The notes under the pieces were generated by a model that had not been told where the DNA came from, made no database searches, and was given only the letters and a program-made list of their open reading frames with translations. From Cryomorphaceae bacterium 1068 (GTDB taxonomy: Bacteria; Bacteroidota; Bacteroidia; Flavobacteriales_D; Cryomorphaceae): a stretch of 64,000 nucleotides of DNA. The translations under genes and the position numbers were made by a program. The stretch lies in contig JAPVXR010000008.1 in NCBI GenBank assembly GCA_027214385.1, positions 62,001 to 126,000 of the forward strand, written 5' to 3'. Numbering within the stretch: position 1 is the first letter of the stretch; the number at the start of each line of letters is the position of its first letter. Positions 1 through 64,000 of the stretch are shown piece after piece.

Positions 1-2087
1 TGGAACTTCACTTCAGAGCGGGTATTACCTTGGATTTCCTCCAATCCCGATCCTACCACTTGACGATCAGTGAAATAGGTTTGCGCCCAGCGTACCCAAA
101 CATCGAGATTGCGACTCACTTCATATTTCATTAGAATGTAGGCTCTGGTTCCTCTTCCACTGTAGGCGGGAATAGAAAAGAAATACAGCACGTCATTTTC
201 GTAAGCATAAATACGGGAATCAAAATTATCCGTATCGAATAGAGCGTATCTCGCAGCAATCCGCAGAGGCAATTTACTTACCTCCCAAATGATATCTTGA
301 TAGGCCATAAAACCTCTGGAAGTTGGTTCGTCTCCACGACCAAATTCAGTCAGTTCAATTCTCGAGCGTAGTCTGATTTGTCGGGTGGCTCTATGGCTGA
401 AATTAACACGTAGGTTCTTGCGTGGATTATCCACCAAGAAATCGGCTCCATCCACATCACTGCGCGTATTGGTTTGGCGTAAGCGATCTCGGTACCTCAA
501 GTAGATATTGGTTCTTCCCGAAGCTTGGTATTCCAATTGTCCGAAGAAGTCATATCCGTTAGATGGTGCATCCGTTTGGTAGCGAAGCCATGGGAATTTG
601 AACTGGTCGATGTAGGCATTGATCTTCCATCGCTTGAACGGCCGAAATTCAACGCCCATGTAAACTCCACTTTCATTCTCAACCAAAGATCCTTCGCCGA
701 ATCCCACAGAAGCTACTCCTTGAAAATCTTTTTCATAGTAGCGCTGAGTGATGTTCACCAAGAGCCGCGGATTCATTTCTATATTTATACCATTAATTGT
801 AGCAAATCCTCCGTTCGCGCTTCGCGCTGTTTCTCCGAAGAATCTGAAGTTGGCTACTCTGAAAAAATAGTCAGCTCCCACAGTGGTGTTTTCTTTTCCG
901 TTGAAACGGAACTGGCTGTAGAAATCCGTGTTACGGTTTATTTCTCCGTCCAATTGCATGTGAGCTGCTGTCACTCCCACTTGAAGATTGGAGGTGCGGT
1001 ATTGCAGGTGCCCACCATAATGCTTTTGAAAAATGGCGTCCTTATCTGCAATTTCATTCGCCGTGCGGTGAAATCCCGTTTCTTGGAAGCTAGTGATGAG
1101 AAGCTCAGGCTCCGAAAAATCCAGAGAGTCATTCGGTTCAAGATCAGCCAGATTTCCGTCGATCCGCTTGCCTGAATAGAAAGCAGTGAAATCAAACTTT
1201 CCTTGATTGAGCGTTACAGCTCCCCCTCTCAAAAAGAGGTTTTCATTGATGGATGTATAAGGTGTAATTCCCCTTCCATCTTGAGCCGTACTAACAGAAA
1301 AAGAGCTTTTTCGATTGAATCCCAGCCCCGACCAGAAAGTCAATCCCTGCCCGAATTGAGCTTGATAGTCTCCAATGGCGAGTTGTTTGACCATCCCGAA
1401 ATCTTTCAAATAGACATGGCCAGAGTAAAAGTCAAATCCATTGGGTTGACTGCCGCGAAAGAATTCTTCCCCGTTGTCTTTTTCGGCGGTCATCCCAAAG
1501 CTGATGCGATCGCCGTAACGGTAGCGATACCTGGCAAAGAGCTTGTCAGGAGACCCTAAGTATCTGGAGTTAGGGCTTTCTGCTAAATCTTCCGGGCTGA
1601 TCGGCGCATATCCGGCTTGGTCTTCGAGTATTCGCTGCCAGCGAACGACGATCTCGCTTTTACCGTAGTCCCGCATTCTCTGAAGGGTGATTTTCTCTCT
1701 CGTCTCGTCTAAGCTAACTTTTACAAAGGGGAGAATGAGTTCAGCCGTAGCTTGATCCCAACCATCTATAAAGGCCAGTTCGTAGAGTGAGAAGAGTTGT
1801 CCGTATTCCTTTCGGTAATCCAAGAACTCCAATATTTGTCCGTTTGTAAGAAGTCCAAGGCCGTACAAGTCATCGATTGAAGCTGTATTCAAATTCAGAG
1901 GGAAATCCAGGTAAACTGCCAATTGCTCAAAAAGAGTGGTGTAATCTAGGTTTTCGTCTTCCGCCGCTTCGGCTATTTGCTCAATTCGCTGCTCGATGAT
2001 ATTTCCTCTGTCAACCTTTTGATCGGGCTGGGCCCAAACTTGAGTGAGGGAGAAGACGAAGAGAATTATGAGGACGAGATGCCTCAT
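1..2087 (-). CDS. Exported helix-hairpin-helix / outer-membrane beta-barrel protein, C-terminus cut by window edge
   Basis: I read this frame directly: it opens with ATG at 2087 and stays open to base 1, about 695 codons. A signal peptide ending near VWAQ (residues 1-17) is followed by a region with LNLNTASIDDLYGLGLL and then FLDYRKEYGQLFSLYEL. This resembles the double helix-hairpin-helix of ComEA-type DNA-binding proteins. The remaining ~550 residues are rich in alternating aromatic strands (for example VWVRWAQTYFTD) and look like an outer-membrane barrel. The last visible residues (EEIQGNTRSEVKF) look like a final strand, so probably only a few codons are missing. The start overlaps the stop of the upstream barrel gene as ATGA, implying translational coupling. 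Databases usually call such Bacteroidota proteins helix-hairpin-helix domain-containing. DNA binding or uptake is inference only. Confidence 0.8.
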   Translation of the reverse strand, partial: MRHLVLIILFVFSLTQVWAQPDQKVDRGNIIEQRIEQIAEAAEDENLDYTTLFEQLAVYLDFPLNLNTASIDDLYGLGLLTNGQILEFLDYRKEYGQLFSLYELAFIDGWDQATAELILPFVKVSLDETREKITLQRMRDYGKSEIVVRWQRILEDQAGYAPISPEDLAESPNSRYLGSPDKLFARYRYRYGDRISFGMTAEKDNGEEFFRGSQPNGFDFYSGHVYLKDFGMVKQLAIGDYQAQFGQGLTFWSGLGFNRKSSFSVSTAQDGRGITPYTSINENLFLRGGAVTLNQGKFDFTAFYSGKRIDGNLADLEPNDSLDFSEPELLITSFQETGFHRTANEIADKDAIFQKHYGGHLQYRTSNLQVGVTAAHMQLDGEINRNTDFYSQFRFNGKENTTVGADYFFRVANFRFFGETARSANGGFATINGINIEMNPRLLVNITQRYYEKDFQGVASVGFGEGSLVENESGVYMGVEFRPFKRWKINAYIDQFKFPWLRYQTDAPSNGYDFFGQLEYQASGRTNIYLRYRDRLRQTNTRSDVDGADFLVDNPRKNLRVNFSHRATRQIRLRSRIELTEFGRGDEPTSRGFMAYQDIIWEVSKLPLRIAARYALFDTDNFDSRIYAYENDVLYFFSIPAYSGRGTRAYILMKYEVSRNLDVWVRWAQTYFTDRQVVGSGLEEIQGNTRSEVKF

Positions 2088-2917
2088 TTTTTACCAGGAT
2101 TGTAAGTCAGCGAAACTTGCGGTGAGTAGCCGAGTATGCTGCTATAGCTCGAAGCCAAGTCAAACTGGAAGCTGTCAAACTTTACGCCCAACCCAAAGCT
2201 AAATAGGCTCGGTTCGGAGGAAGCACCTATGCGCAGATAAAGAACATCGACTGGTTGGTACTCGATACCACCTCGAAAAAGTGCGTTCTGATCGATGTCT
2301 TTTTCCACTTCCCCCGCTAGAAGGAGGTCATCGCTGATTTGGTATCCTGCACCAAGTCGAATCAACGTCGGAATTTTTTCATCGGGAATGGCGCTCTCGC
2401 CATTGTCGATCAATGTGGTTCTTGTCGGGTTGAATAGATGTGCTGCCACAGTCACCCGTTCGGAAACTTCCATTCTCACACCTACTTCAGCTGTAAGAGC
2501 ACCCGCACTCCCATAGTCCTGAGCAGCTATGCGTGTTGTGTGGTAGTTGAGCTGCACGCCAATCGAAAATCGCTCAGCGAGCTTCATCCCGTAGGCTAAT
2601 CCTATTTTTCCTTCGTTGTAAGCACCAAAGCCAAAATTGCTGTAGTTCACCCCGATTGCTCCATTGCCTAAAGGTGATGCTCCTGCAAATCCTGCGAAAG
2701 ACATCCCGTCTACCAAAAATCGATTCTCGTAAAAAACACCGGCCGTGATGCTTTCAACATATCCTAGACCAGCCTGATTATGAAAGCTGCTCCAGATATC
2801 GGTGAAAGTCAATGCCGAATTAGCCATTCCTGCAGGTCGGGCGCCTACAGGGTCAGTTCCACTCTGGCCCCATACGAGCAATGGAATGAATGTGATTATG
2901 AAAAGTAGCTTCTTCAA
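2084..2917 (-). CDS. PorV/PorQ-like outer-membrane beta-barrel protein
   Basis: This 277-residue protein starts with a lipid-rich signal peptide (MKKLLFIITFIPLLVWGQ). It continues with GARPAGMANSALTFTD and SSFHNQAGLGY, the N-terminal pattern of PorV/PorQ/UPF0164-type barrels in Bacteroidota, where N-Q/P-A-G-L recurs. The rest alternates short beta strands (GVFYENRF, IGVNYSNFGFG, LYLRIGASSEPSLFSFGLG) and ends in SLTYNPGKK. It should sit in the outer membrane. PorV itself shuttles T9SS cargo and is longer (about 380-400 residues), so this is a shorter relative rather than PorV. Its stop overlaps the ATG of the HhH/barrel gene, so the two are probably made together and may form a complex. The exact role is unknown. 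Confidence 0.7.
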   Translation of the reverse strand: MKKLLFIITFIPLLVWGQSGTDPVGARPAGMANSALTFTDIWSSFHNQAGLGYVESITAGVFYENRFLVDGMSFAGFAGASPLGNGAIGVNYSNFGFGAYNEGKIGLAYGMKLAERFSIGVQLNYHTTRIAAQDYGSAGALTAEVGVRMEVSERVTVAAHLFNPTRTTLIDNGESAIPDEKIPTLIRLGAGYQISDDLLLAGEVEKDIDQNALFRGGIEYQPVDVLYLRIGASSEPSLFSFGLGVKFDSFQFDLASSYSSILGYSPQVSLTYNPGKK

Positions 2918-3006
2918 ATGATTGGATTCGAGGGCAAAATACGAATCTCATTCGACGCAAAGTATTAAGCTGGTATTAAATTGAAAGCTTCAAAAAACGA
3001 TTTGAG

Positions 3007-3267
3007 CTATCTGGCTGTCCGAGTCAATCTTATGTAGTTTGCAAGACTGTAAATCAGATAAACCCAAGGGCTAGTATGCAATACCAGATCAAACCAGTCC
3101 ATAGCTTGCATGCCTTCCGCACCACCAAGAAGCCATCTCCATTTTCCAAAAAGGTGGGGCTCAGGAAAAAATGGAGCCAAACCTAGTGTTACCGAGGCAA
3201 TAAAGGCAATGATAACTCTGTTCTTTGCCTCTTTGATGATTTTTTCTTTCTTTTCTGGAACCTGCAT
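3007..3267 (-). CDS. Small conserved membrane protein of unknown function
   Basis: The protein has 86 residues when started at ATG 3267 (MQVPEKKEKI). An in-frame upstream start at 3315 would add a Cys/Tyr-rich stretch that looks untranslated. A lysine-rich N-terminus leads into one hydrophobic segment (VIIAFIASVTLGLAPFF). Then come PEPHLFGKWRWLLGGAEGM and AMDWFDLVLHTSPWVYLIY, which form a second hydrophobic segment, and a short basic tail. Small Bacteroidota proteins with the same P-E-P-H-x-x-G-K-x-R-W-x-L-GG layout are often labelled hypothetical or, without support, RND transporter. It probably spans the inner membrane twice. No function can be assigned. Confidence 0.65.
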   Translation of the reverse strand: MQVPEKKEKIIKEAKNRVIIAFIASVTLGLAPFFPEPHLFGKWRWLLGGAEGMQAMDWFDLVLHTSPWVYLIYSLANYIRLTRTAR

Positions 3268-3388
3268 TGTGCAAAGATAAATGCAGTAAAACTTACGTTT
3301 GGTGAATAATATCACTGAATTTCTTTCTCAGTATTACATCAAATGCGGCAGCGTCGCAATCCAAATAGCCAATAGTGCAGAGTTGCCC

Positions 3389-3396
3389 TATATTTG
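3389..3396 (+). promoter_or_regulatory. Bacteroidota -7 box for PfkB kinase
   Basis: The sequence TATATTTG matches TAnnTTTG exactly and ends 18 bases before ATG 3415. It makes the in-frame TTG at 3394 an unlikely start, since that codon lies inside the box. Confidence 0.55.
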
Positions 3397-3414
3397 ACAA
3401 ATAGAAAATTGAAT

Positions 3415-4398
3415 ATGGCGAATTATAATGTCGCGGTTTTGGGGCCGATTCCCAGAGATCACATTACAACGCATCACGGAGAAGTGATAGAGAAGTTTGG
3501 GTGTGCCATGCATACGGCCATTGGTTTATCTAGACTGTTGGAAGGAAAAGGACAGGTTCATTTGGTTTCTCACGTCAGAAAGCAAGATCTAGAGGATATC
3601 AAAGTCATCCTTGCCGATTTTCCCAATATCAATACTGATTATATCAAGTGCGATGCCGATCAAGGTGATGTGATTCGATTGCGATTTGTAGATCAAAACA
3701 ATCGGATAGAGAAACAAACGGGATTTATGAACCCTATAGTCCCTAATGATTTAGATGGGTTGATGCATTGCAATGCCTTTGTTTGTGTTCCCATCTCCGA
3801 CTACGAAGTGCCTATTCACACCCTGCAACACATCAAAGCGAACAGCAGCGGGGTGGTCATTTTCGACGCCCATGGGCCCACTAATACGGTGACTACGCTA
3901 GGAGATCGAATTCTTAAATTTTGGATTGATCGAGATGAATGGCTGCCATACATTGACGTGTTGAAAATGAATCTGGAAGAGTCAAACTGCTGCTGGTTCG
4001 ATAAGGAGATCGACGAAACGAAGCTTAAGCCTTTTGATGATCAAGATATCAGTCATCTTCCTGCTTTCGCGGAACATGCAATCAGACATGGGCTAAAGTC
4101 ACTCATCGTGACATTGGATTCAAGTGGTAGCGCGGTTTTTTATGAAGACAAGAACGAGGTGCACCAACAAGTGGTAAAAGCGATCCGCGTAGAGCATGTT
4201 GTAGACACGACCGGTTGCGGTGACTCATTTGCTGGTGGATTAGGTTTTGGACTGCTCGATAGGGCCGATGATTATGTAAGAGCTGTCAAGTTTGCTAATG
4301 CCCTTGGAGCGCAACGCACGCAGGGGAGAACCTTCGAAGTTTTCAAATCATTGGAAGAGACCGAGCAGCAGATTATTAAAGAGTACGGTTCGCTCTAA
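3415..4398 (+). CDS. PfkB-family carbohydrate/nucleoside kinase
   Basis: A 327-residue ribokinase-like (PfkB) protein. The signature near the C-terminus, VDTTGCGDSF at residues 263-272, carries the catalytic base D270 and the anion-hole glycines. The N-terminus (VAVLGPIPRDHITTHHGEVIEKFGCAMHTAIGLSRLL) resembles the substrate-binding half with a modified G-G motif, here FGCA. The sugar specificity cannot be read from the sequence. The ATG at 3415 is chosen over the upstream TTG because the latter overlaps the -7 promoter box. An aldose 1-epimerase follows 30 bases later on the same strand, so the pair may handle one sugar, with epimerisation then phosphorylation. Confidence 0.85.
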   Translation: MANYNVAVLGPIPRDHITTHHGEVIEKFGCAMHTAIGLSRLLEGKGQVHLVSHVRKQDLEDIKVILADFPNINTDYIKCDADQGDVIRLRFVDQNNRIEKQTGFMNPIVPNDLDGLMHCNAFVCVPISDYEVPIHTLQHIKANSSGVVIFDAHGPTNTVTTLGDRILKFWIDRDEWLPYIDVLKMNLEESNCCWFDKEIDETKLKPFDDQDISHLPAFAEHAIRHGLKSLIVTLDSSGSAVFYEDKNEVHQQVVKAIRVEHVVDTTGCGDSFAGGLGFGLLDRADDYVRAVKFANALGAQRTQGRTFEVFKSLEETEQQIIKEYGSL

Positions 4399-4428
4399 TG
4401 TCATAAACCAGATTCAACCCAGCGATAG

Positions 4429-5466
4429 ATGAGGGATCATGCAGATATGAATGCACCTAGCGGAATTACCCGCCATTGGCTGAAAACGAATTCAGGACTG
4501 CAATGCGAAGTGACCAATTACGGTTGCCGAATTATTCGTCTGCTTGTTCCCGATCGAGATGGAAAGTTAGAGGATGTCGTTCTTGGCTTTGATACCATCG
4601 AAGAATATTTTCAAGGACCCGAGACCTTTTTTGGAAGCATAGTCGGTAGAGTAGCCAACCGCATCGGGGGAGCAGCTTTCATGATAGATGGGGAACGTTT
4701 CGAACTCTCGGCTAACGAAGGTAGAAATCACATTCACGGCGGCCCGACCGGATTTCATTCAAAGATTTGGCGAGTTCTCTCTGTGGATGATTCACAAATC
4801 ACTTTTAGCTATCGCTCTCCCGATGGAGAGGAAGGTTACCCGGGCAATCTTGAGGTGAAGCTGGTTTACTCATTAACAGATCAAGACGGTCTGAAAATCT
4901 CTTATGAGGCCATCACCGACAAAGTTACTCCGGTCAACCTTACCAATCATTCCTATTTCAATTTGAATGGAGCGGGTAACGGGAAGATTGATGGGCATAT
5001 TTTTCAGATTCATGCTTCTCAATACTTGCCAAATAATTCGGAGCAACTGCCAATCGGGAGATTCGATAAAGTGGAAGGAACCATTTTTGACTTGAGACAG
5101 CCAAAACGTATTTCAGACCTGCTCATTCAAGAAAATGACCAACTTAAAATTGGGGATGGTTTCGACAATAACTTCATTCCCGAGGGTGAAGGAATTCGCT
5201 CAATCGCAAAAGTAATGGAGCCCGTTTCGGGTAGAACGATGGAAATCTTAACCGATGAGCCAGGCGTTCAATTTTTTTGTGGAAAAGCCATGGATCGAGA
5301 AGTGAACGGGAAAGATGGGAAAGTATACGGGCGACATTCAGCGTTCTGTCTCGAAACCCAACATTTTCCTGATAGCGTTCATCACCCCGAGTTTCCTTCG
5401 GTCATTTTGCGACCGGGTGATACCTATCGATCGACTTGTGTCTATCGGTTCAGCGTAGAAGTCTAG
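4429..5466 (+). CDS. galM: Aldose 1-epimerase (mutarotase)
   Basis: A 345-residue GalM-family protein that interconverts alpha and beta anomers of aldoses. The family's active-site landmarks are present: NHIHGG with H103, NHSYFNL with H174, and the catalytic glutamate E309 in FCLETQHF. The length is normal for cytoplasmic GalM (about 340-350), and there is no signal peptide or lipobox, so it is probably cytoplasmic. An in-frame ATG at 4447 is an alternative start. It lies just downstream of a PfkB-type kinase. Its stop overlaps the stop of the convergent purE by 4 bases. Confidence 0.93.
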
Positions 5467-5939
5467 CCTAGATTCTGAGCGTCTTTCAGTACCTTTTGCT
5501 TCAATCCTTCTTTGAAGTCGGAAATTCGTCTTCTTAAATCTTCATTTCCAGTTCCCAGTATCTGCGCGGCTAAAATACCTGCATTCTTGGCGCCATCCAA
5601 TGCCACGGTTGCGACGGGAACACCTCCTGGCATCTGCAAAATGCTCAATACCGAATCCCAGCCATCGATGCTATTTCGGCTTTTCACAGGAACACCAATT
5701 ACGGGAAGTGGTGTAATTGAAGCCGTCATTCCCGGCAGGTGAGCCGCGCCACCGGCACCTGCGATAATCACTCGAATACCATTCTCTTCGGCAGTTTTGG
5801 CGTACTCGTACATGCGCTCAGGAGTGCGATGCGCACTAACGATTTCCATTTTGTAAGGGACGTTTAATTCGTCCAAAACATCCGCTGCCTCTTGCATTAC
5901 GGGAAGGTCGCTTTTGCTACCCATGATGATTCCTACCAT
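5463..5939 (-). CDS. purE: N5-carboxyaminoimidazole ribonucleotide mutase
   Basis: A 158-residue class I PurE, which converts N5-CAIR to CAIR in de novo purine synthesis together with PurK. It has the standard nucleotide-binding start ([10 protein letters not shown]), the SAHRTPERM segment with the active-site histidine, and [11 protein letters not shown] followed by [10 protein letters not shown]. The length matches bacterial PurE. The gene follows purK on the same strand with only two bases between stop and start, so they form an operon. Its 3' end overlaps the galM stop by 4 bases. Confidence 0.96.
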
Positions 5940-5941
5940 GA

Positions 5942-7090
5942 TTATTCGGATTTTACTTTAATGGTGTCTTTAATTTTATGAGCGAGATGGCGAGCCTTTT
6001 CAGCACTTTCGGCAGTAATAGTAACGTGGCCCATCTTTCGAAAAGGCTTGGTTTCAGCTTTCCCGTAAAGGTGAATATAAACTCCGCTTTCAGCAAGTGC
6101 ATCTTCGAGGCCTTCGTATCGAGCGGGGCCCGAAAAATTTGCTTCGCCCAGCAGGTTGACCATTGCGGCGGGTACTCGGAGGGTAGTGTCGCCGAGTGGC
6201 AATCCCAATATGCAGCGCAAATGCTGAGCATACTGCGACGTAATATTTGCTTCGATCGTGTGATGACCCGAATTGTGTGGTCGGGGAGCTACTTCATTTA
6301 CCAAAATCTCACCATCCCTATTTAGAAATAGTTCTACCGCTAAAATGCCTACAAAGCCGAAAGCATCAATGGTTTGCATTGCAATTTCGAGTGCTTTCTT
6401 TTCAATCTCTTCAGTGATTTCGGCAGGGGCAAAAAGCAGTTCTACCAAATTGGCTTCAGGGTTAAACTCAAGCTCTACCGCAGGGAAACCTGAGGTTTCG
6501 CCTTGCTCATTTCTAGCGGCGATTACTGCCAATTCTTTTTCGAAAGCAACAAATTTTTCCAATACACAGGGAGAGTCGAAAGCTTTCTCAAAATCAGCTT
6601 CGGTGCGAATGATTTGAACCCCTTTCCCATCATATCCTCCTTTTCTGAGCTTCTGAGCAAAAGGCAAAAAGTCTTTGTGATCTCCAAGCTCGGCTTTCGA
6701 ATCGATCAACCGATACTCTGCCGTCGGAATGCCATTTTCACGGTAAAACTCTTTTTGCAGGCCTTTATCTTGAACGATTTCCAGTAGCTCGGGCTGCGGA
6801 TATACTTTGATTCCTTCTGCCTGAAGTCTCTTCAATGCGGGGATGCTGACATGCTCGATTTCTACCGTGATGAGGTCTTTGTTCTTACCGAATTGATAGA
6901 CCGTTTCCTCATCGTTGAAACTTCCCGTTACAAATTCGGGAACCAGTTTCGCACAGGGTGCATTTTCATTTGGGTCGAGACAAGCCAATTTGATATCGAG
7001 ATTCACAGCTTCTTGCTGCATCATCCTTCCCAGCTGGCCTCCTCCCAGTACACCTAGCTTAAAATCCTTGTGGTATGGCGCTTTTGACAT
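5942..7090 (-). CDS. purK: 5-(carboxyamino)imidazole ribonucleotide synthase (ATP-grasp)
   Basis: With ATG 7090 the protein has 382 residues and begins [24 protein letters not shown], the expected dinucleotide-fold start of PurK. It makes N5-CAIR from AIR, bicarbonate and ATP. The ATP-grasp core is visible: the lysine region [29 protein letters not shown], and the metal-binding end [17 protein letters not shown]. The frame can be extended 58 codons upstream. That extension runs through a perfect -7 promoter box at 7096-7103 and is unlike other PurK proteins, so I reject it. It forms an operon with purE. Confidence 0.96.
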
Positions 7091-7095
7091 GCGGG

Positions 7096-7103
7096 CAAAG
7101 ATA
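7096..7103 (-). promoter_or_regulatory. -7 box for purK-purE
   Basis: On the minus strand this reads TATCTTTG, an exact TAnnTTTG. It lies 5 bases before the purK ATG, so the leader is extremely short or absent. Confidence 0.55.
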
Positions 7104-7230
7104 AGCTTAATGTGAAATGTTGTGGGTTTCTTTACTGATATCAATTTGGCATAGATGCTAATCATCCTTGATGTGAATAGAAGTGGAGAAAACCTTGGGG
7201 ACTCCTTTCGCGAAAGGCAATAGGATTCAC

Positions 7231-7238
7231 TACCTTCG
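7231..7238 (+). promoter_or_regulatory. -7 box for hpt-adk-obgE
   Basis: TACCTTCG fits TAnnTTYG. A TTTC at 7206-7209, 21 bases upstream, could be the -33 element. The box ends 11 bases before the first hpt ATG (7250) and 20 before the second (7259). Confidence 0.5.
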
Positions 7239-7249
7239 CCATTCCAAAA

Positions 7250-7795
7250 ATGACAGGTATGCATTCAGTAACCCTTCACGACAAAGAGTTTGTTCTTTAC
7301 CTTGAGGAAGAAAAGATTCAAAGTGCCATAGCCGAAATGGCAACCAAACTGGCCGCAGAGTGCGAAGGAAAAGACACCGTTTTTGTGGGTGTTTTGAATG
7401 GTTGCTTCCGTTTTATCTCAGACTTGATGAAATACATCGAGTTCAATGCCGAGGTGAATTTTATCAAGCTCTCTTCATACCGTGGCACTGAATCCAGTGG
7501 AAAGATTTCCGACTTGATGTCACTCAATTCCGAACTGAGTAATAAGCACGTTGTGATTTTGGAAGATATTGTAGATACGGGGCATACCCTCGATTATTTG
7601 ATGGAAATTTTGAAGGAGAAGAATGCCGCTTCCATTAAAGTGGCTTCATTGCTCTACAAGCCTGATGCGTTTATCGGTAACAGGAAACCTGACTTTACAG
7701 CATTTGATATTCCGAATCTATTTGTGGTGGGCTACGGCCTGGACTACGACGGCTTGGGAAGAAACTTAAACGATATTTATCAAATTAAATCTTGA
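7250..7795 (+). CDS. hpt: Hypoxanthine phosphoribosyltransferase
   Basis: A 181-residue purine salvage enzyme that joins hypoxanthine or guanine to PRPP. The PRPP-binding motif VVILEDIVDTGHTLDYL is intact with its paired acidic residues. FVGVLNGCFRFISDLM (PPi loop region), SSYRGTESSGKI (flexible loop) and the C-terminal YGLDYDGLGRNL also match the family. In-frame ATGs at 7250 and 7259 are both possible, and the near promoter slightly favours 7259. The stop TGA lies two bases before the adk ATG in a different frame, so the salvage step and the adenylate pool enzyme are co-transcribed. Confidence 0.95.
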   Translation: MTGMHSVTLHDKEFVLYLEEEKIQSAIAEMATKLAAECEGKDTVFVGVLNGCFRFISDLMKYIEFNAEVNFIKLSSYRGTESSGKISDLMSLNSELSNKHVVILEDIVDTGHTLDYLMEILKEKNAASIKVASLLYKPDAFIGNRKPDFTAFDIPNLFVVGYGLDYDGLGRNLNDIYQIKS

Positions 7796-7797
7796 TT

Positions 7798-8373
7798 ATG
7801 ATCAACTTGGTTCTATTCGGCCCTCCAGGAGCGGGAAAAGGTACACAAGCCGAAAAAATCGTTGAAAAACACAACTTGGTTCATCTTTCAACGGGCGACA
7901 TTTTTCGCCGAAACATTAAGCAACATACAGAGCTGGGTGATCTGGCCAAAAGCTATATCGATAAAGGTGAGCTTGTTCCTGATGAGGTGACTATCAAAAT
8001 GCTGGAGGCCGAAGTTGACGCCCATTCAGATGCCAACGGATTCATCTTCGATGGCTTTCCTCGTACTACTGCTCAGGCCGGTGCCTTGGATTCTTTTTTA
8101 GAATTAAAAGGTACAGCTATTACCGTGATGCTCGCTTTAAGCGTAGAAGACAACGAACTAAAAGAACGTTTGAAAAAGCGAGCAGAGGTAAGTGGGAGAA
8201 CGGATGATGCCAATCCGGAAATCATTGCCAATAGAATAGCAGTTTACAAGACGGAAACAGCACCCGTAGCCGATTATTACAAGGCTCAGAATAAATACGA
8301 AGAAGTAGACGGAATCGGATCGATTGACGAGATCAGCGAGAAATTAGTCGACGCGATAAGCAGCCATGAGTAA
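7798..8373 (+). CDS. adk: Adenylate kinase, short-LID form
   Basis: A 191-residue adenylate kinase (ATP + AMP to 2 ADP). The P-loop [10 protein letters not shown] is followed by the AMP-binding stretch [10 protein letters not shown] and by [27 protein letters not shown] is a short LID, so this is a compact form without the long zinc-type LID of many Firmicutes enzymes. The ATG at 7798 is chosen. An in-frame TTG at 7792 overlaps the hpt stop and would add only Met-Ile. The 3' end overlaps obgE by 8 bases (ATG 8366, TAA ends 8373), indicating coupling. Confidence 0.96.
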
Positions 8374-9355
8374 TCGCAACTTCGTCGATTACGTAAAAAT
8401 CCATTGCCGCTCCGGAAAAGGCGGAGCAGGGAGTAAACACCTTTTTCGCGATAAGCTGACATCAAAAGGAGGTCCTGATGGTGGAGATGGCGGACGTGGT
8501 GGTCACGTGATCATTCGCGGAAACGCGCAGCTTTGGACACTACTCCACCTCAAATACCGCAAGCATATTAAAGCTGAGCATGGCGAGTCCGGTGGTAAAC
8601 AAACGAGTACGGGAAAGTCGGGGCAAGACGCCTATGTTGAGGTTCCGCTTGGAACGGTCGCCAAAGACCCTGACACGGGAGAAGTGCTGATAGAAATCAC
8701 GGATGACGGGCAAGAGTTCATTTTGCTCGAAGGTGGGCGTGGTGGACAAGGAAACGCTCATTTCAAAACATCTACTCACCAAACGCCGCGTTTTTCACAG
8801 CCCGGAGAAGACGAACAAGAAGCTTGGAGAATTCTTGAGCTTAAGGTCTTGGCCGATGTCGGTTTGGTCGGTTTCCCAAATGCTGGAAAGTCAACTCTCC
8901 TTTCTGTCATTACCGCAGCGAAACCTGAAATTGCCAATTACCCTTTCACGACGCTTGTTCCCAATTTGGGAATAGTGAGTTACCGAAATGATCGCTCTTT
9001 CATTATGGCCGATATTCCGGGTATTATCGAGGGTGCCAGCAAAGGAAAAGGCTTGGGAACCCGTTTTCTCAGGCATATCGAGCGGAACAGTCTCTTGCTG
9101 TTTATGGTGCCCGCCGATAGCGATGACATTGCCAAGGAATACGATATTCTGATAAACGAACTATCCGCTTACAATCCTGAGTTGTTGGATAAGGATCGAC
9201 TTTTGGCCATCACTAAAAGTGACCTGCTGGACGACGAGCTCAAAGCAGAAATGGAAGCTGAAATGCCACCTGTGGAATATGTTTTCATTTCATCTGTAGC
9301 GCAAATCGGGTTGTCGGAACTCAAAGATAAAATCTGGAAAAAACTCAATTCGTAG
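8366..9355 (+). CDS. obgE: Obg GTPase, ribosome assembly
   Basis: A 329-residue Obg/CgtA GTPase that binds the 50S subunit and links ribosome maturation to growth. The N-terminal glycine-rich Obg fold is clear ([41 protein letters not shown]). The G domain has G1 [10 protein letters not shown]3 [10 protein letters not shown] and G4 TKSD. The variable C-terminal OCT domain found in some Obg proteins is absent, as is common in this phylum. It overlaps adk by 8 bases and is followed two bases later by a PAP2 phosphatase gene. Confidence 0.96.
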
Positions 9356-9357
9356 CC

Positions 9358-9927
9358 ATGATTGAGCAATTGGAACAGTGGGATCGGCAATTGTTTCTCT
9401 GGTTAAACGGCCTACACGTCGATTGGCTCGACCAGCCCATGTACTATATGAGCGACGAGCTGGTTTGGATTCCTTTGTACCTCTTTTTCCTTTGGGCTAT
9501 AGCCAAGGCTTATGATTGGAAAATGGCACTATGGACATTGCTTGGTGTCGCCATAGTTGTAACCATCGGCGATCGACTTTCGGTTGAATTATTCAAGGAA
9601 GTTTTTCAGCGATACCGTCCCTCGAGAAATTTGGAACTCTATGATTTGGTACACACTGTAAATGACTACCGCGGAGGCAAATATGGCTTCGTGAGTTCCC
9701 ACGCTACCAACTTCTTTGGTATCGCAACTTTTCTCTACATGTTGTTTAGAAAGCCCTACCCGAAAGCAGCTCCTTTTGTTTTTCTTTTTTCGGGGTTGGT
9801 GGCTTACACACGTATTTATCTTGGGGTACACTACCCGGCTGATATTGCTTGCGGAGCCATTTTCGGAGCATCAATAGGTTGGCTCGTTTACAAAACCTTT
9901 AATCGGTTCATATGGAAATTACCGTAA
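9358..9927 (+). CDS. PAP2-family membrane phosphatase
   Basis: A 189-residue membrane protein of the type 2 phosphatidic acid phosphatase family. The three active-site motifs are present: KEVFQRYRP (K-x6-R-P), FVSSHATN (the PSGH motif, here SSHA) and YTRIYLGVHYPAD (R-x5-H-x3-D). Five or six hydrophobic segments are visible. Relatives act on undecaprenyl pyrophosphate or lipid phosphates on the outer face of the inner membrane; the substrate here is not determined by sequence. It lies two bases after obgE and overlaps crcB by 16 bases. Confidence 0.9.
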   Translation: MIEQLEQWDRQLFLWLNGLHVDWLDQPMYYMSDELVWIPLYLFFLWAIAKAYDWKMALWTLLGVAIVVTIGDRLSVELFKEVFQRYRPSRNLELYDLVHTVNDYRGGKYGFVSSHATNFFGIATFLYMLFRKPYPKAAPFVFLFSGLVAYTRIYLGVHYPADIACGAIFGASIGWLVYKTFNRFIWKLP

Positions 9928-10289
9928 GAGATGTCATTGCGATATTCTTGGGCGGTGGCTTGGGTTCAGTCGCACGCTTTCTGACGGGAAGAGCTATGAT
10001 GCGGCTTATTCCAAGTTCTTTTCCATGGGGTACGCTAGCCGCAAATGTTCTCAGCTGTATCGCTCTCGGTTTTTTCGTTTGGCTTATCGCCAAAGATGGA
10101 ATGAAAGGGTGGTGGATCTCATTTGCCGTTATCGGCTTCTGCGGAGGTTTCAGCACCTTCTCTACTTTCAGTTATGAAACCGTTAAGCTTTTGCATGAAG
10201 GTCATGTTCTTATGGCGGGGGCCAACGTTTTGGTTAGTTTAGTCGCCTGCATGGTGATCTTGTATTACCTCTCAAAATTCATTGCATGA
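9912..10289 (+). CDS. crcB: Fluoride ion channel CrcB/Fluc
   Basis: A 125-residue, four-helix membrane protein of the Fluc family that exports fluoride as a dual-topology dimer. The family signature GFCGGFSTFSTFS is present, along with GGGLGSVARFL near the N-terminus and the conserved asparagine in WGTLAANVLSC. The length is typical. It overlaps the PAP2 gene by 16 bases and pafA by 4 bases (ATGA), so all three are translationally linked. I see no fluoride riboswitch, and the position inside an operon makes one unlikely here. Confidence 0.94.
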   Translation: MEITVRDVIAIFLGGGLGSVARFLTGRAMMRLIPSSFPWGTLAANVLSCIALGFFVWLIAKDGMKGWWISFAVIGFCGGFSTFSTFSYETVKLLHEGHVLMAGANVLVSLVACMVILYYLSKFIA

Positions 10290-11914
10290 AACGGACTTTA
10301 GGTATAGTAGCAGCGGTTTTCTTATCAGTATTGACTTTGGCGCAAGACACCGACGATCGTCCTAAATTGGTCATTGGAATTGTGGTCGATCAAATGAGAA
10401 ACGACTACCTCACTAGGTATGCGGATTTATATGGTGAAGGTGGTTTTAAGCGCCTCATGTATAAAGGTTTTTATGGTGCCAATCATCGTTTCTCTTATAT
10501 GCCCACGACGACCGGACCCGGACATGCATCAGTTTACACAGGGACCACTCCGGCCATTCACTCCATCGTTGCAAACGATTGGTACGACCCCATTACCAAA
10601 GAAGGAATGTACTGCGTACAAGACAAGAGTGTGAGGTCTGTCGGCGTAGATAAAGCTGCAGGCCAAATGAGCCCGAAGAATCTTAAGACAACGACCGTTA
10701 CCGATGAGCTCAAACTTTTTTGGAATCAGAAATCGAAAGTGATTGCCGTTTCGCTGAAAGATCGTGGGGCTATTTTGCCAGGTGGTCACTTAGCCGACGG
10801 ATCCTATTGGTACAACGACAAAAAGTTCATCACGAGTTCGTACTACATGGACGAGTTACCAACGTGGGTCACTGATTTTAATAATCTGAATCTGGTGGAT
10901 ACCTTCTTCGCGAAGGGTTGGCAGCCATTACTGGCTAAGGAAGCTTACTCTGCCAGTCTTCCTGATAACAATCCCTACGAATCTCTCTACGAAGGTGAGA
11001 AATACCCTACGCTCCCAAAAGATTTGTTGGATCTGGCTGAGCAAAACGATCCGGAGGAAGTCTTAAAAAGATCTCCATGGGGCAATAGTTTGATTCTTGA
11101 GTTTGGTCTGGCAGCAGTCATTAAAGAAGAGTTGGGTCAAGACGAAATTACCGACTTTCTAGCTCTAAGCTTTTCATCTCCGGATTACATGGGGCATGCC
11201 TATGGCCCCAGAGCTTTGGAGATTGAAGATATGTACCTCAAGTTGGACAATGACCTTGCAATGTTTTTTGATTTTTTGGATAAATACGTTGGTAAGGGAG
11301 AGTACACCGTTATGCTCACGGCTGATCATGGAGCAGCTGATGTGGCTCAGTTTTCTATCGATAATAACCTTCCGGGAGGATATTTTGACCGAAGCGGAAG
11401 CAAGGCATTGTTGGAGCAAGTCTTGCTTGATTATCATTCTCTAGGGAAAGAGTTGATCGAAGAAATGGAAGGAAACCAAATTTTCTTGAATCTCGATAAG
11501 TTGAAAGAAGCGGGAATAGCCATCAGTGATTTGACCGACTACTTGGCTATGGAGATCAGCAGATTCCCGGGAATTTATGCGGCATATTCAGCTGAAAGAG
11601 TGCGGATGGCGGGTTCTGCCGAGTTTCCCATTGGGAATCTTCAGCGAGGCTTACACCCTTACCTTTCGGGAGATGTCGTATTCGTATTGGAAAGCGGATG
11701 GATGCGCTATGGCAAGACCGGAACAACCCATGGAAGCCCTTGGGTTTATGATCAGCACGTGCCTCTTTTGCTATATGGTTTTGGAGTTGAAAAAGGCAAG
11801 ACTTATCGTGAAACGAACATTCGCGACATAGCACCCACACTTAGTGTGATTATGGGTGTTCCCTTTCCATCGGGAATGACGGGAAGTCCGATCATTGAAG
11901 CAATCAAAGAATAA
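10286..11914 (+). CDS. pafA: PafA-type periplasmic alkaline phosphatase
   Basis: A 542-residue exported member of the alkaline phosphatase superfamily. A signal peptide (MKRTLGIVAAVFLSVLTLAQ) precedes the catalytic domain. The PafA active-site set can be located: the threonine nucleophile in MPTTTGPGH (T76), the asparagine in VANDWYDP (N97), and the Lys-x-Arg pair in SLKDRGAI (K158 and R160). These align with T79, N100, K162 and R164 of the studied Elizabethkingia enzyme. Metal-ligand regions SSPDYMGHAYGP and TADHGAADV follow. It should be a calcium-independent phosphomonoesterase, active without phosphate starvation in studied relatives. It ends the obgE-PAP2-crcB operon and converges on the regulator gene three bases away. 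Confidence 0.92.
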   Translation: MKRTLGIVAAVFLSVLTLAQDTDDRPKLVIGIVVDQMRNDYLTRYADLYGEGGFKRLMYKGFYGANHRFSYMPTTTGPGHASVYTGTTPAIHSIVANDWYDPITKEGMYCVQDKSVRSVGVDKAAGQMSPKNLKTTTVTDELKLFWNQKSKVIAVSLKDRGAILPGGHLADGSYWYNDKKFITSSYYMDELPTWVTDFNNLNLVDTFFAKGWQPLLAKEAYSASLPDNNPYESLYEGEKYPTLPKDLLDLAEQNDPEEVLKRSPWGNSLILEFGLAAVIKEELGQDEITDFLALSFSSPDYMGHAYGPRALEIEDMYLKLDNDLAMFFDFLDKYVGKGEYTVMLTADHGAADVAQFSIDNNLPGGYFDRSGSKALLEQVLLDYHSLGKELIEEMEGNQIFLNLDKLKEAGIAISDLTDYLAMEISRFPGIYAAYSAERVRMAGSAEFPIGNLQRGLHPYLSGDVVFVLESGWMRYGKTGTTHGSPWVYDQHVPLLLYGFGVEKGKTYRETNIRDIAPTLSVIMGVPFPSGMTGSPIIEAIKE

Positions 11915-11917
11915 GAA

Positions 11918-13087
11918 TCATTTGCCGGGATTGGCATACCGTTTCACATCTTCGCCACTAATCACCTTGTCACAAAGAATAATCAAGCGCTCGATAAGGT
12001 TTCTTAACTCGCGGATATTCCCTGTCCAATTCAGTGATTGCAGTGCCTCGTAAGCGTCTTTTGTCAACTCTTTTCTTGGACTTCCTTGCTCTTGTGCAAT
12101 AGAGTCTAAAAAGTGATCAGCCAGCAATGGCACGTCATCAATTCGCTCATTGAGTGAAGGCACGTGGATGAGGATTACGCTTAGACGGTGAAAGAGATCT
12201 TCACGGAAGTTACCTTCTTTGATTTCAGCGTTGAGGTCTTTGTTGGTTGCGGCAATTACGCGCACATTTACTTTGATATCTTTATCGCCACCTACCCTGT
12301 TGATCTTGTTCTCTTGTAATGCTCTCAGTACTTTGGCTTGAGCTGATGCGCTCATATCTCCAATTTCATCTAAGAAAAGTGTGCCTCCATCAGCCTGCTC
12401 AAACTTTCCTTTTCGCTGCTTTACCGCGGATGTGAAAGCTCCTTTTTCGTGACCGAATAATTCGCTTTCGATTAGTTCTGATGGTATTGCTGCACAATTA
12501 ACTTCAATAAATGGTGCCTTTGCCCTATTGCTATTTTCGTGCAGCTGGCGAGCTACCAATTCCTTTCCCGATCCGTTAGGGCCGGTCACCAATACGCGGG
12601 CATCACTAGGTGCCACCTTGGCGATCATTTCTTTAATCTCACCAATTGCTTTAGATTCTCCGACAATGTCAGACCCCTTTATCAACTTGATTTTCTTCCG
12701 TAATGTCTTGGTCTCTTCTTCCAAGTTCACACGGTCCATCGCATTGCGCAAAGTCACCAAAGTGCGATTGAGATCGAGAGGCTTTTCGATAAAATCGTAA
12801 GCGCCTTTTTTGATGGCTTCTACGGCCGTCTCAATATTCCCGTGTCCGGAAATCATGATAATCGGAGATTCCACACCTTTTTCCAGCGCCTTTTCGAGCA
12901 CTTCCATTCCATCCATTTTAGGCATCTTAATATCGCAAAGGACGGCGTCGTATGAAGTTTCGATGAGTTTCTTCAATCCTGTTGGTCCATCCTCTGCGTC
13001 ATCGACAGTGAATTTTTCAAATTCAAGAATTTCGCGAAGCGTGTTTCTAATACTTCTTTCGTCGTCAATAATCAGAATGGATGCCAT
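11918..13087 (-). CDS. NtrC-type response regulator without DNA-binding domain
   Basis: A 389-residue protein with a receiver domain (residues 1-120; phospho-acceptor D52, acidic pair D8-D9, K102) and a sigma-54-type AAA+ domain (about 139-370). The AAA+ domain has Walker A GPNGSGKE at 169-176, Walker B LFLDEIGD around D240-E241, and the C-terminal WTGNIRELRNLIERL. The sigma-54 contact loop reads GAFTSA (216-221) instead of GAFTGA. The chain ends shortly after the AAA+ lid, so the usual Fis-type helix-turn-helix is missing. Similar proteins are widespread in Bacteroidota. The gene follows ppx with one base between them, so they share an operon. No partner histidine kinase is in the window. 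Confidence 0.92.
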   Translation of the reverse strand: MASILIIDDERSIRNTLREILEFEKFTVDDAEDGPTGLKKLIETSYDAVLCDIKMPKMDGMEVLEKALEKGVESPIIMISGHGNIETAVEAIKKGAYDFIEKPLDLNRTLVTLRNAMDRVNLEEETKTLRKKIKLIKGSDIVGESKAIGEIKEMIAKVAPSDARVLVTGPNGSGKELVARQLHENSNRAKAPFIEVNCAAIPSELIESELFGHEKGAFTSAVKQRKGKFEQADGGTLFLDEIGDMSASAQAKVLRALQENKINRVGGDKDIKVNVRVIAATNKDLNAEIKEGNFREDLFHRLSVILIHVPSLNERIDDVPLLADHFLDSIAQEQGSPRKELTKDAYEALQSLNWTGNIRELRNLIERLIILCDKVISGEDVKRYANPGK

Positions 13088-13088
13088 C

Positions 13089-14021
13089 TTATAGATTTCC
13101 TTTTAATACTTCGAATAGGACTCCTTCTTTCAGAGAGTACTTCGATAATTTGACTGTTTCGATATTGGTTTTTTTCAGGACGAGTCTTACGAATATGGCC
13201 GACATGACGATCATATTTACCCGCATTGCTACCATGCCATCCATGGCTTCACGTTGAATTTTGGAAGAGTTTACCAATTCATCCAAGTGCTTGTCCAGAC
13301 TGTCTCTGTCGAAGTCCAGGCTGGTGAGGTTCATGGTCTCATCGTAGTTGCCATTACGCTTCGAGATGACATCCGAAAAAGTATCAAAAGATCCGGATGA
13401 ACCAATCAGGGTTTTGATGCCTTCATTTTCCACAATGTCAAAAACATCTTTAATTTGATTTTCCAGGCTGGTTTCGATTTCTTGGAGCGTGGCGCTGCTA
13501 ATTGGGTCTTCCGGTTGATGTTTTTCCAACAATCGACTGACGCCTAATTCGTAACTTCTTTTCCAAATGATCTCTTGATCGTTGGCTGCGACAAATTCAG
13601 TGCTACCTCCGCCGATGTCCATGATGATCGAATTATCGCCGGTAAGTGCTCCCGATAGTTGCACCCCGTTGTAAATCATGGTGGCTTCTCGGTCGCCATC
13701 GATCACGTGAATGTTTATTCCAAAGCGCTCCTTTACTTTTCTGACAAAATCATTGGCATTTGAAGCTCCTCTGACAGCGGAAGTGGCAAAGGCTAAGACC
13801 TTGTCACAATATTGATTTTTAACGGCTGTTATTTGCGCTTCCAGAGCAAGAAAAGCGCGCTGCATAGCGGCTTCTGTGATGTATTTCTTTTCGAAACTAC
13901 CTTCTCCGAGTTTCACGCCGACTTTAGAACGATACGTGGGTTTATAACCTCCCTTGTTATCCAACTCCGCTATGAGCAAGTTGAAGGTATTCGTTCCCAT
14001 ATCGATGATGCCTATTTTCAA
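13089..14021 (-). CDS. ppx: Ppx/GppA-family exopolyphosphatase or pppGpp phosphatase
   Basis: A 310-residue, two-lobed ASKHA-fold phosphatase. It begins KIGIIDMGTNTFNLLIAEL (phosphate 1 region) and contains FATSAVRGASN, VIDGDREA (catalytic Glu region) and IMDIGGGSTEFV (phosphate 2 loop). The length is that of the short form lacking the C-terminal HD-like domain. The start must be TTG at 14021: the next ATG lies inside the conserved ID-GTNT motif, and no ATG lies between the TTG and the -7 box. Family members remove terminal phosphate from polyphosphate or pppGpp, and which is used here cannot be told. It is followed by the NtrC-like regulator. Confidence 0.92.
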   Translation of the reverse strand: MKIGIIDMGTNTFNLLIAELDNKGGYKPTYRSKVGVKLGEGSFEKKYITEAAMQRAFLALEAQITAVKNQYCDKVLAFATSAVRGASNANDFVRKVKERFGINIHVIDGDREATMIYNGVQLSGALTGDNSIIMDIGGGSTEFVAANDQEIIWKRSYELGVSRLLEKHQPEDPISSATLQEIETSLENQIKDVFDIVENEGIKTLIGSSGSFDTFSDVISKRNGNYDETMNLTSLDFDRDSLDKHLDELVNSSKIQREAMDGMVAMRVNMIVMSAIFVRLVLKKTNIETVKLSKYSLKEGVLFEVLKGNL

Positions 14022-14044
14022 TACTTCGTGTTTTTTCAGTTACT

Positions 14045-14052
14045 CAAATATA
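14045..14052 (-). promoter_or_regulatory. -7 box for ppx-regulator operon
   Basis: The minus strand reads TATATTTG, an exact match to TAnnTTTG, 23 bases before the TTG start codon of the ppx gene. Confidence 0.55.
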
Positions 14053-14135
14053 ACGGAATATCGAGTTCCATCAACTTGGTGAAAAGTAAGGAGTAGTAGT
14101 TTCTCTAACTGTTTTTGGTATCGACTTAAGCGAAA

Positions 14136-15485
14136 TCAATACTTCAGCCATTTTGCCAATTCCTTGTAGCTTACTTTTTTCCCGTACATCAAGATTCCTA
14201 CACGGTATATCTTGCCAGCGAGCCATACACAAAAAACGAATCCTGCGATGAGCAATGTCATGGAGAGAACCAATTCCCAGATAGTGCCGCTGTCAAAGCC
14301 CATTGCTCCTCTCACCATCATCACGATAGGCGAGGTGAGGGGAAATTGTGAAAACCAAAATACCATGGCACCCTCGGGGTTTGTGAGTGCAAATTCTGAA
14401 ACAATAAATCCGAAGACCAGTGGGATAGTAATCGGCATCATAAACTGCTGTGTGTCCGTTTCATTATCAACTGCGGCTCCTACTGCCGCGAATAATGAGG
14501 CGTATAGTAAATATCCTCCCAAGAAGTAGAAAATGAACATTCCGATCATCAAAGGCCAATTGACTCTAAAGAGAATGAGTTCTGCTATCTCGCCGATAGC
14601 AGCTTGTTCCATAGCGTCTTTTGACACCTCGTTCGCCACTTCTTCTGTTGCCTGAATCTGATCAGCCATTGTTCCTGCATTGGCAAGCTCTGGTGCAAGA
14701 ATGGATGTAGCCACCGAAAAAAGAATTCCTGAAAGAATAACCCATAGCAAAAACTGTGTGAGGCCTACCAATGCCACGCCGACAATCTTTCCCATCATCA
14801 GTTGAAAGGGCTTCACAGAGGAGATGATCACCTCGACAATTCGGTTGCTTTTCTCTTCCATAACACCGCGCATCACCTGTACACCGTAGAGAAAAATGAA
14901 AAAGTAAATTAAAACTGCAAAACCGAACCCGATAAATGCCTGCTCTTGTTTAAACGATGTTGAGCCATCCTCGGCGTCTACAGTAATGATATTCAGATCG
15001 GTATTGATTTCGTCAAACTTCTCTTTTGGTATTGATTCAACTATCAATTTATTGTCCTCAATGACCCTCTCCACCTGCGACTTGATATAGCTTCTGGCCT
15101 TCATGCTTGGCAGTTTCCGAAAGACCATTTCGGCCTCGGGGAAGGTCATGATATCTTCGCGCAGTACGAGCATCAACGTGTATTCCGTGGAATCAAACTC
15201 AGCGTTGGTCAGTCCATCCGTGGTGTAGTCAAATCGAACTTGTGACGTTTCCTTCAATTCATCCACAAACATGGGTTTCGGACTGCTGGTGCTGTCAAAA
15301 GCTATCTCAGGCGTGAGATCGACTACCAAGACATTGTAAATGCTGGAGTCGTTCATTCCCAAAAATACTCCCAGACTTAAGAGGCCACCAATCAAGATGG
15401 GACCTAGGAAAGTCATGATGATAAAGGACTTCTTGCGCACGCGACTCACATATTCGCGTTCAATGATCAGGCTTATCTTACTCAT
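14136..15485 (-). CDS. ABC-2 transporter permease, NatB-like
   Basis: A 449-residue membrane protein. One N-terminal transmembrane segment (SFIIMTFLGPILIGGLLSLGV) is followed by an extracytoplasmic domain of about 150 residues and then a cluster of five or six hydrophobic segments. It contains GVMEEKSNRIVEVIISSVKPFQLMMGKI, the cytoplasmic coupling region typical of NatB/ABC-2 permeases. The ATPase gene lies upstream on the same strand and overlaps its start by 8 bases. NatAB exports sodium in Bacillus; here the substrate is open, and the label should be read as structural family only. Confidence 0.88.
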   Translation of the reverse strand: MSKISLIIEREYVSRVRKKSFIIMTFLGPILIGGLLSLGVFLGMNDSSIYNVLVVDLTPEIAFDSTSSPKPMFVDELKETSQVRFDYTTDGLTNAEFDSTEYTLMLVLREDIMTFPEAEMVFRKLPSMKARSYIKSQVERVIEDNKLIVESIPKEKFDEINTDLNIITVDAEDGSTSFKQEQAFIGFGFAVLIYFFIFLYGVQVMRGVMEEKSNRIVEVIISSVKPFQLMMGKIVGVALVGLTQFLLWVILSGILFSVATSILAPELANAGTMADQIQATEEVANEVSKDAMEQAAIGEIAELILFRVNWPLMIGMFIFYFLGGYLLYASLFAAVGAAVDNETDTQQFMMPITIPLVFGFIVSEFALTNPEGAMVFWFSQFPLTSPIVMMVRGAMGFDSGTIWELVLSMTLLIAGFVFCVWLAGKIYRVGILMYGKKVSYKELAKWLKY

Positions 15486-16410
15486 CGCTTTCTCCTTTTT
15501 GTTGAACTATTTTGATGAAGATGTCATTCATACTTGGTATGACTTCATTGAGTGAGTGAACTTCGGCAACTGTAATAACGGTTTTTAAGAGGTCATTGAC
15601 AGTAGCACCCTCAGTCAGTTTGATTCGTGCACTGCGGAGTTTGTCTTCCGTTTCGTGATGGCTGATGAGCTCAAAGTTGGTCCACAGTGCATTGGTAAAG
15701 CTGAGCATATTGCCCGAAAAGACGAGGTCATAAACTCCTTCTTTAAATTTATTTCGAACTTCTTTGACGCTGCCCTCAAGTACCACTTTGGCATCATTGA
15801 TTAAAGCAATGTCGCTGCATATTTCTTCTACTGAACCCATGTTATGAGTAGAAAGCATAATCGTAGCACCTTCGTCTCGCAGCCGCAGCAACTCTTCCTT
15901 GATAAGGTTGGCATTGATAGGGTCGAAACCACTGAAAGGCTCATCTAGAATTAGGAGTTTTGGTTCGTGAAGCACCGTTGTGATAAACTGCACTTTTTGA
16001 GCCATTCCTTTTGAAAGCTCTTCTACTTTCTTGTTCCACCAATCTTCAATATCGAAGCGCTGGAACCATTCTTTGAGCTTTTTCGTGGCCTCTGCCTTGC
16101 TCATTCCTTTGAGTCGAGCCAAATAAACGGCTTGCTCTCCCACTTTCATTTTCTTATAAAGTCCGCGCTCTTCGGGCAAGTAGCCGATGCTTTGAACGTG
16201 CTCGGGTTTGAGGTCTTTCCCATCAAAGGCGATTCGTCCATCATCGGGAGCGGTAATTTGATTGATGATTCGAATCAATGAAGTTTTGCCGGCACCATTG
16301 GGACCGAGCAATCCGAAGATGCTCCCTTTTGGAACCGCTATGCTCACATTAGAAAGCGCAACATGATTTGAATACGACTTTGTAATGTTTTGGGCTTCGA
16401 GTATCGCCAT
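15478..16410 (-). CDS. ABC transporter ATP-binding protein, NatA-like
   Basis: A 310-residue cytoplasmic ATPase. Walker A is GPNGAGKTS (about residue 37), the signature motif is ELSKGMAQKVQ in place of LSGGQ, Walker B is LLILDEPFSGFDP, and the H-loop follows in MLSTHNMGSVEE. The C-terminal ~90 residues form the extra domain common in NatA/CcmA-type exporters. It overlaps the permease gene by 8 bases, so the two form one transporter. An exact -7 promoter box lies 22 bases upstream of the start, next to the dnaJ terminator. Confidence 0.92.
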   Translation of the reverse strand: MAILEAQNITKSYSNHVALSNVSIAVPKGSIFGLLGPNGAGKTSLIRIINQITAPDDGRIAFDGKDLKPEHVQSIGYLPEERGLYKKMKVGEQAVYLARLKGMSKAEATKKLKEWFQRFDIEDWWNKKVEELSKGMAQKVQFITTVLHEPKLLILDEPFSGFDPINANLIKEELLRLRDEGATIMLSTHNMGSVEEICSDIALINDAKVVLEGSVKEVRNKFKEGVYDLVFSGNMLSFTNALWTNFELISHHETEDKLRSARIKLTEGATVNDLLKTVITVAEVHSLNEVIPSMNDIFIKIVQQKGESDE

Positions 16411-16432
16411 GTATCTTTTTGATTAATGCAGT

Positions 16433-16440
16433 CAAATCTA
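16433..16440 (-). promoter_or_regulatory. -7 box for the NatA/NatB-like operon
   Basis: The minus strand reads TAGATTTG, an exact TAnnTTTG, 22 bases before the ATG at 16410. It sits immediately beyond the dnaJ terminator hairpin. Confidence 0.55.
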
Positions 16441-16442
16441 AA

Positions 16443-16476
16443 CGAAAAACCGCTTTACCTGAAAGGCAAAGCGGTT
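16443..16476 (-). terminator. Intrinsic terminator after grpE-dnaJ
   Basis: A perfect 9-bp stem (AACCGCTTT at 16448-16456, AAAGCGGTT at 16468-16476) has an additional inner CCT/AGG pairing. On the minus strand it is followed by a run of five T, which fits a rho-independent stop 22 bases beyond the dnaJ stop codon. Confidence 0.8.
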
Positions 16477-16497
16477 AAGTTTTCAAAGTGATATTCT

Positions 16498-17622
16498 TTA
16501 TTCAAACATGTCTTTTACCTTTTGGAAAAAGCTCTTCTCGTCATGGTTTGCTGTTGGTTGAAAATTCTCACTTTCCTTTAATTTCTCGAGGATTTTCTTC
16601 TCTTCCTTACTAAGCTCCTGTGGAGTCCAAATATTGATATTTACCAACATATCTCCTTTTCCATAGCTCTGTACGCTGGGAAGCCCCTTGCCTTTTAGGC
16701 GAACAAGCTTACCACTTTGGGTACCTGCGGAAATATTGATCTTGGCTTTTCCTTCTACCAATGGAACCTCTGCAGCTCCCCCAAGTACGGCATCTATAAA
16801 GCTCACATAGAGATCATAATGGAGGTTCTTTCCATTGCGCTTGATGGTGTCGTGTTCTACCTCTTCTATGACTACGAGGAGATCTCCGGGCACGCCACCC
16901 ATTGGCGCTGCATTCCCTTTGCCGCTCACGTTGAGTTGCATTCCTTCTTCAACTCCGGCCGGGATGTCAATACTGATGACTTCTTCCTTTCTTACCAAGC
17001 CGTTTTCGTCAGATCCGGGAGGACGTTTGTCCACCATTTCTCCACTTCCTTGGCAGGTCGGACATACAGACGTGGTCTGCATTTGACCCAAAATCGTATT
17101 TGTCACGCGACTCACTTGTCCTGTTCCTCTGCAGGTGGTGCAAGTCTTAAAAGTCGTTCCTTCAGCTGCTACGAGCTTATTTACTTTGATTTTTTTGGTC
17201 GTGCCGTTTAGTATCTCAGCAAGGTCGAGTTTTACTTTAATTCGAAGGTTGGAGCCTTTTCTGCGTCGACGAGCTCCTCCACCAAATCCATTGCTAAAAC
17301 CTCCTCCGCCGAAAGCGCCTCCGAAGATGTCACCAAATTGTGAGAAGATATCATCCATGCTCATTCCGCCGCCAAAACCTCCGCCACCCGCAGCTCCACC
17401 TACACCTTGGTGTCCGAATCTATCGTACCGCTGTCTTTTTTCAGGATTATTCAACACCTCGTAAGCCTCGGCTGCTTCTTTAAATTTCACCTCGGCATCC
17501 GCATTGTCGGGATTTCTATCGGGGTGATATTTTAAGGCGAGCTTCCGGTAGGCCTTTTTCATTTCAACCTGAGTAGCACTTTTAGAAATGCCCAATACCT
17601 CGTAGTAATCTCTCTTCGCCAT
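16498..17622 (-). CDS. dnaJ: Chaperone DnaJ with only two zinc-binding repeats
   Basis: A 374-residue type I-like DnaJ (Hsp40) that stimulates DnaK. The J domain has HPD at residues 33-35, followed by a Gly/Phe-rich linker (residues ~75-120). The cysteine-rich domain keeps only the two inner CxxCxGxG repeats (CTTCRGTG and CPTCQGSG). The first repeat is replaced by [10 protein letters not shown] and the fourth by [13 protein letters not shown]. In canonical DnaJ, repeats 1 and 4 form zinc centre I and 2 and 3 form centre II, so centre I is lost as a unit. The substrate-binding C-terminal domains are complete. The gene follows grpE by 19 bases and ends at a strong terminator. Confidence 0.95.
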
Positions 17623-17641
17623 GTTCTGCGTTGTTCTTTTT

Positions 17642-18238
17642 TTACTGTCCTACAACCACTTTGGCGTATCGAAGCACTTTATCATTGTAGAAATATCCTT
17701 TTTCAGCTACGTCAATCACCTTGCCCTTCATGTCTTCTGACGGAGCAGGTATGTTGGTAATGGCTTCGTGATACTCCGTGTCAAAAGGCTGATTGATGGA
17801 ATTCATTGCTTTCAACCCCTTGTTTTGAAGCAGGTTCAACAATTTGTGGTGAATGAGCTTAAAGCCTTCTTTCAAAGCTTCTACATCATCGTTGTTCTCA
17901 TTAGAACTGATAGCGCGCTCGAAGTCGTCTACAACCGGTAATATATCACCTGCAAAGTCTGAACCCGCATTCTTCATCAAATCGAGTTTTTCCTTAGCCG
18001 TTCTTCGTCTGAAGTTTTCGAATTCAGAGTAAAGTCTCAGGTATTTGTCATTTACCGTGTCATACTTTTTCTGCAATTCCGTCATAGCTGCTTCATACTC
18101 GTTTTCCGTGCTCTCTTCAGAACTATTCGAATTTCCGTTTGAAGAATTCGATTTATCTGCTTTTGCGAAAGCTTGCTCTTCGCCTTGGGCTTGAGTTTCC
18201 TCTATATCTTGACTTTCTACTTTATCTTTTTCTGACAT
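17642..18238 (-). CDS. grpE: Nucleotide exchange factor GrpE
   Basis: A 198-residue protein that releases ADP from DnaK. A low-complexity acidic N-terminus (about 45 residues rich in Glu, Ser and Asn) precedes the long coiled coil ([31 protein letters not shown]). The C-terminal beta domain carries the family pattern [13 protein letters not shown] and the end [18 protein letters not shown]. It is first in an operon with dnaJ. I see no CIRCE element upstream. Confidence 0.95.
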
Positions 18239-18311
18239 GCGTAATCAATTTTTCATCTGAGGCTTGGCAAATAGCAGACCACTGCAGGGAAAGTGACAAA
18301 TTGGCGGATAG

Positions 18312-19286
18312 TTAGCTGTGTAAAATTTCATCTGCTTCCATCTCGCCGATTGCATGTCCTTTGGCTTTCTCGATTCCTGCATTTATTTCAAAACCTAAGA
18401 TTAACACTATGGTGTTGAGGTATAGCCACAGCATGACAACCAATACCGTTCCTACCGAGCCATAGAGCTTGTTGTAATTACCGAAATTATTCACGTACCA
18501 AGCAAATAGCGATGAGACAATGATGAGTCCCAAAGTTGCAAAAGAAGCTCCGGCATTGATGGCCCTCCATTTGCCGCTATGGCCTGCACGATACAGCACT
18601 GAAATGGCGATTTCAAAAAGAATAATCACCAAGATCCACTTCGCTACTTCAAGAAAGAATACCACTACAGCTCCTCCGATGATATCCAAGTCTTGAAGGT
18701 ATTGGAACACGGGACCACTAATGGTAATAAGAATTACACCAAGGACGATGGTAAGACTGAAAACGAACAATAACCCAAATGATCGGACATATTGAAGAAC
18801 GATTCCGTGCGTTTTGTCCAGATTGTAGCTATGGCTAAAACCGTCCAGCAGTGCTTGAACAGCATTGGTGGAAAAGAAAAGCGTCAGAAAAAACGAGAGA
18901 CTGATGAGGGTTTCCTGCTTTTTATTTACCAAATCATCTAGGGTGCTCTCGACCAAACTGAAAGTATCGCCCGGCATGGCCCGATCGAGATAGATCATAA
19001 TACTCTCCTGAAAATTATCTATGGGTACAAACGGAATGACCGATAAAAATACGATGAGTAATGGTGGAATAGCCAAGATGAAGCGAAAACATACGGCCGA
19101 AGCTCTGGTCGTAATTCTCCCTTCCATTAAGCCGATCAAGAAAAATTGCAAGACTTGGTAGAGGTTGAGACCTCCGAAGCCTGGAAGCTTTATTCTCTTT
19201 AGAGCAAGTTTGGTCTTTCGAACCGGTGCCGATTCGAGGATACGATTTTTCTTTTCTTCATACCATTCAGAAAGTGCAAAGCCCAT
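18312..19286 (-). CDS. YihY/BrkB-family inner-membrane protein
   Basis: A 324-residue integral membrane protein with about six hydrophobic segments. It shows the family's conserved patterns TTRASAVCFRFILAIPPLLIVFLSVIPF, SSLFAWYVNNFGNYNKLYGSVGTV and the last segment LWLYLNTIVLILGFEINAGIE. YihY proteins were once called ribonuclease BN, wrongly. Their function is unsettled, with proposals of lipid or envelope transport. The gene stands alone on the minus strand with a near-consensus -7 box (TACCTTCG) just upstream. Confidence 0.9.
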   Translation of the reverse strand: MGFALSEWYEEKKNRILESAPVRKTKLALKRIKLPGFGGLNLYQVLQFFLIGLMEGRITTRASAVCFRFILAIPPLLIVFLSVIPFVPIDNFQESIMIYLDRAMPGDTFSLVESTLDDLVNKKQETLISLSFFLTLFFSTNAVQALLDGFSHSYNLDKTHGIVLQYVRSFGLLFVFSLTIVLGVILITISGPVFQYLQDLDIIGGAVVVFFLEVAKWILVIILFEIAISVLYRAGHSGKWRAINAGASFATLGLIIVSSLFAWYVNNFGNYNKLYGSVGTVLVVMLWLYLNTIVLILGFEINAGIEKAKGHAIGEMEADEILHS

Positions 19287-19292
19287 GGGGTG

Positions 19293-19300
19293 CGAAGGTA
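19293..19300 (-). promoter_or_regulatory. Probable -7 box for yihY-like gene
   Basis: The minus strand reads TACCTTCG, fitting TAnnTTYG, 6 bases before the ATG at 19286. The leader would be nearly absent. Confidence 0.4.
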
Positions 19301-19325
19301 AAAAAGTGAGGGTAAAAGTTTTTAC

Positions 19326-20159
19326 TTAATATGCCTTTAGGCTAATATCCAAACTACTAACGCTGTGGGTAAGCGCTCCCATAGATATAAAATCAACTCC
19401 ACACTCGGCGTATTGTCGAACGTTTTCCATTGTTATTCCACCACTGGCCTCCGTTTCGATATTTTCAGGAATGATAGAAACTGCCTTTCTTAAATCGTTA
19501 AAACTGAAATTGTCCAACATGATTCGGTCGATTAATCCCACTCTGAGAATTTCGTCTACTTCTGTTAAGTCTCGTGCTTCGATTTCCAACTTGATGTCAA
19601 GGCCGTGGCTTTTTCGGTAGTCATCAGCGAGAGTGATCGCTGCTTCAATACCGCCTGCGTAGTCGATATGATTATCCTTAATCATCATCATATCATACAA
19701 TCCGAATCGATGGTTTTCGCCACCACCGATTTGCACAGCAAGTTTTTCCAAAAAGCGGATTCCCGGAGTCGTTTTTCGAGTATCGAGAATTTTAGTGTCC
19801 AGTCCCGCTATTTTGTCCACGGTTTTTCGCGTAAGCGTGGCAATACCGCACATCCGCTGCACGCAATTCAATGCCAATCTCTCCGCCATCAAAATACTTC
19901 TGGCTTTTCCGCTTACGGTCATTACAACTGTTCCGGGCTCAACTGCTGTGCCGTCCGGTAATAAAGATTTCACTTGAAGATTGGGATCAATAAAGTAGAA
20001 AATCTGCTCTGCTATTCCCATGCCGGCAATAACGCCTCTCTCTTTGACAATCATCTTAGCTCTACCTACCGCTCCTTCCGGAATGCATGCCAAGCTAGTA
20101 TGATCGCCTTCACCGATGTCTTCCTGTACCGCATTGCGGATAAACTCATCTATGGTCAT
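19326..20159 (-). CDS. nadC: Nicotinate-nucleotide pyrophosphorylase (quinolinate phosphoribosyltransferase)
   Basis: A 277-residue enzyme of de novo NAD synthesis that makes nicotinate mononucleotide from quinolinate and PRPP. Family motifs include the N-terminal EDIGEGDHTS, the substrate-binding RMCGIATLTRK and DTRKTTPGIRFLEK, GGGENHRFGLYDMMMIKDNH, and the late EASGGI with glycine-rich phosphate loop. The start MTIDEFIRNAV at 20159 matches other NadC proteins. An upstream ATG at 20183 would add eight residues. nadA and nadB are not in the window. lhgO is divergent. Confidence 0.95.
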   Translation of the reverse strand: MTIDEFIRNAVQEDIGEGDHTSLACIPEGAVGRAKMIVKERGVIAGMGIAEQIFYFIDPNLQVKSLLPDGTAVEPGTVVMTVSGKARSILMAERLALNCVQRMCGIATLTRKTVDKIAGLDTKILDTRKTTPGIRFLEKLAVQIGGGENHRFGLYDMMMIKDNHIDYAGGIEAAITLADDYRKSHGLDIKLEIEARDLTEVDEILRVGLIDRIMLDNFSFNDLRKAVSIIPENIETEASGGITMENVRQYAECGVDFISMGALTHSVSSLDISLKAY

Positions 20160-20256
20160 ATAAAAGGGCCATTTCGTTAACACAAAGGTGAGAATATTTT
20201 GCCGATAAGACGACGCGAGTAAATCATCGTTTGACTCAGCAATCGTTCGTTTCGAT

Positions 20257-20264
20257 TAACTTTG
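20257..20264 (+). promoter_or_regulatory. -7 box for lhgO
   Basis: TAACTTTG is an exact TAnnTTTG. A TTTG at 20230-20233 lies 23 bases upstream, a slightly long spacing. The box excludes the upstream in-frame TTG at 20231 and supports ATG 20282. Confidence 0.55.
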
Positions 20265-20281
20265 TAGTAAAGTTTAAAAGC

Positions 20282-21523
20282 ATGACTGAAGATCTAGTTT
20301 TTGATGTAGCCATTGTAGGTGGAGGAATAGTAGGGGCGGCGACTTTTTACAAAATGCAGCTTCGGCATCCTGATCTCAATATCGTATTGATAGAGAAGGA
20401 AAAAGAACTCGCAGATCACCAGACGGGAAATAATTCAGGAGTAATCCACTCAGGACTTTACTACAAGCCCGGGAGCCTAAAAGCGGAAAACTGTGTAAAA
20501 GGACGAAAAGAACTTGTGGCTTTCGCCGAAGAGCACAACGTACCTCATGATGTATGTGGAAAAGTGGTTGTAGCTGCAGATGAGAGCGAGCTACCCATGC
20601 TCGATAAAATTTTTGAGATCGGAAAACAAAACGGCATCGAGGGTATCGAGAAAATTACCGCGGAGCAAATCAAAGAACGAGAGCCATTCTGTGTAGGAAT
20701 TGCGGGTATTTGGGTTCCGGTAACCGGAATTATCGATTATCGCGCAGCGACAGCCAAAATGGTTGAGTTGGCCTTGGCTACTAATCAAAGCTCCAAACTC
20801 GTTTTAGGAGAAGAGGTAACGGGCATAATGAAGGTGGGTGACCACGAGGAAGTGATAACTTCCGATTCAAAGTATAAAGCCAAGTATTTGGTTTTTTGCG
20901 GTGGCTTGCACGCTGACCGCTTAGCCAAGAAAGATCAAATCGATCTCAAAGAAAAAGTCGTTGGTTTTCGCGGAGATTACTACGAATTGACCGATCAGGC
21001 AAAGCATAAAATCAAGAATTTAATATATCCCGTACCGAATCCCGACTTTCCGTTTTTGGGCGTGCACTTCACCCGCATGACCAATGGTGAGATAGAATGT
21101 GGTCCCAACGCCGTATTCACTTTTAAACGAGAGGGTTATGGGAAAACCGATTTTAATTTACGCGATACTTTTGACGCCCTGACTTACGGAGGCACGTGGA
21201 AGCTCTTTTTTAAAAATATGAAGTTCGGGATTGATGAGTACCGACGTGCTTTTTCTAAGAAGCTTTTTCTCAAAACCCTTCAGCGCTTAGTGCCATCCCT
21301 CACTATGGACGATTTAAAGCCCGGGCGGTCAGGGGTGCGTGCGCTCTTATTGGGAACAGATGGAGATACCCGTGATGACTTTCGGATAGAGTATGGCAAC
21401 AATAGTATTCACGTGCTGAATGCGCCTTCTCCGGCAGCGACAGCTGCTTTAGCAATAGGTGGCCAGATATGTGATATGGCCGAGGAAAAGTTTGGTCTGG
21501 AAAAGGTGAATCAGCCCGCCTGA
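20282..21523 (+). CDS. lhgO: L-2-hydroxyglutarate oxidase/dehydrogenase, FAD-dependent
   Basis: A 413-residue FAD-dependent oxidoreductase of the DAO family. The N-terminal Rossmann motif is VAIVGGGIVGAATFY, followed by LIEKEKELADHQTGNNSGVIHSGLYYKPGS. This G-N-N-S-G-V-I-H-S-G-x-Y-Y motif is characteristic of LhgO, which oxidises L-2-hydroxyglutarate to 2-oxoglutarate and passes electrons to the respiratory chain. The C-terminus has NAPSPAATAALAIG, the end of the FAD site. The start is fixed by the -7 box at 20257-20264. The stop overlaps the convergent unknown gene by 13 bases. Confidence 0.9.
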   Translation: MTEDLVFDVAIVGGGIVGAATFYKMQLRHPDLNIVLIEKEKELADHQTGNNSGVIHSGLYYKPGSLKAENCVKGRKELVAFAEEHNVPHDVCGKVVVAADESELPMLDKIFEIGKQNGIEGIEKITAEQIKEREPFCVGIAGIWVPVTGIIDYRAATAKMVELALATNQSSKLVLGEEVTGIMKVGDHEEVITSDSKYKAKYLVFCGGLHADRLAKKDQIDLKEKVVGFRGDYYELTDQAKHKIKNLIYPVPNPDFPFLGVHFTRMTNGEIECGPNAVFTFKREGYGKTDFNLRDTFDALTYGGTWKLFFKNMKFGIDEYRRAFSKKLFLKTLQRLVPSLTMDDLKPGRSGVRALLLGTDGDTRDDFRIEYGNNSIHVLNAPSPAATAALAIGGQICDMAEEKFGLEKVNQPA

Positions 21524-22059
21524 ACCACCTTGTATTTCTCTAATAGTGTATCCCAATTCCAAAGAAAAGTCTCCATGGCCTCTTTGAGTCGCTGAATAAA
21601 AATGGGATTCGGTGAATCCAAGGATTTGAAATACTTCTCTTGGTATTTATTCAACTCGTAACGGCAGAATACTGTTCGAGCCATCGCGTTTGTCACGCTC
21701 TTGCTCGGATGATTTTTACGCATCATTAACTTTCTGGTCTCGCTCACCATTTGAGCCAGCTTCATTTTGTCCGTTTCGTACAGTGCTGCAAATTTCTCTA
21801 GAATGTACTGAGTGATTCGACGATCTTGGCCGGACTCAAAGTAGCTCGGGATCGCCTGGAGGTTTCCAGCCAAAACGATTATGGTGAATGCTCCGCTATC
21901 TTCAGGGTCTAAATCAGGAGGAGACAGGAATTCAGGTGAATCGTTAATTAAGCCTACTACATCTTCAAAACCCTCATCGATCAATAGCTGCAATCCGTTA
22001 ACGAAGATATTAGCTACTTTTTCTTCTGTAAGTTTTTTCTTCCCGAATAAGGTGATCAT
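21511..22059 (-). CDS. Conserved hypothetical protein, mostly alpha-helical
   Basis: A 182-residue protein starting MITLFGKKKLTEEKVANIF at 22059; 18 further in-frame codons upstream to 22113 look like leader. I do not recognise a named domain. It is predicted to be soluble and helical, with no signal peptide or membrane segment. Notable stretches are LSPPDLDPEDSGAF, the basic KLMMRKNHPSKSVTNAMAR and the aromatic FLWNWDTLLEKYKVV tail. It stands alone between lhgO (13-base convergent overlap) and a divergent DUF983 gene, so context gives no role. Codon use looks like its neighbours. Confidence 0.7.
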   Translation of the reverse strand: MITLFGKKKLTEEKVANIFVNGLQLLIDEGFEDVVGLINDSPEFLSPPDLDPEDSGAFTIIVLAGNLQAIPSYFESGQDRRITQYILEKFAALYETDKMKLAQMVSETRKLMMRKNHPSKSVTNAMARTVFCRYELNKYQEKYFKSLDSPNPIFIQRLKEAMETFLWNWDTLLEKYKVVQAG

Positions 22060-22219
22060 ACAACTAAAACGGTTTTTTGATTCGAACCTATAATTAAACA
22101 AAATTAAAGGCAAAGAAGGGTAGATGTTGGGGGGTGGTCAATTCTATTATCAACAAAGTTTTCAACCTGAACCCACGGTGAATTGCGACTTTGGTCACCT
22201 CCATTCCTTTAATCCTCTC

Positions 22220-22227
22220 TATCTTTG
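22220..22227 (+). promoter_or_regulatory. -7 box for DUF983 gene
   Basis: TATCTTTG is an exact TAnnTTTG, ending 9 bases before ATG 22237. The in-frame TTG at 22225 falls inside the box and is rejected as a start. Confidence 0.55.
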
Positions 22228-22236
22228 CGCCTTCTT

Positions 22237-22692
22237 ATGGGATTAAAAGGAACAAAACTGTACTCCATTTTTACATTTACTTGTCCGCGGTGTCAAGAGG
22301 GAAAGCTCTTTGAGACAAAAGCGACCTATGCCAGCGGGTTTACTAAGCTGAACAAGCGCTGTGACGTATGCGGAGAGAATTTCGAACGTGAACCCGGCTT
22401 CTATTTCGGAGCGGCTTACGTGAGCTATGCACTGACGGTTGCCCTCTGGGTCGCCCTCTATGTGGCATTAACGGTTTTCGATCTCATAGGAATCATGGAG
22501 TTCGATTTCTTCGATGATGGTTTCCTACTATTGATCTTGGGAATAATTCTCCTCGTGGCTCTTCTGCCTTTGCTTTATCGTATCTCCAGGGCAATTTGGA
22601 TTAATTTTTTCGTGAAGTATCGGGAGGACGCAATCGAATTCAATCGCGAAAAAGAGGCCGAAAAGATGTCGCGCCGCAACAAAATCGACTAG
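22237..22692 (+). CDS. DUF983 family membrane protein
   Basis: A 151-residue protein starting MGLKGTKLYSIF. Two cysteine pairs near the N-terminus (FTCPRCQEGKLF and KRCDVCGENF) form a small zinc-ribbon-like module. They are followed by the DUF983 hallmark REPGFYFGAAYVSYAL and two long hydrophobic segments, then a basic tail. The protein should be anchored in the inner membrane with the zinc ribbon in the cytoplasm. The function of the family is not established. It converges on the MsbA-like gene with five bases between stops. Confidence 0.88.
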   Translation: MGLKGTKLYSIFTFTCPRCQEGKLFETKATYASGFTKLNKRCDVCGENFEREPGFYFGAAYVSYALTVALWVALYVALTVFDLIGIMEFDFFDDGFLLLILGIILLVALLPLLYRISRAIWINFFVKYREDAIEFNREKEAEKMSRRNKID

Positions 22693-22697
22693 ACCAC

Positions 22698-24527
22698 TTA
22701 TTGGAAAGTCTGCATTTGGTGCAGTCTGTGGTATACTCCTTCTGCTTTAAGCAGTTCTTCATGGCTTCCCATTTCCGCAATATGCCCGCCTTCCAAAACC
22801 ACAATTTTATCAGCGTGACGAATCGTCGATAGCCTGTGGGCAATGACCAATGAAGTTCTATTTTTCATCAGTTTATTTATTGCGTCTTGAACCAATCGTT
22901 CTGATTCTGTATCCAAGGCTGAAGTTGCCTCATCCAAGATCAGGAATGGTGGATTTTTTAAAACGGCCCGCGCAATGCTTATGCGTTGTTTTTGTCCGCC
23001 GCTGAGCTTATTTCCCGAGTCTCCCACGTTGGTGTCAAATCCATCCTCCAAGCGCTCGATAAATTCGTAAGCGTTAGCAATCTCGGCTGCCTGAATCAGC
23101 TCCTCTCGCGTTGCGTCCGGTTTTGACATGAGGATATTGTTCGCAATGGTATCGTTAAAAAGAATGGATTCCTGCGATACCACGCCAAACATGCCTCTGA
23201 GCTGAGTGAGTGAGATATGGCGGATGTCTATTCCGTCAATGCTGATAGCACCCTCGGTCACGTCGTAGAAGCGAGGAACCAAGTTGGCCAGTGTACTCTT
23301 CCCCCCACCTGAAGGGCCTACTAAAGCTACCGTCTCACCTTTCTTGATTTCCAGATTTACACCGCTCAAAACTTTCTCACTTCCGTATTGAAAGCCAACA
23401 TTTTTAAGGATTACGTCCTCTTTGAATTCAGGATGATCTAACGGATTATCGGGCTCTTGAATTTTTTCTTCAGCATCTAAGACGTCATTGACGCGCTCCA
23501 CCGAGGCAAGCCCTTTCTGAATCTTGAAATAAGCCTGACTGAAGGACTTCGCTGGTGTAATAATTTGCGAAAAGATAAGAATGAAGGTGATGAAGAATTC
23601 TCCTGTAAACCCGTTATCTCCTGCATCTAAAACCAGTTGACCGCCATAGTAGATAAGGATGGCCAAGGTGATGGAGCTGAGGATTTCGGTCAGGGGACTA
23701 CCCAAATAGTGCTTTCGAAATAGCTTCACCATGAGCGTGAAAAACTCTTGATTCTTTCGGTCAAAGCGTGTTTGTGTTGCCTCCTGAGCGTTGAAGGCTT
23801 GAATAACACGCAATCCGCCGAGCGATTCTTCGAAAACGGAAAGTACCTCTCCCAATTTTGATTGACCACTTTTAGCTGCGCCCTTGAGCTTTCTACCAAT
23901 GATGGAAATGAGGATTCCGCTGATTGGTAAAAGGACCAAGACAAAAAGAGTGAGCTTCCAGCTCATGAAGAACATGGTAGCGAGGTAGGTAACGATCAGA
24001 ATGGGATCGCGAAAGACCATTTCCATCGAAGAGATGATTGAATTTTCGATTTCATTCACATCAGAGGTTACCCTCGAAATGATATCTCCTTTTCGCTCTT
24101 CGCTGTAATAACCGAGGTGTAATTTCAGAATCTTTCGGTGCATGGCTTCCCGCACATCTCTGATCACTCCGATGCGAATTGGTGCAAGGAAATACATCGT
24201 CATAAATCGAGTGATATTCTTCAGAAAGAAGATCACCACGATAAAGATGCAGAAGTAAACCAGAGCTGATTCAGGTCCGTTTTTTAGAATGAAAGCGCCA
24301 ATTTGGTAATCAGCATACTGCAAAAACTGAGAAGATGTAAAGCCGAAGGCAGGTTCGGTCTCGGGGAGCGTGAGCTCTTCTGAACTGAAGAGGATAGTCA
24401 AAAAAGGTGCAACCGCGGCAAGTGAGAACAGCGAAAATATTGTAGCCAATACATTGAAAAACAAGTTTCCGACTACTTCGGACTTGTAATTTTTTAGGAG
24501 CTTCAGTATTTGAACGAAACCTTTCAT
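22698..24527 (-). CDS. MsbA-like ABC exporter (fused membrane and ATPase domains)
   Basis: A 609-residue half-transporter. The first ~330 residues hold six membrane segments with the exporter pattern YYSEERKGDIISRVTSDVNEIE. The ATPase domain has Walker A GPSGGGKST, Q-loop VSQESILFND, signature KLSGGQKQRISIARA and Walker B LILDEATSALD with H-loop AHRLSTI. As a homodimer it probably flips lipid A core or another lipid from the inner membrane. Specificity cannot be told, and multidrug export is an alternative. Its start overlaps the purB stop by 4 bases. Confidence 0.92.
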   Translation of the reverse strand: MKGFVQILKLLKNYKSEVVGNLFFNVLATIFSLFSLAAVAPFLTILFSSEELTLPETEPAFGFTSSQFLQYADYQIGAFILKNGPESALVYFCIFIVVIFFLKNITRFMTMYFLAPIRIGVIRDVREAMHRKILKLHLGYYSEERKGDIISRVTSDVNEIENSIISSMEMVFRDPILIVTYLATMFFMSWKLTLFVLVLLPISGILISIIGRKLKGAAKSGQSKLGEVLSVFEESLGGLRVIQAFNAQEATQTRFDRKNQEFFTLMVKLFRKHYLGSPLTEILSSITLAILIYYGGQLVLDAGDNGFTGEFFITFILIFSQIITPAKSFSQAYFKIQKGLASVERVNDVLDAEEKIQEPDNPLDHPEFKEDVILKNVGFQYGSEKVLSGVNLEIKKGETVALVGPSGGGKSTLANLVPRFYDVTEGAISIDGIDIRHISLTQLRGMFGVVSQESILFNDTIANNILMSKPDATREELIQAAEIANAYEFIERLEDGFDTNVGDSGNKLSGGQKQRISIARAVLKNPPFLILDEATSALDTESERLVQDAINKLMKNRTSLVIAHRLSTIRHADKIVVLEGGHIAEMGSHEELLKAEGVYHRLHQMQTFQ

Positions 24528-25873
24528 TCTTGCACCAATTGGATGCCTAAATAGTTAAAAGGAGTAATTTCTTTCAATTCGTTTTTCACGTCATCGCTCA
24601 CCTTCAATCTTTCGATAAACGCGTGCAAGCTGTCTCGGTTGATTGTTTCGTTAGTGCGTGTAAGGTCTCTCAATGCTTCGTAGGGCTTTTCATAACCCTC
24701 GCGCCGCAATATCGTTTGGATGGCCTCTGCCGCCACACTCCAATTTTGGTCTAAATCGGCTAGGAAGGCTTCTTCATTCAACAGGAGCTTCCCTAAGCCT
24801 TTCTTTAATGAGTGAAGTGCGACCAAGCTGTAGCCAAAAGGCATTCCGATATTTCGAAGTACTGTGCTATCTGTCAAGTCGCGTTGAAGTCGAGATATAG
24901 GGAGTTTTGCAGACAAGTGTTCCAAAACGGCATTTGCCAGCCCCAGATTGCCCTCGGCATTTTCGAAGTCAATCGGGTTTACTTTATGAGGCATTGCCGA
25001 TGAGCCAACTTCACCTTTCTTAATCGATTGTTTAAAATAGTCCAGTGAAACGTATTGCCAGATGTCTCGACATAAATCTGTGAGTATGGTATTGATTCGT
25101 TTGAAAGCATCAAAGCGAGCTGCCAATTGATCATAGTGCTCAATCTGAGTGGTCGTTTGAAGTCGCTCAATTCCCAATCGATTCGTGAGAAATTCATTCG
25201 AAAACTTCACCCAATCAATTTCAGGAAAGGCTACAAAATGAGCATTGAAGTTTCCTGTAGCGCCACCGAATTTCCCACATACGGGAATGTTTTTTAGCCC
25301 CTCGGCTTGTGTTCTCAATCGCTCTACAAAAACCTGAATCTCTTTTCCCAATCGGGTAGGAGATGCGGGTTGACCGTGAGTGCGCGCCAGCATTGGAACG
25401 TCTTTCCAATCATTTGCTCTTAGGGAAAGTATTTCACAGACCTCCTCAAAAAGCGGAAGCCATACATCGTCAAAACATTCTTTGATCGACATAGGCACCG
25501 ATGTGTTGTTGATGTCTTGTGAAGTGAGTCCAAAGTGAATAAACTCATTGTATTTCTGAAGCCCCAATTTCTCAAATGACTCTTTAATGAAATACTCCAC
25601 GGCTTTCACGTCGTGGTTCGTCACCCGTTCGAAATCTTTTACTTTTTCGGCATCGGCCTCAGAAAAGTCTTGATAGATTTTTCTGATTTCGCTTTGAGAT
25701 TCTTTAGGGAAATCTGCCAGCATGCTGATAGGTTGTTCCGTCAGTGCCAAAAAGTACTCGATCTCCACGCGGACGCGGTATTTGATCAAGGCGAATTCTG
25801 AAAAATATGGAATGAGGCTCGATGTCTTTGATGCGTATCTCCCATCGATGGGGGAGATGGCCGTAATGCTCAT
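24524..25873 (-). CDS. purB: Adenylosuccinate lyase
   Basis: A 449-residue fumarase/aspartase superfamily enzyme that acts twice in purine synthesis (SAICAR to AICAR, and adenylosuccinate to AMP). The start MSITAISPIDGRYASKT at 25873 matches the family. A 24-codon upstream extension, rich in Cys and Phe, is rejected. The signature SSAMPHKVNPIDFEN is complete, as are TSQDINNTS and ARTHGQPASPTRLGKE with its histidine. The length and the SPIDGRY start place it with the E. coli-type PurB. It is followed by the ABC exporter with a 4-base overlap. Confidence 0.96.
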   Translation of the reverse strand: MSITAISPIDGRYASKTSSLIPYFSEFALIKYRVRVEIEYFLALTEQPISMLADFPKESQSEIRKIYQDFSEADAEKVKDFERVTNHDVKAVEYFIKESFEKLGLQKYNEFIHFGLTSQDINNTSVPMSIKECFDDVWLPLFEEVCEILSLRANDWKDVPMLARTHGQPASPTRLGKEIQVFVERLRTQAEGLKNIPVCGKFGGATGNFNAHFVAFPEIDWVKFSNEFLTNRLGIERLQTTTQIEHYDQLAARFDAFKRINTILTDLCRDIWQYVSLDYFKQSIKKGEVGSSAMPHKVNPIDFENAEGNLGLANAVLEHLSAKLPISRLQRDLTDSTVLRNIGMPFGYSLVALHSLKKGLGKLLLNEEAFLADLDQNWSVAAEAIQTILRREGYEKPYEALRDLTRTNETINRDSLHAFIERLKVSDDVKNELKEITPFNYLGIQLVQE

Positions 25874-25984
25874 GTCGTTTGTATATGGAAAGCGCAAAAA
25901 TCCACATTTTTTGGCAAACCAAAAAGTGCAGCTCCTTTTGCCCACTCGATGCTAAAAATGTAAGTTCGCATTAAACCTGATCTC

Positions 25985-26464
25985 ATGGAAATCGCACTTG
26001 TCATTTTGAGTGGCTTGTTACTTTTAATCGGATTGCTTGGTGCAATCCTACCCATCCTTCCCGGGCCCATTATTTCTTGGGTGGGAATTTTGATTCTGCA
26101 TTTCACAGATTATGCAGAATACTCTACCACTTTTTTGGTCGTTTCGGCAGCTATCGTGGCAGTCATTACCGTGTTGGATTATTTCATCCCGATCTGGGGT
26201 ACCAAAAAATTCGGTGGAACCAAAGCTGGAGTCACAGGCTCTACCGTAGGATTGGTTGTTGGGTTATTTTTTCCTCCGTTGGGGCTGATTATCGGGCCTT
26301 TTGCGGGTGCTTTGATCGGAGAGATTCTAGCGAATCGAAAGGAGTTTAAGAAAGCCTTAAAAAGTGCTACTGGCTCGTTTCTGGGATTTCTGCTCGGAAC
26401 AGGTCTTAAGCTAATTTACTGCGGTGTAATGATTTACTACTTCTTTGAAGCGGTTCTTGCCTAG
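25985..26464 (+). CDS. DUF456 family membrane protein
   Basis: A 159-residue, very hydrophobic protein with about four or five membrane segments. The DUF456 pattern is recognisable in LLLIGLLGAILPILPGPIISWVG, in the glycine-rich FGGTKAGVTGSTVGLVVGLFFPPLG, and in GPFAGALIGEI. The last is a repeat-like Gly-zipper segment. The function of the family is unknown. It reads away from purB (divergent, about 110 bases apart) and overlaps the convergent DUF6438 gene by 4 bases. Confidence 0.88.
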   Translation: MEIALVILSGLLLLIGLLGAILPILPGPIISWVGILILHFTDYAEYSTTFLVVSAAIVAVITVLDYFIPIWGTKKFGGTKAGVTGSTVGLVVGLFFPPLGLIIGPFAGALIGEILANRKEFKKALKSATGSFLGFLLGTGLKLIYCGVMIYYFFEAVLA

Positions 26465-26979
26465 CGAAGAGAATAAGGCTTCCAATCCCTCTCATTGAGC
26501 ATGATACCCAAATTTTCGTGAAAGTCTTTTAGTACTTGAGGAACTCCCATGCGAGCCTTTACTCGGTGAGACTCATCGTTGAGCTGAATTTCAGAAATAG
26601 TCGAAGGTAGGTCAGTAACTCTGGGATCGTTGTATTCTGAATCCAAATTGAAGTAGTCAATGGAACTTGCCATGCCATAAATCTTTTCGAGATCAGCTTC
26701 GCTGAAGCGATAAGAGTAAAGCCCCATTTTTTCGGCAAAGTTTAAACCTTCGTAGGTTGCAAAGCCGCTTTGGTACACGTTGATTTTAAAAACCGGACAC
26801 CTTCCGAAACAAGGTGTTCTTTCAAAGTGAACAGCTAAAGAATCTTTTGGAGCTGGTGGATCCATGATCACTACAACCGTATCGGGCACGCTCACTACTT
26901 GAGCGGAAGCAGCTTCTTTTTTTGAATTGCAGCTTATGCCAAAAAGCAGAACGAAAAAGAACAGGATGGAATACCTCAT
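26461..26979 (-). CDS. DUF6438-type lipoprotein
   Basis: A 172-residue protein with a short hydrophobic signal and a cysteine at residue 17 (LLFGISCNSKKE), so probably a lipoprotein, though the lipobox is non-canonical at -3. The mature part has the DUF6438 motif FERTPCFGRCPVFKINVYQSG with its paired cysteines, a conserved D-x-x-x-T-x-I-x-L core, and ends soon after. The function is unknown; a periplasmic or surface location is inferred. Its ATG overlaps the yidC stop as TAATG, so it is translated from the yidC message. Confidence 0.8.
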   Translation of the reverse strand: MRYSILFFFVLLFGISCNSKKEAASAQVVSVPDTVVVIMDPPAPKDSLAVHFERTPCFGRCPVFKINVYQSGFATYEGLNFAEKMGLYSYRFSEADLEKIYGMASSIDYFNLDSEYNDPRVTDLPSTISEIQLNDESHRVKARMGVPQVLKDFHENLGIMLNERDWKPYSLR

Positions 26980-28856
26980 TAGTTTGGATTGATGCCTCTT
27001 TGTTTTGCCATGTCTTCCAATTTCTTTTGAAAACGAGACTTGCCCTTGTTGGCTTTTTTCTTCTTGTTCTCTTGGATTTTAGCGTGGATCTTATCCTCAT
27101 CAATAAAGAAATTTTTGATCACCAACATTTGTGCAATAGAGAACATATTGGCCAAGAAATAATAGTAACTCAAACCAGATGCAAAGCTGTTGAAGAAGAA
27201 AAGCATCATGAAAGGGAATATGTACATGATCACCTTCATGTTCGGCATGCCCGGTTGGGTCTGCTGAGGCATTTGGTTGGTATTGTAAATCGTATAGAAG
27301 AACATACTCACTGCCATCAGGATGGTGAAAAGACTCACGTGATCGCCATAAGCCGGAATGGTAAATGGCAACGTGTAAATACTGTCATATGCCGAAAGGT
27401 CATCAGCCCAAAGGAATGGTTCATGGCGCAGCTGGATGCTCGATGGAAAGAACCTGAACATGGCATACAGGATCGGCATCTGAATAATCATCGGGATACA
27501 CCCTGAGAACGGATTTACGCCCGTTTTGCGGTACAAGTCCATCGTGGCTTGCTGCTTTTTCATAGGGTCAGCATCCTTAAATTTCTCGTTGATCTCGTCT
27601 ACTTCAGGCTTGATTACGCGCATCTTGGCGCTGCTCAGGTAGTTTTTGAAAGTCAGAGGAGAAAGCACCAATTTAATGATGATGGTCAAAATCAAGATGT
27701 TGATACCAAAAGAGAGTCCGGTGCGTTCGAGCCAATCAAAAATCGGAATAACCACCCATTTGTTCACCCACCCGAAAATTCCCCAACCGAGGTTGATGAC
27801 CTTGTCAAGTTCCATCCCATACTCCTTCAGAACCTTGTAATCATTGGGCCCCATGTAGAGTTGGGCAGAAAATACAGTTGAAGCTGCAGTAGGGTCTACA
27901 GGGAATTCAGCACGATAAAATTGAGTGAAATCAGTGACCTCTTCTTCAAAAGGCTTACTAGCTAAGCTTACTCCTTGATTGAAAGTTCCGTTGGCAATAA
28001 GAATGGCCGAGAAGAAATGCTGCTTGAAAGCTACCCATTGAAGTTTCTCATCATCAATAATGTCGTCGTCGTCGCCTGTTTCAGATAGGTAGTCACGGCC
28101 TTCACCTTCAGCTTTGTAAAATATAGTAGAGTTATTCCGTTCAATATCGATTCCTTTCTCATTGTGTCTGGCAGTCATTTCCCAAACCAATTTGGGAGAA
28201 GTCACAACACCATCCACATCGTAAAAACGCGTTTCCATCCCGATGTCGTAGGCGTTTCCCGAAATCGTGTAGATGTTCTCAATCTTTCGTCCACCTTCCA
28301 TTTCAAGTGTAAAGGTGATTTGATCTGAGTCTTCGCCGCTTATTGTTTTACTCCCTTCGCTTGCGGTGAAAAAGAAATTGGAGCTGTTCAAGTTACCCAG
28401 AGAAGGGTAGGTGAATTCATAGCCCATTTTTGCCGTCTCTTCATCAAAGAGAATGAGTGGCATGGAGTCGTATGTAGTATACTTGAGCAAATTGGCCTTT
28501 ACAGGTACACCACCTTTATTGCTAAAAGTGATTTCCAATAAATCAGTCGTAACGGTTATCTCTTTGCTCGCTCCTTCCGAAGCTGCTGCCAAAACACCAT
28601 AGCGGGCTTTTAGCTCGGCTCCCACTTCTGCTTTACTTGCAGAATCCAGAACTACCGTGTCGTTTACTATTTCATTTTCTATAAATGTCGAGGCCTCTGC
28701 TTCGTTCACTGCATCTTCTTCTGCTTGAAGCGCCGCTACACTATCAATGGCTCTTTGTTGAGCTGCTATTTCCTCATCACTCGGTTTAGTAAACAGGGAG
28801 TAGCCTACCAACAAGATAGCGATCAATACCAATCCGATTACGGAATTCTTATCCAT
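26979..28856 (-). CDS. yidC: Membrane protein insertase YidC
   Basis: A 625-residue Gram-negative-type YidC/Oxa1 insertase. One N-terminal membrane anchor (VIGLVLIAILLVGYSLF) leads to a large periplasmic domain (about residues 60-350). The insertase core follows, with the conserved helix region NILILTIIIKLVLSPLTFKNY, the cytoplasmic hairpin MRVIKPEVDEINEKF, and GCIPMIIQMPILYAMFRFF. The C-terminus is lysine-rich (KKKKANKGKSRFQKK), suggesting ribosome contact. The -7 box TATCTTTG lies 19 bases upstream. It is co-transcribed with a DUF6438 lipoprotein, and pyrG is upstream on the same strand. Confidence 0.96.
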   Translation of the reverse strand: MDKNSVIGLVLIAILLVGYSLFTKPSDEEIAAQQRAIDSVAALQAEEDAVNEAEASTFIENEIVNDTVVLDSASKAEVGAELKARYGVLAAASEGASKEITVTTDLLEITFSNKGGVPVKANLLKYTTYDSMPLILFDEETAKMGYEFTYPSLGNLNSSNFFFTASEGSKTISGEDSDQITFTLEMEGGRKIENIYTISGNAYDIGMETRFYDVDGVVTSPKLVWEMTARHNEKGIDIERNNSTIFYKAEGEGRDYLSETGDDDDIIDDEKLQWVAFKQHFFSAILIANGTFNQGVSLASKPFEEEVTDFTQFYRAEFPVDPTAASTVFSAQLYMGPNDYKVLKEYGMELDKVINLGWGIFGWVNKWVVIPIFDWLERTGLSFGINILILTIIIKLVLSPLTFKNYLSSAKMRVIKPEVDEINEKFKDADPMKKQQATMDLYRKTGVNPFSGCIPMIIQMPILYAMFRFFPSSIQLRHEPFLWADDLSAYDSIYTLPFTIPAYGDHVSLFTILMAVSMFFYTIYNTNQMPQQTQPGMPNMKVIMYIFPFMMLFFFNSFASGLSYYYFLANMFSIAQMLVIKNFFIDEDKIHAKIQENKKKKANKGKSRFQKKLEDMAKQRGINPN

Positions 28857-28875
28857 TCAAAATAATTTAAGGCGA

Positions 28876-28883
28876 CAAAGATA
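28876..28883 (-). promoter_or_regulatory. -7 box for yidC
   Basis: The minus strand reads TATCTTTG, an exact TAnnTTTG, 19 bases before ATG 28856, so yidC has its own promoter downstream of pyrG. Confidence 0.55.
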
Positions 28884-28933
28884 ACCCCTTAAGCGGAGGT
28901 GACAAGAGAAAGAAAGTTAAGGGCTTAAAGGAT

Positions 28934-30574
<1,641 letters not shown>

Positions 30575-30597
30575 TTATTAAGTGTAACTACGGGAAA

Positions 30598-30605
30598 CAA
30601 AAGTA
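30598..30605 (-). promoter_or_regulatory. -7 box for pyrG
   Basis: The minus strand reads TACTTTTG, an exact TAnnTTTG, 35 bases before the pyrG ATG at 30562. Confidence 0.5.
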
Positions 30606-30695
30606 ATATAATTGAGCAGGTCTCAAGGGGTAGATTCCGCTCAATTTCAAAAACTTTTACGAGGCAGGGGGCAATACTATTCCTGGTTTGAATCT

Positions 30696-33062
30696 TTAGA
30701 AAGAGTATAGAACTCCGAAACTAGGTAGAATCGGAAGCTGGTTCACTCGCTCACCTGTCACACGATCTACGAAGAAAATATTTTCACGATCGTAGGTATT
30801 CGTAACGCTGAAGCTCGTTTCCAAAGACGAATTCTCAGAAAACTTGAATGTTTTTTTCAACGTAAGATCCAGTCTGTGGTAATCTGGTAGTCTACCTTCA
30901 TTCAAGCCTGCGTATTGAATTTGAGCTTCGTCACTGTTGGTCTGGGTGATATCAGTGTTCAATCCGTTCACCAAATTCTCTTGTAAGTAGAAACCTTGGT
31001 TTTGTGTGAATGGAAATCCACTTCCATAGTTCCATCTTCCATTAACTTCCCAATCGAGTCCTTTTCCGAATCGGTAAGAAGCTACCAGGTTGACATTGTA
31101 ATTTCTGTCAAAAACAGGGTCGTAGGATCGCACTCCGTCCCATCTGTCCACGTTGGCTGCTGAGAATACTGTCCAGATGTAGACTTTTCGGCTTTCGTAG
31201 CCTACAGTTAAGTCCAATCCCACGGCAGTTCCTGTTTCTACAATAAAATCGTTTTTCAGGATATCCGGCACTGTAGGGTCTTGTGTTCGACTGCTGTAAA
31301 TTTTGTTTCTGTTGATATTCGTAAGCTGAGTAAAGTCTTTGAAGTAACCTTCCAGATTGACGGAAATACGATCGGTTACATCGTACTCAATACCTGCGAT
31401 GTAGTGAATGGCTGTTTGCAATGGATTTTTAACTTCTCTGGTACTTCCATCTTCCAAAGTGATCTCATCCTGAAGATCTTCAGGCCCTACTAAGAAACCG
31501 TAAAAAAGGTTGACTACATCACGGTCTGAGTTTGCCGAAATGATGTTTTGGGAAAACATTCCGAAGGCTGCTTTCAGTCGCAGATTTTCAGTCAGATTGT
31601 ATTTTACTCCAAGTCTTGGCTCTGGTCTGAGAGTCCGAATAGAGGCATAATATTGCAACCTGAATCCTCCATCGAGGATTAAGTTGTTGATTTTCTTCTT
31701 ATAAGTTACGTAACCCGCCAGTTCCGTGTTATTGTCGTTCTGCTCGATTCTTTGTCCCAAAGGATTAAAGAAGGAGAGTTCCGTCCCAAACCCTGAGATA
31801 TCTATTCCGTATTTCAATGCGTCATCACCGAAGAAATACTTGAAATCGAGGAATAAGTTAAAGCTGTTGACCGCGCTGGTTCTCGGCTGGAGGAGTACTT
31901 CCTCTGTACCTTCTGAAATAGGGTTACTAGGCCCTGCGCTCTCCTCCAAGGTGATTTCATAACTACTGAAATTAAGCCCACCCTCCAATAAAGCGGCCGT
32001 AGAACTTGGCACCAATATAAAGTCAGCCCCTCCACCAAATGAGTTCCAGTTCAGGTTGCTGGTTTCCTGAAATTGCACTTCATCATTAAAGCTGAAACCG
32101 AATAAGTTGAATTTACTCCCATTGGCGGTATTAAAAGAGACCTTTCCGTAAAGGTCGGTGAAACTAAAAGGTAGCCCATCTTCATCGATGTAGCCGTACA
32201 GCAACTTAGAAGACTCATCCAAATAGGAGTGTTTTGCCGAAAGCAAAAAAGAAGAAGAAGACTTCCCATCATTGGTTTGCTTTTTAAGCGGCCCTTCAAA
32301 GAGTGCGTTGGCTGCAAATGTGCTAAAACCTACTTTTCCCGAATACCTTCTTTTGTTACCATCGCGGGTAGTTATGTCCATAATGGACGAAATTCTACCA
32401 CCGTATTCTGCACCGAATCCACCAGTGTAGATATCGGCATTCTTGATTACCTCCGTATCAAAAACCGAAAAAAGCCCGATACTGTGGAAGGGGTTAAAAA
32501 TTGTGGCGCCATCTAATAAAACTTTGTTCTGAATTGGCGATCCACCACGTATATAAAGCTGCCCTCCTTGGTCTCCGGTGAAGATGACACCAGGCAGCAC
32601 TTGTAAGTACTGGGCTAAATCAGCCGTAGCACCAATAGTCGGAATCTGCTTGATTTGCTTTGGAGTAGCTTTCGTAACCGACATGGTGACGTTAGTTTGT
32701 CGTTCTTGCTTTTCAGCAGAAATTTCTACCGCTTGCATCTGAACACTGGATTTGGCTAAGAAAAGCTTCTGGGTCAAAATGTCTCCTGCTGTGACTCCTA
32801 TTTTTTTTGAAAGTGTGTCATAACCCAAATAGGTAACCATGAGAGTGTACTGTCCTTCAGGAATTTGGGTGATGGAAAAATATCCATTTACATCCGTCGC
32901 AGCCCCTAACGATGTGCCTTTGAGGTAAACGTTGGTGAATATCACCGCCTCACCTGATTCTTCTTCATACACAAATCCACGGACCGTTCCGTTCTGTGCT
33001 TGAGCGAAGAGAGAAACAAAGGCAAAAATCAGTAGAAGAGAAAATCTGGTGGGATTCAACAT
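30696..33062 (-). CDS. TonB-dependent receptor with CarboxypepD-regulatory-like domain
   Basis: A 788-residue outer-membrane receptor. After the signal peptide (MLNPTRFSLLLIFAFVSLFAQAQ) comes a carboxypeptidase-regulatory-like fold (GTVRGFVYEEESGEAV to about residue 100). A plug follows with QYLQVLPGVIFTGDQGGQLYIRGG, and then a long barrel ending in ILPSFGVLYSF. It has no SusD partner nearby, so it is not an ordinary Sus-type glycan receptor. The ligand is unknown. The ATG at 33062 is chosen because an exact -7 box at 33087-33094 lies inside the longer reading frame that starts at 33125. Confidence 0.92.
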   Translation of the reverse strand: MLNPTRFSLLLIFAFVSLFAQAQNGTVRGFVYEEESGEAVIFTNVYLKGTSLGAATDVNGYFSITQIPEGQYTLMVTYLGYDTLSKKIGVTAGDILTQKLFLAKSSVQMQAVEISAEKQERQTNVTMSVTKATPKQIKQIPTIGATADLAQYLQVLPGVIFTGDQGGQLYIRGGSPIQNKVLLDGATIFNPFHSIGLFSVFDTEVIKNADIYTGGFGAEYGGRISSIMDITTRDGNKRRYSGKVGFSTFAANALFEGPLKKQTNDGKSSSSFLLSAKHSYLDESSKLLYGYIDEDGLPFSFTDLYGKVSFNTANGSKFNLFGFSFNDEVQFQETSNLNWNSFGGGADFILVPSSTAALLEGGLNFSSYEITLEESAGPSNPISEGTEEVLLQPRTSAVNSFNLFLDFKYFFGDDALKYGIDISGFGTELSFFNPLGQRIEQNDNNTELAGYVTYKKKINNLILDGGFRLQYYASIRTLRPEPRLGVKYNLTENLRLKAAFGMFSQNIISANSDRDVVNLFYGFLVGPEDLQDEITLEDGSTREVKNPLQTAIHYIAGIEYDVTDRISVNLEGYFKDFTQLTNINRNKIYSSRTQDPTVPDILKNDFIVETGTAVGLDLTVGYESRKVYIWTVFSAANVDRWDGVRSYDPVFDRNYNVNLVASYRFGKGLDWEVNGRWNYGSGFPFTQNQGFYLQENLVNGLNTDITQTNSDEAQIQYAGLNEGRLPDYHRLDLTLKKTFKFSENSSLETSFSVTNTYDRENIFFVDRVTGERVNQLPILPSFGVLYSF

Positions 33063-33086
33063 TCGGGTGGTTTTTCTTAAAGTCGG

Positions 33087-33094
33087 CAAATGTA
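33087..33094 (-). promoter_or_regulatory. -7 box for the TonB-dependent receptor
   Basis: The minus strand reads TACATTTG, an exact TAnnTTTG, 24 bases before ATG 33062. It decides the start of the gene. Confidence 0.55.
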
Positions 33095-33171
33095 AACAAT
33101 GTAAGCCTTGATCACAGTCAGGCAAGAAGTCAGAAATAGTCAGTGTTGGATTCCAAGGTTAAAAGCTTCAG

Positions 33172-34173
33172 TTAGACCCTCAAAATTCTGGAGACCATCT
33201 CATTCATAAGTTCCTTATGACGAGCTGTTGAATTTCCAAGACCTTTCATTTTGAGGTCAATGTCATGAAGGATTTCCATCACCTTCATCAGCTTGACTCT
33301 GGGGTAATTTACAGCAGCTTGCCTGTAATCTTTCACAAAGTATGGGTTTACGCCCATGGCTCTTGCCAGTTTTTGTGGATCGGCATGATTTTCGGCTCTA
33401 TGGTAGCGAATGAGTTGAGTAAAGTACCTATAAAGACCATAAGTTACCGGAATCAAATGGTGTTCTTTCTCATTATTGGCAAAGTAATTTGCAATGTAAA
33501 TCGCCCGAGCATTGTCTCTAAAACCAATTGCCTTTTGCAATTCGAAAATATTGAAATCCTTACTAATCCCTATGTGCTCCTGAATCAAGTCGGGCGTTAT
33601 TTTTTCTCCACTTGCAACCAATTTAAGTCTTTGCAATGCTTTGTCGAGACTGATTAAATCTGCTCCAATATGTTCGCTGAGCAGCACAATCGCTCTAGGA
33701 TCAATATCTAATTTCAGCAGCTTGCAATGATCATTGAGCCAAGATGAAACTTGGTCATCACGAAGTTTGGAGCTATTCATATAGGTTCCCTTGCTCTTGA
33801 TGAGTTTGGTCATGCTATTTCGACCATCAAGTTTTTTTTCTTTGTAGCTAATGGCCAATATCGTGGTAGGGACGGGATTTTCCAAAAGAGTTTGAAGCGC
33901 CGATAAATCCTTCCAATTCTGAGCTTCCTTTACAATGACTACTTGATATTCTGCCATCATTGGAAATCTCTTTACAACAGGAATCAAATCCTCGGGAGAA
34001 ATATCTCTTCCATAAAATACCGATTGATTGAACTCCCGCTCACCTTCATCCAAAACGTTGTTTTGGATGAAGTCAATCAATTTGTCGATATAAAATGACT
34101 CGTCACCATCGAAAAAGTAAAAAGGCGAATATTCCTTTTTACGCAGTGAAGTCATTATTTGGCTAAAGCTCAT
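33172..34173 (-). CDS. holA: DNA polymerase III subunit delta
   Basis: A 333-residue clamp-loader subunit. The N-terminal domain begins SPFYFFDGDESFYIDKLIDFI and contains MMAEYQVVIVKEAQNWKDL, matching the delta-subunit AAA-like fold without Walker motifs. The helical C-terminus includes DPRAIVLLSEHIGADLISLDKALQRL and DFNIFELQKAIGFRDNARA, both typical of HolA. It opens the sliding clamp during replication. It lies directly after amn with no gap, so the two are co-transcribed. Confidence 0.92.
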   Translation of the reverse strand: MSFSQIMTSLRKKEYSPFYFFDGDESFYIDKLIDFIQNNVLDEGEREFNQSVFYGRDISPEDLIPVVKRFPMMAEYQVVIVKEAQNWKDLSALQTLLENPVPTTILAISYKEKKLDGRNSMTKLIKSKGTYMNSSKLRDDQVSSWLNDHCKLLKLDIDPRAIVLLSEHIGADLISLDKALQRLKLVASGEKITPDLIQEHIGISKDFNIFELQKAIGFRDNARAIYIANYFANNEKEHHLIPVTYGLYRYFTQLIRYHRAENHADPQKLARAMGVNPYFVKDYRQAAVNYPRVKLMKVMEILHDIDLKMKGLGNSTARHKELMNEMVSRILRV

Positions 34174-34944
34174 TTAGAATTTCAAGTGTTTTACGGCACG
34201 TCCTTCAGTTGCAATTTCCTTCATGGCACCTATACCGAGTTTTACGTGAGTGTCCACAAATGATTTACTCACCTTCAGGTCGCTGGCAGTGGTTTTAACC
34301 CCTTCGGGTACCATTGGTTGATCGGTAACTAAAAGAAAAGCACCTGTCGGAATTTTATTGGAAAATCCTGCCACAAAAATAGTTGCTGTTTCCATGTCAA
34401 TGGCCATGCAGCGCGTTTTTCTCAGATACTTTTTAAACTTGTCATCGTGCTCCCACACTCGACGGTTTGTAGTATAGACAGTTCCGGTCCAGTAGTCGTG
34501 GCCCATATCTCTGATGGTGGATGAAATAGCTCGTTGGAGCATAAATGAAGGGAGTGCAGGTACTTCTTTCGGGAGGTAATCGTGGCTGGTTCCCTCACCG
34601 CGAATTGCTGCAATGGGCAAGATAAAATCACCCACGGCATTTTTTTTCTTCAACCCTCCGCATTTTCCCAGAAAGAGAACTGCCTTTGGCTTGATGGCAC
34701 TTAACAGATCCATGATGGTGGCGGCGTTCGCGCTTCCCATTCCGAAATTGATAATGCTAAGGTTGGCACTATGGGCACTGGGCATAGCTTTGTCCTTTCC
34801 CTGAACTTCAACTCCTTGAATTTCAGCAAAACGATCCACGTAATCGTTAAAGTTGGTGAGGAGAATGTACTCGCGAAAATCTTCCAAAGCTACCCCGGTA
34901 TAACGGGGTAGCCAATTGTCTACTATTTCTTTTTTAGTTTTCAT
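34174..34944 (-). CDS. amn: AMP nucleosidase, short form
   Basis: A 256-residue nucleoside phosphorylase-fold enzyme that cleaves AMP to adenine and ribose 5-phosphate. Recognisable stretches are INFGMGSANAATIMDLL, AVLFLGKCGGLKKKN, the purine-binding RCMAIDMETATIFVAGF with the catalytic acidic residues, and LVTDQPMVPEGVKT. E. coli Amn is about 480 residues with an extra N-terminal regulatory domain; this form lacks it, as is usual in Bacteroidota. It is followed immediately by holA. The divergent HsdR-N-like gene starts only 14 bases away. Confidence 0.9.
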   Translation of the reverse strand: MKTKKEIVDNWLPRYTGVALEDFREYILLTNFNDYVDRFAEIQGVEVQGKDKAMPSAHSANLSIINFGMGSANAATIMDLLSAIKPKAVLFLGKCGGLKKKNAVGDFILPIAAIRGEGTSHDYLPKEVPALPSFMLQRAISSTIRDMGHDYWTGTVYTTNRRVWEHDDKFKKYLRKTRCMAIDMETATIFVAGFSNKIPTGAFLLVTDQPMVPEGVKTTASDLKVSKSFVDTHVKLGIGAMKEIATEGRAVKHLKF

Positions 34945-34958
34945 GCTATGTTTGTTTG

Positions 34959-35408
34959 ATGCAACCGCTCAATCTTCCGCCCTATCCTTTTCAAATATTT
35001 AAGGAGGGCGAAAAGTATAAAATCCTAGACCCGATCCGAAAGAAAAGGCTGGTATTAACACCCGAAGAATGGGTGAGGCAGCATATAGTTATGTATTTGA
35101 TTAAAGAGAAAAGTTTTCCTTCAGGGTTATTAAAGATGGAAACAGGAATTAAACATAACCAACGATTCGGGCGAACGGACGCACTATTCTTAAATCGGGA
35201 CGGAAACCCGCTGGTGCTCATTGAGTGCAAGGCGCCAGACGTCAAAATCAATGCGGAAACCTTCCATCAAGTGGCGCGTTACAATAGTGCTATCGAGTCG
35301 CCTTATGTGATTATGACCAACGGATTGGAGCATATGGTTATTCACTTAGCGATCCAAGAAAGACGAATCTTGTCTTTGACGGATTTACCTGACTATAAAT
35401 ACCTTTAA
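34959..35408 (+). CDS. Small PD-(D/E)XK nuclease-fold protein resembling the HsdR N-terminal domain
   Basis: A 149-residue soluble protein starting MQPLNLPPYPFQIF (an in-frame TTG one codon upstream is rejected). Residues ~30-65 hold a basic helix region (EEWVRQHIVMYLI). The nuclease-like core GRTDALFLNRDGNPLVLIECKAP follows, with D and E-x-K spaced as in PD-(D/E)XK enzymes, then INAETFHQVARYNSAI and PYVIMTNGLEHMV. Databases name it type I restriction enzyme HsdR N-terminal domain protein. No methylase, specificity or helicase gene is nearby, so it is not a restriction system. Its position beside holA suggests a DNA-repair or replication link, but that is inference. An apparent TATGTTTG box sits only four bases before the ATG. 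Confidence 0.82.
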   Translation: MQPLNLPPYPFQIFKEGEKYKILDPIRKKRLVLTPEEWVRQHIVMYLIKEKSFPSGLLKMETGIKHNQRFGRTDALFLNRDGNPLVLIECKAPDVKINAETFHQVARYNSAIESPYVIMTNGLEHMVIHLAIQERRILSLTDLPDYKYL

Positions 35409-35426
35409 ACTAAATTGACTGATTCC

Positions 35427-37613
35427 ATGAAATATTTTGTACTTCCTTTTCTGCTTCTAGGATTGGCGCTTCACGCGCAAAACCGAGAGAACTTTAATAT
35501 TGAATTGAGATCTGCACTTAAAACGATGGATCCTTCAAAAGAATTACATCTCTATGTTCGAGGTGATCTCGGCGAAATTACATCCTACATTCGAGAGAAT
35601 GGCGGAGTAATTAAAGGAGTTGTTGGAAATATCGCTTCAGTGAGAATTCCTGCCGGAAATATGGAAGCACTCCGCACCGCGGAGTACATTGATTTCATTG
35701 AATTCTCATTGTCGAAGCCACAAATGCTGGCTGATGTGATGATTACCAATAACAATATCCACCCCATACATGCAGGTGCAGAACCCCTGCCACAGGCCTA
35801 TTTGGGAGAGGATGTTATTATAGGAATGATTGACTCGGGAATTGAGTTGGATCATCCCGACTTTCAAAATGAAGATGGAACTACCAGAGTCATATCCCTA
35901 TGGGATCATACACAGGATGAGGTAGATCCCTTCAGAGTTCCTGAACCATATGGCTATGGACAGGAATGGAATGCAGAAGACATAAACGAAGACATTGATG
36001 GTCACGACGATCAATCTCAATGGTTTGGACATGGTTCTACGGTGACAGGTGTGGCTACGGGTAACGCGAATGCCACCGGCAACTTTATTGGAGTCGCACC
36101 CCTTGCAGATATTATTGTTGTTTCTTCAGATTTTTCCAGAGAAAATTGGAAGTCCTCCATTGCAGATGCGGTCGCTTTCATCTTCAATAAGGCCGATGAA
36201 TTTGGTAAACCAGTCGTGATAAACGCAAGCTTGGGTGACTACTACGGATCTCACGACGGATTGGATGGAGCCGCATTGTTTATCGATGAGCTTTTGGAAG
36301 AGCAATCGGGAAGGGTGATGGTATCAGCAGCAGGAAATAGCAACAATTTTGCGCCATATCACTTGGCCTATGAGGTGCCCGAGAATGACACGGCTTTCAC
36401 TTGGTTTTCTTACAATACTTCTTCCGTAATCGGTGAGCCTGCAGTTTTCTTTGAACTCTGGGCTGATTCGGAAGACTTTGGCGAAACCTTTTACACCATA
36501 GGTGCTGATTTGGCTGAGCCTTCCTATTCTTTTGAGGGGTATGCCCAGTGGAGAACCGTTGAAGCCAATCTTGATCAGCTCATAACTGACACTATTTTTC
36601 AAAACGGCAATATTCTGGGAATAGTAGATACTTGGTGCGGTCAACGTGGAGATCAGTACTTGGTTCAAGTAGCGGTAAGAGAAGCTTTCAGCGATCAATA
36701 CAAATGGAGGTTTGCGACGACGGGAGGTGGGACTTTCGATGTCTGGAGTTATGCTCCTTTCGGAACATCTGAAATTGAAAGTCAAGATTTGCCCAATCAA
36801 GGTGAGTATCCCGACATGGTCAATTATCAATTGCCCGATAAGTTCAAGACCACTGTAGACTCTTGGACCTGTTCGGAAAAAGTAATAACCGTTGCTAACT
36901 ACACCAATCGAAACGAATACGTAAATGTTTTGGGGGAAATCACTTTTATCCCGGACATTGTGCCCCTCGATATCGCTGTGAACTCTAGTCAGGGCCCTAC
37001 GAGAGATAATCGGCAAAAGCCTGATATTACTGCTTCAGGTGATTTTACTTTGTCGGCTGGGCGCTTGGCCAACTTGGCTTCATTGATAGCCAATAATCCC
37101 GATAGAGTGGCGGAAGGCGGATGGCATTACCGCAATGGCGGAACTTCAATGGCATCGCCGGTGGTGGCAGGTATTTCGGCGCTTTACCTCGATCGTGACC
37201 CTGATGCAAATTATGAAACCATAAAAACTGCCATTATCGAAAACGCTTTGGCTGATGAGTTTACAGGCGAACTTCCCAATTTGCGTTGGGGCTTCGGGAA
37301 ACTAAATGGCTTTGCCACGTTAACGGTGCCTTTTGGTGTGACTTCATCTGAGTTTGTCGCTGCAAACGGAACAATAAAGATCTACCCCAATCCCACCAGA
37401 GGTGATTTGAACATTGTAAATGATAAGGGTAATCTTGTCTCCTTAAATCTTTACGACCTCTCAGGAAGGCTGGTTAAGTCTATCAATCTGAATGGAAGTG
37501 CAGGAGGAACAATCAATATTTCTCTCCAAGATATCGCCGATGGAGTTTACATTGTGCAAGCACTCCAAGATAACGGTCAATTGCTTTCGTCTAAATTGAT
37601 GATTGAAAAGTAA
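35427..37613 (+). CDS. T9SS-secreted S8 (subtilisin-like) peptidase
   Basis: A 728-residue exported protease starting MKYFVLPFLLLGLALHAQ (signal peptide). An I9-like propeptide region (about 25-110) precedes the catalytic domain. The triad can be seen: Asp in IGMIDSGIELDHPDF, His in WFGHGSTVTGVATG, and Ser in GGTSMASPVVAGISALY. A non-canonical insert of about 150 residues lies between the oxyanion Asn region (SAAGNSNNFAPYH) and the serine motif. The last ~80 residues form a type A T9SS sorting domain (IKIYPNPTRGDLNIV to the lysine end). It should be secreted or surface-anchored. An in-frame TTG at 35415 adds four residues and is less likely. Confidence 0.93.
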   Translation: MKYFVLPFLLLGLALHAQNRENFNIELRSALKTMDPSKELHLYVRGDLGEITSYIRENGGVIKGVVGNIASVRIPAGNMEALRTAEYIDFIEFSLSKPQMLADVMITNNNIHPIHAGAEPLPQAYLGEDVIIGMIDSGIELDHPDFQNEDGTTRVISLWDHTQDEVDPFRVPEPYGYGQEWNAEDINEDIDGHDDQSQWFGHGSTVTGVATGNANATGNFIGVAPLADIIVVSSDFSRENWKSSIADAVAFIFNKADEFGKPVVINASLGDYYGSHDGLDGAALFIDELLEEQSGRVMVSAAGNSNNFAPYHLAYEVPENDTAFTWFSYNTSSVIGEPAVFFELWADSEDFGETFYTIGADLAEPSYSFEGYAQWRTVEANLDQLITDTIFQNGNILGIVDTWCGQRGDQYLVQVAVREAFSDQYKWRFATTGGGTFDVWSYAPFGTSEIESQDLPNQGEYPDMVNYQLPDKFKTTVDSWTCSEKVITVANYTNRNEYVNVLGEITFIPDIVPLDIAVNSSQGPTRDNRQKPDITASGDFTLSAGRLANLASLIANNPDRVAEGGWHYRNGGTSMASPVVAGISALYLDRDPDANYETIKTAIIENALADEFTGELPNLRWGFGKLNGFATLTVPFGVTSSEFVAANGTIKIYPNPTRGDLNIVNDKGNLVSLNLYDLSGRLVKSINLNGSAGGTINISLQDIADGVYIVQALQDNGQLLSSKLMIEK

Positions 37614-37618
37614 TTCTT

Positions 37619-37626
37619 TAGATTTG
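37619..37626 (+). promoter_or_regulatory. -7 box for DUF5606 gene
   Basis: TAGATTTG is an exact TAnnTTTG, with a TTG 20 bases upstream (37596-37598) that fits the -33 element. ATG 37648 follows 21 bases after the box. Confidence 0.6.
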
Positions 37627-37647
37627 CGCCCTTCCTAAAAGTAAAGA

Positions 37648-38178
37648 ATGGATTTGTCTCAAATATTGTCAATCGCGGGAAAACCCGGCCTCTTCAAGAT
37701 TTTAAACCAGTCACGTGGTGGCGTAGTGGTTACTTCGCTAAACGATGGAAAGAAGATGGTTATCGGTCAAACGCAACGCGTGAGTACCTTGAGTGATATT
37801 TCCATTTATACTCTCGAAGGCGATGAGCCGTTGGCCAATATCTTTGAGAAGATGAAGAAACAGTCGGGTGGAAAAGAAGTCGAAGTAGAGTTTAAAGACC
37901 CGGATGCTTTGCGCGAATATTTCTTCAGAATTTTTCCGGAGCACGATGAAGACCGAGTCTATCCTTCAGATATCAAGAAGATGATCAAGTGGTTTAATCT
38001 TCTTTTAGAGAAGGGACTTCTTGATTCTGTTGAGGGAGAAAAAGAAGAAGAGACTGCATCAGAGGAAGTTGAGGCGAAAGAGGAAGCTCCCAAAGCTGAG
38101 GCGAATAAAGCTGCAGATAAACCAAAGGCTGAAAAGAAGCCCAAAGCGAAACCTGCGAAAAAGGAGAAAGAAGAGTAG
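37648..38178 (+). CDS. DUF5606 family cytoplasmic protein with charged tail
   Basis: A 176-residue protein. Residues 1-130 are a compact conserved domain (MDLSQILSIAGKPGLFKIL, RGGVVVTSLNDGKKMVIG, FFRIFPEHDEDRVYPSDIKKM IKWFNLL). The last ~45 residues are a repetitive Lys/Glu/Ala tail. I recognise the domain as DUF5606, common across Bacteroidota and without a known role. It is cytoplasmic, with no signal or membrane segment. The charged tail could bind nucleic acid or ribosomes, but that is inference. It has its own promoter and converges on murB with six bases between stops. Confidence 0.85.
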   Translation: MDLSQILSIAGKPGLFKILNQSRGGVVVTSLNDGKKMVIGQTQRVSTLSDISIYTLEGDEPLANIFEKMKKQSGGKEVEVEFKDPDALREYFFRIFPEHDEDRVYPSDIKKMIKWFNLLLEKGLLDSVEGEKEEETASEEVEAKEEAPKAEANKAADKPKAEKKPKAKPAKKEKEE

Positions 38179-38184
38179 ACCAGC

Positions 38185-39201
38185 TCAAATAATATTTACT
38201 TCCCTCTCCAGCTCAACTCCGAATTTCTTTTTAACATCTTCGAGTATTTCCGTTGAGAGATCATAAATCTCTTTTCCTGTAGCACCTCCGTGATTTACGA
38301 GAACCAAAGCCTGTTTGGCGTGAACGCCGTAGTTTTCGCGAAGAAATCCCTTCCAACCTGATTTTTCGATTAACCAGCCGGCAGCCAATTTGAACTTCCC
38401 TTCAGCAGAAGGGTAAAAAGGCATCGAAGGATTTTGTTCTACGAGTCTTTGATATACCGCCTCGGTCACGATAGGATTCTTGAAAAAACTGCCGGCGTTG
38501 CCGATCACTTTCGGATCAGGCAGCTTCGAACTGCGAATGTTGATCACTGCTTGGCTCACATCTGCAATGTTCGGCTCGTGTATTCCTAACGAGTTCAATT
38601 CGCCCTGAATGGCTCCATATGAGGTGTTGAGTTGAGGTTGTTTGAATAAGCGAAAGGTTACAGAAACAATAATGTACTTGTTCTTGAGTCGCCTTTTGAA
38701 AACGCTTTCGCGGTAACCGAATTGACAAGCTTCGGCATCGAACTTTTCTGTTTTGAGCGTTTCCAAATTGAAAGCCTCCAATTCGTGAAAGCGGTCTTTT
38801 ACTTCTACGCCGTAAGCGCCTATGTTTTGCATTGGGCTGGCGCCAACATTACCGGGAATTAGCGAAAGATTTTCCAATCCTGCCCAACCATTTTCTATGC
38901 AGTGCATGACGAATTCATGCCAATTTTCGCCTGCTCCTGAGTTGACGTAGAAGTGCTTATCATCTTCATTCACTAGCTCTATTCCGGGCACTTCGTTTTT
39001 CAAAACCAATCCATCAAAATCCGAGGTAAGCAAGAGATTGCTTCCTCCGCCCAAGATGAGGAGGGGCATCGCTTTGAGCTCTTCATTCTTGAAGATTTCC
39101 TTCAAATCTGCAGATGAAGAGAAGCGAACCATCTTGGCTGCTTTGACCTCAATTCCAAATGTGTTGTACGCTTTGAGCGAAGCATTTTCCAAAATCTCCA
39201 T
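38185..39201 (-). CDS. murB: UDP-N-acetylenolpyruvoylglucosamine reductase
   Basis: A 338-residue type I MurB that makes UDP-N-acetylmuramic acid for peptidoglycan. The FAD domain starts ASLKAYNTFGIEVKAAK and has LLILGGGSNLLLTSDFDG and LSLIPGNVGASPMQNIGAYG. The catalytic serine is in NAGSFFKNP, and the C-terminal glutamate region is GGATGKEIYDLS. The additional tyrosine-loop region (ACQFGYRESVFK) puts it in the E. coli class. The ATG at 39201 is supported by an exact -7 box just upstream, which lies inside the longer frame starting at 39264. Confidence 0.96.
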   Translation of the reverse strand: MEILENASLKAYNTFGIEVKAAKMVRFSSSADLKEIFKNEELKAMPLLILGGGSNLLLTSDFDGLVLKNEVPGIELVNEDDKHFYVNSGAGENWHEFVMHCIENGWAGLENLSLIPGNVGASPMQNIGAYGVEVKDRFHELEAFNLETLKTEKFDAEACQFGYRESVFKRRLKNKYIIVSVTFRLFKQPQLNTSYGAIQGELNSLGIHEPNIADVSQAVINIRSSKLPDPKVIGNAGSFFKNPIVTEAVYQRLVEQNPSMPFYPSAEGKFKLAAGWLIEKSGWKGFLRENYGVHAKQALVLVNHGGATGKEIYDLSTEILEDVKKKFGVELEREVNII

Positions 39202-39216
39202 AGGACAAGTTTGGCA

Positions 39217-39224
39217 CAAAACTA
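39217..39224 (-). promoter_or_regulatory. -7 box for murB
   Basis: The minus strand reads TAGTTTTG, an exact TAnnTTTG, 15 bases before ATG 39201. The divergent glycosyltransferase promoter lies only about 30 bases away. Confidence 0.55.
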
Positions 39225-39252
39225 AACTGAAATCCGGTTCGGGCGACTTCAC

Positions 39253-39260
39253 TACTTTTG
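39253..39260 (+). promoter_or_regulatory. -7 box for glycosyltransferase pair
   Basis: TACTTTTG is an exact TAnnTTTG. It covers the in-frame TTG at 39258, so the start must be downstream; GTG 39267 follows six bases later, which would be near-leaderless. Confidence 0.5.
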
Positions 39261-39266
39261 GCAATC

Positions 39267-40388
39267 GTGAAAAAGAGAATAATCGTATCCGTTAGCAATG
39301 ATCTGGCCACCGACCAACGGGTGCGCAAGCAATGTGAAGAGCTTTGGAAAGCGGGCTACGACATTTTGCTCCTGGGCAGACTTTTGCCAGGCAGTCCCTA
39401 TTTCGAGCGGCCGTATAAAACACAACGGGTGAAACTCCCCTTCAATAAGGGAGCACTCTTTTATGCTTCTCTGAATATTTATCTCTTTTTCAAGATTCTT
39501 TTTTCTCGGGCGGATATCCTTTGGGCCAATGATTTGGATACACTTCCGGCCAATTGGCTGGTATCATTGATGAAAGGTAAGCGCCTCGTCTACGATTCGC
39601 ATGAGTATTTCACAGAAGTGCCCGAAATTCAGCACAAACCAAGAGTGAAAAGTTTGTGGAAGTTTTTTGAGAAAAAGTGTATTCGTCGTACTGATTTGGT
39701 AATCACCGTGAGCCCGTCTATTGCAGATTTACTGAAGAAGACCTACCAACTCGACGAAGTACTGATTGTGCGCAATGTACCCTTGGGGTCAACAAAGTTG
39801 CCAAAAGCAACTAAAACGGATCTTGGTCTTGATGAAAATCGATTTCTACTCTTGCTGCAAGGCGGCGGTATCAACGTGAATCGGGGAGGAGAGGAGCTGG
39901 TGGAAGCCATGCGCCATATCGAAAAGGCCGACTTGGTCATTGTAGGCGGCGGCGATGCCATGCCCGAATTGAAAAGAATATCCGCAGAATTTGAGCTTAG
40001 GGACAAAGTCTGTTTCCTGCCCAGAATGCCTTACGAGGCCATGATGCGCTATACTTCTGCCGCCGATTTAGGGTTTTCCTTAGATAAAGATGGAAATCTG
40101 AACTATCGATTTAGCTTGCCCAATAAAGTATTCGATTATGCTATGGCGGGCTTACCTATGATCACTTCAGATCTTCCTGAGGTAGCCGCCTTCGTCCGAA
40201 GGAACGAAATTGGTGTGGTTCTCACTGAAGTGACGCCGCAAAAGATTGCTTTACAGGTGAATATGTTGGTGGAAAATCCGGTTGAGTTGAGTAGATTAAA
40301 ATTGAATGCATCTAAGATGTCTGCTGAGTTATCTTGGGAGAATGAATTTGCTCCTGTGTTGACTAAAATCAAAACAAACAATGCCTGA
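39267..40388 (+). CDS. Glycosyltransferase, GT4-like (group 1)
   Basis: A 373-residue cytoplasmic GT-B glycosyltransferase. The N-terminal half begins KKRIIVSVSNDLATDQRVRKQC, a pattern of one GT4 subgroup, and contains ILWANDLDTLPANW and VYDSHEYFTEVPEI. The C-terminal half has LLLLQGGGINVNRGGEEL and LPNKVFDYAMAGLPMITSD, with the nucleotide-sugar glutamate region replaced by FDYAMAG. I place the start at GTG 39267 since the upstream TTG falls in the promoter box. It overlaps the next glycosyltransferase by 8 bases. The sugar donor and acceptor are unknown; surface polysaccharide is likely. Confidence 0.85.
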   Translation: MKKRIIVSVSNDLATDQRVRKQCEELWKAGYDILLLGRLLPGSPYFERPYKTQRVKLPFNKGALFYASLNIYLFFKILFSRADILWANDLDTLPANWLVSLMKGKRLVYDSHEYFTEVPEIQHKPRVKSLWKFFEKKCIRRTDLVITVSPSIADLLKKTYQLDEVLIVRNVPLGSTKLPKATKTDLGLDENRFLLLLQGGGINVNRGGEELVEAMRHIEKADLVIVGGGDAMPELKRISAEFELRDKVCFLPRMPYEAMMRYTSAADLGFSLDKDGNLNYRFSLPNKVFDYAMAGLPMITSDLPEVAAFVRRNEIGVVLTEVTPQKIALQVNMLVENPVELSRLKLNASKMSAELSWENEFAPVLTKIKTNNA

Positions 40389-41493
40389 GGGAATCCATAT
40401 CGTTTCATTCGACGTTCCTTTCCCGCCCGATTATGGCGGGGTTATAGATGTATACTACAAGGCAAAAGCTTTGGCCGATCTTGGAATCAAAGTGAAGCTT
40501 CACTGCTTTGCTTACGGTCGAAGCAAGCAGTCTGCCGTGGCGAAAGATTTTGATGAAGTGATATACTATGAGCGCAAACTTAGCGCAGGAGCAATGCTTT
40601 CTAAAACTCCTTTTATCGTGAAGACCAGGAAGAGTCAAGAGCTTCTCGATAATCTACTCAAAAACGATTGGCCAATCTTGTTTGAAGGTCTGCATACGTG
40701 TGCTTGGTTGGATCATCCAAAGCTGAAAGATCGATTCAAAATCGTGAGAACACACAATATTGAGCACGACTATTATGCGCGATTGGGACGATCAGAAAAA
40801 AGTGTTTTTCGAAAGCAGTATTTCAAGGCGGAAGCCAAGAAACTTCGAGCATTTGAGAAAGTGCTGACTAAAAACCAAAAAATACTTGCCATCAGTCAAG
40901 GTGATCAGGCTTATTTTGAGAAAAAATACGGGAAGACAGATTTAATTTATCCCTTTCATCCCGAGTTTGTGATGCCTCGAAAGGGCAAAGGCGATTATGC
41001 TTTTTATCACGGTAAGCTTGAAGTATCAGAGAATCAGGAAGCGCTTGATTTTTTGGTGAACAAAGTTTTCTCGCAGTCAAAGATTCCCTTGGTGGTAGCG
41101 GGAAAAGGGAGCGAAAAGGACGTTGCGCCATTTCGTAACTCAGGTGCAAATGTCACCTACCACCTCAATCCAAATGCTAAAGAAATGAAGAGTCTTTCGC
41201 AGGAAGCAGGTGTTCATGTTTTGCCCACATTCCAGACTACCGGATTCAAATTGAAATTACTGTACTCACTTCAAAATGAGGTAGAAGTCATTGTGAATGA
41301 AGCGATGGTAAAGAATACAGGTTTGGAAAATTTAGTCACGAAAGTGAAAACCCCCGAGCAGTTTAGAAAAGCGATTAAGAAAGCATTAATAAGCCCGCTA
41401 TCTGAAACGAAAATCAAAAAGAGGAAGGAATTATTAGAGCTTCATTATTCCAATTCTCAGCAAGCGAAAAGAATTATAGACTTGCTTGACTGA
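40381..41493 (+). CDS. Second glycosyltransferase, GT-B fold
   Basis: A 370-residue protein starting MPEGIHIVSFDVPFPPDYGGV, the glycine-rich start of a GT4-type enzyme. It has IVRTHNIEHDYYARL (acceptor-side His motif), AISQGDQAYFEKKYG, and then FYHGKLEVSENQEALDFL and VHVLPTFQTTGFKLKLLYSL in place of the classical E-x7-E. Related Bacteroidota proteins are annotated as mannosyltransferases; the specificity is unproven. It is coupled to the preceding glycosyltransferase (8-base overlap), and its stop overlaps the convergent FtsE-like gene by 20 bases. Confidence 0.8.
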   Translation: MPEGIHIVSFDVPFPPDYGGVIDVYYKAKALADLGIKVKLHCFAYGRSKQSAVAKDFDEVIYYERKLSAGAMLSKTPFIVKTRKSQELLDNLLKNDWPILFEGLHTCAWLDHPKLKDRFKIVRTHNIEHDYYARLGRSEKSVFRKQYFKAEAKKLRAFEKVLTKNQKILAISQGDQAYFEKKYGKTDLIYPFHPEFVMPRKGKGDYAFYHGKLEVSENQEALDFLVNKVFSQSKIPLVVAGKGSEKDVAPFRNSGANVTYHLNPNAKEMKSLSQEAGVHVLPTFQTTGFKLKLLYSLQNEVEVIVNEAMVKNTGLENLVTKVKTPEQFRKAIKKALISPLSETKIKKRKELLELHYSNSQQAKRIIDLLD

Positions 41494-42166
41494 CCTTTTC
41501 TTCGGTTACCGAATTCCCTTCACAACGAATCACTCGCGAAGAGAATTTCTTCATGTGCACATAGTCGTGAGTGGCCATTAAGACTGCTCTTCCCGATTTT
41601 GAAATCGTGTTGAGCAAATTCAAAATCTCTTCAGTGGTGTTGGGATCTAGATTTCCCGTGGGTTCGTCGGCCAGAATTAGGTCGGGATCATTGAGCAAAG
41701 CTCGAGCAATGGCTACTCTTTGCTGCTCACCACCTGAAAGTTCGTGTGGCATTTTGTAGCCTTTATTTCCCAGGCCTACCTTCTCGAGCACTTCTTGCAT
41801 ACGTTCGCTCATCTCCATTTTGTTCTTCCATCCGGTGGCTTTCAAGACAAAAAGCAGATTATCATTGACAGAGCGATCTGTTAAAAGTTCAAAATCTTGA
41901 AAAACGATTCCCAGCTTTCGTCGGAGATATGGTACCTGAGATCGCTTCATTTTTTTCAAATCAAACTCACCGACAAATCCCTCGCCTTCTGTTAAGGGCA
42001 AAGCACCGTAAAGGGTCTTGAGCAAGCTGCTTTTACCCGTTCCCGTTTTTCCGATAAGGTACACGAAGTCCCCCTTGTCCAGCTGAATGTTGACATCAGA
42101 AAGCACGAGGTGGTCGCCTTGAAATATTTTGGCATCCTTTATTTCGACGATGGTATCTAAGGCCAT
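41474..42166 (-). CDS. ftsE: FtsE-like ABC ATPase without adjacent ftsX
   Basis: A 230-residue ATPase of the FtsE/LolD/MacB group. Walker [10 protein letters not shown], signature [17 protein letters not shown], Walker [14 protein letters not shown] and H-loop [13 protein letters not shown] are complete. [15 protein letters not shown] after the Q-loop matches FtsE. In E. coli FtsEX regulates septal peptidoglycan hydrolases; here no ftsX is next to it, and LolD is the main alternative identity. It lies opposite the TPR/barrel pair (divergent) and converges on a glycosyltransferase. Confidence 0.85.
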
Positions 42167-42348
42167 GGAGATGAATTTTGGGTAAAGCTATAATAATTTG
42201 GCGTGTCGATTGGCGTTAAAGCTGCTATTCAATGTTAGATTTTCTCGGCTATTCTTCACATTTCCGAGTTCAAAACTTTAGATCGCAAACCCTCATAAAC
42301 CCTGCTATACGACGTTACCTTTACTTGTTCTAAACTGACTATTCCATT

Positions 42349-45300
42349 ATGCCAAAGGTGTCGCCGGCAAGAAGTCTGCTATTCGTTTTTATGAGCCTCT
42401 TTCTGGGCTCTTCTTTTGCTCAACAAACCGAGAAATACCGTTCTGACTTGCTGCCTTATTACGAGGCATTAGCTTTGATGGAGCGCAGTCACTACGAGCC
42501 TGCGCGCAAGGGTTTTGAGGATTTTCTCGGTTCTGATGAAGTTGATCATGGTGAATTCAAAGTCAACGCGTTATACTACCGTGCAAAATCTGCCATGCAG
42601 CTCTTCCACAAGGATGCCGAATTTTTTATGGAGGAGTTTGTTCTCGGTCACCCGGAGAGTATTTGGTACCAAACGGCAGTGCTCGATTTGGGTCGATACA
42701 ATTTTAACCGCCGCGATTACGACGATGCTATACGTTGGTTGAAGGAATTGGATCAGCGCGATCTTGATGCCACCACTGCCGAAGAGGTTGAGTTTAAAAT
42801 TGGCTTCGCGGCTTTCGAATTGGAAGATTACGAGCAAGCCAAGAAGTCTTTTTACAGGTTGAAGGATAGCGAGAGTGTTTATGCGGGTCCTACCAATTAC
42901 TACTACGGACACATTGCTTACACGGAGGGGAATTACCAAACCGCTCTTGAGTCATTTAAGAAGGCAGAATCTGATGAAAATTTCGCGAAGGTGGTTCCTT
43001 ACTACGTCGCTCAGATTTACCACTACCAGGAAAAGTACGATGAGCTTATAGAATACGCTACACCACTTCTGGAGCAGGATGATGTTCAGCGAGGTGAGGA
43101 GATGGCATTGCTGGTTGGGAATGCCTATTACTCGAAAGAGCAATATGCAGAAGCGGTTCCATTTCTGGAAAAGTATATGGCTTCAACATACAATCCCGCT
43201 CCTGAGGATTCTTACCGTATGGGTTATTCTTATTACCGAACGGGTGATTTCGAAAAAGCCATCGATTACTTCACGAAGGCTTCTAAAGAAGACAATGCCT
43301 TGGGTCAGATTGCGACATACCAATTGGCAGACTCTTACCTCCAATTAGATCAGAAGAAATACGCGCAAAACGCGTTCAAGCTGGCTTCCAAGAAATTTTA
43401 TGACCCTGAAGTGACAGAAGATGCACTCTTCAATTATGCTAAATTGGCCTACGAGTTGAGCTACGATCCATTTCACGAAGCAATTATTGCTTTCGAGCAG
43501 TATTTGGAGACCTATCCCAATTCAGATCGGAAAGACGAGGCTTTTGAGTTTTTGCTCAAGGTACACTTGGCCACTAAGAATTACTCTGCTGCCCTTGACG
43601 CATTGGACAAGATCAAAACGCTCGACCCAATTCAAAAAGAGCATTATCAACTCTCTGCTTACAATCTAGGTGTGGAGAATATGAACAAGAAAAACCACGA
43701 GGAAGCACTGAAGTACTTTGCCATGTCAAAGAAGTTCAATGTGAATCCGCAAGTGAGTGCATTGGCCGAATATTGGAAAGGAGATATCGCTTACCGCGAA
43801 TCGGAGTACGACGATGCCATTGCGGCTTACCGAACGTTTCTAAACAATCCATCAGCTTATGGTACGGAATATTACAACTTGGCCAATTACAACATCGGTT
43901 ACTGCGCCTTCAAAAGCGGAGATTACGATGTTTCACTTGTGGCCTTTCGTAAATATGTGTCTGCATCGGGTATCGACGATAAGCGAAAGAATGATGCCTA
44001 CTTGCGAATCGGAGACTTGCACTTGGTCAACAAAAACTACAAAGAGGCGATTGAGAGTTATGACTTGGCTGTAGGTGCTAAAGAGGTCAATGTTGATTAC
44101 GCACTCTTTCAGCAGGCTATGGCAGAAGGCTACGCCGATAATTTTGACGGAAAGACTCAGAAGCTAAGAGAGTTATTGACGTCTTTTCCTCAGACCAGCT
44201 TAGCATCTGTGGCAAATTTTGAGCTTGGTACAGCTTACTTTATGCAGGATAAGCTGAATCCGGCATTGGATGCCTTTAATACGGTCGTTGAGGATTATGC
44301 TCAGTCGCCATACCGCAAGCGGGCCTTGCTGCAACGAGGTTTGGTACAGTACCGCCTTGGTAAGTACGATGATGCCATCGCGACCTATGAAGAAGTCGTA
44401 GCAGATTACGGAGTTGACTCAGAATCGCAGGAGGCAATTGCCACTTTAAAAAATATTTATCTTGATTTGGGCCGAATCGATGACTTTACCGCTTGGCTTG
44501 ATGAAGTTCCGGATTACGAAGTTTCACCGATGGAAATCGACAGCCTGACATACCAAGCTGCAGAAAACCTTGTGGCCGATGGTGATTGTGATCAAGCGAT
44601 TACCTCTTTTGAAAAGTACCTGATTAAATTCCCCAAAGGCCTTTTTGCAACGAACTCAAATTACTATTTGGCCGATTGTTCTTACCGTAAAAATGATTAC
44701 TCCAAAGCTCTCAGCGGTTTTGAATACGTGGTGCAGCAGCCGGTAGGTCAGTTTACGGAGCCATCTCTCTTGGGTGCAGCAAATATTCGCTTTAAGCAAA
44801 ATGACTACGAAGAGGCTCTGGGCCACTTCCGAGCCTTGGAAGGTGTTGCTGAATTTTCGGTGAATGTGTTGAGGGCGCAAACCGGTCAGATGCGAACGAA
44901 CTATCAGCTTGGTAATTATGAAGATGCGGTGGTAGCTATCGAGAAAGTTCTCAGCAATGAAAATGTGACGAATGAACTAAAAGTAGAGGCCAGGTTAAAC
45001 CGTGCGAGAATCAACTTTACCGAAAGAAAGTACGATGAGGCAGAGCCCGATTACCAGTGGCTGGCGGCCAAGAAAGCTACGGAAGCAGGAGCTGAATCCA
45101 AGTTCCGCTTGGCGCAAATAGCATACACCCGCGAAGAATTGGACAAGGCAGAAGCGATGGTTTTTGAATTGATAAAGGAGTTCCCTGCTTCAGATTACTG
45201 GAAAGTGAAATCGTTTATTCTCCTGGCAGATGTGTATGCAGCGCGCGACGATTTCTTTCAGGCAAAAGCTACGCTGCAGAGCGTGATTGACAACGTCACT

Positions 45301-45447
45301 ACTCCGGCGCTGGTCAAAGAAGCTGAGGCTAAGTTGGACTTGATCCTTCAAAAGGAAAATGAATTTATCTCGGCTGGTGATACGATTGCTGCTCCAGATA
45401 CTCTGGATTACGAAGACGAGTACCGCGAACTAATCAAAGAAGATTGA
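42349..45447 (+). CDS. Large exported tetratricopeptide repeat protein
   Basis: A 1032-residue protein with a signal peptide (residues 1-24, ending SSFAQ). Almost all of the rest consists of tetratricopeptide-type helical repeats, such as YDDAIRWLKELDQRD, YEQAKKSFYRLKDSE, YQTALESFKKAESDE, YAEAVPFLEKYMAST and FEKAIDYFTKASKED. I count about 20 or more. It should act in the periplasm as a scaffold for protein complexes. A near-consensus promoter box (TACCTTTA at 42316-42323) precedes it. Its TGA overlaps the ATG of a beta-barrel gene (TGATG), so the two are produced together and likely interact. No specific function is recognisable. Confidence 0.9.
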   Translation: MPKVSPARSLLFVFMSLFLGSSFAQQTEKYRSDLLPYYEALALMERSHYEPARKGFEDFLGSDEVDHGEFKVNALYYRAKSAMQLFHKDAEFFMEEFVLGHPESIWYQTAVLDLGRYNFNRRDYDDAIRWLKELDQRDLDATTAEEVEFKIGFAAFELEDYEQAKKSFYRLKDSESVYAGPTNYYYGHIAYTEGNYQTALESFKKAESDENFAKVVPYYVAQIYHYQEKYDELIEYATPLLEQDDVQRGEEMALLVGNAYYSKEQYAEAVPFLEKYMASTYNPAPEDSYRMGYSYYRTGDFEKAIDYFTKASKEDNALGQIATYQLADSYLQLDQKKYAQNAFKLASKKFYDPEVTEDALFNYAKLAYELSYDPFHEAIIAFEQYLETYPNSDRKDEAFEFLLKVHLATKNYSAALDALDKIKTLDPIQKEHYQLSAYNLGVENMNKKNHEEALKYFAMSKKFNVNPQVSALAEYWKGDIAYRESEYDDAIAAYRTFLNNPSAYGTEYYNLANYNIGYCAFKSGDYDVSLVAFRKYVSASGIDDKRKNDAYLRIGDLHLVNKNYKEAIESYDLAVGAKEVNVDYALFQQAMAEGYADNFDGKTQKLRELLTSFPQTSLASVANFELGTAYFMQDKLNPALDAFNTVVEDYAQSPYRKRALLQRGLVQYRLGKYDDAIATYEEVVADYGVDSESQEAIATLKNIYLDLGRIDDFTAWLDEVPDYEVSPMEIDSLTYQAAENLVADGDCDQAITSFEKYLIKFPKGLFATNSNYYLADCSYRKNDYSKALSGFEYVVQQPVGQFTEPSLLGAANIRFKQNDYEEALGHFRALEGVAEFSVNVLRAQTGQMRTNYQLGNYEDAVVAIEKVLSNENVTNELKVEARLNRARINFTERKYDEAEPDYQWLAAKKATEAGAESKFRLAQIAYTREELDKAEAMVFELIKEFPASDYWKVKSFILLADVYAARDDFFQAKATLQSVIDNVTTPALVKEAEAKLDLILQKENEFISAGDTIAAPDTLDYEDEYRELIKED

Positions 45448-47174
45448 TGAAAGCCATGAAACGACCTATCTTAACTTTCTTTTTTGCTTTTGGTGTGGCC
45501 ATCGCTTTGCATGCGCAAGATGGAGGAGAGTTTGATCAAACTCAAGTCATTACGGGAGACCGAACACTCACTGTTCAGAAAGCATTTAAAATTTCTGAAG
45601 CGGCGACACCGAAGGATATTGAGGTGAAGCCGGGAAAGTTGTCTTATCAGATGATTCCGAAAAGACCTGCGCTCACAGTAGAAGTAGACACTATAGAACC
45701 TGCAAAGGTGAAAGTGCGCGAACCGCTGGAGAAACTCTACAAAGGTTATGTTAAAGGTGGAGTGGGGACTTTTGCCACTCCTTACCTCGAGGCTTATTAT
45801 GCCTCAGATCGAGATCGCGATCTTTCTTATGGCGCCCATCTCAGACACCTCTCGCACAATGATGGGGTTAATCGTCCGGTGGGATTTAGCGGGATGAGCC
45901 AAAATGCTATCGACGTTTGGGGAAAGAAAATTTTCAAAAAGCACAGTTTTCAGGCCGATCTGGGCTATCAATTGAATACTTGGCACTACTATGGTTTCGA
46001 TCCACAGGATGCCGATATCGACAGAGACGATTACCGACAGCGATTCAATCTCTTCGATTTGAATACAGGCTGGAGAAGCTACTACCGTGACTCTTCTAAG
46101 GTGAATCATGACATCGGCTTGGATTTTTACTACCTCGATGACAGCTACGAGTCCAATGAGTTTGGTGTAAACGCCACGGCAGATTTGCATAGCTACCAAG
46201 GAGATCAGTTCTACAATCTGGATTTGGGATTTGATCTTATCAGCTATCAGGGCGGAGGTCTACAACCTTTCGTATTCATGGATGACAGCACCACTGTCAT
46301 TCCGTCGGATGACGAAACCAATGCCATTTTGCATGCTACTCCAAAAGTGATCTTGCGGAGAGACGGGCTGAGAGCGGAGGTAGGTTTGGGTCTTTACGGA
46401 AGATTCTCAAACCAAGCGAGATTTCACGCTTTTCCTGATTTGGAATTCAGCTACGCCTTATTCAACAATATTTTTGTGCCATACGCAGGAATTACGGGAA
46501 ATGTGGAGCGAGTGAGTTACCGAACCCTGACCGAAGAAAATCCATTTGTTCTTTCACAAATCCCATTAGAGAATACCATCAATCGCTACCGTGTATTCGG
46601 AGGTTTTCGCGGTAGCGTGAGTAGTCAATTGAGTTTCAATATGGCAGCTTCCTACCAAAAAGGAGATAACACACCGCTTTTTGTAAACGACACCTTGGTG
46701 AGTCGTGAGAACCGTTTTTCGGTTATTTATGATGAGGTGAAAACCCTGACCTTTATGGGAGAGGTTACTTACCTCAATGAAGGTCAGTGGGGCGCTACTT
46801 TCCGCGGACAGATTTTTAGCTACAGCACAGAGAACGAAGATGAGGCATGGCACTTGCCGAATTTTGAATTCAACTTGGAAGGACATTACAATCTCTACGA
46901 TAAGTTCATCATTGCTGCTAATATCAACTTCATCGGTAGTCGACAGGTGAAGTCTCTGTGGCCAATTCCCGACCAGACGACAGAAGATGGTGGCTATTGG
47001 AAAGTAGACCTGGATCCTTATATCGATTTAGGTCTGTCGGTCGAGTACCGTTATACCACTCGCCTTTCAGCGTTTATCGAGGCCAATAATCTTACGGCCA
47101 CCAAATACGATATCTACTACCGATTTCCCGCTCAAAGAGCCTTTGTTATGGGCGGGGTGAAGTACTCATTCTAA
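45447..47174 (+). CDS. Outer-membrane beta-barrel protein partnered with TPR protein
   Basis: A 575-residue exported protein starting at ATG 45447 (an in-frame TTG at 45444 lies in the upstream stop). A signal peptide ends near LHAQ. A region of about 60 residues with ATPKDIEVKPGKLSYQMIP leads to a barrel of many amphipathic strands (YVKGGVGTFATPYLEAYYAS, FGGFRGSVSSQLSFNMAAS) that ends RAFVMGGVKYSF. It is TonB-receptor-like in the barrel but I see no plug domain. Bacteroidota often pair such a barrel with a long TPR protein, as here. Its role could be transport or envelope assembly; neither is shown. Confidence 0.8.
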   Translation: MKAMKRPILTFFFAFGVAIALHAQDGGEFDQTQVITGDRTLTVQKAFKISEAATPKDIEVKPGKLSYQMIPKRPALTVEVDTIEPAKVKVREPLEKLYKGYVKGGVGTFATPYLEAYYASDRDRDLSYGAHLRHLSHNDGVNRPVGFSGMSQNAIDVWGKKIFKKHSFQADLGYQLNTWHYYGFDPQDADIDRDDYRQRFNLFDLNTGWRSYYRDSSKVNHDIGLDFYYLDDSYESNEFGVNATADLHSYQGDQFYNLDLGFDLISYQGGGLQPFVFMDDSTTVIPSDDETNAILHATPKVILRRDGLRAEVGLGLYGRFSNQARFHAFPDLEFSYALFNNIFVPYAGITGNVERVSYRTLTEENPFVLSQIPLENTINRYRVFGGFRGSVSSQLSFNMAASYQKGDNTPLFVNDTLVSRENRFSVIYDEVKTLTFMGEVTYLNEGQWGATFRGQIFSYSTENEDEAWHLPNFEFNLEGHYNLYDKFIIAANINFIGSRQVKSLWPIPDQTTEDGGYWKVDLDPYIDLGLSVEYRYTTRLSAFIEANNLTATKYDIYYRFPAQRAFVMGGVKYSF

Positions 47175-47272
47175 GCCGATTTTCCATCCTCTTCATTGTC
47201 GTTTTTAGTGTTCTGTTGAAAACGCCATTATTTTGTTGATAAACATCAGTATTTACGCGCCTTTCAGAGTGA

Positions 47273-49291
<2,019 letters not shown>

Positions 49292-49313
49292 AAATCCGAT
49301 AAATAAATGATTG

Positions 49314-49341
49314 AAAAGCGGTTCCTTAAAGAGCCGCTTTT
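49314..49341 (+). terminator. Intrinsic terminator after gyrB
   Basis: The stem is AAAAGCGGTTC at 49314-49324 and GAGCCGCTTTT at 49331-49341 (11 bp, one G:T pair) with a six-base loop, followed by more T. It is 22 bases past the gyrB stop, and the flanking A run could also stop transcripts from the opposite strand. Confidence 0.85.
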
Positions 49342-49342
49342 T

Positions 49343-50410
49343 TTATTGATTGGGATTGGTTAAAATCAAATCCAAGAATATGGGTAAGTGATCGCTGTAC
49401 CCACCTTTGTAAGACGGTCCCTGATAAGTCCTGTTTGTGACAGAATTTCCCGCTGCATTTTCTTTGAGAAGCCAAGGAGCATCAAATACCCCTACATGTC
49501 CGTAGCCCGTGAAAGTTTTTCCTTCTTGTAAAAGGTTCTCACTTACTATGAATTGATCTAGGACTCCCCATTCGCCGGCAAAGCTATGCGTACCAAATTT
49601 GTGTTTAATGGGAAACATGAGATTTACCAAATCACCTTTTTCTACGGTTTCCAAGTTGTTTTTGGTACCCAGACTTTCGGTAAGGCTCAAATCGTCCGGC
49701 TCGTCATTCAGATCGCCGGTGATGACGATCAAAGGATTTTTAAAACGGCTCTGTAGGCTATCCACCTTTTGCCGAAGAACGGAAGCCACATAAGCTCTCG
49801 AAGGTTCGGAAACAAACTGACCTCCATAACGAGAAGGCCAATGGTTTACAAAAAAGTGTAGCGTATCTCCATTCGGTATAATTCCCTTAACGTAGAGCAT
49901 ATCTCTGGTATTACGGTCGGGATCGAATGGAAATTTTATGCGGAAATATTTGTAAAGAATCGGTTCGAAGCGATCGGGTTGATATAGGCATGCCACGTCA
50001 ATTCCGCGACTGTCGGGAGAGTCCTCGTGAATGTATTCGTACCCTGCATTTTTCAATGGTGAGAATTTAGTGAGTCCATCCATAGCCCACTTGCTCTCAA
50101 CCTCGCATATACCCATAAGTTCTACAGGCTGCCATCCGCCCAAGGCCAGAATGGTTCTTCCCAAACCATTTTTCTTCTTGTCATATCTGGCGTATGTGTA
50201 TCTGTTAGCCCCATCGGGAGTGAAGCTTTCATCACGTGTCAGGCTATCGTCTTCCAGATCAAAAAGATTTTCCAGATTGTAGAAACCAATTCTAAAGACA
50301 TTGTCCAAGTGATCTTCTCGATCAAAGTCGTTGTAACGGACAAAGGTTTCTTGGCCAACACTCAAGTAGCTCGTGAACAAAAAGAGCGCTATGAGCAAGT
50401 GTTTTATCAC
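49343..50410 (-). CDS. Exported endonuclease/exonuclease/phosphatase-family protein
   Basis: A 355-residue EEP-fold enzyme with a signal peptide (MIKHLLIALFLFTSYLSVGQ). The metal and active-site motifs are visible: FYNLENLFDLEDD, LMGICEVESKWAM (the metal-binding Glu), FVNHWPSRYGGQ, VITGDLNDEPDD and GGYSDHLPIFLDL at the end. Relatives cleave DNA, RNA or phosphodiesters, or act on lipid phosphates. Extracellular or periplasmic DNA degradation for phosphate scavenging is a reasonable guess. Its ATG overlaps the lgt stop by 4 bases. Confidence 0.9.
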   Translation of the reverse strand: MIKHLLIALFLFTSYLSVGQETFVRYNDFDREDHLDNVFRIGFYNLENLFDLEDDSLTRDESFTPDGANRYTYARYDKKKNGLGRTILALGGWQPVELMGICEVESKWAMDGLTKFSPLKNAGYEYIHEDSPDSRGIDVACLYQPDRFEPILYKYFRIKFPFDPDRNTRDMLYVKGIIPNGDTLHFFVNHWPSRYGGQFVSEPSRAYVASVLRQKVDSLQSRFKNPLIVITGDLNDEPDDLSLTESLGTKNNLETVEKGDLVNLMFPIKHKFGTHSFAGEWGVLDQFIVSENLLQEGKTFTGYGHVGVFDAPWLLKENAAGNSVTNRTYQGPSYKGGYSDHLPIFLDLILTNPNQ

Positions 50411-51237
50411 GATTTGGATAAGCTTTTAGGCTTAGGTCTAAAAATCAAATACAGCCCTGCCACTACGAAAGGAATGCTCAATATTTGTCCCATGTTGATG
50501 GGGAGGTCGTTTTCAAATGCTTCTTGGTTTACCTTAACGAACTCGTCTAAGAACCTAAGTGAGAAAAGGATGACCATGAACACGCCAAAAATGAAACCGT
50601 TTTGAAGCTTTTGTCTTTTTTCTTTCCAAAGCCAAAAAGTGATACCCATTAGAAAAAGGCAGTATATGGCTTCATAAAGTTGGGCAGGATGCCGTGGATC
50701 CTGAGAAAGAAATTCGGGATACGCATTTTCAAAAACGACACCCCAAGGTAAATCTGTTATTGTACCAAGAATCTCTGAATTCATGAGGTTTCCTGTGCGA
50801 ATGCAGGCCCCCGTAAAACATACCACAATGACTAACCGGTCCATCACCCAAAGGAAATCGAACTTGTATTTACGACAGTAAAGTACAATGGCAGTTAAGA
50901 TTCCGATTGCGCCACCATGACTTGCCAATCCACCTTCCCAAATCTTAATGATATCAATCGGGTTGCTCAAGTAATTGGCGGCATCGTAGAAAAATACGTG
51001 ACCGAGCCGGGCACCGATAATAGTCCCGATTACAACATAAACGGCCAGATCTTCTACATTCTTTTTTGTCTTGCCATCCTTTTCGAAAATATAGAATAGC
51101 ACATACTCACTGACGAGAAGACCGATTACGAATAGAATACCGTACCACCGAACAGGCCAGTCGATGAATGGAATAGTAAAAGCAGTGGGATCTACGTCCC
51201 AATGGATAACCAATAGTGAGCTTAATAACGAAATCAT
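50407..51237 (-). CDS. lgt: Prolipoprotein diacylglyceryl transferase
   Basis: A 276-residue inner-membrane enzyme that transfers diacylglycerol to the lipobox cysteine of prolipoproteins. It has about seven hydrophobic segments. The Lgt core stretches are PVRWYGILFVIGLL, GTIIGARLGHVFFYDAANYL, WEGGLASHGGAIG (catalytic His region), GACIRTGNLMNSEILG and HPAQLYEAIYCL. The loop reads IRTGN where many homologues have IGRLGN. The length is typical. A -7 box (TAACTTCG) lies seven bases upstream. The EEP-family gene is coupled downstream. Confidence 0.95.
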   Translation of the reverse strand: MISLLSSLLVIHWDVDPTAFTIPFIDWPVRWYGILFVIGLLVSEYVLFYIFEKDGKTKKNVEDLAVYVVIGTIIGARLGHVFFYDAANYLSNPIDIIKIWEGGLASHGGAIGILTAIVLYCRKYKFDFLWVMDRLVIVVCFTGACIRTGNLMNSEILGTITDLPWGVVFENAYPEFLSQDPRHPAQLYEAIYCLFLMGITFWLWKEKRQKLQNGFIFGVFMVILFSLRFLDEFVKVNQEAFENDLPINMGQILSIPFVVAGLYLIFRPKPKSLSKS

Positions 51238-51244
51238 GTGCCGC

Positions 51245-51252
51245 CGAAGTTA
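51245..51252 (-). promoter_or_regulatory. Probable -7 box for lgt
   Basis: The minus strand reads TAACTTCG, fitting TAnnTTYG, seven bases before ATG 51237. Confidence 0.4.
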
Positions 51253-51293
51253 TGCATTTGTCGGCTGATTGAACCCACCGGGTATCCCCTAAC

Positions 51294-54200
51294 TTATCGG
51301 ATTAAAGTGATAAATCCCGTAAGCTCGTACTTATCCTCCGTCGTAGCAGAGGTGATTTCAAGTACGTAGGTGTAAACGTCCGTATCAGAGAAGTACTCTG
51401 AATCGGTATTGCCTCCGTTCCAAGCTGTATTTATATTCGATGTTTGGAATACGAGCCGTCCCCATCTATCGTAGATTTTGCACGAATAGGATGAGAGGTC
51501 AACAGTCGTTCCAACGGGTCTCCACAGGTCATTAATTCCATCGCCATTCGGGGTGAAAGAATTCGGAATGAACCACAAGAGGTCATCATTGATTACCAAT
51601 ACTTTACTCAAAGTATCGATACAGCCGTTTACATTTTCGCTGATTAGTGTAATCAAATATTCACCTGCAGTATCTGTTGGGAATCTGTATTGAGACAATC
51701 TCGAATCGCTTTCGTCAAACGCAGGATCTCCATAAAGGAATAAAGTCTTTGCGATGGGGCCTGGACTCGATACATCTTGGAAAGAAATCAATGGATTCTT
51801 AACCGTAGTCGGATTCGGGTTGATATTGAAATTGGCAATGAACGGTTCGGGATTATCCAAAACCAAACTGTCATACAACTCGCAACCAAATTCATTTCTT
51901 ATCCCTATGGTTGCTATGGTATCAGGACAAACAAATCCAATGCTATCCATCTCCCATTCTGCACCTCCGTTATAGGTGTATTCTACAGCGTCAGAAGAAG
52001 AAATGATCACTCGAGCATTGCAGGAATCTCTACAAAGCGCTCCTCTTCCAAGAATAGACATATCGATAGGTGCTGGTTGTCCTATTTCGAAGAAAGTAGA
52101 ATCTACACAACCTACATTATCGGTCACCTTAGCTACATATGTACCTAAGCAAAGGCTATCTCTCAATTGATTTACTCCGCCTGGCACTCCTCCTGTCCAC
52201 TCTATACTGTATACTCCTGTACTTGTTGTTCCTCCAGTTGGAATGGCAATAGCCGTTCCCGAGCATTCGTCAAAACAAATGGCATCTTCAGGTAGTACGG
52301 CGATTTCAAGCGAATCTGCCAAAATAACTTGAACCACATCTGAATCTTCACAGAAGGTTCCGTTAAAATCAGTAAAAGTGAGTTCGTATGTTCCTCCGGG
52401 TGAAGGCGCAGTGATGGTAGCTTGCGGATCATTGATGTCACTGAACGTAATCTCTGGTGGACCGCTCCACGTGCCTATTCCTACGGGGATATCTCCCTGA
52501 AGCTGATAAGTGAGGGCACAGGCGACTGCATCGGGACCTGCATTGGCATTTGTTTGACAGCAAAAGTCATTAGTGGACGGCAAAACCGTTATAACGAGGT
52601 TTGATGAGTTTGAGCAAAGCCCGTTTGATACAGTATATGTCAAATCAAAATTACCTCCATCGGGATAGTCAGTTGGGCTGAATTCCAATGATGGAAATTC
52701 TAGTCCGGTGGCATTGTCAATCCATGTTCCTCCAAGTGCTGGATTACCTCCAAGGAATGAAGTCAAAAGATTGGTAGGTAAGTTATAACATAGCGTCGTA
52801 TCCGTGTCATTTCCAGGGTTCACATCCTGATCGGGTGCAACCAATACTTGATCTGTTATCAAGCAACCAGGTAGACCTAAAGGATAGGCAGATACGGTAT
52901 AGGTTGTTGGTTGCGATACAAATACCGTTGGATTCTGCACATTGGGGTCAGAAAGACCGTCAGCAGGGCTCCATGTCCACACAAGTCCTGAACCGCCATC
53001 GCACGATATGGAGATATCAATGGCTTCTTCAAATCCACCTGCACAGGAGCCTCCAAAGCCTCCACTGTTTAGCTGGAAAGTCAAACATCCCGTTGGGTTT
53101 GTAGCTACAAATGATTGCCCGGAGACATCGCCGTTGAAGAAATTTCCTAGAACCGGAGCTCCCGTGTTATCTCCGTCATATACAGTAATGGTGTTCCCGA
53201 AAAATCCCAAGGTTCCTCCGGTAAAAGTCATTTCAATTTGGGTGCCATCTCCTGGTGTGTCGGGACAATAGGTTTCCGTGATAAAGTCTCCTGAATCATA
53301 GCAGTAACTGTAACTTCCGGCGGCGCCTGAGCATTCTCCTGTAGCTCCTAAAACTGATGCTTGTAAAGTGGCCGGATCGGCACATAAAAAAAGATCGGGT
53401 CCTGCAGTAATATCAGGTCCAACCACCGCCTCAATTACTACGGTTGTATCAAATGTACAGCCGAAATTATTCGTTGAGGAGAAGGTGTATTCGTAGGTGC
53501 CTACTTCATCAAAAAAGACATCGATAGTGTTGGCATCATCTGAGACATTGACAATGTTTGGGCCTGCCCAAAAAGTGGAGTCAGAGCCATACCCGATAAC
53601 AGGTGTGAAGGTTGTGATATCGGGAAAGAGGGCAGGATTAAAATTAATTCCCCATTCAAAAATGTAACCGTTGTCTATAGCAAGATTATCTAAGACACTA
53701 AAAGTCCAGTCTCCATTCAATGGACAACCTACAAAGTTGCATAGATCTTCTTCTGATTGATAATTACCAGGGGGTACGGAGCCGGCAACAGGAGTTTGGT
53801 CGTCAAGATTTCCGTTACTCAGATTTGGCTCCCATCCGTATTGATATCCTACTCCGGGATCATTAGAGCCGTCATCAATAGCTTCTCCTAGAAATGTTCC
53901 TCCTCCTCCATTTGGGTAAGGAAGCATAACCACGTTCGTTCCGTTCGGGCACGTCAGAGAGATTTGAAGATCTCCTAAGTAGGAGTGCTCCATATTGACA
54001 AAGACGTCAAGAAAGTCATCACAATCATCGAGCGTAGCGCCAGGCTCGAAAAAGTCAAAGGTTAAGGTGGATTCATAAGAGAAACCTGCACCATCTGCTA
54101 AGAAAGTCTCACCAGCAACGACCTGAGGAGGTAGAGCAGTCCAAGTCACACTTTCCACAGGGTTACCGTCTAAAGTTGCCGTACTGCCGATGCACACCGG

Positions 54201-55010
54201 TGATTCAAAATCAGGGTTAAAAACCGGAATAGTACTTACCAGTATTTGAAGCGGGTCAACGTTTAAGCTCCTACAACCATTGTCATCAACTACGGAGAGG
54301 CTTACAAGGTATTCACCTGGTTCAGTGAAGGAATGAGTTATATCATCGGCAGTAAAAACAGTATCTACTGTACCGTCATCAAAATTCCAGACCCATAAAT
54401 CAAGATTAAATCCTGGTTCGGCAAAAGATCCAATATCAGAAAAAGTTACGGGTGCATCCAGGCAAATCCCGATAGACTGGTCGGGTCCAATCGGTTCAGG
54501 GTCGGTGATTTGAGAGGCACTGGTAGGAGTAGCACATGGAGTCGTACAGGCAATTGTACCTTGCCAACCAGGACCTCCACTTCCGTTGGGGTTCGAGTTA
54601 AATACAAAGGTCAGACATCCGGAAACGTTATTCACTGTTCCTGTAACGGGGAGACCTTGCAAATCATTTCCCGTGTAACTCCCCAATGAAGCAGCTGAAG
54701 CATCATCACCATCAAAAATGAATAAATAATCGCTGTTATTCGGATTTGGACTTTGATAGAGTTGAAATGCTACAAAATCAACTGATATAACATCTCCGGG
54801 GTTATCAGGACATATAGTGAAAGTGTAATCATTACCCGCTGTGTATGGGCCTCCTTCTCCTGAAATGGGATCATTTCCATCGTCATAAAAACTACCCGAA
54901 CAAGTCGTTATCTCACCATTCTCGATGAGAAATACTTGACCACTTGCAGTATGAACTACAACAGTCAGCAATAAAAAAAGTGAGAGTCTAATTAGTTTAC
55001 TTAAGATCAT
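51294..55010 (-). CDS. T9SS type-B secreted multidomain adhesin (CUB-like, PKD, P-domain, SprB repeats, CHU_C)
   Basis: A 1238-residue exported protein starting MILSKLIRLSLFLLLTVVVH at 55010 (a 15-codon upstream extension overlaps the previous stop). A CUB-like fold covers roughly residues 28-155 and again about 575-690. A PKD domain (VWNFDDGTVDTVF) precedes a proprotein-convertase P-type domain (MEHSYLGDLQISLTC to GDWTFSVLDNLAIDNGYIFEW). About 906-1053 hold SprB-like repeats (ICFDECSGTAIAIPTGG, CLGTYVAKVTDNVGC). A second PKD-like region and the C-terminal gliding-motility domain (FIPNSFTPNGDGINDLW to the IR end) follow. It should be exported and attached at the cell surface. It lies one base after the small exported gene. 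Confidence 0.93.
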   Translation of the reverse strand: MILSKLIRLSLFLLLTVVVHTASGQVFLIENGEITTCSGSFYDDGNDPISGEGGPYTAGNDYTFTICPDNPGDVISVDFVAFQLYQSPNPNNSDYLFIFDGDDASAASLGSYTGNDLQGLPVTGTVNNVSGCLTFVFNSNPNGSGGPGWQGTIACTTPCATPTSASQITDPEPIGPDQSIGICLDAPVTFSDIGSFAEPGFNLDLWVWNFDDGTVDTVFTADDITHSFTEPGEYLVSLSVVDDNGCRSLNVDPLQILVSTIPVFNPDFESPVCIGSTATLDGNPVESVTWTALPPQVVAGETFLADGAGFSYESTLTFDFFEPGATLDDCDDFLDVFVNMEHSYLGDLQISLTCPNGTNVVMLPYPNGGGGTFLGEAIDDGSNDPGVGYQYGWEPNLSNGNLDDQTPVAGSVPPGNYQSEEDLCNFVGCPLNGDWTFSVLDNLAIDNGYIFEWGINFNPALFPDITTFTPVIGYGSDSTFWAGPNIVNVSDDANTIDVFFDEVGTYEYTFSSTNNFGCTFDTTVVIEAVVGPDITAGPDLFLCADPATLQASVLGATGECSGAAGSYSYCYDSGDFITETYCPDTPGDGTQIEMTFTGGTLGFFGNTITVYDGDNTGAPVLGNFFNGDVSGQSFVATNPTGCLTFQLNSGGFGGSCAGGFEEAIDISISCDGGSGLVWTWSPADGLSDPNVQNPTVFVSQPTTYTVSAYPLGLPGCLITDQVLVAPDQDVNPGNDTDTTLCYNLPTNLLTSFLGGNPALGGTWIDNATGLEFPSLEFSPTDYPDGGNFDLTYTVSNGLCSNSSNLVITVLPSTNDFCCQTNANAGPDAVACALTYQLQGDIPVGIGTWSGPPEITFSDINDPQATITAPSPGGTYELTFTDFNGTFCEDSDVVQVILADSLEIAVLPEDAICFDECSGTAIAIPTGGTTSTGVYSIEWTGGVPGGVNQLRDSLCLGTYVAKVTDNVGCVDSTFFEIGQPAPIDMSILGRGALCRDSCNARVIISSSDAVEYTYNGGAEWEMDSIGFVCPDTIATIGIRNEFGCELYDSLVLDNPEPFIANFNINPNPTTVKNPLISFQDVSSPGPIAKTLFLYGDPAFDESDSRLSQYRFPTDTAGEYLITLISENVNGCIDTLSKVLVINDDLLWFIPNSFTPNGDGINDLWRPVGTTVDLSSYSCKIYDRWGRLVFQTSNINTAWNGGNTDSEYFSDTDVYTYVLEITSATTEDKYELTGFITLIR

Positions 55011-55011
55011 T

Positions 55012-55428
55012 TCAGTCGGTGATTTCTTGAAATTGTTTTCTGATGGATTCAGCATCTATCAGCACGAGCATGTAGTTTTCGTCTACTCTGTAATATTGTA
55101 CTTCGTTTTCACTAAGGCGAAAGTTATAGCCAAGTATATTCAGAACCTTGTTTTCTATCATACTTGAAGTAATATCCGGCAAGTTCTCATGAAGCTTTTC
55201 GATGTCACTGATATCTTTTAGAGCTTCTAGATTTTTAGAGGAAGGAATTTCAGCAAGATAGTATCCGTTTTCATTGTAAAACTCAATGAATTCAATTCTC
55301 TCGGGATACTGCTCTCTGATTTGGTTCGCATTTTCTGAACCGTAAATATCATCCAAGGTAGTTGAGCTTTGAGCCATCAATCCCAAGAAAGAAAATGGAA
55401 CCAGAACTATCAGTAAGAAGTATTTCAT
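55012..55428 (-). CDS. Small exported protein between two giant adhesins
   Basis: A 138-residue protein with a signal peptide (MKYFLLIVLVPFSFLGLMAQ) and a mature domain of about 118 residues rich in Glu, Asn, Ile and Tyr (STTLDDIYGSENANQIREQY, YYLAEIPSSKNLEALKDI, EVQYYRVDENYMLVLID). I do not recognise a domain family. It has no T9SS sorting tail and no lipobox. It starts 28 bases after the stop of the ~2600-residue protein and ends one base before the ATG of the 1238-residue one, so all three are one transcription unit. A periplasmic helper for the adhesins is a possible role, but that is inference from position. Confidence 0.75.
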   Translation of the reverse strand: MKYFLLIVLVPFSFLGLMAQSSTTLDDIYGSENANQIREQYPERIEFIEFYNENGYYLAEIPSSKNLEALKDISDIEKLHENLPDITSSMIENKVLNILGYNFRLSENEVQYYRVDENYMLVLIDAESIRKQFQEITD

Positions 55429-55455
55429 TTTGCTATTTAATTTCTGCGGGTTGAT

Positions 55456-58400
55456 TTATCGAATAACCGTTACAGTCCCTTTAAAGTCAACTTTTTCTAG
55501 AGACAATGGATTCTTCGTTTCAATTTGCCAAACGTAAACTCCCGTTTTGACATAATAGTCATCACCATTCATACTACCATTCCACGCCTTACTCGGGTCG
55601 CTGGATTCGAAAACGACATTGCCATACCTATCAAAGACTGATAGAAGGTAGTCGCTTTCATCAATGTTTGTAAGTACCGGTCTCCATAGATCGTTAAGTC
55701 CATCACCATCGGGAGTGAATGCCGAAGGCACGTAAACGAGCATCTCGGGCTTAACTTCCACAATGTCTGACCACTCATCCAAGCACCCTGTTATAGGATC
55801 AATGGCAGTGAGAATCACTGTGTAATTTGCCAGCACTCCCCCGGGGAATTCGAAAGTCGGATTGAATTCAGTAGACGTATCGAGAGAGTCAAACTGCCAG
55901 AAGTAGAAATTCTCATCACCTCCTGACGATTCATTCAAGAATCTCACCTTAGTGTCTTCAGAATTTACTGGATTGGGATTGTAAGTGAATCTCGCTCGTG
56001 GTCCCGGATCAACAGTGATGGTTAGCGTGTCGTCTGCGACACAATCCCCATTGCTGGCAGTCAGTACATAGGTGTATGTTCTAACCAATGGAATGAGGTC
56101 ATCATCACCCAAGATGAAGGTAGGATTCGGATCCTTAGGATCAGATAATCGATCGGCTGGAGACCAGGTATAATCCAGTTCAGGAACTCCGATTACGCCT
56201 ATGGATACTGATCCTGCATCAGAACAGATGGTATCATTTTGTAAGACGGGTGCATCCGGCAATTCACCTACAGGTATAAATTTAGAGTTGTTTGGCGTAT
56301 TGGTACAAACGGGATTCGAGCTGTCTTCCACGTAGAGCACCTGAGTAAATACAGGTTCTGTGGGTTGAAGCACTTCTAAATAGTCGGTTGTCAGACCTGT
56401 CAAGGTGATGGTATCGTCTTCCAGAAGATAAGTCATCGTAAATGGAGGAGTTCCTTGTAAGTCATAGATCAACTCTAACTCCTGACCAATGCAGATTTCA
56501 TCTTGATTGGAAAGCACTTCGGCAGTTGGCAGCTGATTCACTATTAGGGCCGCATCGCTGTCCAGTCCTTCACCTTCGCAACTTTGGTCATTTACCTGTG
56601 TGATGATGTACTCACCATTCTCTCCTGATAAGAAGGAGTAAATGGCCGATTCAGAGGTAATGGCAGGTTGCGGAATTCCATCGATTGTGTACGTTACCGA
56701 CCAAGGTCCGTCACCCGTTAATTCAATTTCAAACGGCAACTCATCTCCTTCACAGACGGTTCCACCTCCTGTGATCAATGCCGTAGGTGAGGCCAAAATG
56801 GTCACATCAAGAGCGCCTGAAACCGTTCCCACACAATTCGCATCGCTAAGAGAAGTAAGCGTATAGTTTCCATCTTCTTCGGCCGGTATGGTGAGCTGAT
56901 TGCTGAACGTCGTAATGGGTTCTGTACTTTCTACTCCGTCGATGCTATAGAAAATAGTCCAAGGAGCCTGACCGGTCAAATTCACAATAGGTCCGTCTCC
57001 ACTATTTTCACATACCTCGCCATCTCCTGAAAGTACAGCAGTAGGCGTATTGAAGTTAGAAACTTCAACCAATCCTGAGACTGATCCATCACAATTGGCA
57101 TCACTCACTGAAAGTAGCGTGTAATTGCCAGGGGTAGCCGTTGGGAAAACATATTCATTGTCAGTTGTACTAATCGGAGTTTGTGGGGCGGCATTTATAG
57201 CATATTGGAAATCCCATGGCCCTTCACCCGTAAGTGAAACAGTAATGTCAACAGTCTCTCCGGGACATACCGTTCCAAATCCCGAAATCTGTGCACTTGG
57301 AAGAGCATTAAAGACAACAGGGATACCATTCGTTTCGTCGGTGCAGTCATCCGATAGGATCACGTTTCCGAAAACATCCGTATTTCCTGCAACCCCTGTA
57401 ACGTAATAGGTCTGTCCAAATATGATCTCGTCAGGCGTAGGAATCGTTGCTGAGTTATATCTGTCAAATATGAAACCGATCTGCGTTTCGCTTCCATCAT
57501 GGAGAAGGTACTGAAAACCATCATTCCCATCCAATACTTCGTCTGAGTTGAAAGGAACAACTAGGTTTTCATCCTCACAGATTTCGATCAAACCGGGAGC
57601 AATACTACCCGCATCGGTGATGCAAACGCATTGGAAAACACCATCTACATCTACTGAAGGACAAGCTCCTGCATCAGAAACGGTGAAAGAGTAGGTATCA
57701 CCGCTATTGATAGGGAAACTTTCATAAGCTCCTCCTGTGAAGGATTGGCCAAATGGATTGACCTGATAGGTTCCTGCTATACCTCCGCTTACGTCAAAGC
57801 TTACGGTGTAATTTTCATTAATAATGTCGCATGTTTCCGTGACATTATTCACAACCAGCGGAGCATCTACTGTGACGGTAACCGGTAAACCATTAACAAG
57901 TCCTGTGCAGTTTGCATCGTTTACAGATAGAATCGTATAGGTCGTTGTTGCCGAAGGACAAACGGTTACCATGTGTCCGTTTGAAATATCAACTAGTGAT
58001 ATTGGATTTCCCGGATCTGATGAATTTTCATAAACAACGTCCCATGGTCCGTCACCTTGAAGATTGAAGGTTAAAGTCGCACAATCGCCGCTGCAAACCG
58101 AAGTGGTTCCACTTAACGATCCTGCAGCAGGGCAGTCACAATCAGGATCGACTCCTGATACTACCTGATCAGAACAAGGTGAGCCATCAGAGATGGTAAA
58201 GCTATAGTTCGTGTCATTCGGAATCAGAGCAGACTCGTAAGAATCCGTGCCCGGGATAATTCCTCCACCATATGATCCGCCTGCGGTTACGTTGTAATTG
58301 CCATCCCCACCTTCGATATCAAAAGTCACGATGTAGCCTGTTTGAGCCTGATTGCACTGAACCACGATATTATTGATTGCAATCGGATCGTTGATCGTAA

Positions 58401-61400
58401 TGTTATAAAGGGCTTGGTCATCAGGGCATTCTGTGCCCGTAACTACGTAGGTGTAAACGTCGGATGAAGCACTGTTAAGAGTAATCGTATTTCCGGGAAC
58501 CTGAGCTCCACCTGAGGTGAAGAAATCGCCTGATCCCGCCGTGCCACCTACCAAGTTATTTAGGTTGTAAGGAGCATTGGTCGCACAGAATACCTCAGTT
58601 ACAGGAGGCCCTGCATTTGGAGGTGTTTCAACAAACACCGTAATTGCATCTGATGCAGTGGTACTGCAGTTTTGATCTGCGACACCTGTAAGCGTGTAGG
58701 TAGTTGTGGTTACTGGAGTGACTTGAAGGAAATCTCCAGACACGAAAGGTCCTTGATTGGTAAATGTGTTGGTCCCATCACTGTAATCGATTGTAAAGGT
58801 CGGCGCTCCTGAAGGAAAGCTCAATTCGATGTTGGCCGTGCTACCTTCACAAATTGTGATTGAATTATCGACAAACTCCGCACTGGCAGGGCAAGCACAA
58901 TTCGGTGAATTGATCGGTCCGGCTGATACATCCGGACATGGCCCCGTATCACTTATAGTATAGCTGTAGGTATTCCCGGTCGGTATTTCATCGGAAACAA
59001 AAGTATTTCCCGTTATCGGGCCTTCCGGATCTAATCCTGTTATGCTGTAATTACCATCTCCACCCGAAATTTCCAGAGCTACTGTATAATCGGTTTGAGC
59101 AGCATTACACACAGCTGATACAACGCTGACGCTTATTGGGTCAATGAAGTTGAGGGTATAAGTAGCCACATCATTCGGACATTGTGTTCCTGAAACTGTG
59201 TAAGTGTACACACCTGAGCTGGCTGCAGTCTGAGGGATAGTCGTCACAACATTTCCGCCGGCATTTGTAAAAACACCGGGTTGATCTGCTGCTCCATCAA
59301 TAATGGAAGACAAGACAAGAACACCACCTGAACCACAGAATTCCAGTGTAACATCAGGACCTGCATCAGGGGTCGGTTCTACTATAACATCAACTACGTC
59401 ATTTACACTCGTTGAGCAGTTTTGATCTGATACGCCTGTGAGGGTATAAGTTGTTGAAGCAATAGGATTTACTTGTAAAAAGTCTCCTGAAACAAACGGC
59501 CCTTGATTGGTAAACGTATTCGTCCCGTCAGTATAGTCAATGGTAAACGGAGATGCTCCGGTTGGGAAATTGAGTTCGATGTTGGCTGTGCCTCCTTCGC
59601 ATATCGTGATAGAAGGAAAATCGACAAACTGTGCATCAGCCGGACAAGAGCAGTTCGGTCCTGCTGTTACGGGTTGAACAAATGGGGCGCACGGCCCTGA
59701 ATCATCTACGTTGAATGAGTAGGTGTTACCTGCAGCAAAAGGCAACGATTCATAAGTGTTTCCAACAAAAGGACCGCCGGGTAATCCTGTTACAGTATAA
59801 TTTCCGTCACCACCTGTAACTGTAAGTGTAACGATATACTGAGTTTGATCAGGAGTGCACTGAGCATCTACCACAACACTAATTGGCGTTTGTAAATTGA
59901 GCGTGTAAAATGCAATATCGTCAGCACATTGACCTCCATTTACGGTGTAGGTATATGATCCGGCTGCTCCCGCAGAAAGCGTTACGATTCCACCAGGCAC
60001 GATAGCTCCTGAGCCTGTGTTTGTGAATGTTCCCGGAGTATCAGCTCCGGGATCTAAGATAGAATTAAGATCAAAAGCTGTATTGTCAGCACATTGAGTA
60101 GTTGATACAGGAGGTCCTGCATCTGGTGCACATTGAACGGTAAGTTGAAGCGTGGAGCTATTTTCACAGCTTCCCGCAACTACCGTATATCCTAGCTGAA
60201 GAGTTGTTCCACAAGCACCTGATATGTCATAAGGATTGGCTACAACGGTGCCCGTTCCAAGGTCAGTCCAAACGCCACCGCTTAGAGGAGATCCGTTCAA
60301 ATAGCTTGTCAGGTCTATGTTTCCCAGAGTCTGGCACAAAGTAACGTTGGTATTGATTCCTGCGCTTGGAGCAGGCTGAACAGCAACAGTTACAGTCGCA
60401 GTAGAAGGAGGGCATCCGGGATTGTTGATTGTGTATGTCGATGAGCCTGGCGGTGATACACCAGGAGTGAACGCGGTAAACGGGAACCATGTCCCCCCCA
60501 TGTCAGGAGGCCCGTTATCTTGGCCTAATGAATCAAAGAGGAAGAATGTAACGTCATTGTCGCAGGCTACTACACTTCGGTCGGTTCCGGCATTGGCTGT
60601 GGCTATATAAGACACATTTATCGTAGCTGAAGCCGTGCAAAGATTGTTTGGCAAGGACTGAACTGTATAGGTGTAAGCACCTGCAGGATCAGTAGCAGGG
60701 TCAACTATTGGAAGCCCCCCCGTTAATGTCCAACCGGCCGGGCCTGTCCATGTTCCACCAGTAGTGACTCCTGCTCCCAATGAGGAAGTGAGATCAACCG
60801 TGCTACCGGCATTTTCACAGATCACCAGCGGGCCGCTTGTTCCCGCATTTGGAATGGATTCGATGGAAATAAAAATGGTTACGTCATCGGAACCACAGCT
60901 ATTTGTTACAGTGTAGGTGTAATTCCCTGAGCTGGCACTTGCAGGATTTAAGGTGCTTCCTGCTACAGGAAAGCCTAGTGGGCCTGTCCAAAAATCACCA
61001 AGCGCAGATGGTGGTGTTGTAAAAAGTGTATTTAATGAAAAGCCGACATCAGAAGCGCAATACTCTTGAGGGACGGTTGTAAGTACTCCGGCAAATGGTC
61101 CGGGCTGGAGATTAATGGTAACTTCAGATTGATCCGCACAGGTTCCTGATCCCACAGAATATTGGTAAACGGCACCATTGGTGACAGTATTACCGTTTAC
61201 GGTGGGCGGAACAACCGGTACTCCGCCTAGTGTCCAAACGCCACCTCCTTGGGGCGTACCACCAAGACCATCACTCAATGGCACATTGAGGTCAGAAGGA
61301 CAAATATCTAAGATGCCATCAAGACCGGCGTCTGCCGTATTGGTCACATTTATGGTAAGCGTATTTGAATCTGAACCGCAAGGGCTATTAATTTGATAGG

Positions 61401-63267
61401 TCCAAACTCCTGGTTGACTATTACCTGGCACAAAAAACTCTCCTCCAAAAAGATTATTTGAAGGATCGTACCATTGACCACCCGGTTGAGGCGTACCCAG
61501 CAAAGTTTCAGTCATATTAAAAGCAGGCTGTGTCTCACAAACGTTGATTACAGTTGGATCACCTGCATCAGTATTGTTGGATAATACGGTCAATTGCATA
61601 ACCTGCGAATTGAAACAAGCCGTTCCTCCAAAACCACCGCTGTAAATAAGGGTGTATGTAGAGTCGGGAATAACGGCAGCAGGGTCGAAGAGGTTTGCAA
61701 CCGTGTTTCCATTTACGTCTTCCCAATCTCCTCCAATAGTAGGTGTTCCTAATAGAAGGGTTTCTAAAGTCACGGGAGCATCGCCTTCACAAACGGTTTC
61801 ATTCGTAAATAGTCCCGCGTCAAAAACTTCACCTACGTCAATGTAGATGGAGTCTTGTGCAAAACCACAAGCAGGATCGTTAGAGTAATAAACGGCATAT
61901 CCATCTTCCATTGGTAGGCCACCGTTGTAATCTGCCGGGTTTAAAGCCCAGGTCGTAGCGATTCCTGTTCCTGAAAACAATAACAAGTCATTAGCATCAT
62001 TGTAGTAAATCCAACTCCCACTTAATGATGCCGGGATGCCAAGTAAAGAATCGTATGGGGCAAATGGCGCATCCAAAAGACAAACGGTGATGTCATTAGA
62101 AGGAAATCCTACTCCACCGCCAGGTGAAATATTCAGCTGCATAGAAACTGTGGTCGGACAGCCACCTGCATCTATATAATTGTAGTTATAGAGGCCTGTT
62201 GTATTGATGCTCGCATCGACCACACCCCCAGGTATTGTAATTCCGTTGTAAGTCCATGATACGAAAGTGCTTCCGGCAGGAGGCAGTGGGAAGCCGGGAT
62301 TTAACCATAAACTATTCAATGGTGTAGGTGCTGAGGCACATAAACTGTTGGTTGCTTGTACACCCAAGTCGATGAATTGCATTGTGATAGTAGAAGATTT
62401 GAGGCAACCGCCTGTTCCAACAACAGTATAGGTGTAGTCGCCGGAAGGATCACTTAATAATGTGTCTGTAGACGGCGTAAAAATTGCGTTGAGGGTTCCT
62501 GGAGGAGGGGGTGTCCATCCGGCAGGACCTGTCCATGTGCCTCCTGCATCAATAGGAAGCCCTAAAAGAGTTGAAAGGTCGAATGGAGTGGTCCCACAAA
62601 TGTTGATAGGGCCCGCAGGCTCTTCTCCTGACTCAGCATCACAACAATCAACTTCAATGGTTTCCGCGGGGCCATCGACAAAATCAGATGAAGGACATCC
62701 CGTTCCCGTGCCCCAGCTTCCCACCTCACTATCGGAGTATGCTTGAATTGCAGGTGTGATGTCCTCTCCGTCAAAAGGGTTACCGGCGCCACCGCAAGCA
62801 GCATCTATGGTTATATCGAAGCAAAATGACCATCCACCACAAGGAAAACTTCCATCTCCCCAATTGTTGCAAGGATTGCCATCTTGAGGTCCGCTAACAT
62901 TTGTATCATAGAAAAAACCAGGATTATTGATAACCAAACCACCACAAGTCAAGCTTTCTAAGTAGAGCCATTCTCCTGCACCGCATCCAGTCGGAGGTAC
63001 AATATTTGTGATGGTTGATACATCCCAGGCAGGTGGGAAAACAATAGCCATACCTGAAAGCCAGTTAGCTCCTCCGGCAGAATAGCTGGTCACTTCTCCA
63101 CAAACCGTTACAACCGTTCCCGCGTCATAGGCACCTCCGGGAGGTACGGGAGGATCAAAGGTCCAATCCGTGTCTATGTCGCATTGCCCGAAAACGGTGG
63201 TCGCAGAAAAAAGAGATAGGACAAAAAATAAGGGTAAAAATCGCAGCTTATTGAGCATCTTCAGCAT
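55456..63267 (-). CDS. Giant T9SS type-B surface protein with tandem Ig-like/SprB-like repeats and CHU_C domain
   Basis: About 2603 residues when started at ATG 63267 (MLKMLNKLRFLPLFFVLSLF). An ATG nine bases later is equally possible. The longer frame to 63327 is rejected because it overlaps an exact -7 box. After the signal come an initial domain, ~10 repeats of about 80-90 residues (G-x-W-T-G-P and Y-x-Y-T-V motifs), three long repeats of about 249 residues with a partial fourth, and three to four Ig-like repeats of about 87 residues. A PKD-like domain (FYFWQFDSLDTSTEFNPTFEF) precedes the C-terminal type-B sorting domain (YVPSAFTPDGDGLNDLWRPV). It should be secreted by T9SS and displayed on the surface, as for SprB-like adhesins in gliding or attachment. 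Confidence 0.92.
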   Translation of the reverse strand: MLKMLNKLRFLPLFFVLSLFSATTVFGQCDIDTDWTFDPPVPPGGAYDAGTVVTVCGEVTSYSAGGANWLSGMAIVFPPAWDVSTITNIVPPTGCGAGEWLYLESLTCGGLVINNPGFFYDTNVSGPQDGNPCNNWGDGSFPCGGWSFCFDITIDAACGGAGNPFDGEDITPAIQAYSDSEVGSWGTGTGCPSSDFVDGPAETIEVDCCDAESGEEPAGPINICGTTPFDLSTLLGLPIDAGGTWTGPAGWTPPPPGTLNAIFTPSTDTLLSDPSGDYTYTVVGTGGCLKSSTITMQFIDLGVQATNSLCASAPTPLNSLWLNPGFPLPPAGSTFVSWTYNGITIPGGVVDASINTTGLYNYNYIDAGGCPTTVSMQLNISPGGGVGFPSNDITVCLLDAPFAPYDSLLGIPASLSGSWIYYNDANDLLLFSGTGIATTWALNPADYNGGLPMEDGYAVYYSNDPACGFAQDSIYIDVGEVFDAGLFTNETVCEGDAPVTLETLLLGTPTIGGDWEDVNGNTVANLFDPAAVIPDSTYTLIYSGGFGGTACFNSQVMQLTVLSNNTDAGDPTVINVCETQPAFNMTETLLGTPQPGGQWYDPSNNLFGGEFFVPGNSQPGVWTYQINSPCGSDSNTLTINVTNTADAGLDGILDICPSDLNVPLSDGLGGTPQGGGVWTLGGVPVVPPTVNGNTVTNGAVYQYSVGSGTCADQSEVTINLQPGPFAGVLTTVPQEYCASDVGFSLNTLFTTPPSALGDFWTGPLGFPVAGSTLNPASASSGNYTYTVTNSCGSDDVTIFISIESIPNAGTSGPLVICENAGSTVDLTSSLGAGVTTGGTWTGPAGWTLTGGLPIVDPATDPAGAYTYTVQSLPNNLCTASATINVSYIATANAGTDRSVVACDNDVTFFLFDSLGQDNGPPDMGGTWFPFTAFTPGVSPPGSSTYTINNPGCPPSTATVTVAVQPAPSAGINTNVTLCQTLGNIDLTSYLNGSPLSGGVWTDLGTGTVVANPYDISGACGTTLQLGYTVVAGSCENSSTLQLTVQCAPDAGPPVSTTQCADNTAFDLNSILDPGADTPGTFTNTGSGAIVPGGIVTLSAGAAGSYTYTVNGGQCADDIAFYTLNLQTPISVVVDAQCTPDQTQYIVTLTVTGGDGNYTVTGLPGGPFVGNTYESLPFAAGNTYSFNVDDSGPCAPFVQPVTAGPNCSCPADAQFVDFPSITICEGGTANIELNFPTGASPFTIDYTDGTNTFTNQGPFVSGDFLQVNPIASTTYTLTGVSDQNCSTSVNDVVDVIVEPTPDAGPDVTLEFCGSGGVLVLSSIIDGAADQPGVFTNAGGNVVTTIPQTAASSGVYTYTVSGTQCPNDVATYTLNFIDPISVSVVSAVCNAAQTDYTVALEISGGDGNYSITGLDPEGPITGNTFVSDEIPTGNTYSYTISDTGPCPDVSAGPINSPNCACPASAEFVDNSITICEGSTANIELSFPSGAPTFTIDYSDGTNTFTNQGPFVSGDFLQVTPVTTTTYTLTGVADQNCSTTASDAITVFVETPPNAGPPVTEVFCATNAPYNLNNLVGGTAGSGDFFTSGGAQVPGNTITLNSASSDVYTYVVTGTECPDDQALYNITINDPIAINNIVVQCNQAQTGYIVTFDIEGGDGNYNVTAGGSYGGGIIPGTDSYESALIPNDTNYSFTISDGSPCSDQVVSGVDPDCDCPAAGSLSGTTSVCSGDCATLTFNLQGDGPWDVVYENSSDPGNPISLVDISNGHMVTVCPSATTTYTILSVNDANCTGLVNGLPVTVTVDAPLVVNNVTETCDIINENYTVSFDVSGGIAGTYQVNPFGQSFTGGAYESFPINSGDTYSFTVSDAGACPSVDVDGVFQCVCITDAGSIAPGLIEICEDENLVVPFNSDEVLDGNDGFQYLLHDGSETQIGFIFDRYNSATIPTPDEIIFGQTYYVTGVAGNTDVFGNVILSDDCTDETNGIPVVFNALPSAQISGFGTVCPGETVDITVSLTGEGPWDFQYAINAAPQTPISTTDNEYVFPTATPGNYTLLSVSDANCDGSVSGLVEVSNFNTPTAVLSGDGEVCENSGDGPIVNLTGQAPWTIFYSIDGVESTEPITTFSNQLTIPAEEDGNYTLTSLSDANCVGTVSGALDVTILASPTALITGGGTVCEGDELPFEIELTGDGPWSVTYTIDGIPQPAITSESAIYSFLSGENGEYIITQVNDQSCEGEGLDSDAALIVNQLPTAEVLSNQDEICIGQELELIYDLQGTPPFTMTYLLEDDTITLTGLTTDYLEVLQPTEPVFTQVLYVEDSSNPVCTNTPNNSKFIPVGELPDAPVLQNDTICSDAGSVSIGVIGVPELDYTWSPADRLSDPKDPNPTFILGDDDLIPLVRTYTYVLTASNGDCVADDTLTITVDPGPRARFTYNPNPVNSEDTKVRFLNESSGGDENFYFWQFDSLDTSTEFNPTFEFPGGVLANYTVILTAIDPITGCLDEWSDIVEVKPEMLVYVPSAFTPDGDGLNDLWRPVLTNIDESDYLLSVFDRYGNVVFESSDPSKAWNGSMNGDDYYVKTGVYVWQIETKNPLSLEKVDFKGTVTVIR
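56480..57330 (-). repeat. Tandem ~260-bp repeats encoding Ig-like modules
   Basis: Three to four successive modules of about 87 residues begin with a small-residue plus Cys signature (SGFGTVCPGE, SGDGEVCENS, TGGGTVCEGD, LSNQDEICIG) and continue with a T-G-x-x-P-W motif. They sit in the C-terminal third of the giant protein. The boundaries are approximate. Confidence 0.7.
57600..60120 (-). repeat. Tandem ~747-bp repeats (about 249 residues) in the giant adhesin
   Basis: Three units carry the same order of modules: GGDGNY-x-T-x, then CPA-x-A-x-F, then ITICEG-TANIEL, then DGTNTFTNQGPFVSGDFLQV, then a Cys-rich end. Matching landmarks are near 59,880, 59,135 and 58,388, giving a period of about 747 bases. 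The DNA of the core stays highly similar between the first two units, which suggests recent duplication or recombination. A partial fourth copy lies below 58,100, lacking one module. Confidence 0.75.
60100..62640 (-). repeat. Degenerate ~80-90-residue modules in the N-terminal half of the giant adhesin
   Basis: About ten modules share a pattern of C-x-x-x-x-x-F-x-L near the start, then GG-x-W-x-x-P/G and a Y-x-Y-x-V strand before the next Cys. Examples are GGTWTGPAGWT and SGNYTYTVTNSCG. The DNA is diverged between copies, so these are protein-level repeats. Confidence 0.6.
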
Positions 63268-63324
63268 TTCTGAAAGGTTTCCTTTATCGATTTTTATCGA
63301 TGTGATTGGTGATTTCGAGAGTCT

Positions 63325-63332
63325 CAAAAATA
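63325..63332 (-). promoter_or_regulatory. -7 box for the adhesin operon
   Basis: The minus strand reads TATTTTTG, an exact TAnnTTTG, 57 bases before ATG 63267. It is the only strong promoter match upstream of the three-gene adhesin unit and rules out the longer frame starting at 63327. Confidence 0.5.
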
Positions 63333-63550
63333 ACTTCTCTCAAATGTGACGTTCAGACTTTATATAAGTTGCCCTTAAAAAAGCATGAATTATTTGGATT
63401 TCAAACAGTGAAAATAGGACAAATATCGCAAACTCGAGTATGCCTTTTTTCCAGTAATATCAACAGAAGAGTGACATTCGACCAGCCTTCATTGCCTAAT
63501 GTTCCTAAACCTTTAATCCATAGTAAAAACAGTGGTAGGAATACAGGAAT

Positions 63551-63582
63551 AAAAAAAGGCCCGTATTAGCGGGCCTTTTTTT
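63551..63582 (-). terminator. Symmetrical intrinsic terminator
   Basis: A perfect GGCCCG/CGGGCC stem with loop TATTAG is flanked by seven A on one side and seven T on the other, so it works on both strands. It lies 16 bases past the stop of the right-edge gene and ends that transcript before the adhesin promoter. Confidence 0.88.
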
Positions 63583-63598
63583 CTATTTAATAAATAGG

Positions 63599-64000
63599 TT
63601 ATCGAACATTTAATGTGCCGTGGTAGATGTTGAAAACATCTTCGGAATCTACTACCATCATCCATTCGTATTCTCCTTTAGTCACTTCTTCTCCTTTCTT
63701 ATTCTTGCCGTTCCAACCTTTAGAGCCAGAAGACTTAAATACTTCTTCACCTGTACCTTTTTGGAATACTCTAAAATCAGTTACTGCACCATTGTCAACA
63801 ATAGCCCCGGGCGCAAAATCACTTGCGTAAGCAGAAGAGTAAAGCTGAGGAAATTGATTTCCCGCTTTTATGATATGAATCTCTTTATTCAAACTGTCAG
63901 AGCAGTTTCCTGCATTTTCTGCGATCAATTCGATATCGAACTTGGTGTTATCAGCGATACTCAATAGAACATCAACACCTTCTGCCTTTGGCTTTTTGTT
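63599..64000 (-). CDS. C-terminal part of a secreted protein with an atypical T9SS type-B-like end, cut by window edge
   Basis: The frame is open from base 64000 to the stop at 63599, giving 133 residues. No start is visible, and the first internal start-like codon is a TTG at 63964. The visible part begins NKKPKAEGVDVLLSIADN, followed by a strand pair typical of the end of a PKD-like domain (FDIELIAENAGNCSDSLNKE). The last ~70 residues, including DFRVFQKGTGEEVFKSSGSK and GWNGKNKKGEEVTKGEYEW and ending LNVR, follow the fold pattern of the type-B (CHU_C) sorting domain. However, they lack its usual FTPNGDGxND motif. It is probably another surface protein of the same cluster and ends at a strong terminator. 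Confidence 0.7.
   Translation of the reverse strand, partial: NKKPKAEGVDVLLSIADNTKFDIELIAENAGNCSDSLNKEIHIIKAGNQFPQLYSSAYASDFAPGAIVDNGAVTDFRVFQKGTGEEVFKSSGSKGWNGKNKKGEEVTKGEYEWMMVVDSEDVFNIYHGTLNVR

Follow-up and report, generated by a model that had tools for sequence, protein, structure and literature searches.

Dedicated partner genes can adjoin the genes of T9SS substrates, as in the case of SprF for SprB in Flavobacterium johnsoniae (PMC10202324, PMC9143113, PMC12618676). In the consulted parts of these papers and of PMC12635249, the dedicated partners described act with the C-terminal sorting domain of the substrate. The PorP/SprF carriers, which are outer-membrane beta-barrels, act in this way. 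Type A sorting domains use PorV, according to the consulted part of PMC12635249. In Porphyromonas gingivalis, the PorE-PorP-PG1035 complex brings accessory proteins together with a type B substrate, and PorE is a peptidoglycan-binding lipoprotein reaching the substrate via PorP, as given in the consulted part of PMC9143113.

The window analyzed here is a 64,000-nucleotide stretch of DNA from Cryomorphaceae bacterium 1068, in which the gene for a small exported protein, SMALL, lies between genes for two large proteins, adhA and ADHB (Table 1). By gene position, it may be likened to SprC and SprD, which Rhodes et al. reportedly described in 2011 in the F. johnsoniae sprB operon, since SMALL, too, appears to lie in an operon with a type B adhesin; this operon setting is the basis of the comparison, the SMALL family being unnamed in NCBIfam and Pfam. 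Like the PorP/SprF carriers, SMALL is apparently encoded by a dedicated partner gene beside a T9SS substrate gene. In contrast to these beta-barrels, however, it is small, has an alpha/beta model, and goes with the N-terminal module of its partner. The ADHB locus resembles PorE-PorP-PG1035 in joining a type B substrate with a putative accessory protein, but PorE is a lipoprotein whereas no lipobox was seen by eye in SMALL of the window.

Table 1. Coordinates of features in the window.
Feature	Coordinates	Strand	Basis or remark
SMALL, exported 138-aa protein	55012..55428	-	apparent signal peptide I, Q at presumed cleavage site; AF2 model
ADHB, 1238-aa SMALL partner	51294..55010	-	apparent signal peptide, CUB, PKD, P-domain, C-terminal CHU_C
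ADHB predicted CUB domain, residues 25-158	54537..54938	-	AF2 model; PCPE-1 CUB Z 16.0, rmsd 2.2, 120 aligned
ADHB PKD domain, about residues 159-260	54231..54536	-	Pfam PKD_4 48.2 bits; ColG PKD Z 12.8, rmsd 1.8, 86 aligned
ADHB P-domain core stretch, residues 336-364	53919..54005	-	PF01483 36.2 bits, cut-off 21
ADHB CHU_C/type B T9SS sorting domain, residues 1148-1236	51303..51569	-	PF13585 and TIGR04131
adhA, large Ig-like repeat protein with CHU_C end; neighbor outside the conserved unit	55456..63267	-	domain matches and upstream-neighbor tally
Terminator-like hairpin between sigma/CHU_C gene pair and adhA	63551..63582	. (match given on +)	14 pairs
Putative membrane-anchored anti-sigma protein, C-terminal part, PKD and divergent CHU_C-like region	63599..64000	-	continues outside the window

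The three minus-strand ORFs for adhA, SMALL and ADHB were confirmed at 51294-63327. The adhA ORF spans 55456-63327, and its likely start, judged by eye, is the ATG at 63267, which precedes a signal peptide. ADHB was read from the ATG one base past the stop codon of SMALL; a start at 55055, which the longest ORF has, would make the two genes overlap. In the preliminary description, SMALL was flanked by gaps of 28 bases and one base. The one-base gap on the ADHB side was found as described, but the gap on the adhA side measured 27 bases. Its claim that both flanking proteins end in CHU_C held: PF13585 (cut-off 27 bits) scored 49.5 bits in adhA and 61.2 bits in ADHB, and TIGR04131 (cut-off 35 bits) scored 45.8 and 52.7 bits. 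By this sequence criterion, both are predicted T9SS type B substrates. SprA is present in the genome carrying the three genes.

The N-terminal region of ADHB is predicted to consist of CUB, PKD and P-domain parts. ADHB of the window scored 19.9-20 bits against the Pfam CUB profile (PF00431), below the cut-off of 21.4, while its AF2 model (pLDDT 89.9) matched the CUB domain of PCPE-1, suggesting a CUB fold. Among 24 ADHB-family N-termini, Pfam matches were found for the P-domain in 22, PKD in 18 and CUB in 6 (CUB at E<=1e-3), so that the model of the window protein is the main basis for calling this domain CUB. A partner in locus L308 matched Pfam CUB with 74.8 bits. The modeled resemblance to CUB proteins (PCPE-1, neuropilin, C1r/C1s), whose solved structures come from animal extracellular proteins, concerns ADHB and not SMALL.

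Homologues of SMALL were present in 31 of 100 genomes in a single-sequence search (E<=0.01) and in at least 237 of 399 genomes sampled from the order in a profile search, the source genome being included in both; the ORF is therefore not a chance one. Phylum-wide, matches occurred in at least 4 of 296 genomes, every one inside the class. The order- and phylum-wide tallies are lower bounds, with about 10 to 13 first-look candidates scored per genome. Matches at E<=1e-5 over at least 90 model positions defined 146 distinct SMALL genes. Relatives in L304, L306 and L309 are outside this set, as are two of three relatives in L308. L024 (five stops) and L313 (without downstream sequence) were set aside, as were L143 and L175, for which no gene was called; the latter two are still counted among the 146, and in L143 an ADHB gene comes next at about 450 bp.

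With a hydrophobicity script in place of a trained predictor, a signal-peptide-like stretch was detected in 142 of the 146, and Q stood at the presumed mature end in 140. A Q-rule for exported non-lipidated proteins of Bacteroidetes is given in the consulted part of PMC10653852. Two of the misses (L107 and L116) were traced by eye to a wrongly chosen start. A loose lipobox pattern flagged 2 of the 146, one of which (L143) also stems from a wrongly chosen start. None of 26 members matched a Pfam or NCBIfam sorting domain. By these sequence features, SMALL appears to be exported and non-lipidated and to carry no sorting domain itself.

After the signal peptide, SMALL has about 120 residues, mixed alpha/beta in a fairly confident AF2 model. 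It is conserved at the protein level across an effective 104 sequences, and a Y-[YF]-[RK]-[IVL] region near the C-terminus is among the conserved parts. No Pfam or NCBIfam family was matched by more than two of the 26 members at E<=0.1. A search of PDB sequences gave a best E of 0.13, over the signal region. Against solved structures, the best Foldseek E was 0.16 and none of 885 aligned chains reached Z>=2; the best E in a viral fold search was 0.15. No convincing match to a family or fold came from these searches. A Peptidase_C11 identity was rejected as a sub-threshold chance match (14.5 bits vs 25.8).

The ADHB gene lies directly downstream of SMALL in 137 of the 146 cases and is fused to it in one more. 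A gene matching the ADHB profile was next on the same strand in 138. The N-terminal region was matched in 137 of these 138, over at least 200 model positions in 135; the remaining partner, in L305, matches through PKD alone and was not counted as ADHB. The median distance from the SMALL stop to the chosen ADHB start was 2 bp (<=25 bp in 128 of 138), and the two genes overlapped by 4 bases in 34 of 138. Beyond the order, six families contributed 18 loci: 16 had the pair, one was the fusion and one had SMALL alone. The source genome has at least two SMALL genes and two full-length ADHB genes, paired 1:1. The pair recurs beside varied upstream genes, and in the tandem arrays examined SMALL precedes one particular ADHB. 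Distances within the two families were correlated (r 0.70, against at most 0.14 in 500 permutations), in part through shared phylogeny, and 74 paralogue quartets agreed, 23 disagreed and 20 tied, the quartets not being independent. SMALL and ADHB genes are a near-invariant tight pair, inherited and duplicated as a unit. The preliminary description would have counted homologues lying mostly away from T9SS genes against its proposal; the survey returned no such refutation. Its interpretation is supported in part, in that the unknown exported protein belongs to a new family linked to surface proteins with T9SS sorting domains.

A CHU_C/ADHB gene lay upstream of SMALL in 25 of 146 cases, compared with 58 for a divergent transketolase-like gene. 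SMALL as a helper of both flanking adhesins, as first described, was rejected because the upstream gene varies; adhA is outside the SMALL-ADHB unit. In one genome, that of L308, the sorting domains found with SMALL are of type A and score 30.5 and 34.4 bits against a cut-off of 27. The sorting domains alongside SMALL are thus of type A or type B, and SMALL goes with the N-terminal module, the feature common to its usual partners, rather than with the sorting signal.

In nearly every case examined, SMALL lies directly before ADHB, which makes it a probable dedicated partner that helps ADHB to arrive at the cell surface or to function there. With moderate confidence, we propose that SMALL is a cognate partner: in the periplasm it would bind the N-terminal region of ADHB, and it would probably travel along with ADHB. 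Both proteins would cross the inner membrane by Sec, SMALL would bind the N-terminal module in the periplasm, the complex would exit through the T9SS on the sorting domain of ADHB, and SMALL would end up on the surface as an N-terminal subunit of ADHB. In one locus, L294, signal peptide, SMALL, ADHB and CHU_C form one ORF, where SMALL would be that subunit covalently. A hydrophilic linker stands at the place expected for a second signal peptide. The CHU_C end of L294 is above the cut-off for PF13585 (40.1 bits) and below it for TIGR04131 (16.6 vs 35). This is the single fusion among the 146, and it comes from a draft genome. More tentatively, SMALL may be a passenger-side T9SS cofactor that recognizes the folded CUB-PKD-P module and is exported as its bound subunit.

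Loci with one gene but not the other count against the proposal. Of 77 named ADHB loci, 67 yielded no SMALL, some loci being cut by contig ends. Among 42 genomes drawn from these 67 loci, SMALL was absent at E<=1e-3 from 32 and convincing in 6; whole lineages therefore make ADHB without SMALL. Even ADHB proteins about 60% identical to that of the window occur without it. With so many ADHB genes lacking it, SMALL is not universally needed. Conversely, relatives of SMALL stand alone in L299, L300 and L301, or precede other proteins in L303, L305 and L311, and also in L304 and L309, which are outside the 146. SprA was found in 389 of the 399 genomes sampled from the order, so that T9SS-minus genomes offer no useful contrast. 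At least six of the ten SprA-less genomes (G043, G083, G092, G337, G355 and G368) have SMALL, and there the absence of SprA is probably due to assembly gaps.

In the main rival explanation, SMALL would be a periplasmic escort or chaperone: after Sec export it would bind ADHB at the N-terminal module, maintain the solubility of this module or fold it, and remain in the periplasm as ADHB leaves. The apparent signal peptide and the Q, the lack of a sorting-domain match, the small, conserved protein with its alpha/beta model and the 1:1 gene pair all fit such a role, and a fused SMALL could serve as an intramolecular chaperone. However, a fused SMALL cannot remain behind unless it is cut off, and a general folding need leaves many SMALL-less relatives of ADHB unexplained. 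We consider an escort somewhat unlikely. The two proteins might also be co-regulated for the same surface process, such as the same ligand or structure, with no contact between them. A gene pair alone is no proof of contact, and some lineages keep ADHB without SMALL. The in-frame fusion in L294, the fixed order of often overlapping genes and the placement of SMALL before a particular ADHB in tandem arrays argue against this explanation and make it improbable.

SMALL might instead replace the PorP/SprF carrier needed by type B sorting domains. The preliminary description held that type B loci usually carry PorP/SprF and that here an unrelated small protein occupies the middle position. The former did not hold in the source genome, where 11 of 34 above-cut-off type B matches had a PorP/SprF gene within 150 bp. 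No PorP/SprF gene adjoins the pair in the window, and such genes were seen in only 5 of the 146 fetched contexts, many of which were short (profile from nine sequences of the source genome). In three loci, however, one directly precedes SMALL (one confirmed, PF11751 109.9 bits), so the two co-occur. PF11751 describes a beta-barrel of about 300 residues; SMALL has an alpha/beta model instead, and neither the window protein nor any of the 26 family members matched PF11751. SMALL also pairs with type A sorting domains, users of PorV by the consulted part of PMC12635249. A carrier replacement is thus very unlikely. Equally disfavored is a mere leader frame that couples translation to ADHB through the common start/stop overlaps and makes a protein without a role, given the protein-level conservation, including the Y-[YF]-[RK]-[IVL] region, the export-type N-terminus, the fairly confident model and the survival of SMALL as a domain in the fusion.

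If SMALL is exported as a bound subunit, the T9SS would export a heterodimer with a sorting domain on one chain only. Selection would then depend on the N-terminal module and not on whether the signal is of type A or type B, which would add a further level to T9SS biogenesis besides the known pairing of sorting domains with carriers. SMALL bears on whether the T9SS exports a bound protein without a sorting signal. It is an unnamed family going with an N-terminal module, unlike the partners of C-terminal domains in the consulted parts of the papers above. Full-text literature searches yielded no recognized description of the SMALL-ADHB pair among the matches listed; PMC9950754, relevant by its title, was rejected because its subject, in the part consulted, is polysaccharide-export genes.

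At the edge of the window, a divergent CHU_C-like ORF, absent from the preliminary description, ends at 63599 and runs past the window. Terminator-like hairpins, one of which separates it from adhA, matched 8 times in the region, with no excess over shuffles (mean 10.7). The ORF encodes the putative anti-sigma protein of Table 1, and its gene overlaps an ECF sigma gene.

In the window, the 138-residue exported protein that we call SMALL is encoded between two genes of large T9SS proteins. It lies 27 bases downstream of adhA, which encodes an Ig-like repeat protein, and one base upstream of ADHB, which encodes a substrate with a CHU_C (type B) sorting domain. SMALL has an export-type, hydrophobic N-terminus with MAQ at its end, which looks by eye like a signal peptidase I site lacking a lipobox. 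Pfam models of the Ig-like regions of the nucleoporin POM152 matched adhA (55456-63267) strongly, at 180 bits, a likeness that is probably convergent.

Features of the locus, in window coordinates
Feature	Position	Strand	Remarks
adhA	55456-63267 or 55456-63327	-	Ig-like repeats, CHU_C end
SMALL	55012-55428	-	no family match above cut-off
ADHB	51294-55010	-	PKD and P-domain matches, sub-threshold CUB match, CHU_C end
putative membrane-anchored anti-sigma gene	63599-64000, continuing outside		ends at 63599

Among the 78 SMALL genes called in 80 fetched loci of the order, an ADHB homologue was the next same-strand gene in 77. Over all loci we found 146 distinct SMALL genes (E<=1e-5, 90 or more model positions): 138 had an ADHB-profile match next, one was fused to ADHB, and seven were arranged otherwise. 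The match lay in the N-terminal region in 137 of the 138 next genes and covered 200 or more model positions in 135; the ADHB genes of loci L167 and L214 were cut short, and the L305 partner matched through PKD only. The median gap was 2 bp, with a 4-base overlap in 34 of the 138. The seven exceptions were an ADHB gene next but about 450 bp away (L143), a CHU_C protein after SMALL (L311; TIGR04131, 55.7 bits), a next protein resembling the L305 partner by eye (L303), a SMALL gene at a contig end (L313) and three stand-alone SMALL genes (L299, L300 and L301, the last two without a signal peptide). Outside the order, in 18 loci spanning families f17, f22, f32, f40, f45 and f47, the pair was seen in 16, the fusion in one and a stand-alone gene in one (L271/L299). 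Upstream of the 146 SMALL genes were a divergent gene that we take to be transketolase (58), a CHU_C or ADHB gene (25), presumed RimP (6), LepA (3) and AspS (2) genes, PorP/SprF (3) and other genes (44), with no determination in 5; the presumed names were assigned by eye from sequence. Because SMALL nearly always has ADHB next to it while the upstream gene varies, the conserved unit is the SMALL-ADHB pair, and adhA adjoins it.

The two genes have also been duplicated together. In the window genome, scoring the best 10 of 126 first-look candidates gave at least two SMALL genes, and scoring all 109 ADHB candidates gave two of full length, each SMALL directly upstream of one ADHB; under gene shuffling, assuming some 4,000 genes, both pairings would have a chance of about one in ten million. 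Across pairs, SMALL distances were correlated with ADHB distances (r 0.70; at most 0.14 in 500 permutations), and paralogue quartets agreed in 74 cases, disagreed in 23 and tied in 20, these two tests being non-independent.

ADHB often occurred without SMALL, which was present in 10 of 77 named ADHB loci (L033-L109). In 42 genomes from the remaining 67 loci, SMALL was matched in 10, convincingly in 6. ADHB proteins lacking SMALL include some about 60% identical to that of the window, and in the tandem arrays of six named loci (L044, L048, L093, L100, L107, L109) SMALL was upstream of the last ADHB only. SMALL is therefore dispensable or replaced in some lineages.

Of 24 ADHB N-termini searched with Pfam (E<=1e-3), 22 had a P-domain match, 18 a PKD match and 6 a CUB match; the modelled N-terminus of the window ADHB consists of CUB (Z 16.0 to PCPE-1) and PKD (Z 12.8 to ColG). 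SMALL may bind this N-terminal module directly in the periplasm, and the two would then be exported as a complex. An escort that remains behind when ADHB is exported is less favoured than co-export, since a fusion found in one genome counts against it. This fusion (L294) is a single ORF, 1136 codons long or 1102 when counted from the likely start ATG, that encodes in order a signal peptide, SMALL, a hydrophilic linker, ADHB and CHU_C. The linker occupies the site where a second signal peptide would be, so that a simple sequencing slip is an unlikely source. The ADHB part matched our own profile at 6e-143 and, in Pfam, the P-domain at 42 bits but not CUB; its CHU_C scored 40.1 bits in Pfam and 16.6 with TIGR04131, under the cut-off of 35. 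Six relatives in the same family retain two separate genes. The genes downstream of the fusion (presumably metF and ribE, likewise named by eye, and a CHU_C protein) are those after the second pair of the window genome; the upstream gene differs.

The sorting signal of the partner is not constant. A CHU_C end was detected by our own profile in 75 of 78 complete ADHB proteins; of the other three, those of L167 and L198 end early and the third is from L308, where three SMALL-ADHB pairs are consecutive (677-9998; one of the three SMALL genes is counted among the 146). The two complete ADHB proteins there retain CUB, PKD and P-domain and carry a C-terminal sorting domain of type A (PF18962, scores of 30.5 and 34.4 bits against a cut-off of 27; TIGR04183, run on the first alone, 27.3 against 23), and the third, which runs off the stretch, has the same C-terminal motif by eye. 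As far as the available text of PMC12635249 and PMC10202324 describes, PorP/SprF is the carrier for type B signals and PorV for type A. SMALL tolerates either signal, which makes a role as a carrier substitute unlikely. A PorP/SprF gene was immediately upstream of SMALL in L144 (confirmed at 109.9 bits), L146 and L167; of the 34 type B matches above cut-off in the window genome, 11 lay within 150 bp of a PorP/SprF match.

A single-sequence search with SMALL found homologues in 31 of 100 genomes, its own included (E<=0.01, the weakest uncertain). A profile from an alignment of 26 members (A1) matched at least 237 of the 399 order genomes (at least 154 of 238 good-quality ones), at least 38 of 395 in the class sample (E<=1e-4; 12 its own or of the same order) and at least 4 of the 296 sampled from the phylum, all within the class; these are lower bounds, with about 10 to 13 candidates scored per genome. 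The named relatives are metagenome-assembled genomes, for the most part labelled Flavobacteriales. At E<=0.1, no Pfam family was matched by more than one of the 26 members and no NCBIfam family by more than two; the best match in a PDB sequence search had E 0.13. The AlphaFold2 model (11 sequences; pTM 0.70; pLDDT 83.4 overall, with 76 of the 138 residues scoring at least 90) matched no PDB fold in a comparison covering solved structures.

Diverged SMALL relatives were seen at L303:1521-1949, L304:3769-4164 and L305:3744-4223. By eye, their partners have a conserved GDC...CTNASF N-terminus in place of CUB; the L305 partner combines Ig and PKD domains with a CHU_C end. The stand-alone relatives L300:9961-10410 and L301:8038-8532, from two genomes of one family, adjoin iron-sulfur assembly-like genes (named by eye). 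A different exported protein of 114 amino acids (L144:12374-12718), without a Pfam match, is encoded immediately 5' of a further CHU_C protein gene of the same cluster, and L146 carries a similar ORF; this is possibly a second small-partner family.

Just beyond the window edge, an ECF sigma gene (L032:964-1566) shares a 20-base overlap with the membrane protein gene, whose product has an N-terminal segment of about 50 residues, a hydrophobic stretch, PKD and a CHU_C-like region that is divergent, scoring 17.6 bits against a cut-off of 27. Judging from gene order and topology, the two look like a sigma/anti-sigma pair with a T9SS sorting domain as its outer part, and the putative anti-sigma protein might perhaps sense (type B) secretion. 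The nearest precedent found is in P. gingivalis, where PorA, a sorting-domain protein, affects SigP, as far as the available text of PMC7712824 describes. In the 77 named ADHB loci, 50 of 56 CHU_C ORFs of 330-620 codons with complete 5' ends (own profile, E<1e-2) were directly downstream of an ECF sigma ORF. Ten of the 56 were checked: 4 passed the Pfam CHU_C cut-off, 4 fell below it and 2 had no match, and none was over the TIGR04131 cut-off. The sigma and putative anti-sigma genes are located upstream of surface-protein genes, and a comparable arrangement was seen at L260:12599-14465.
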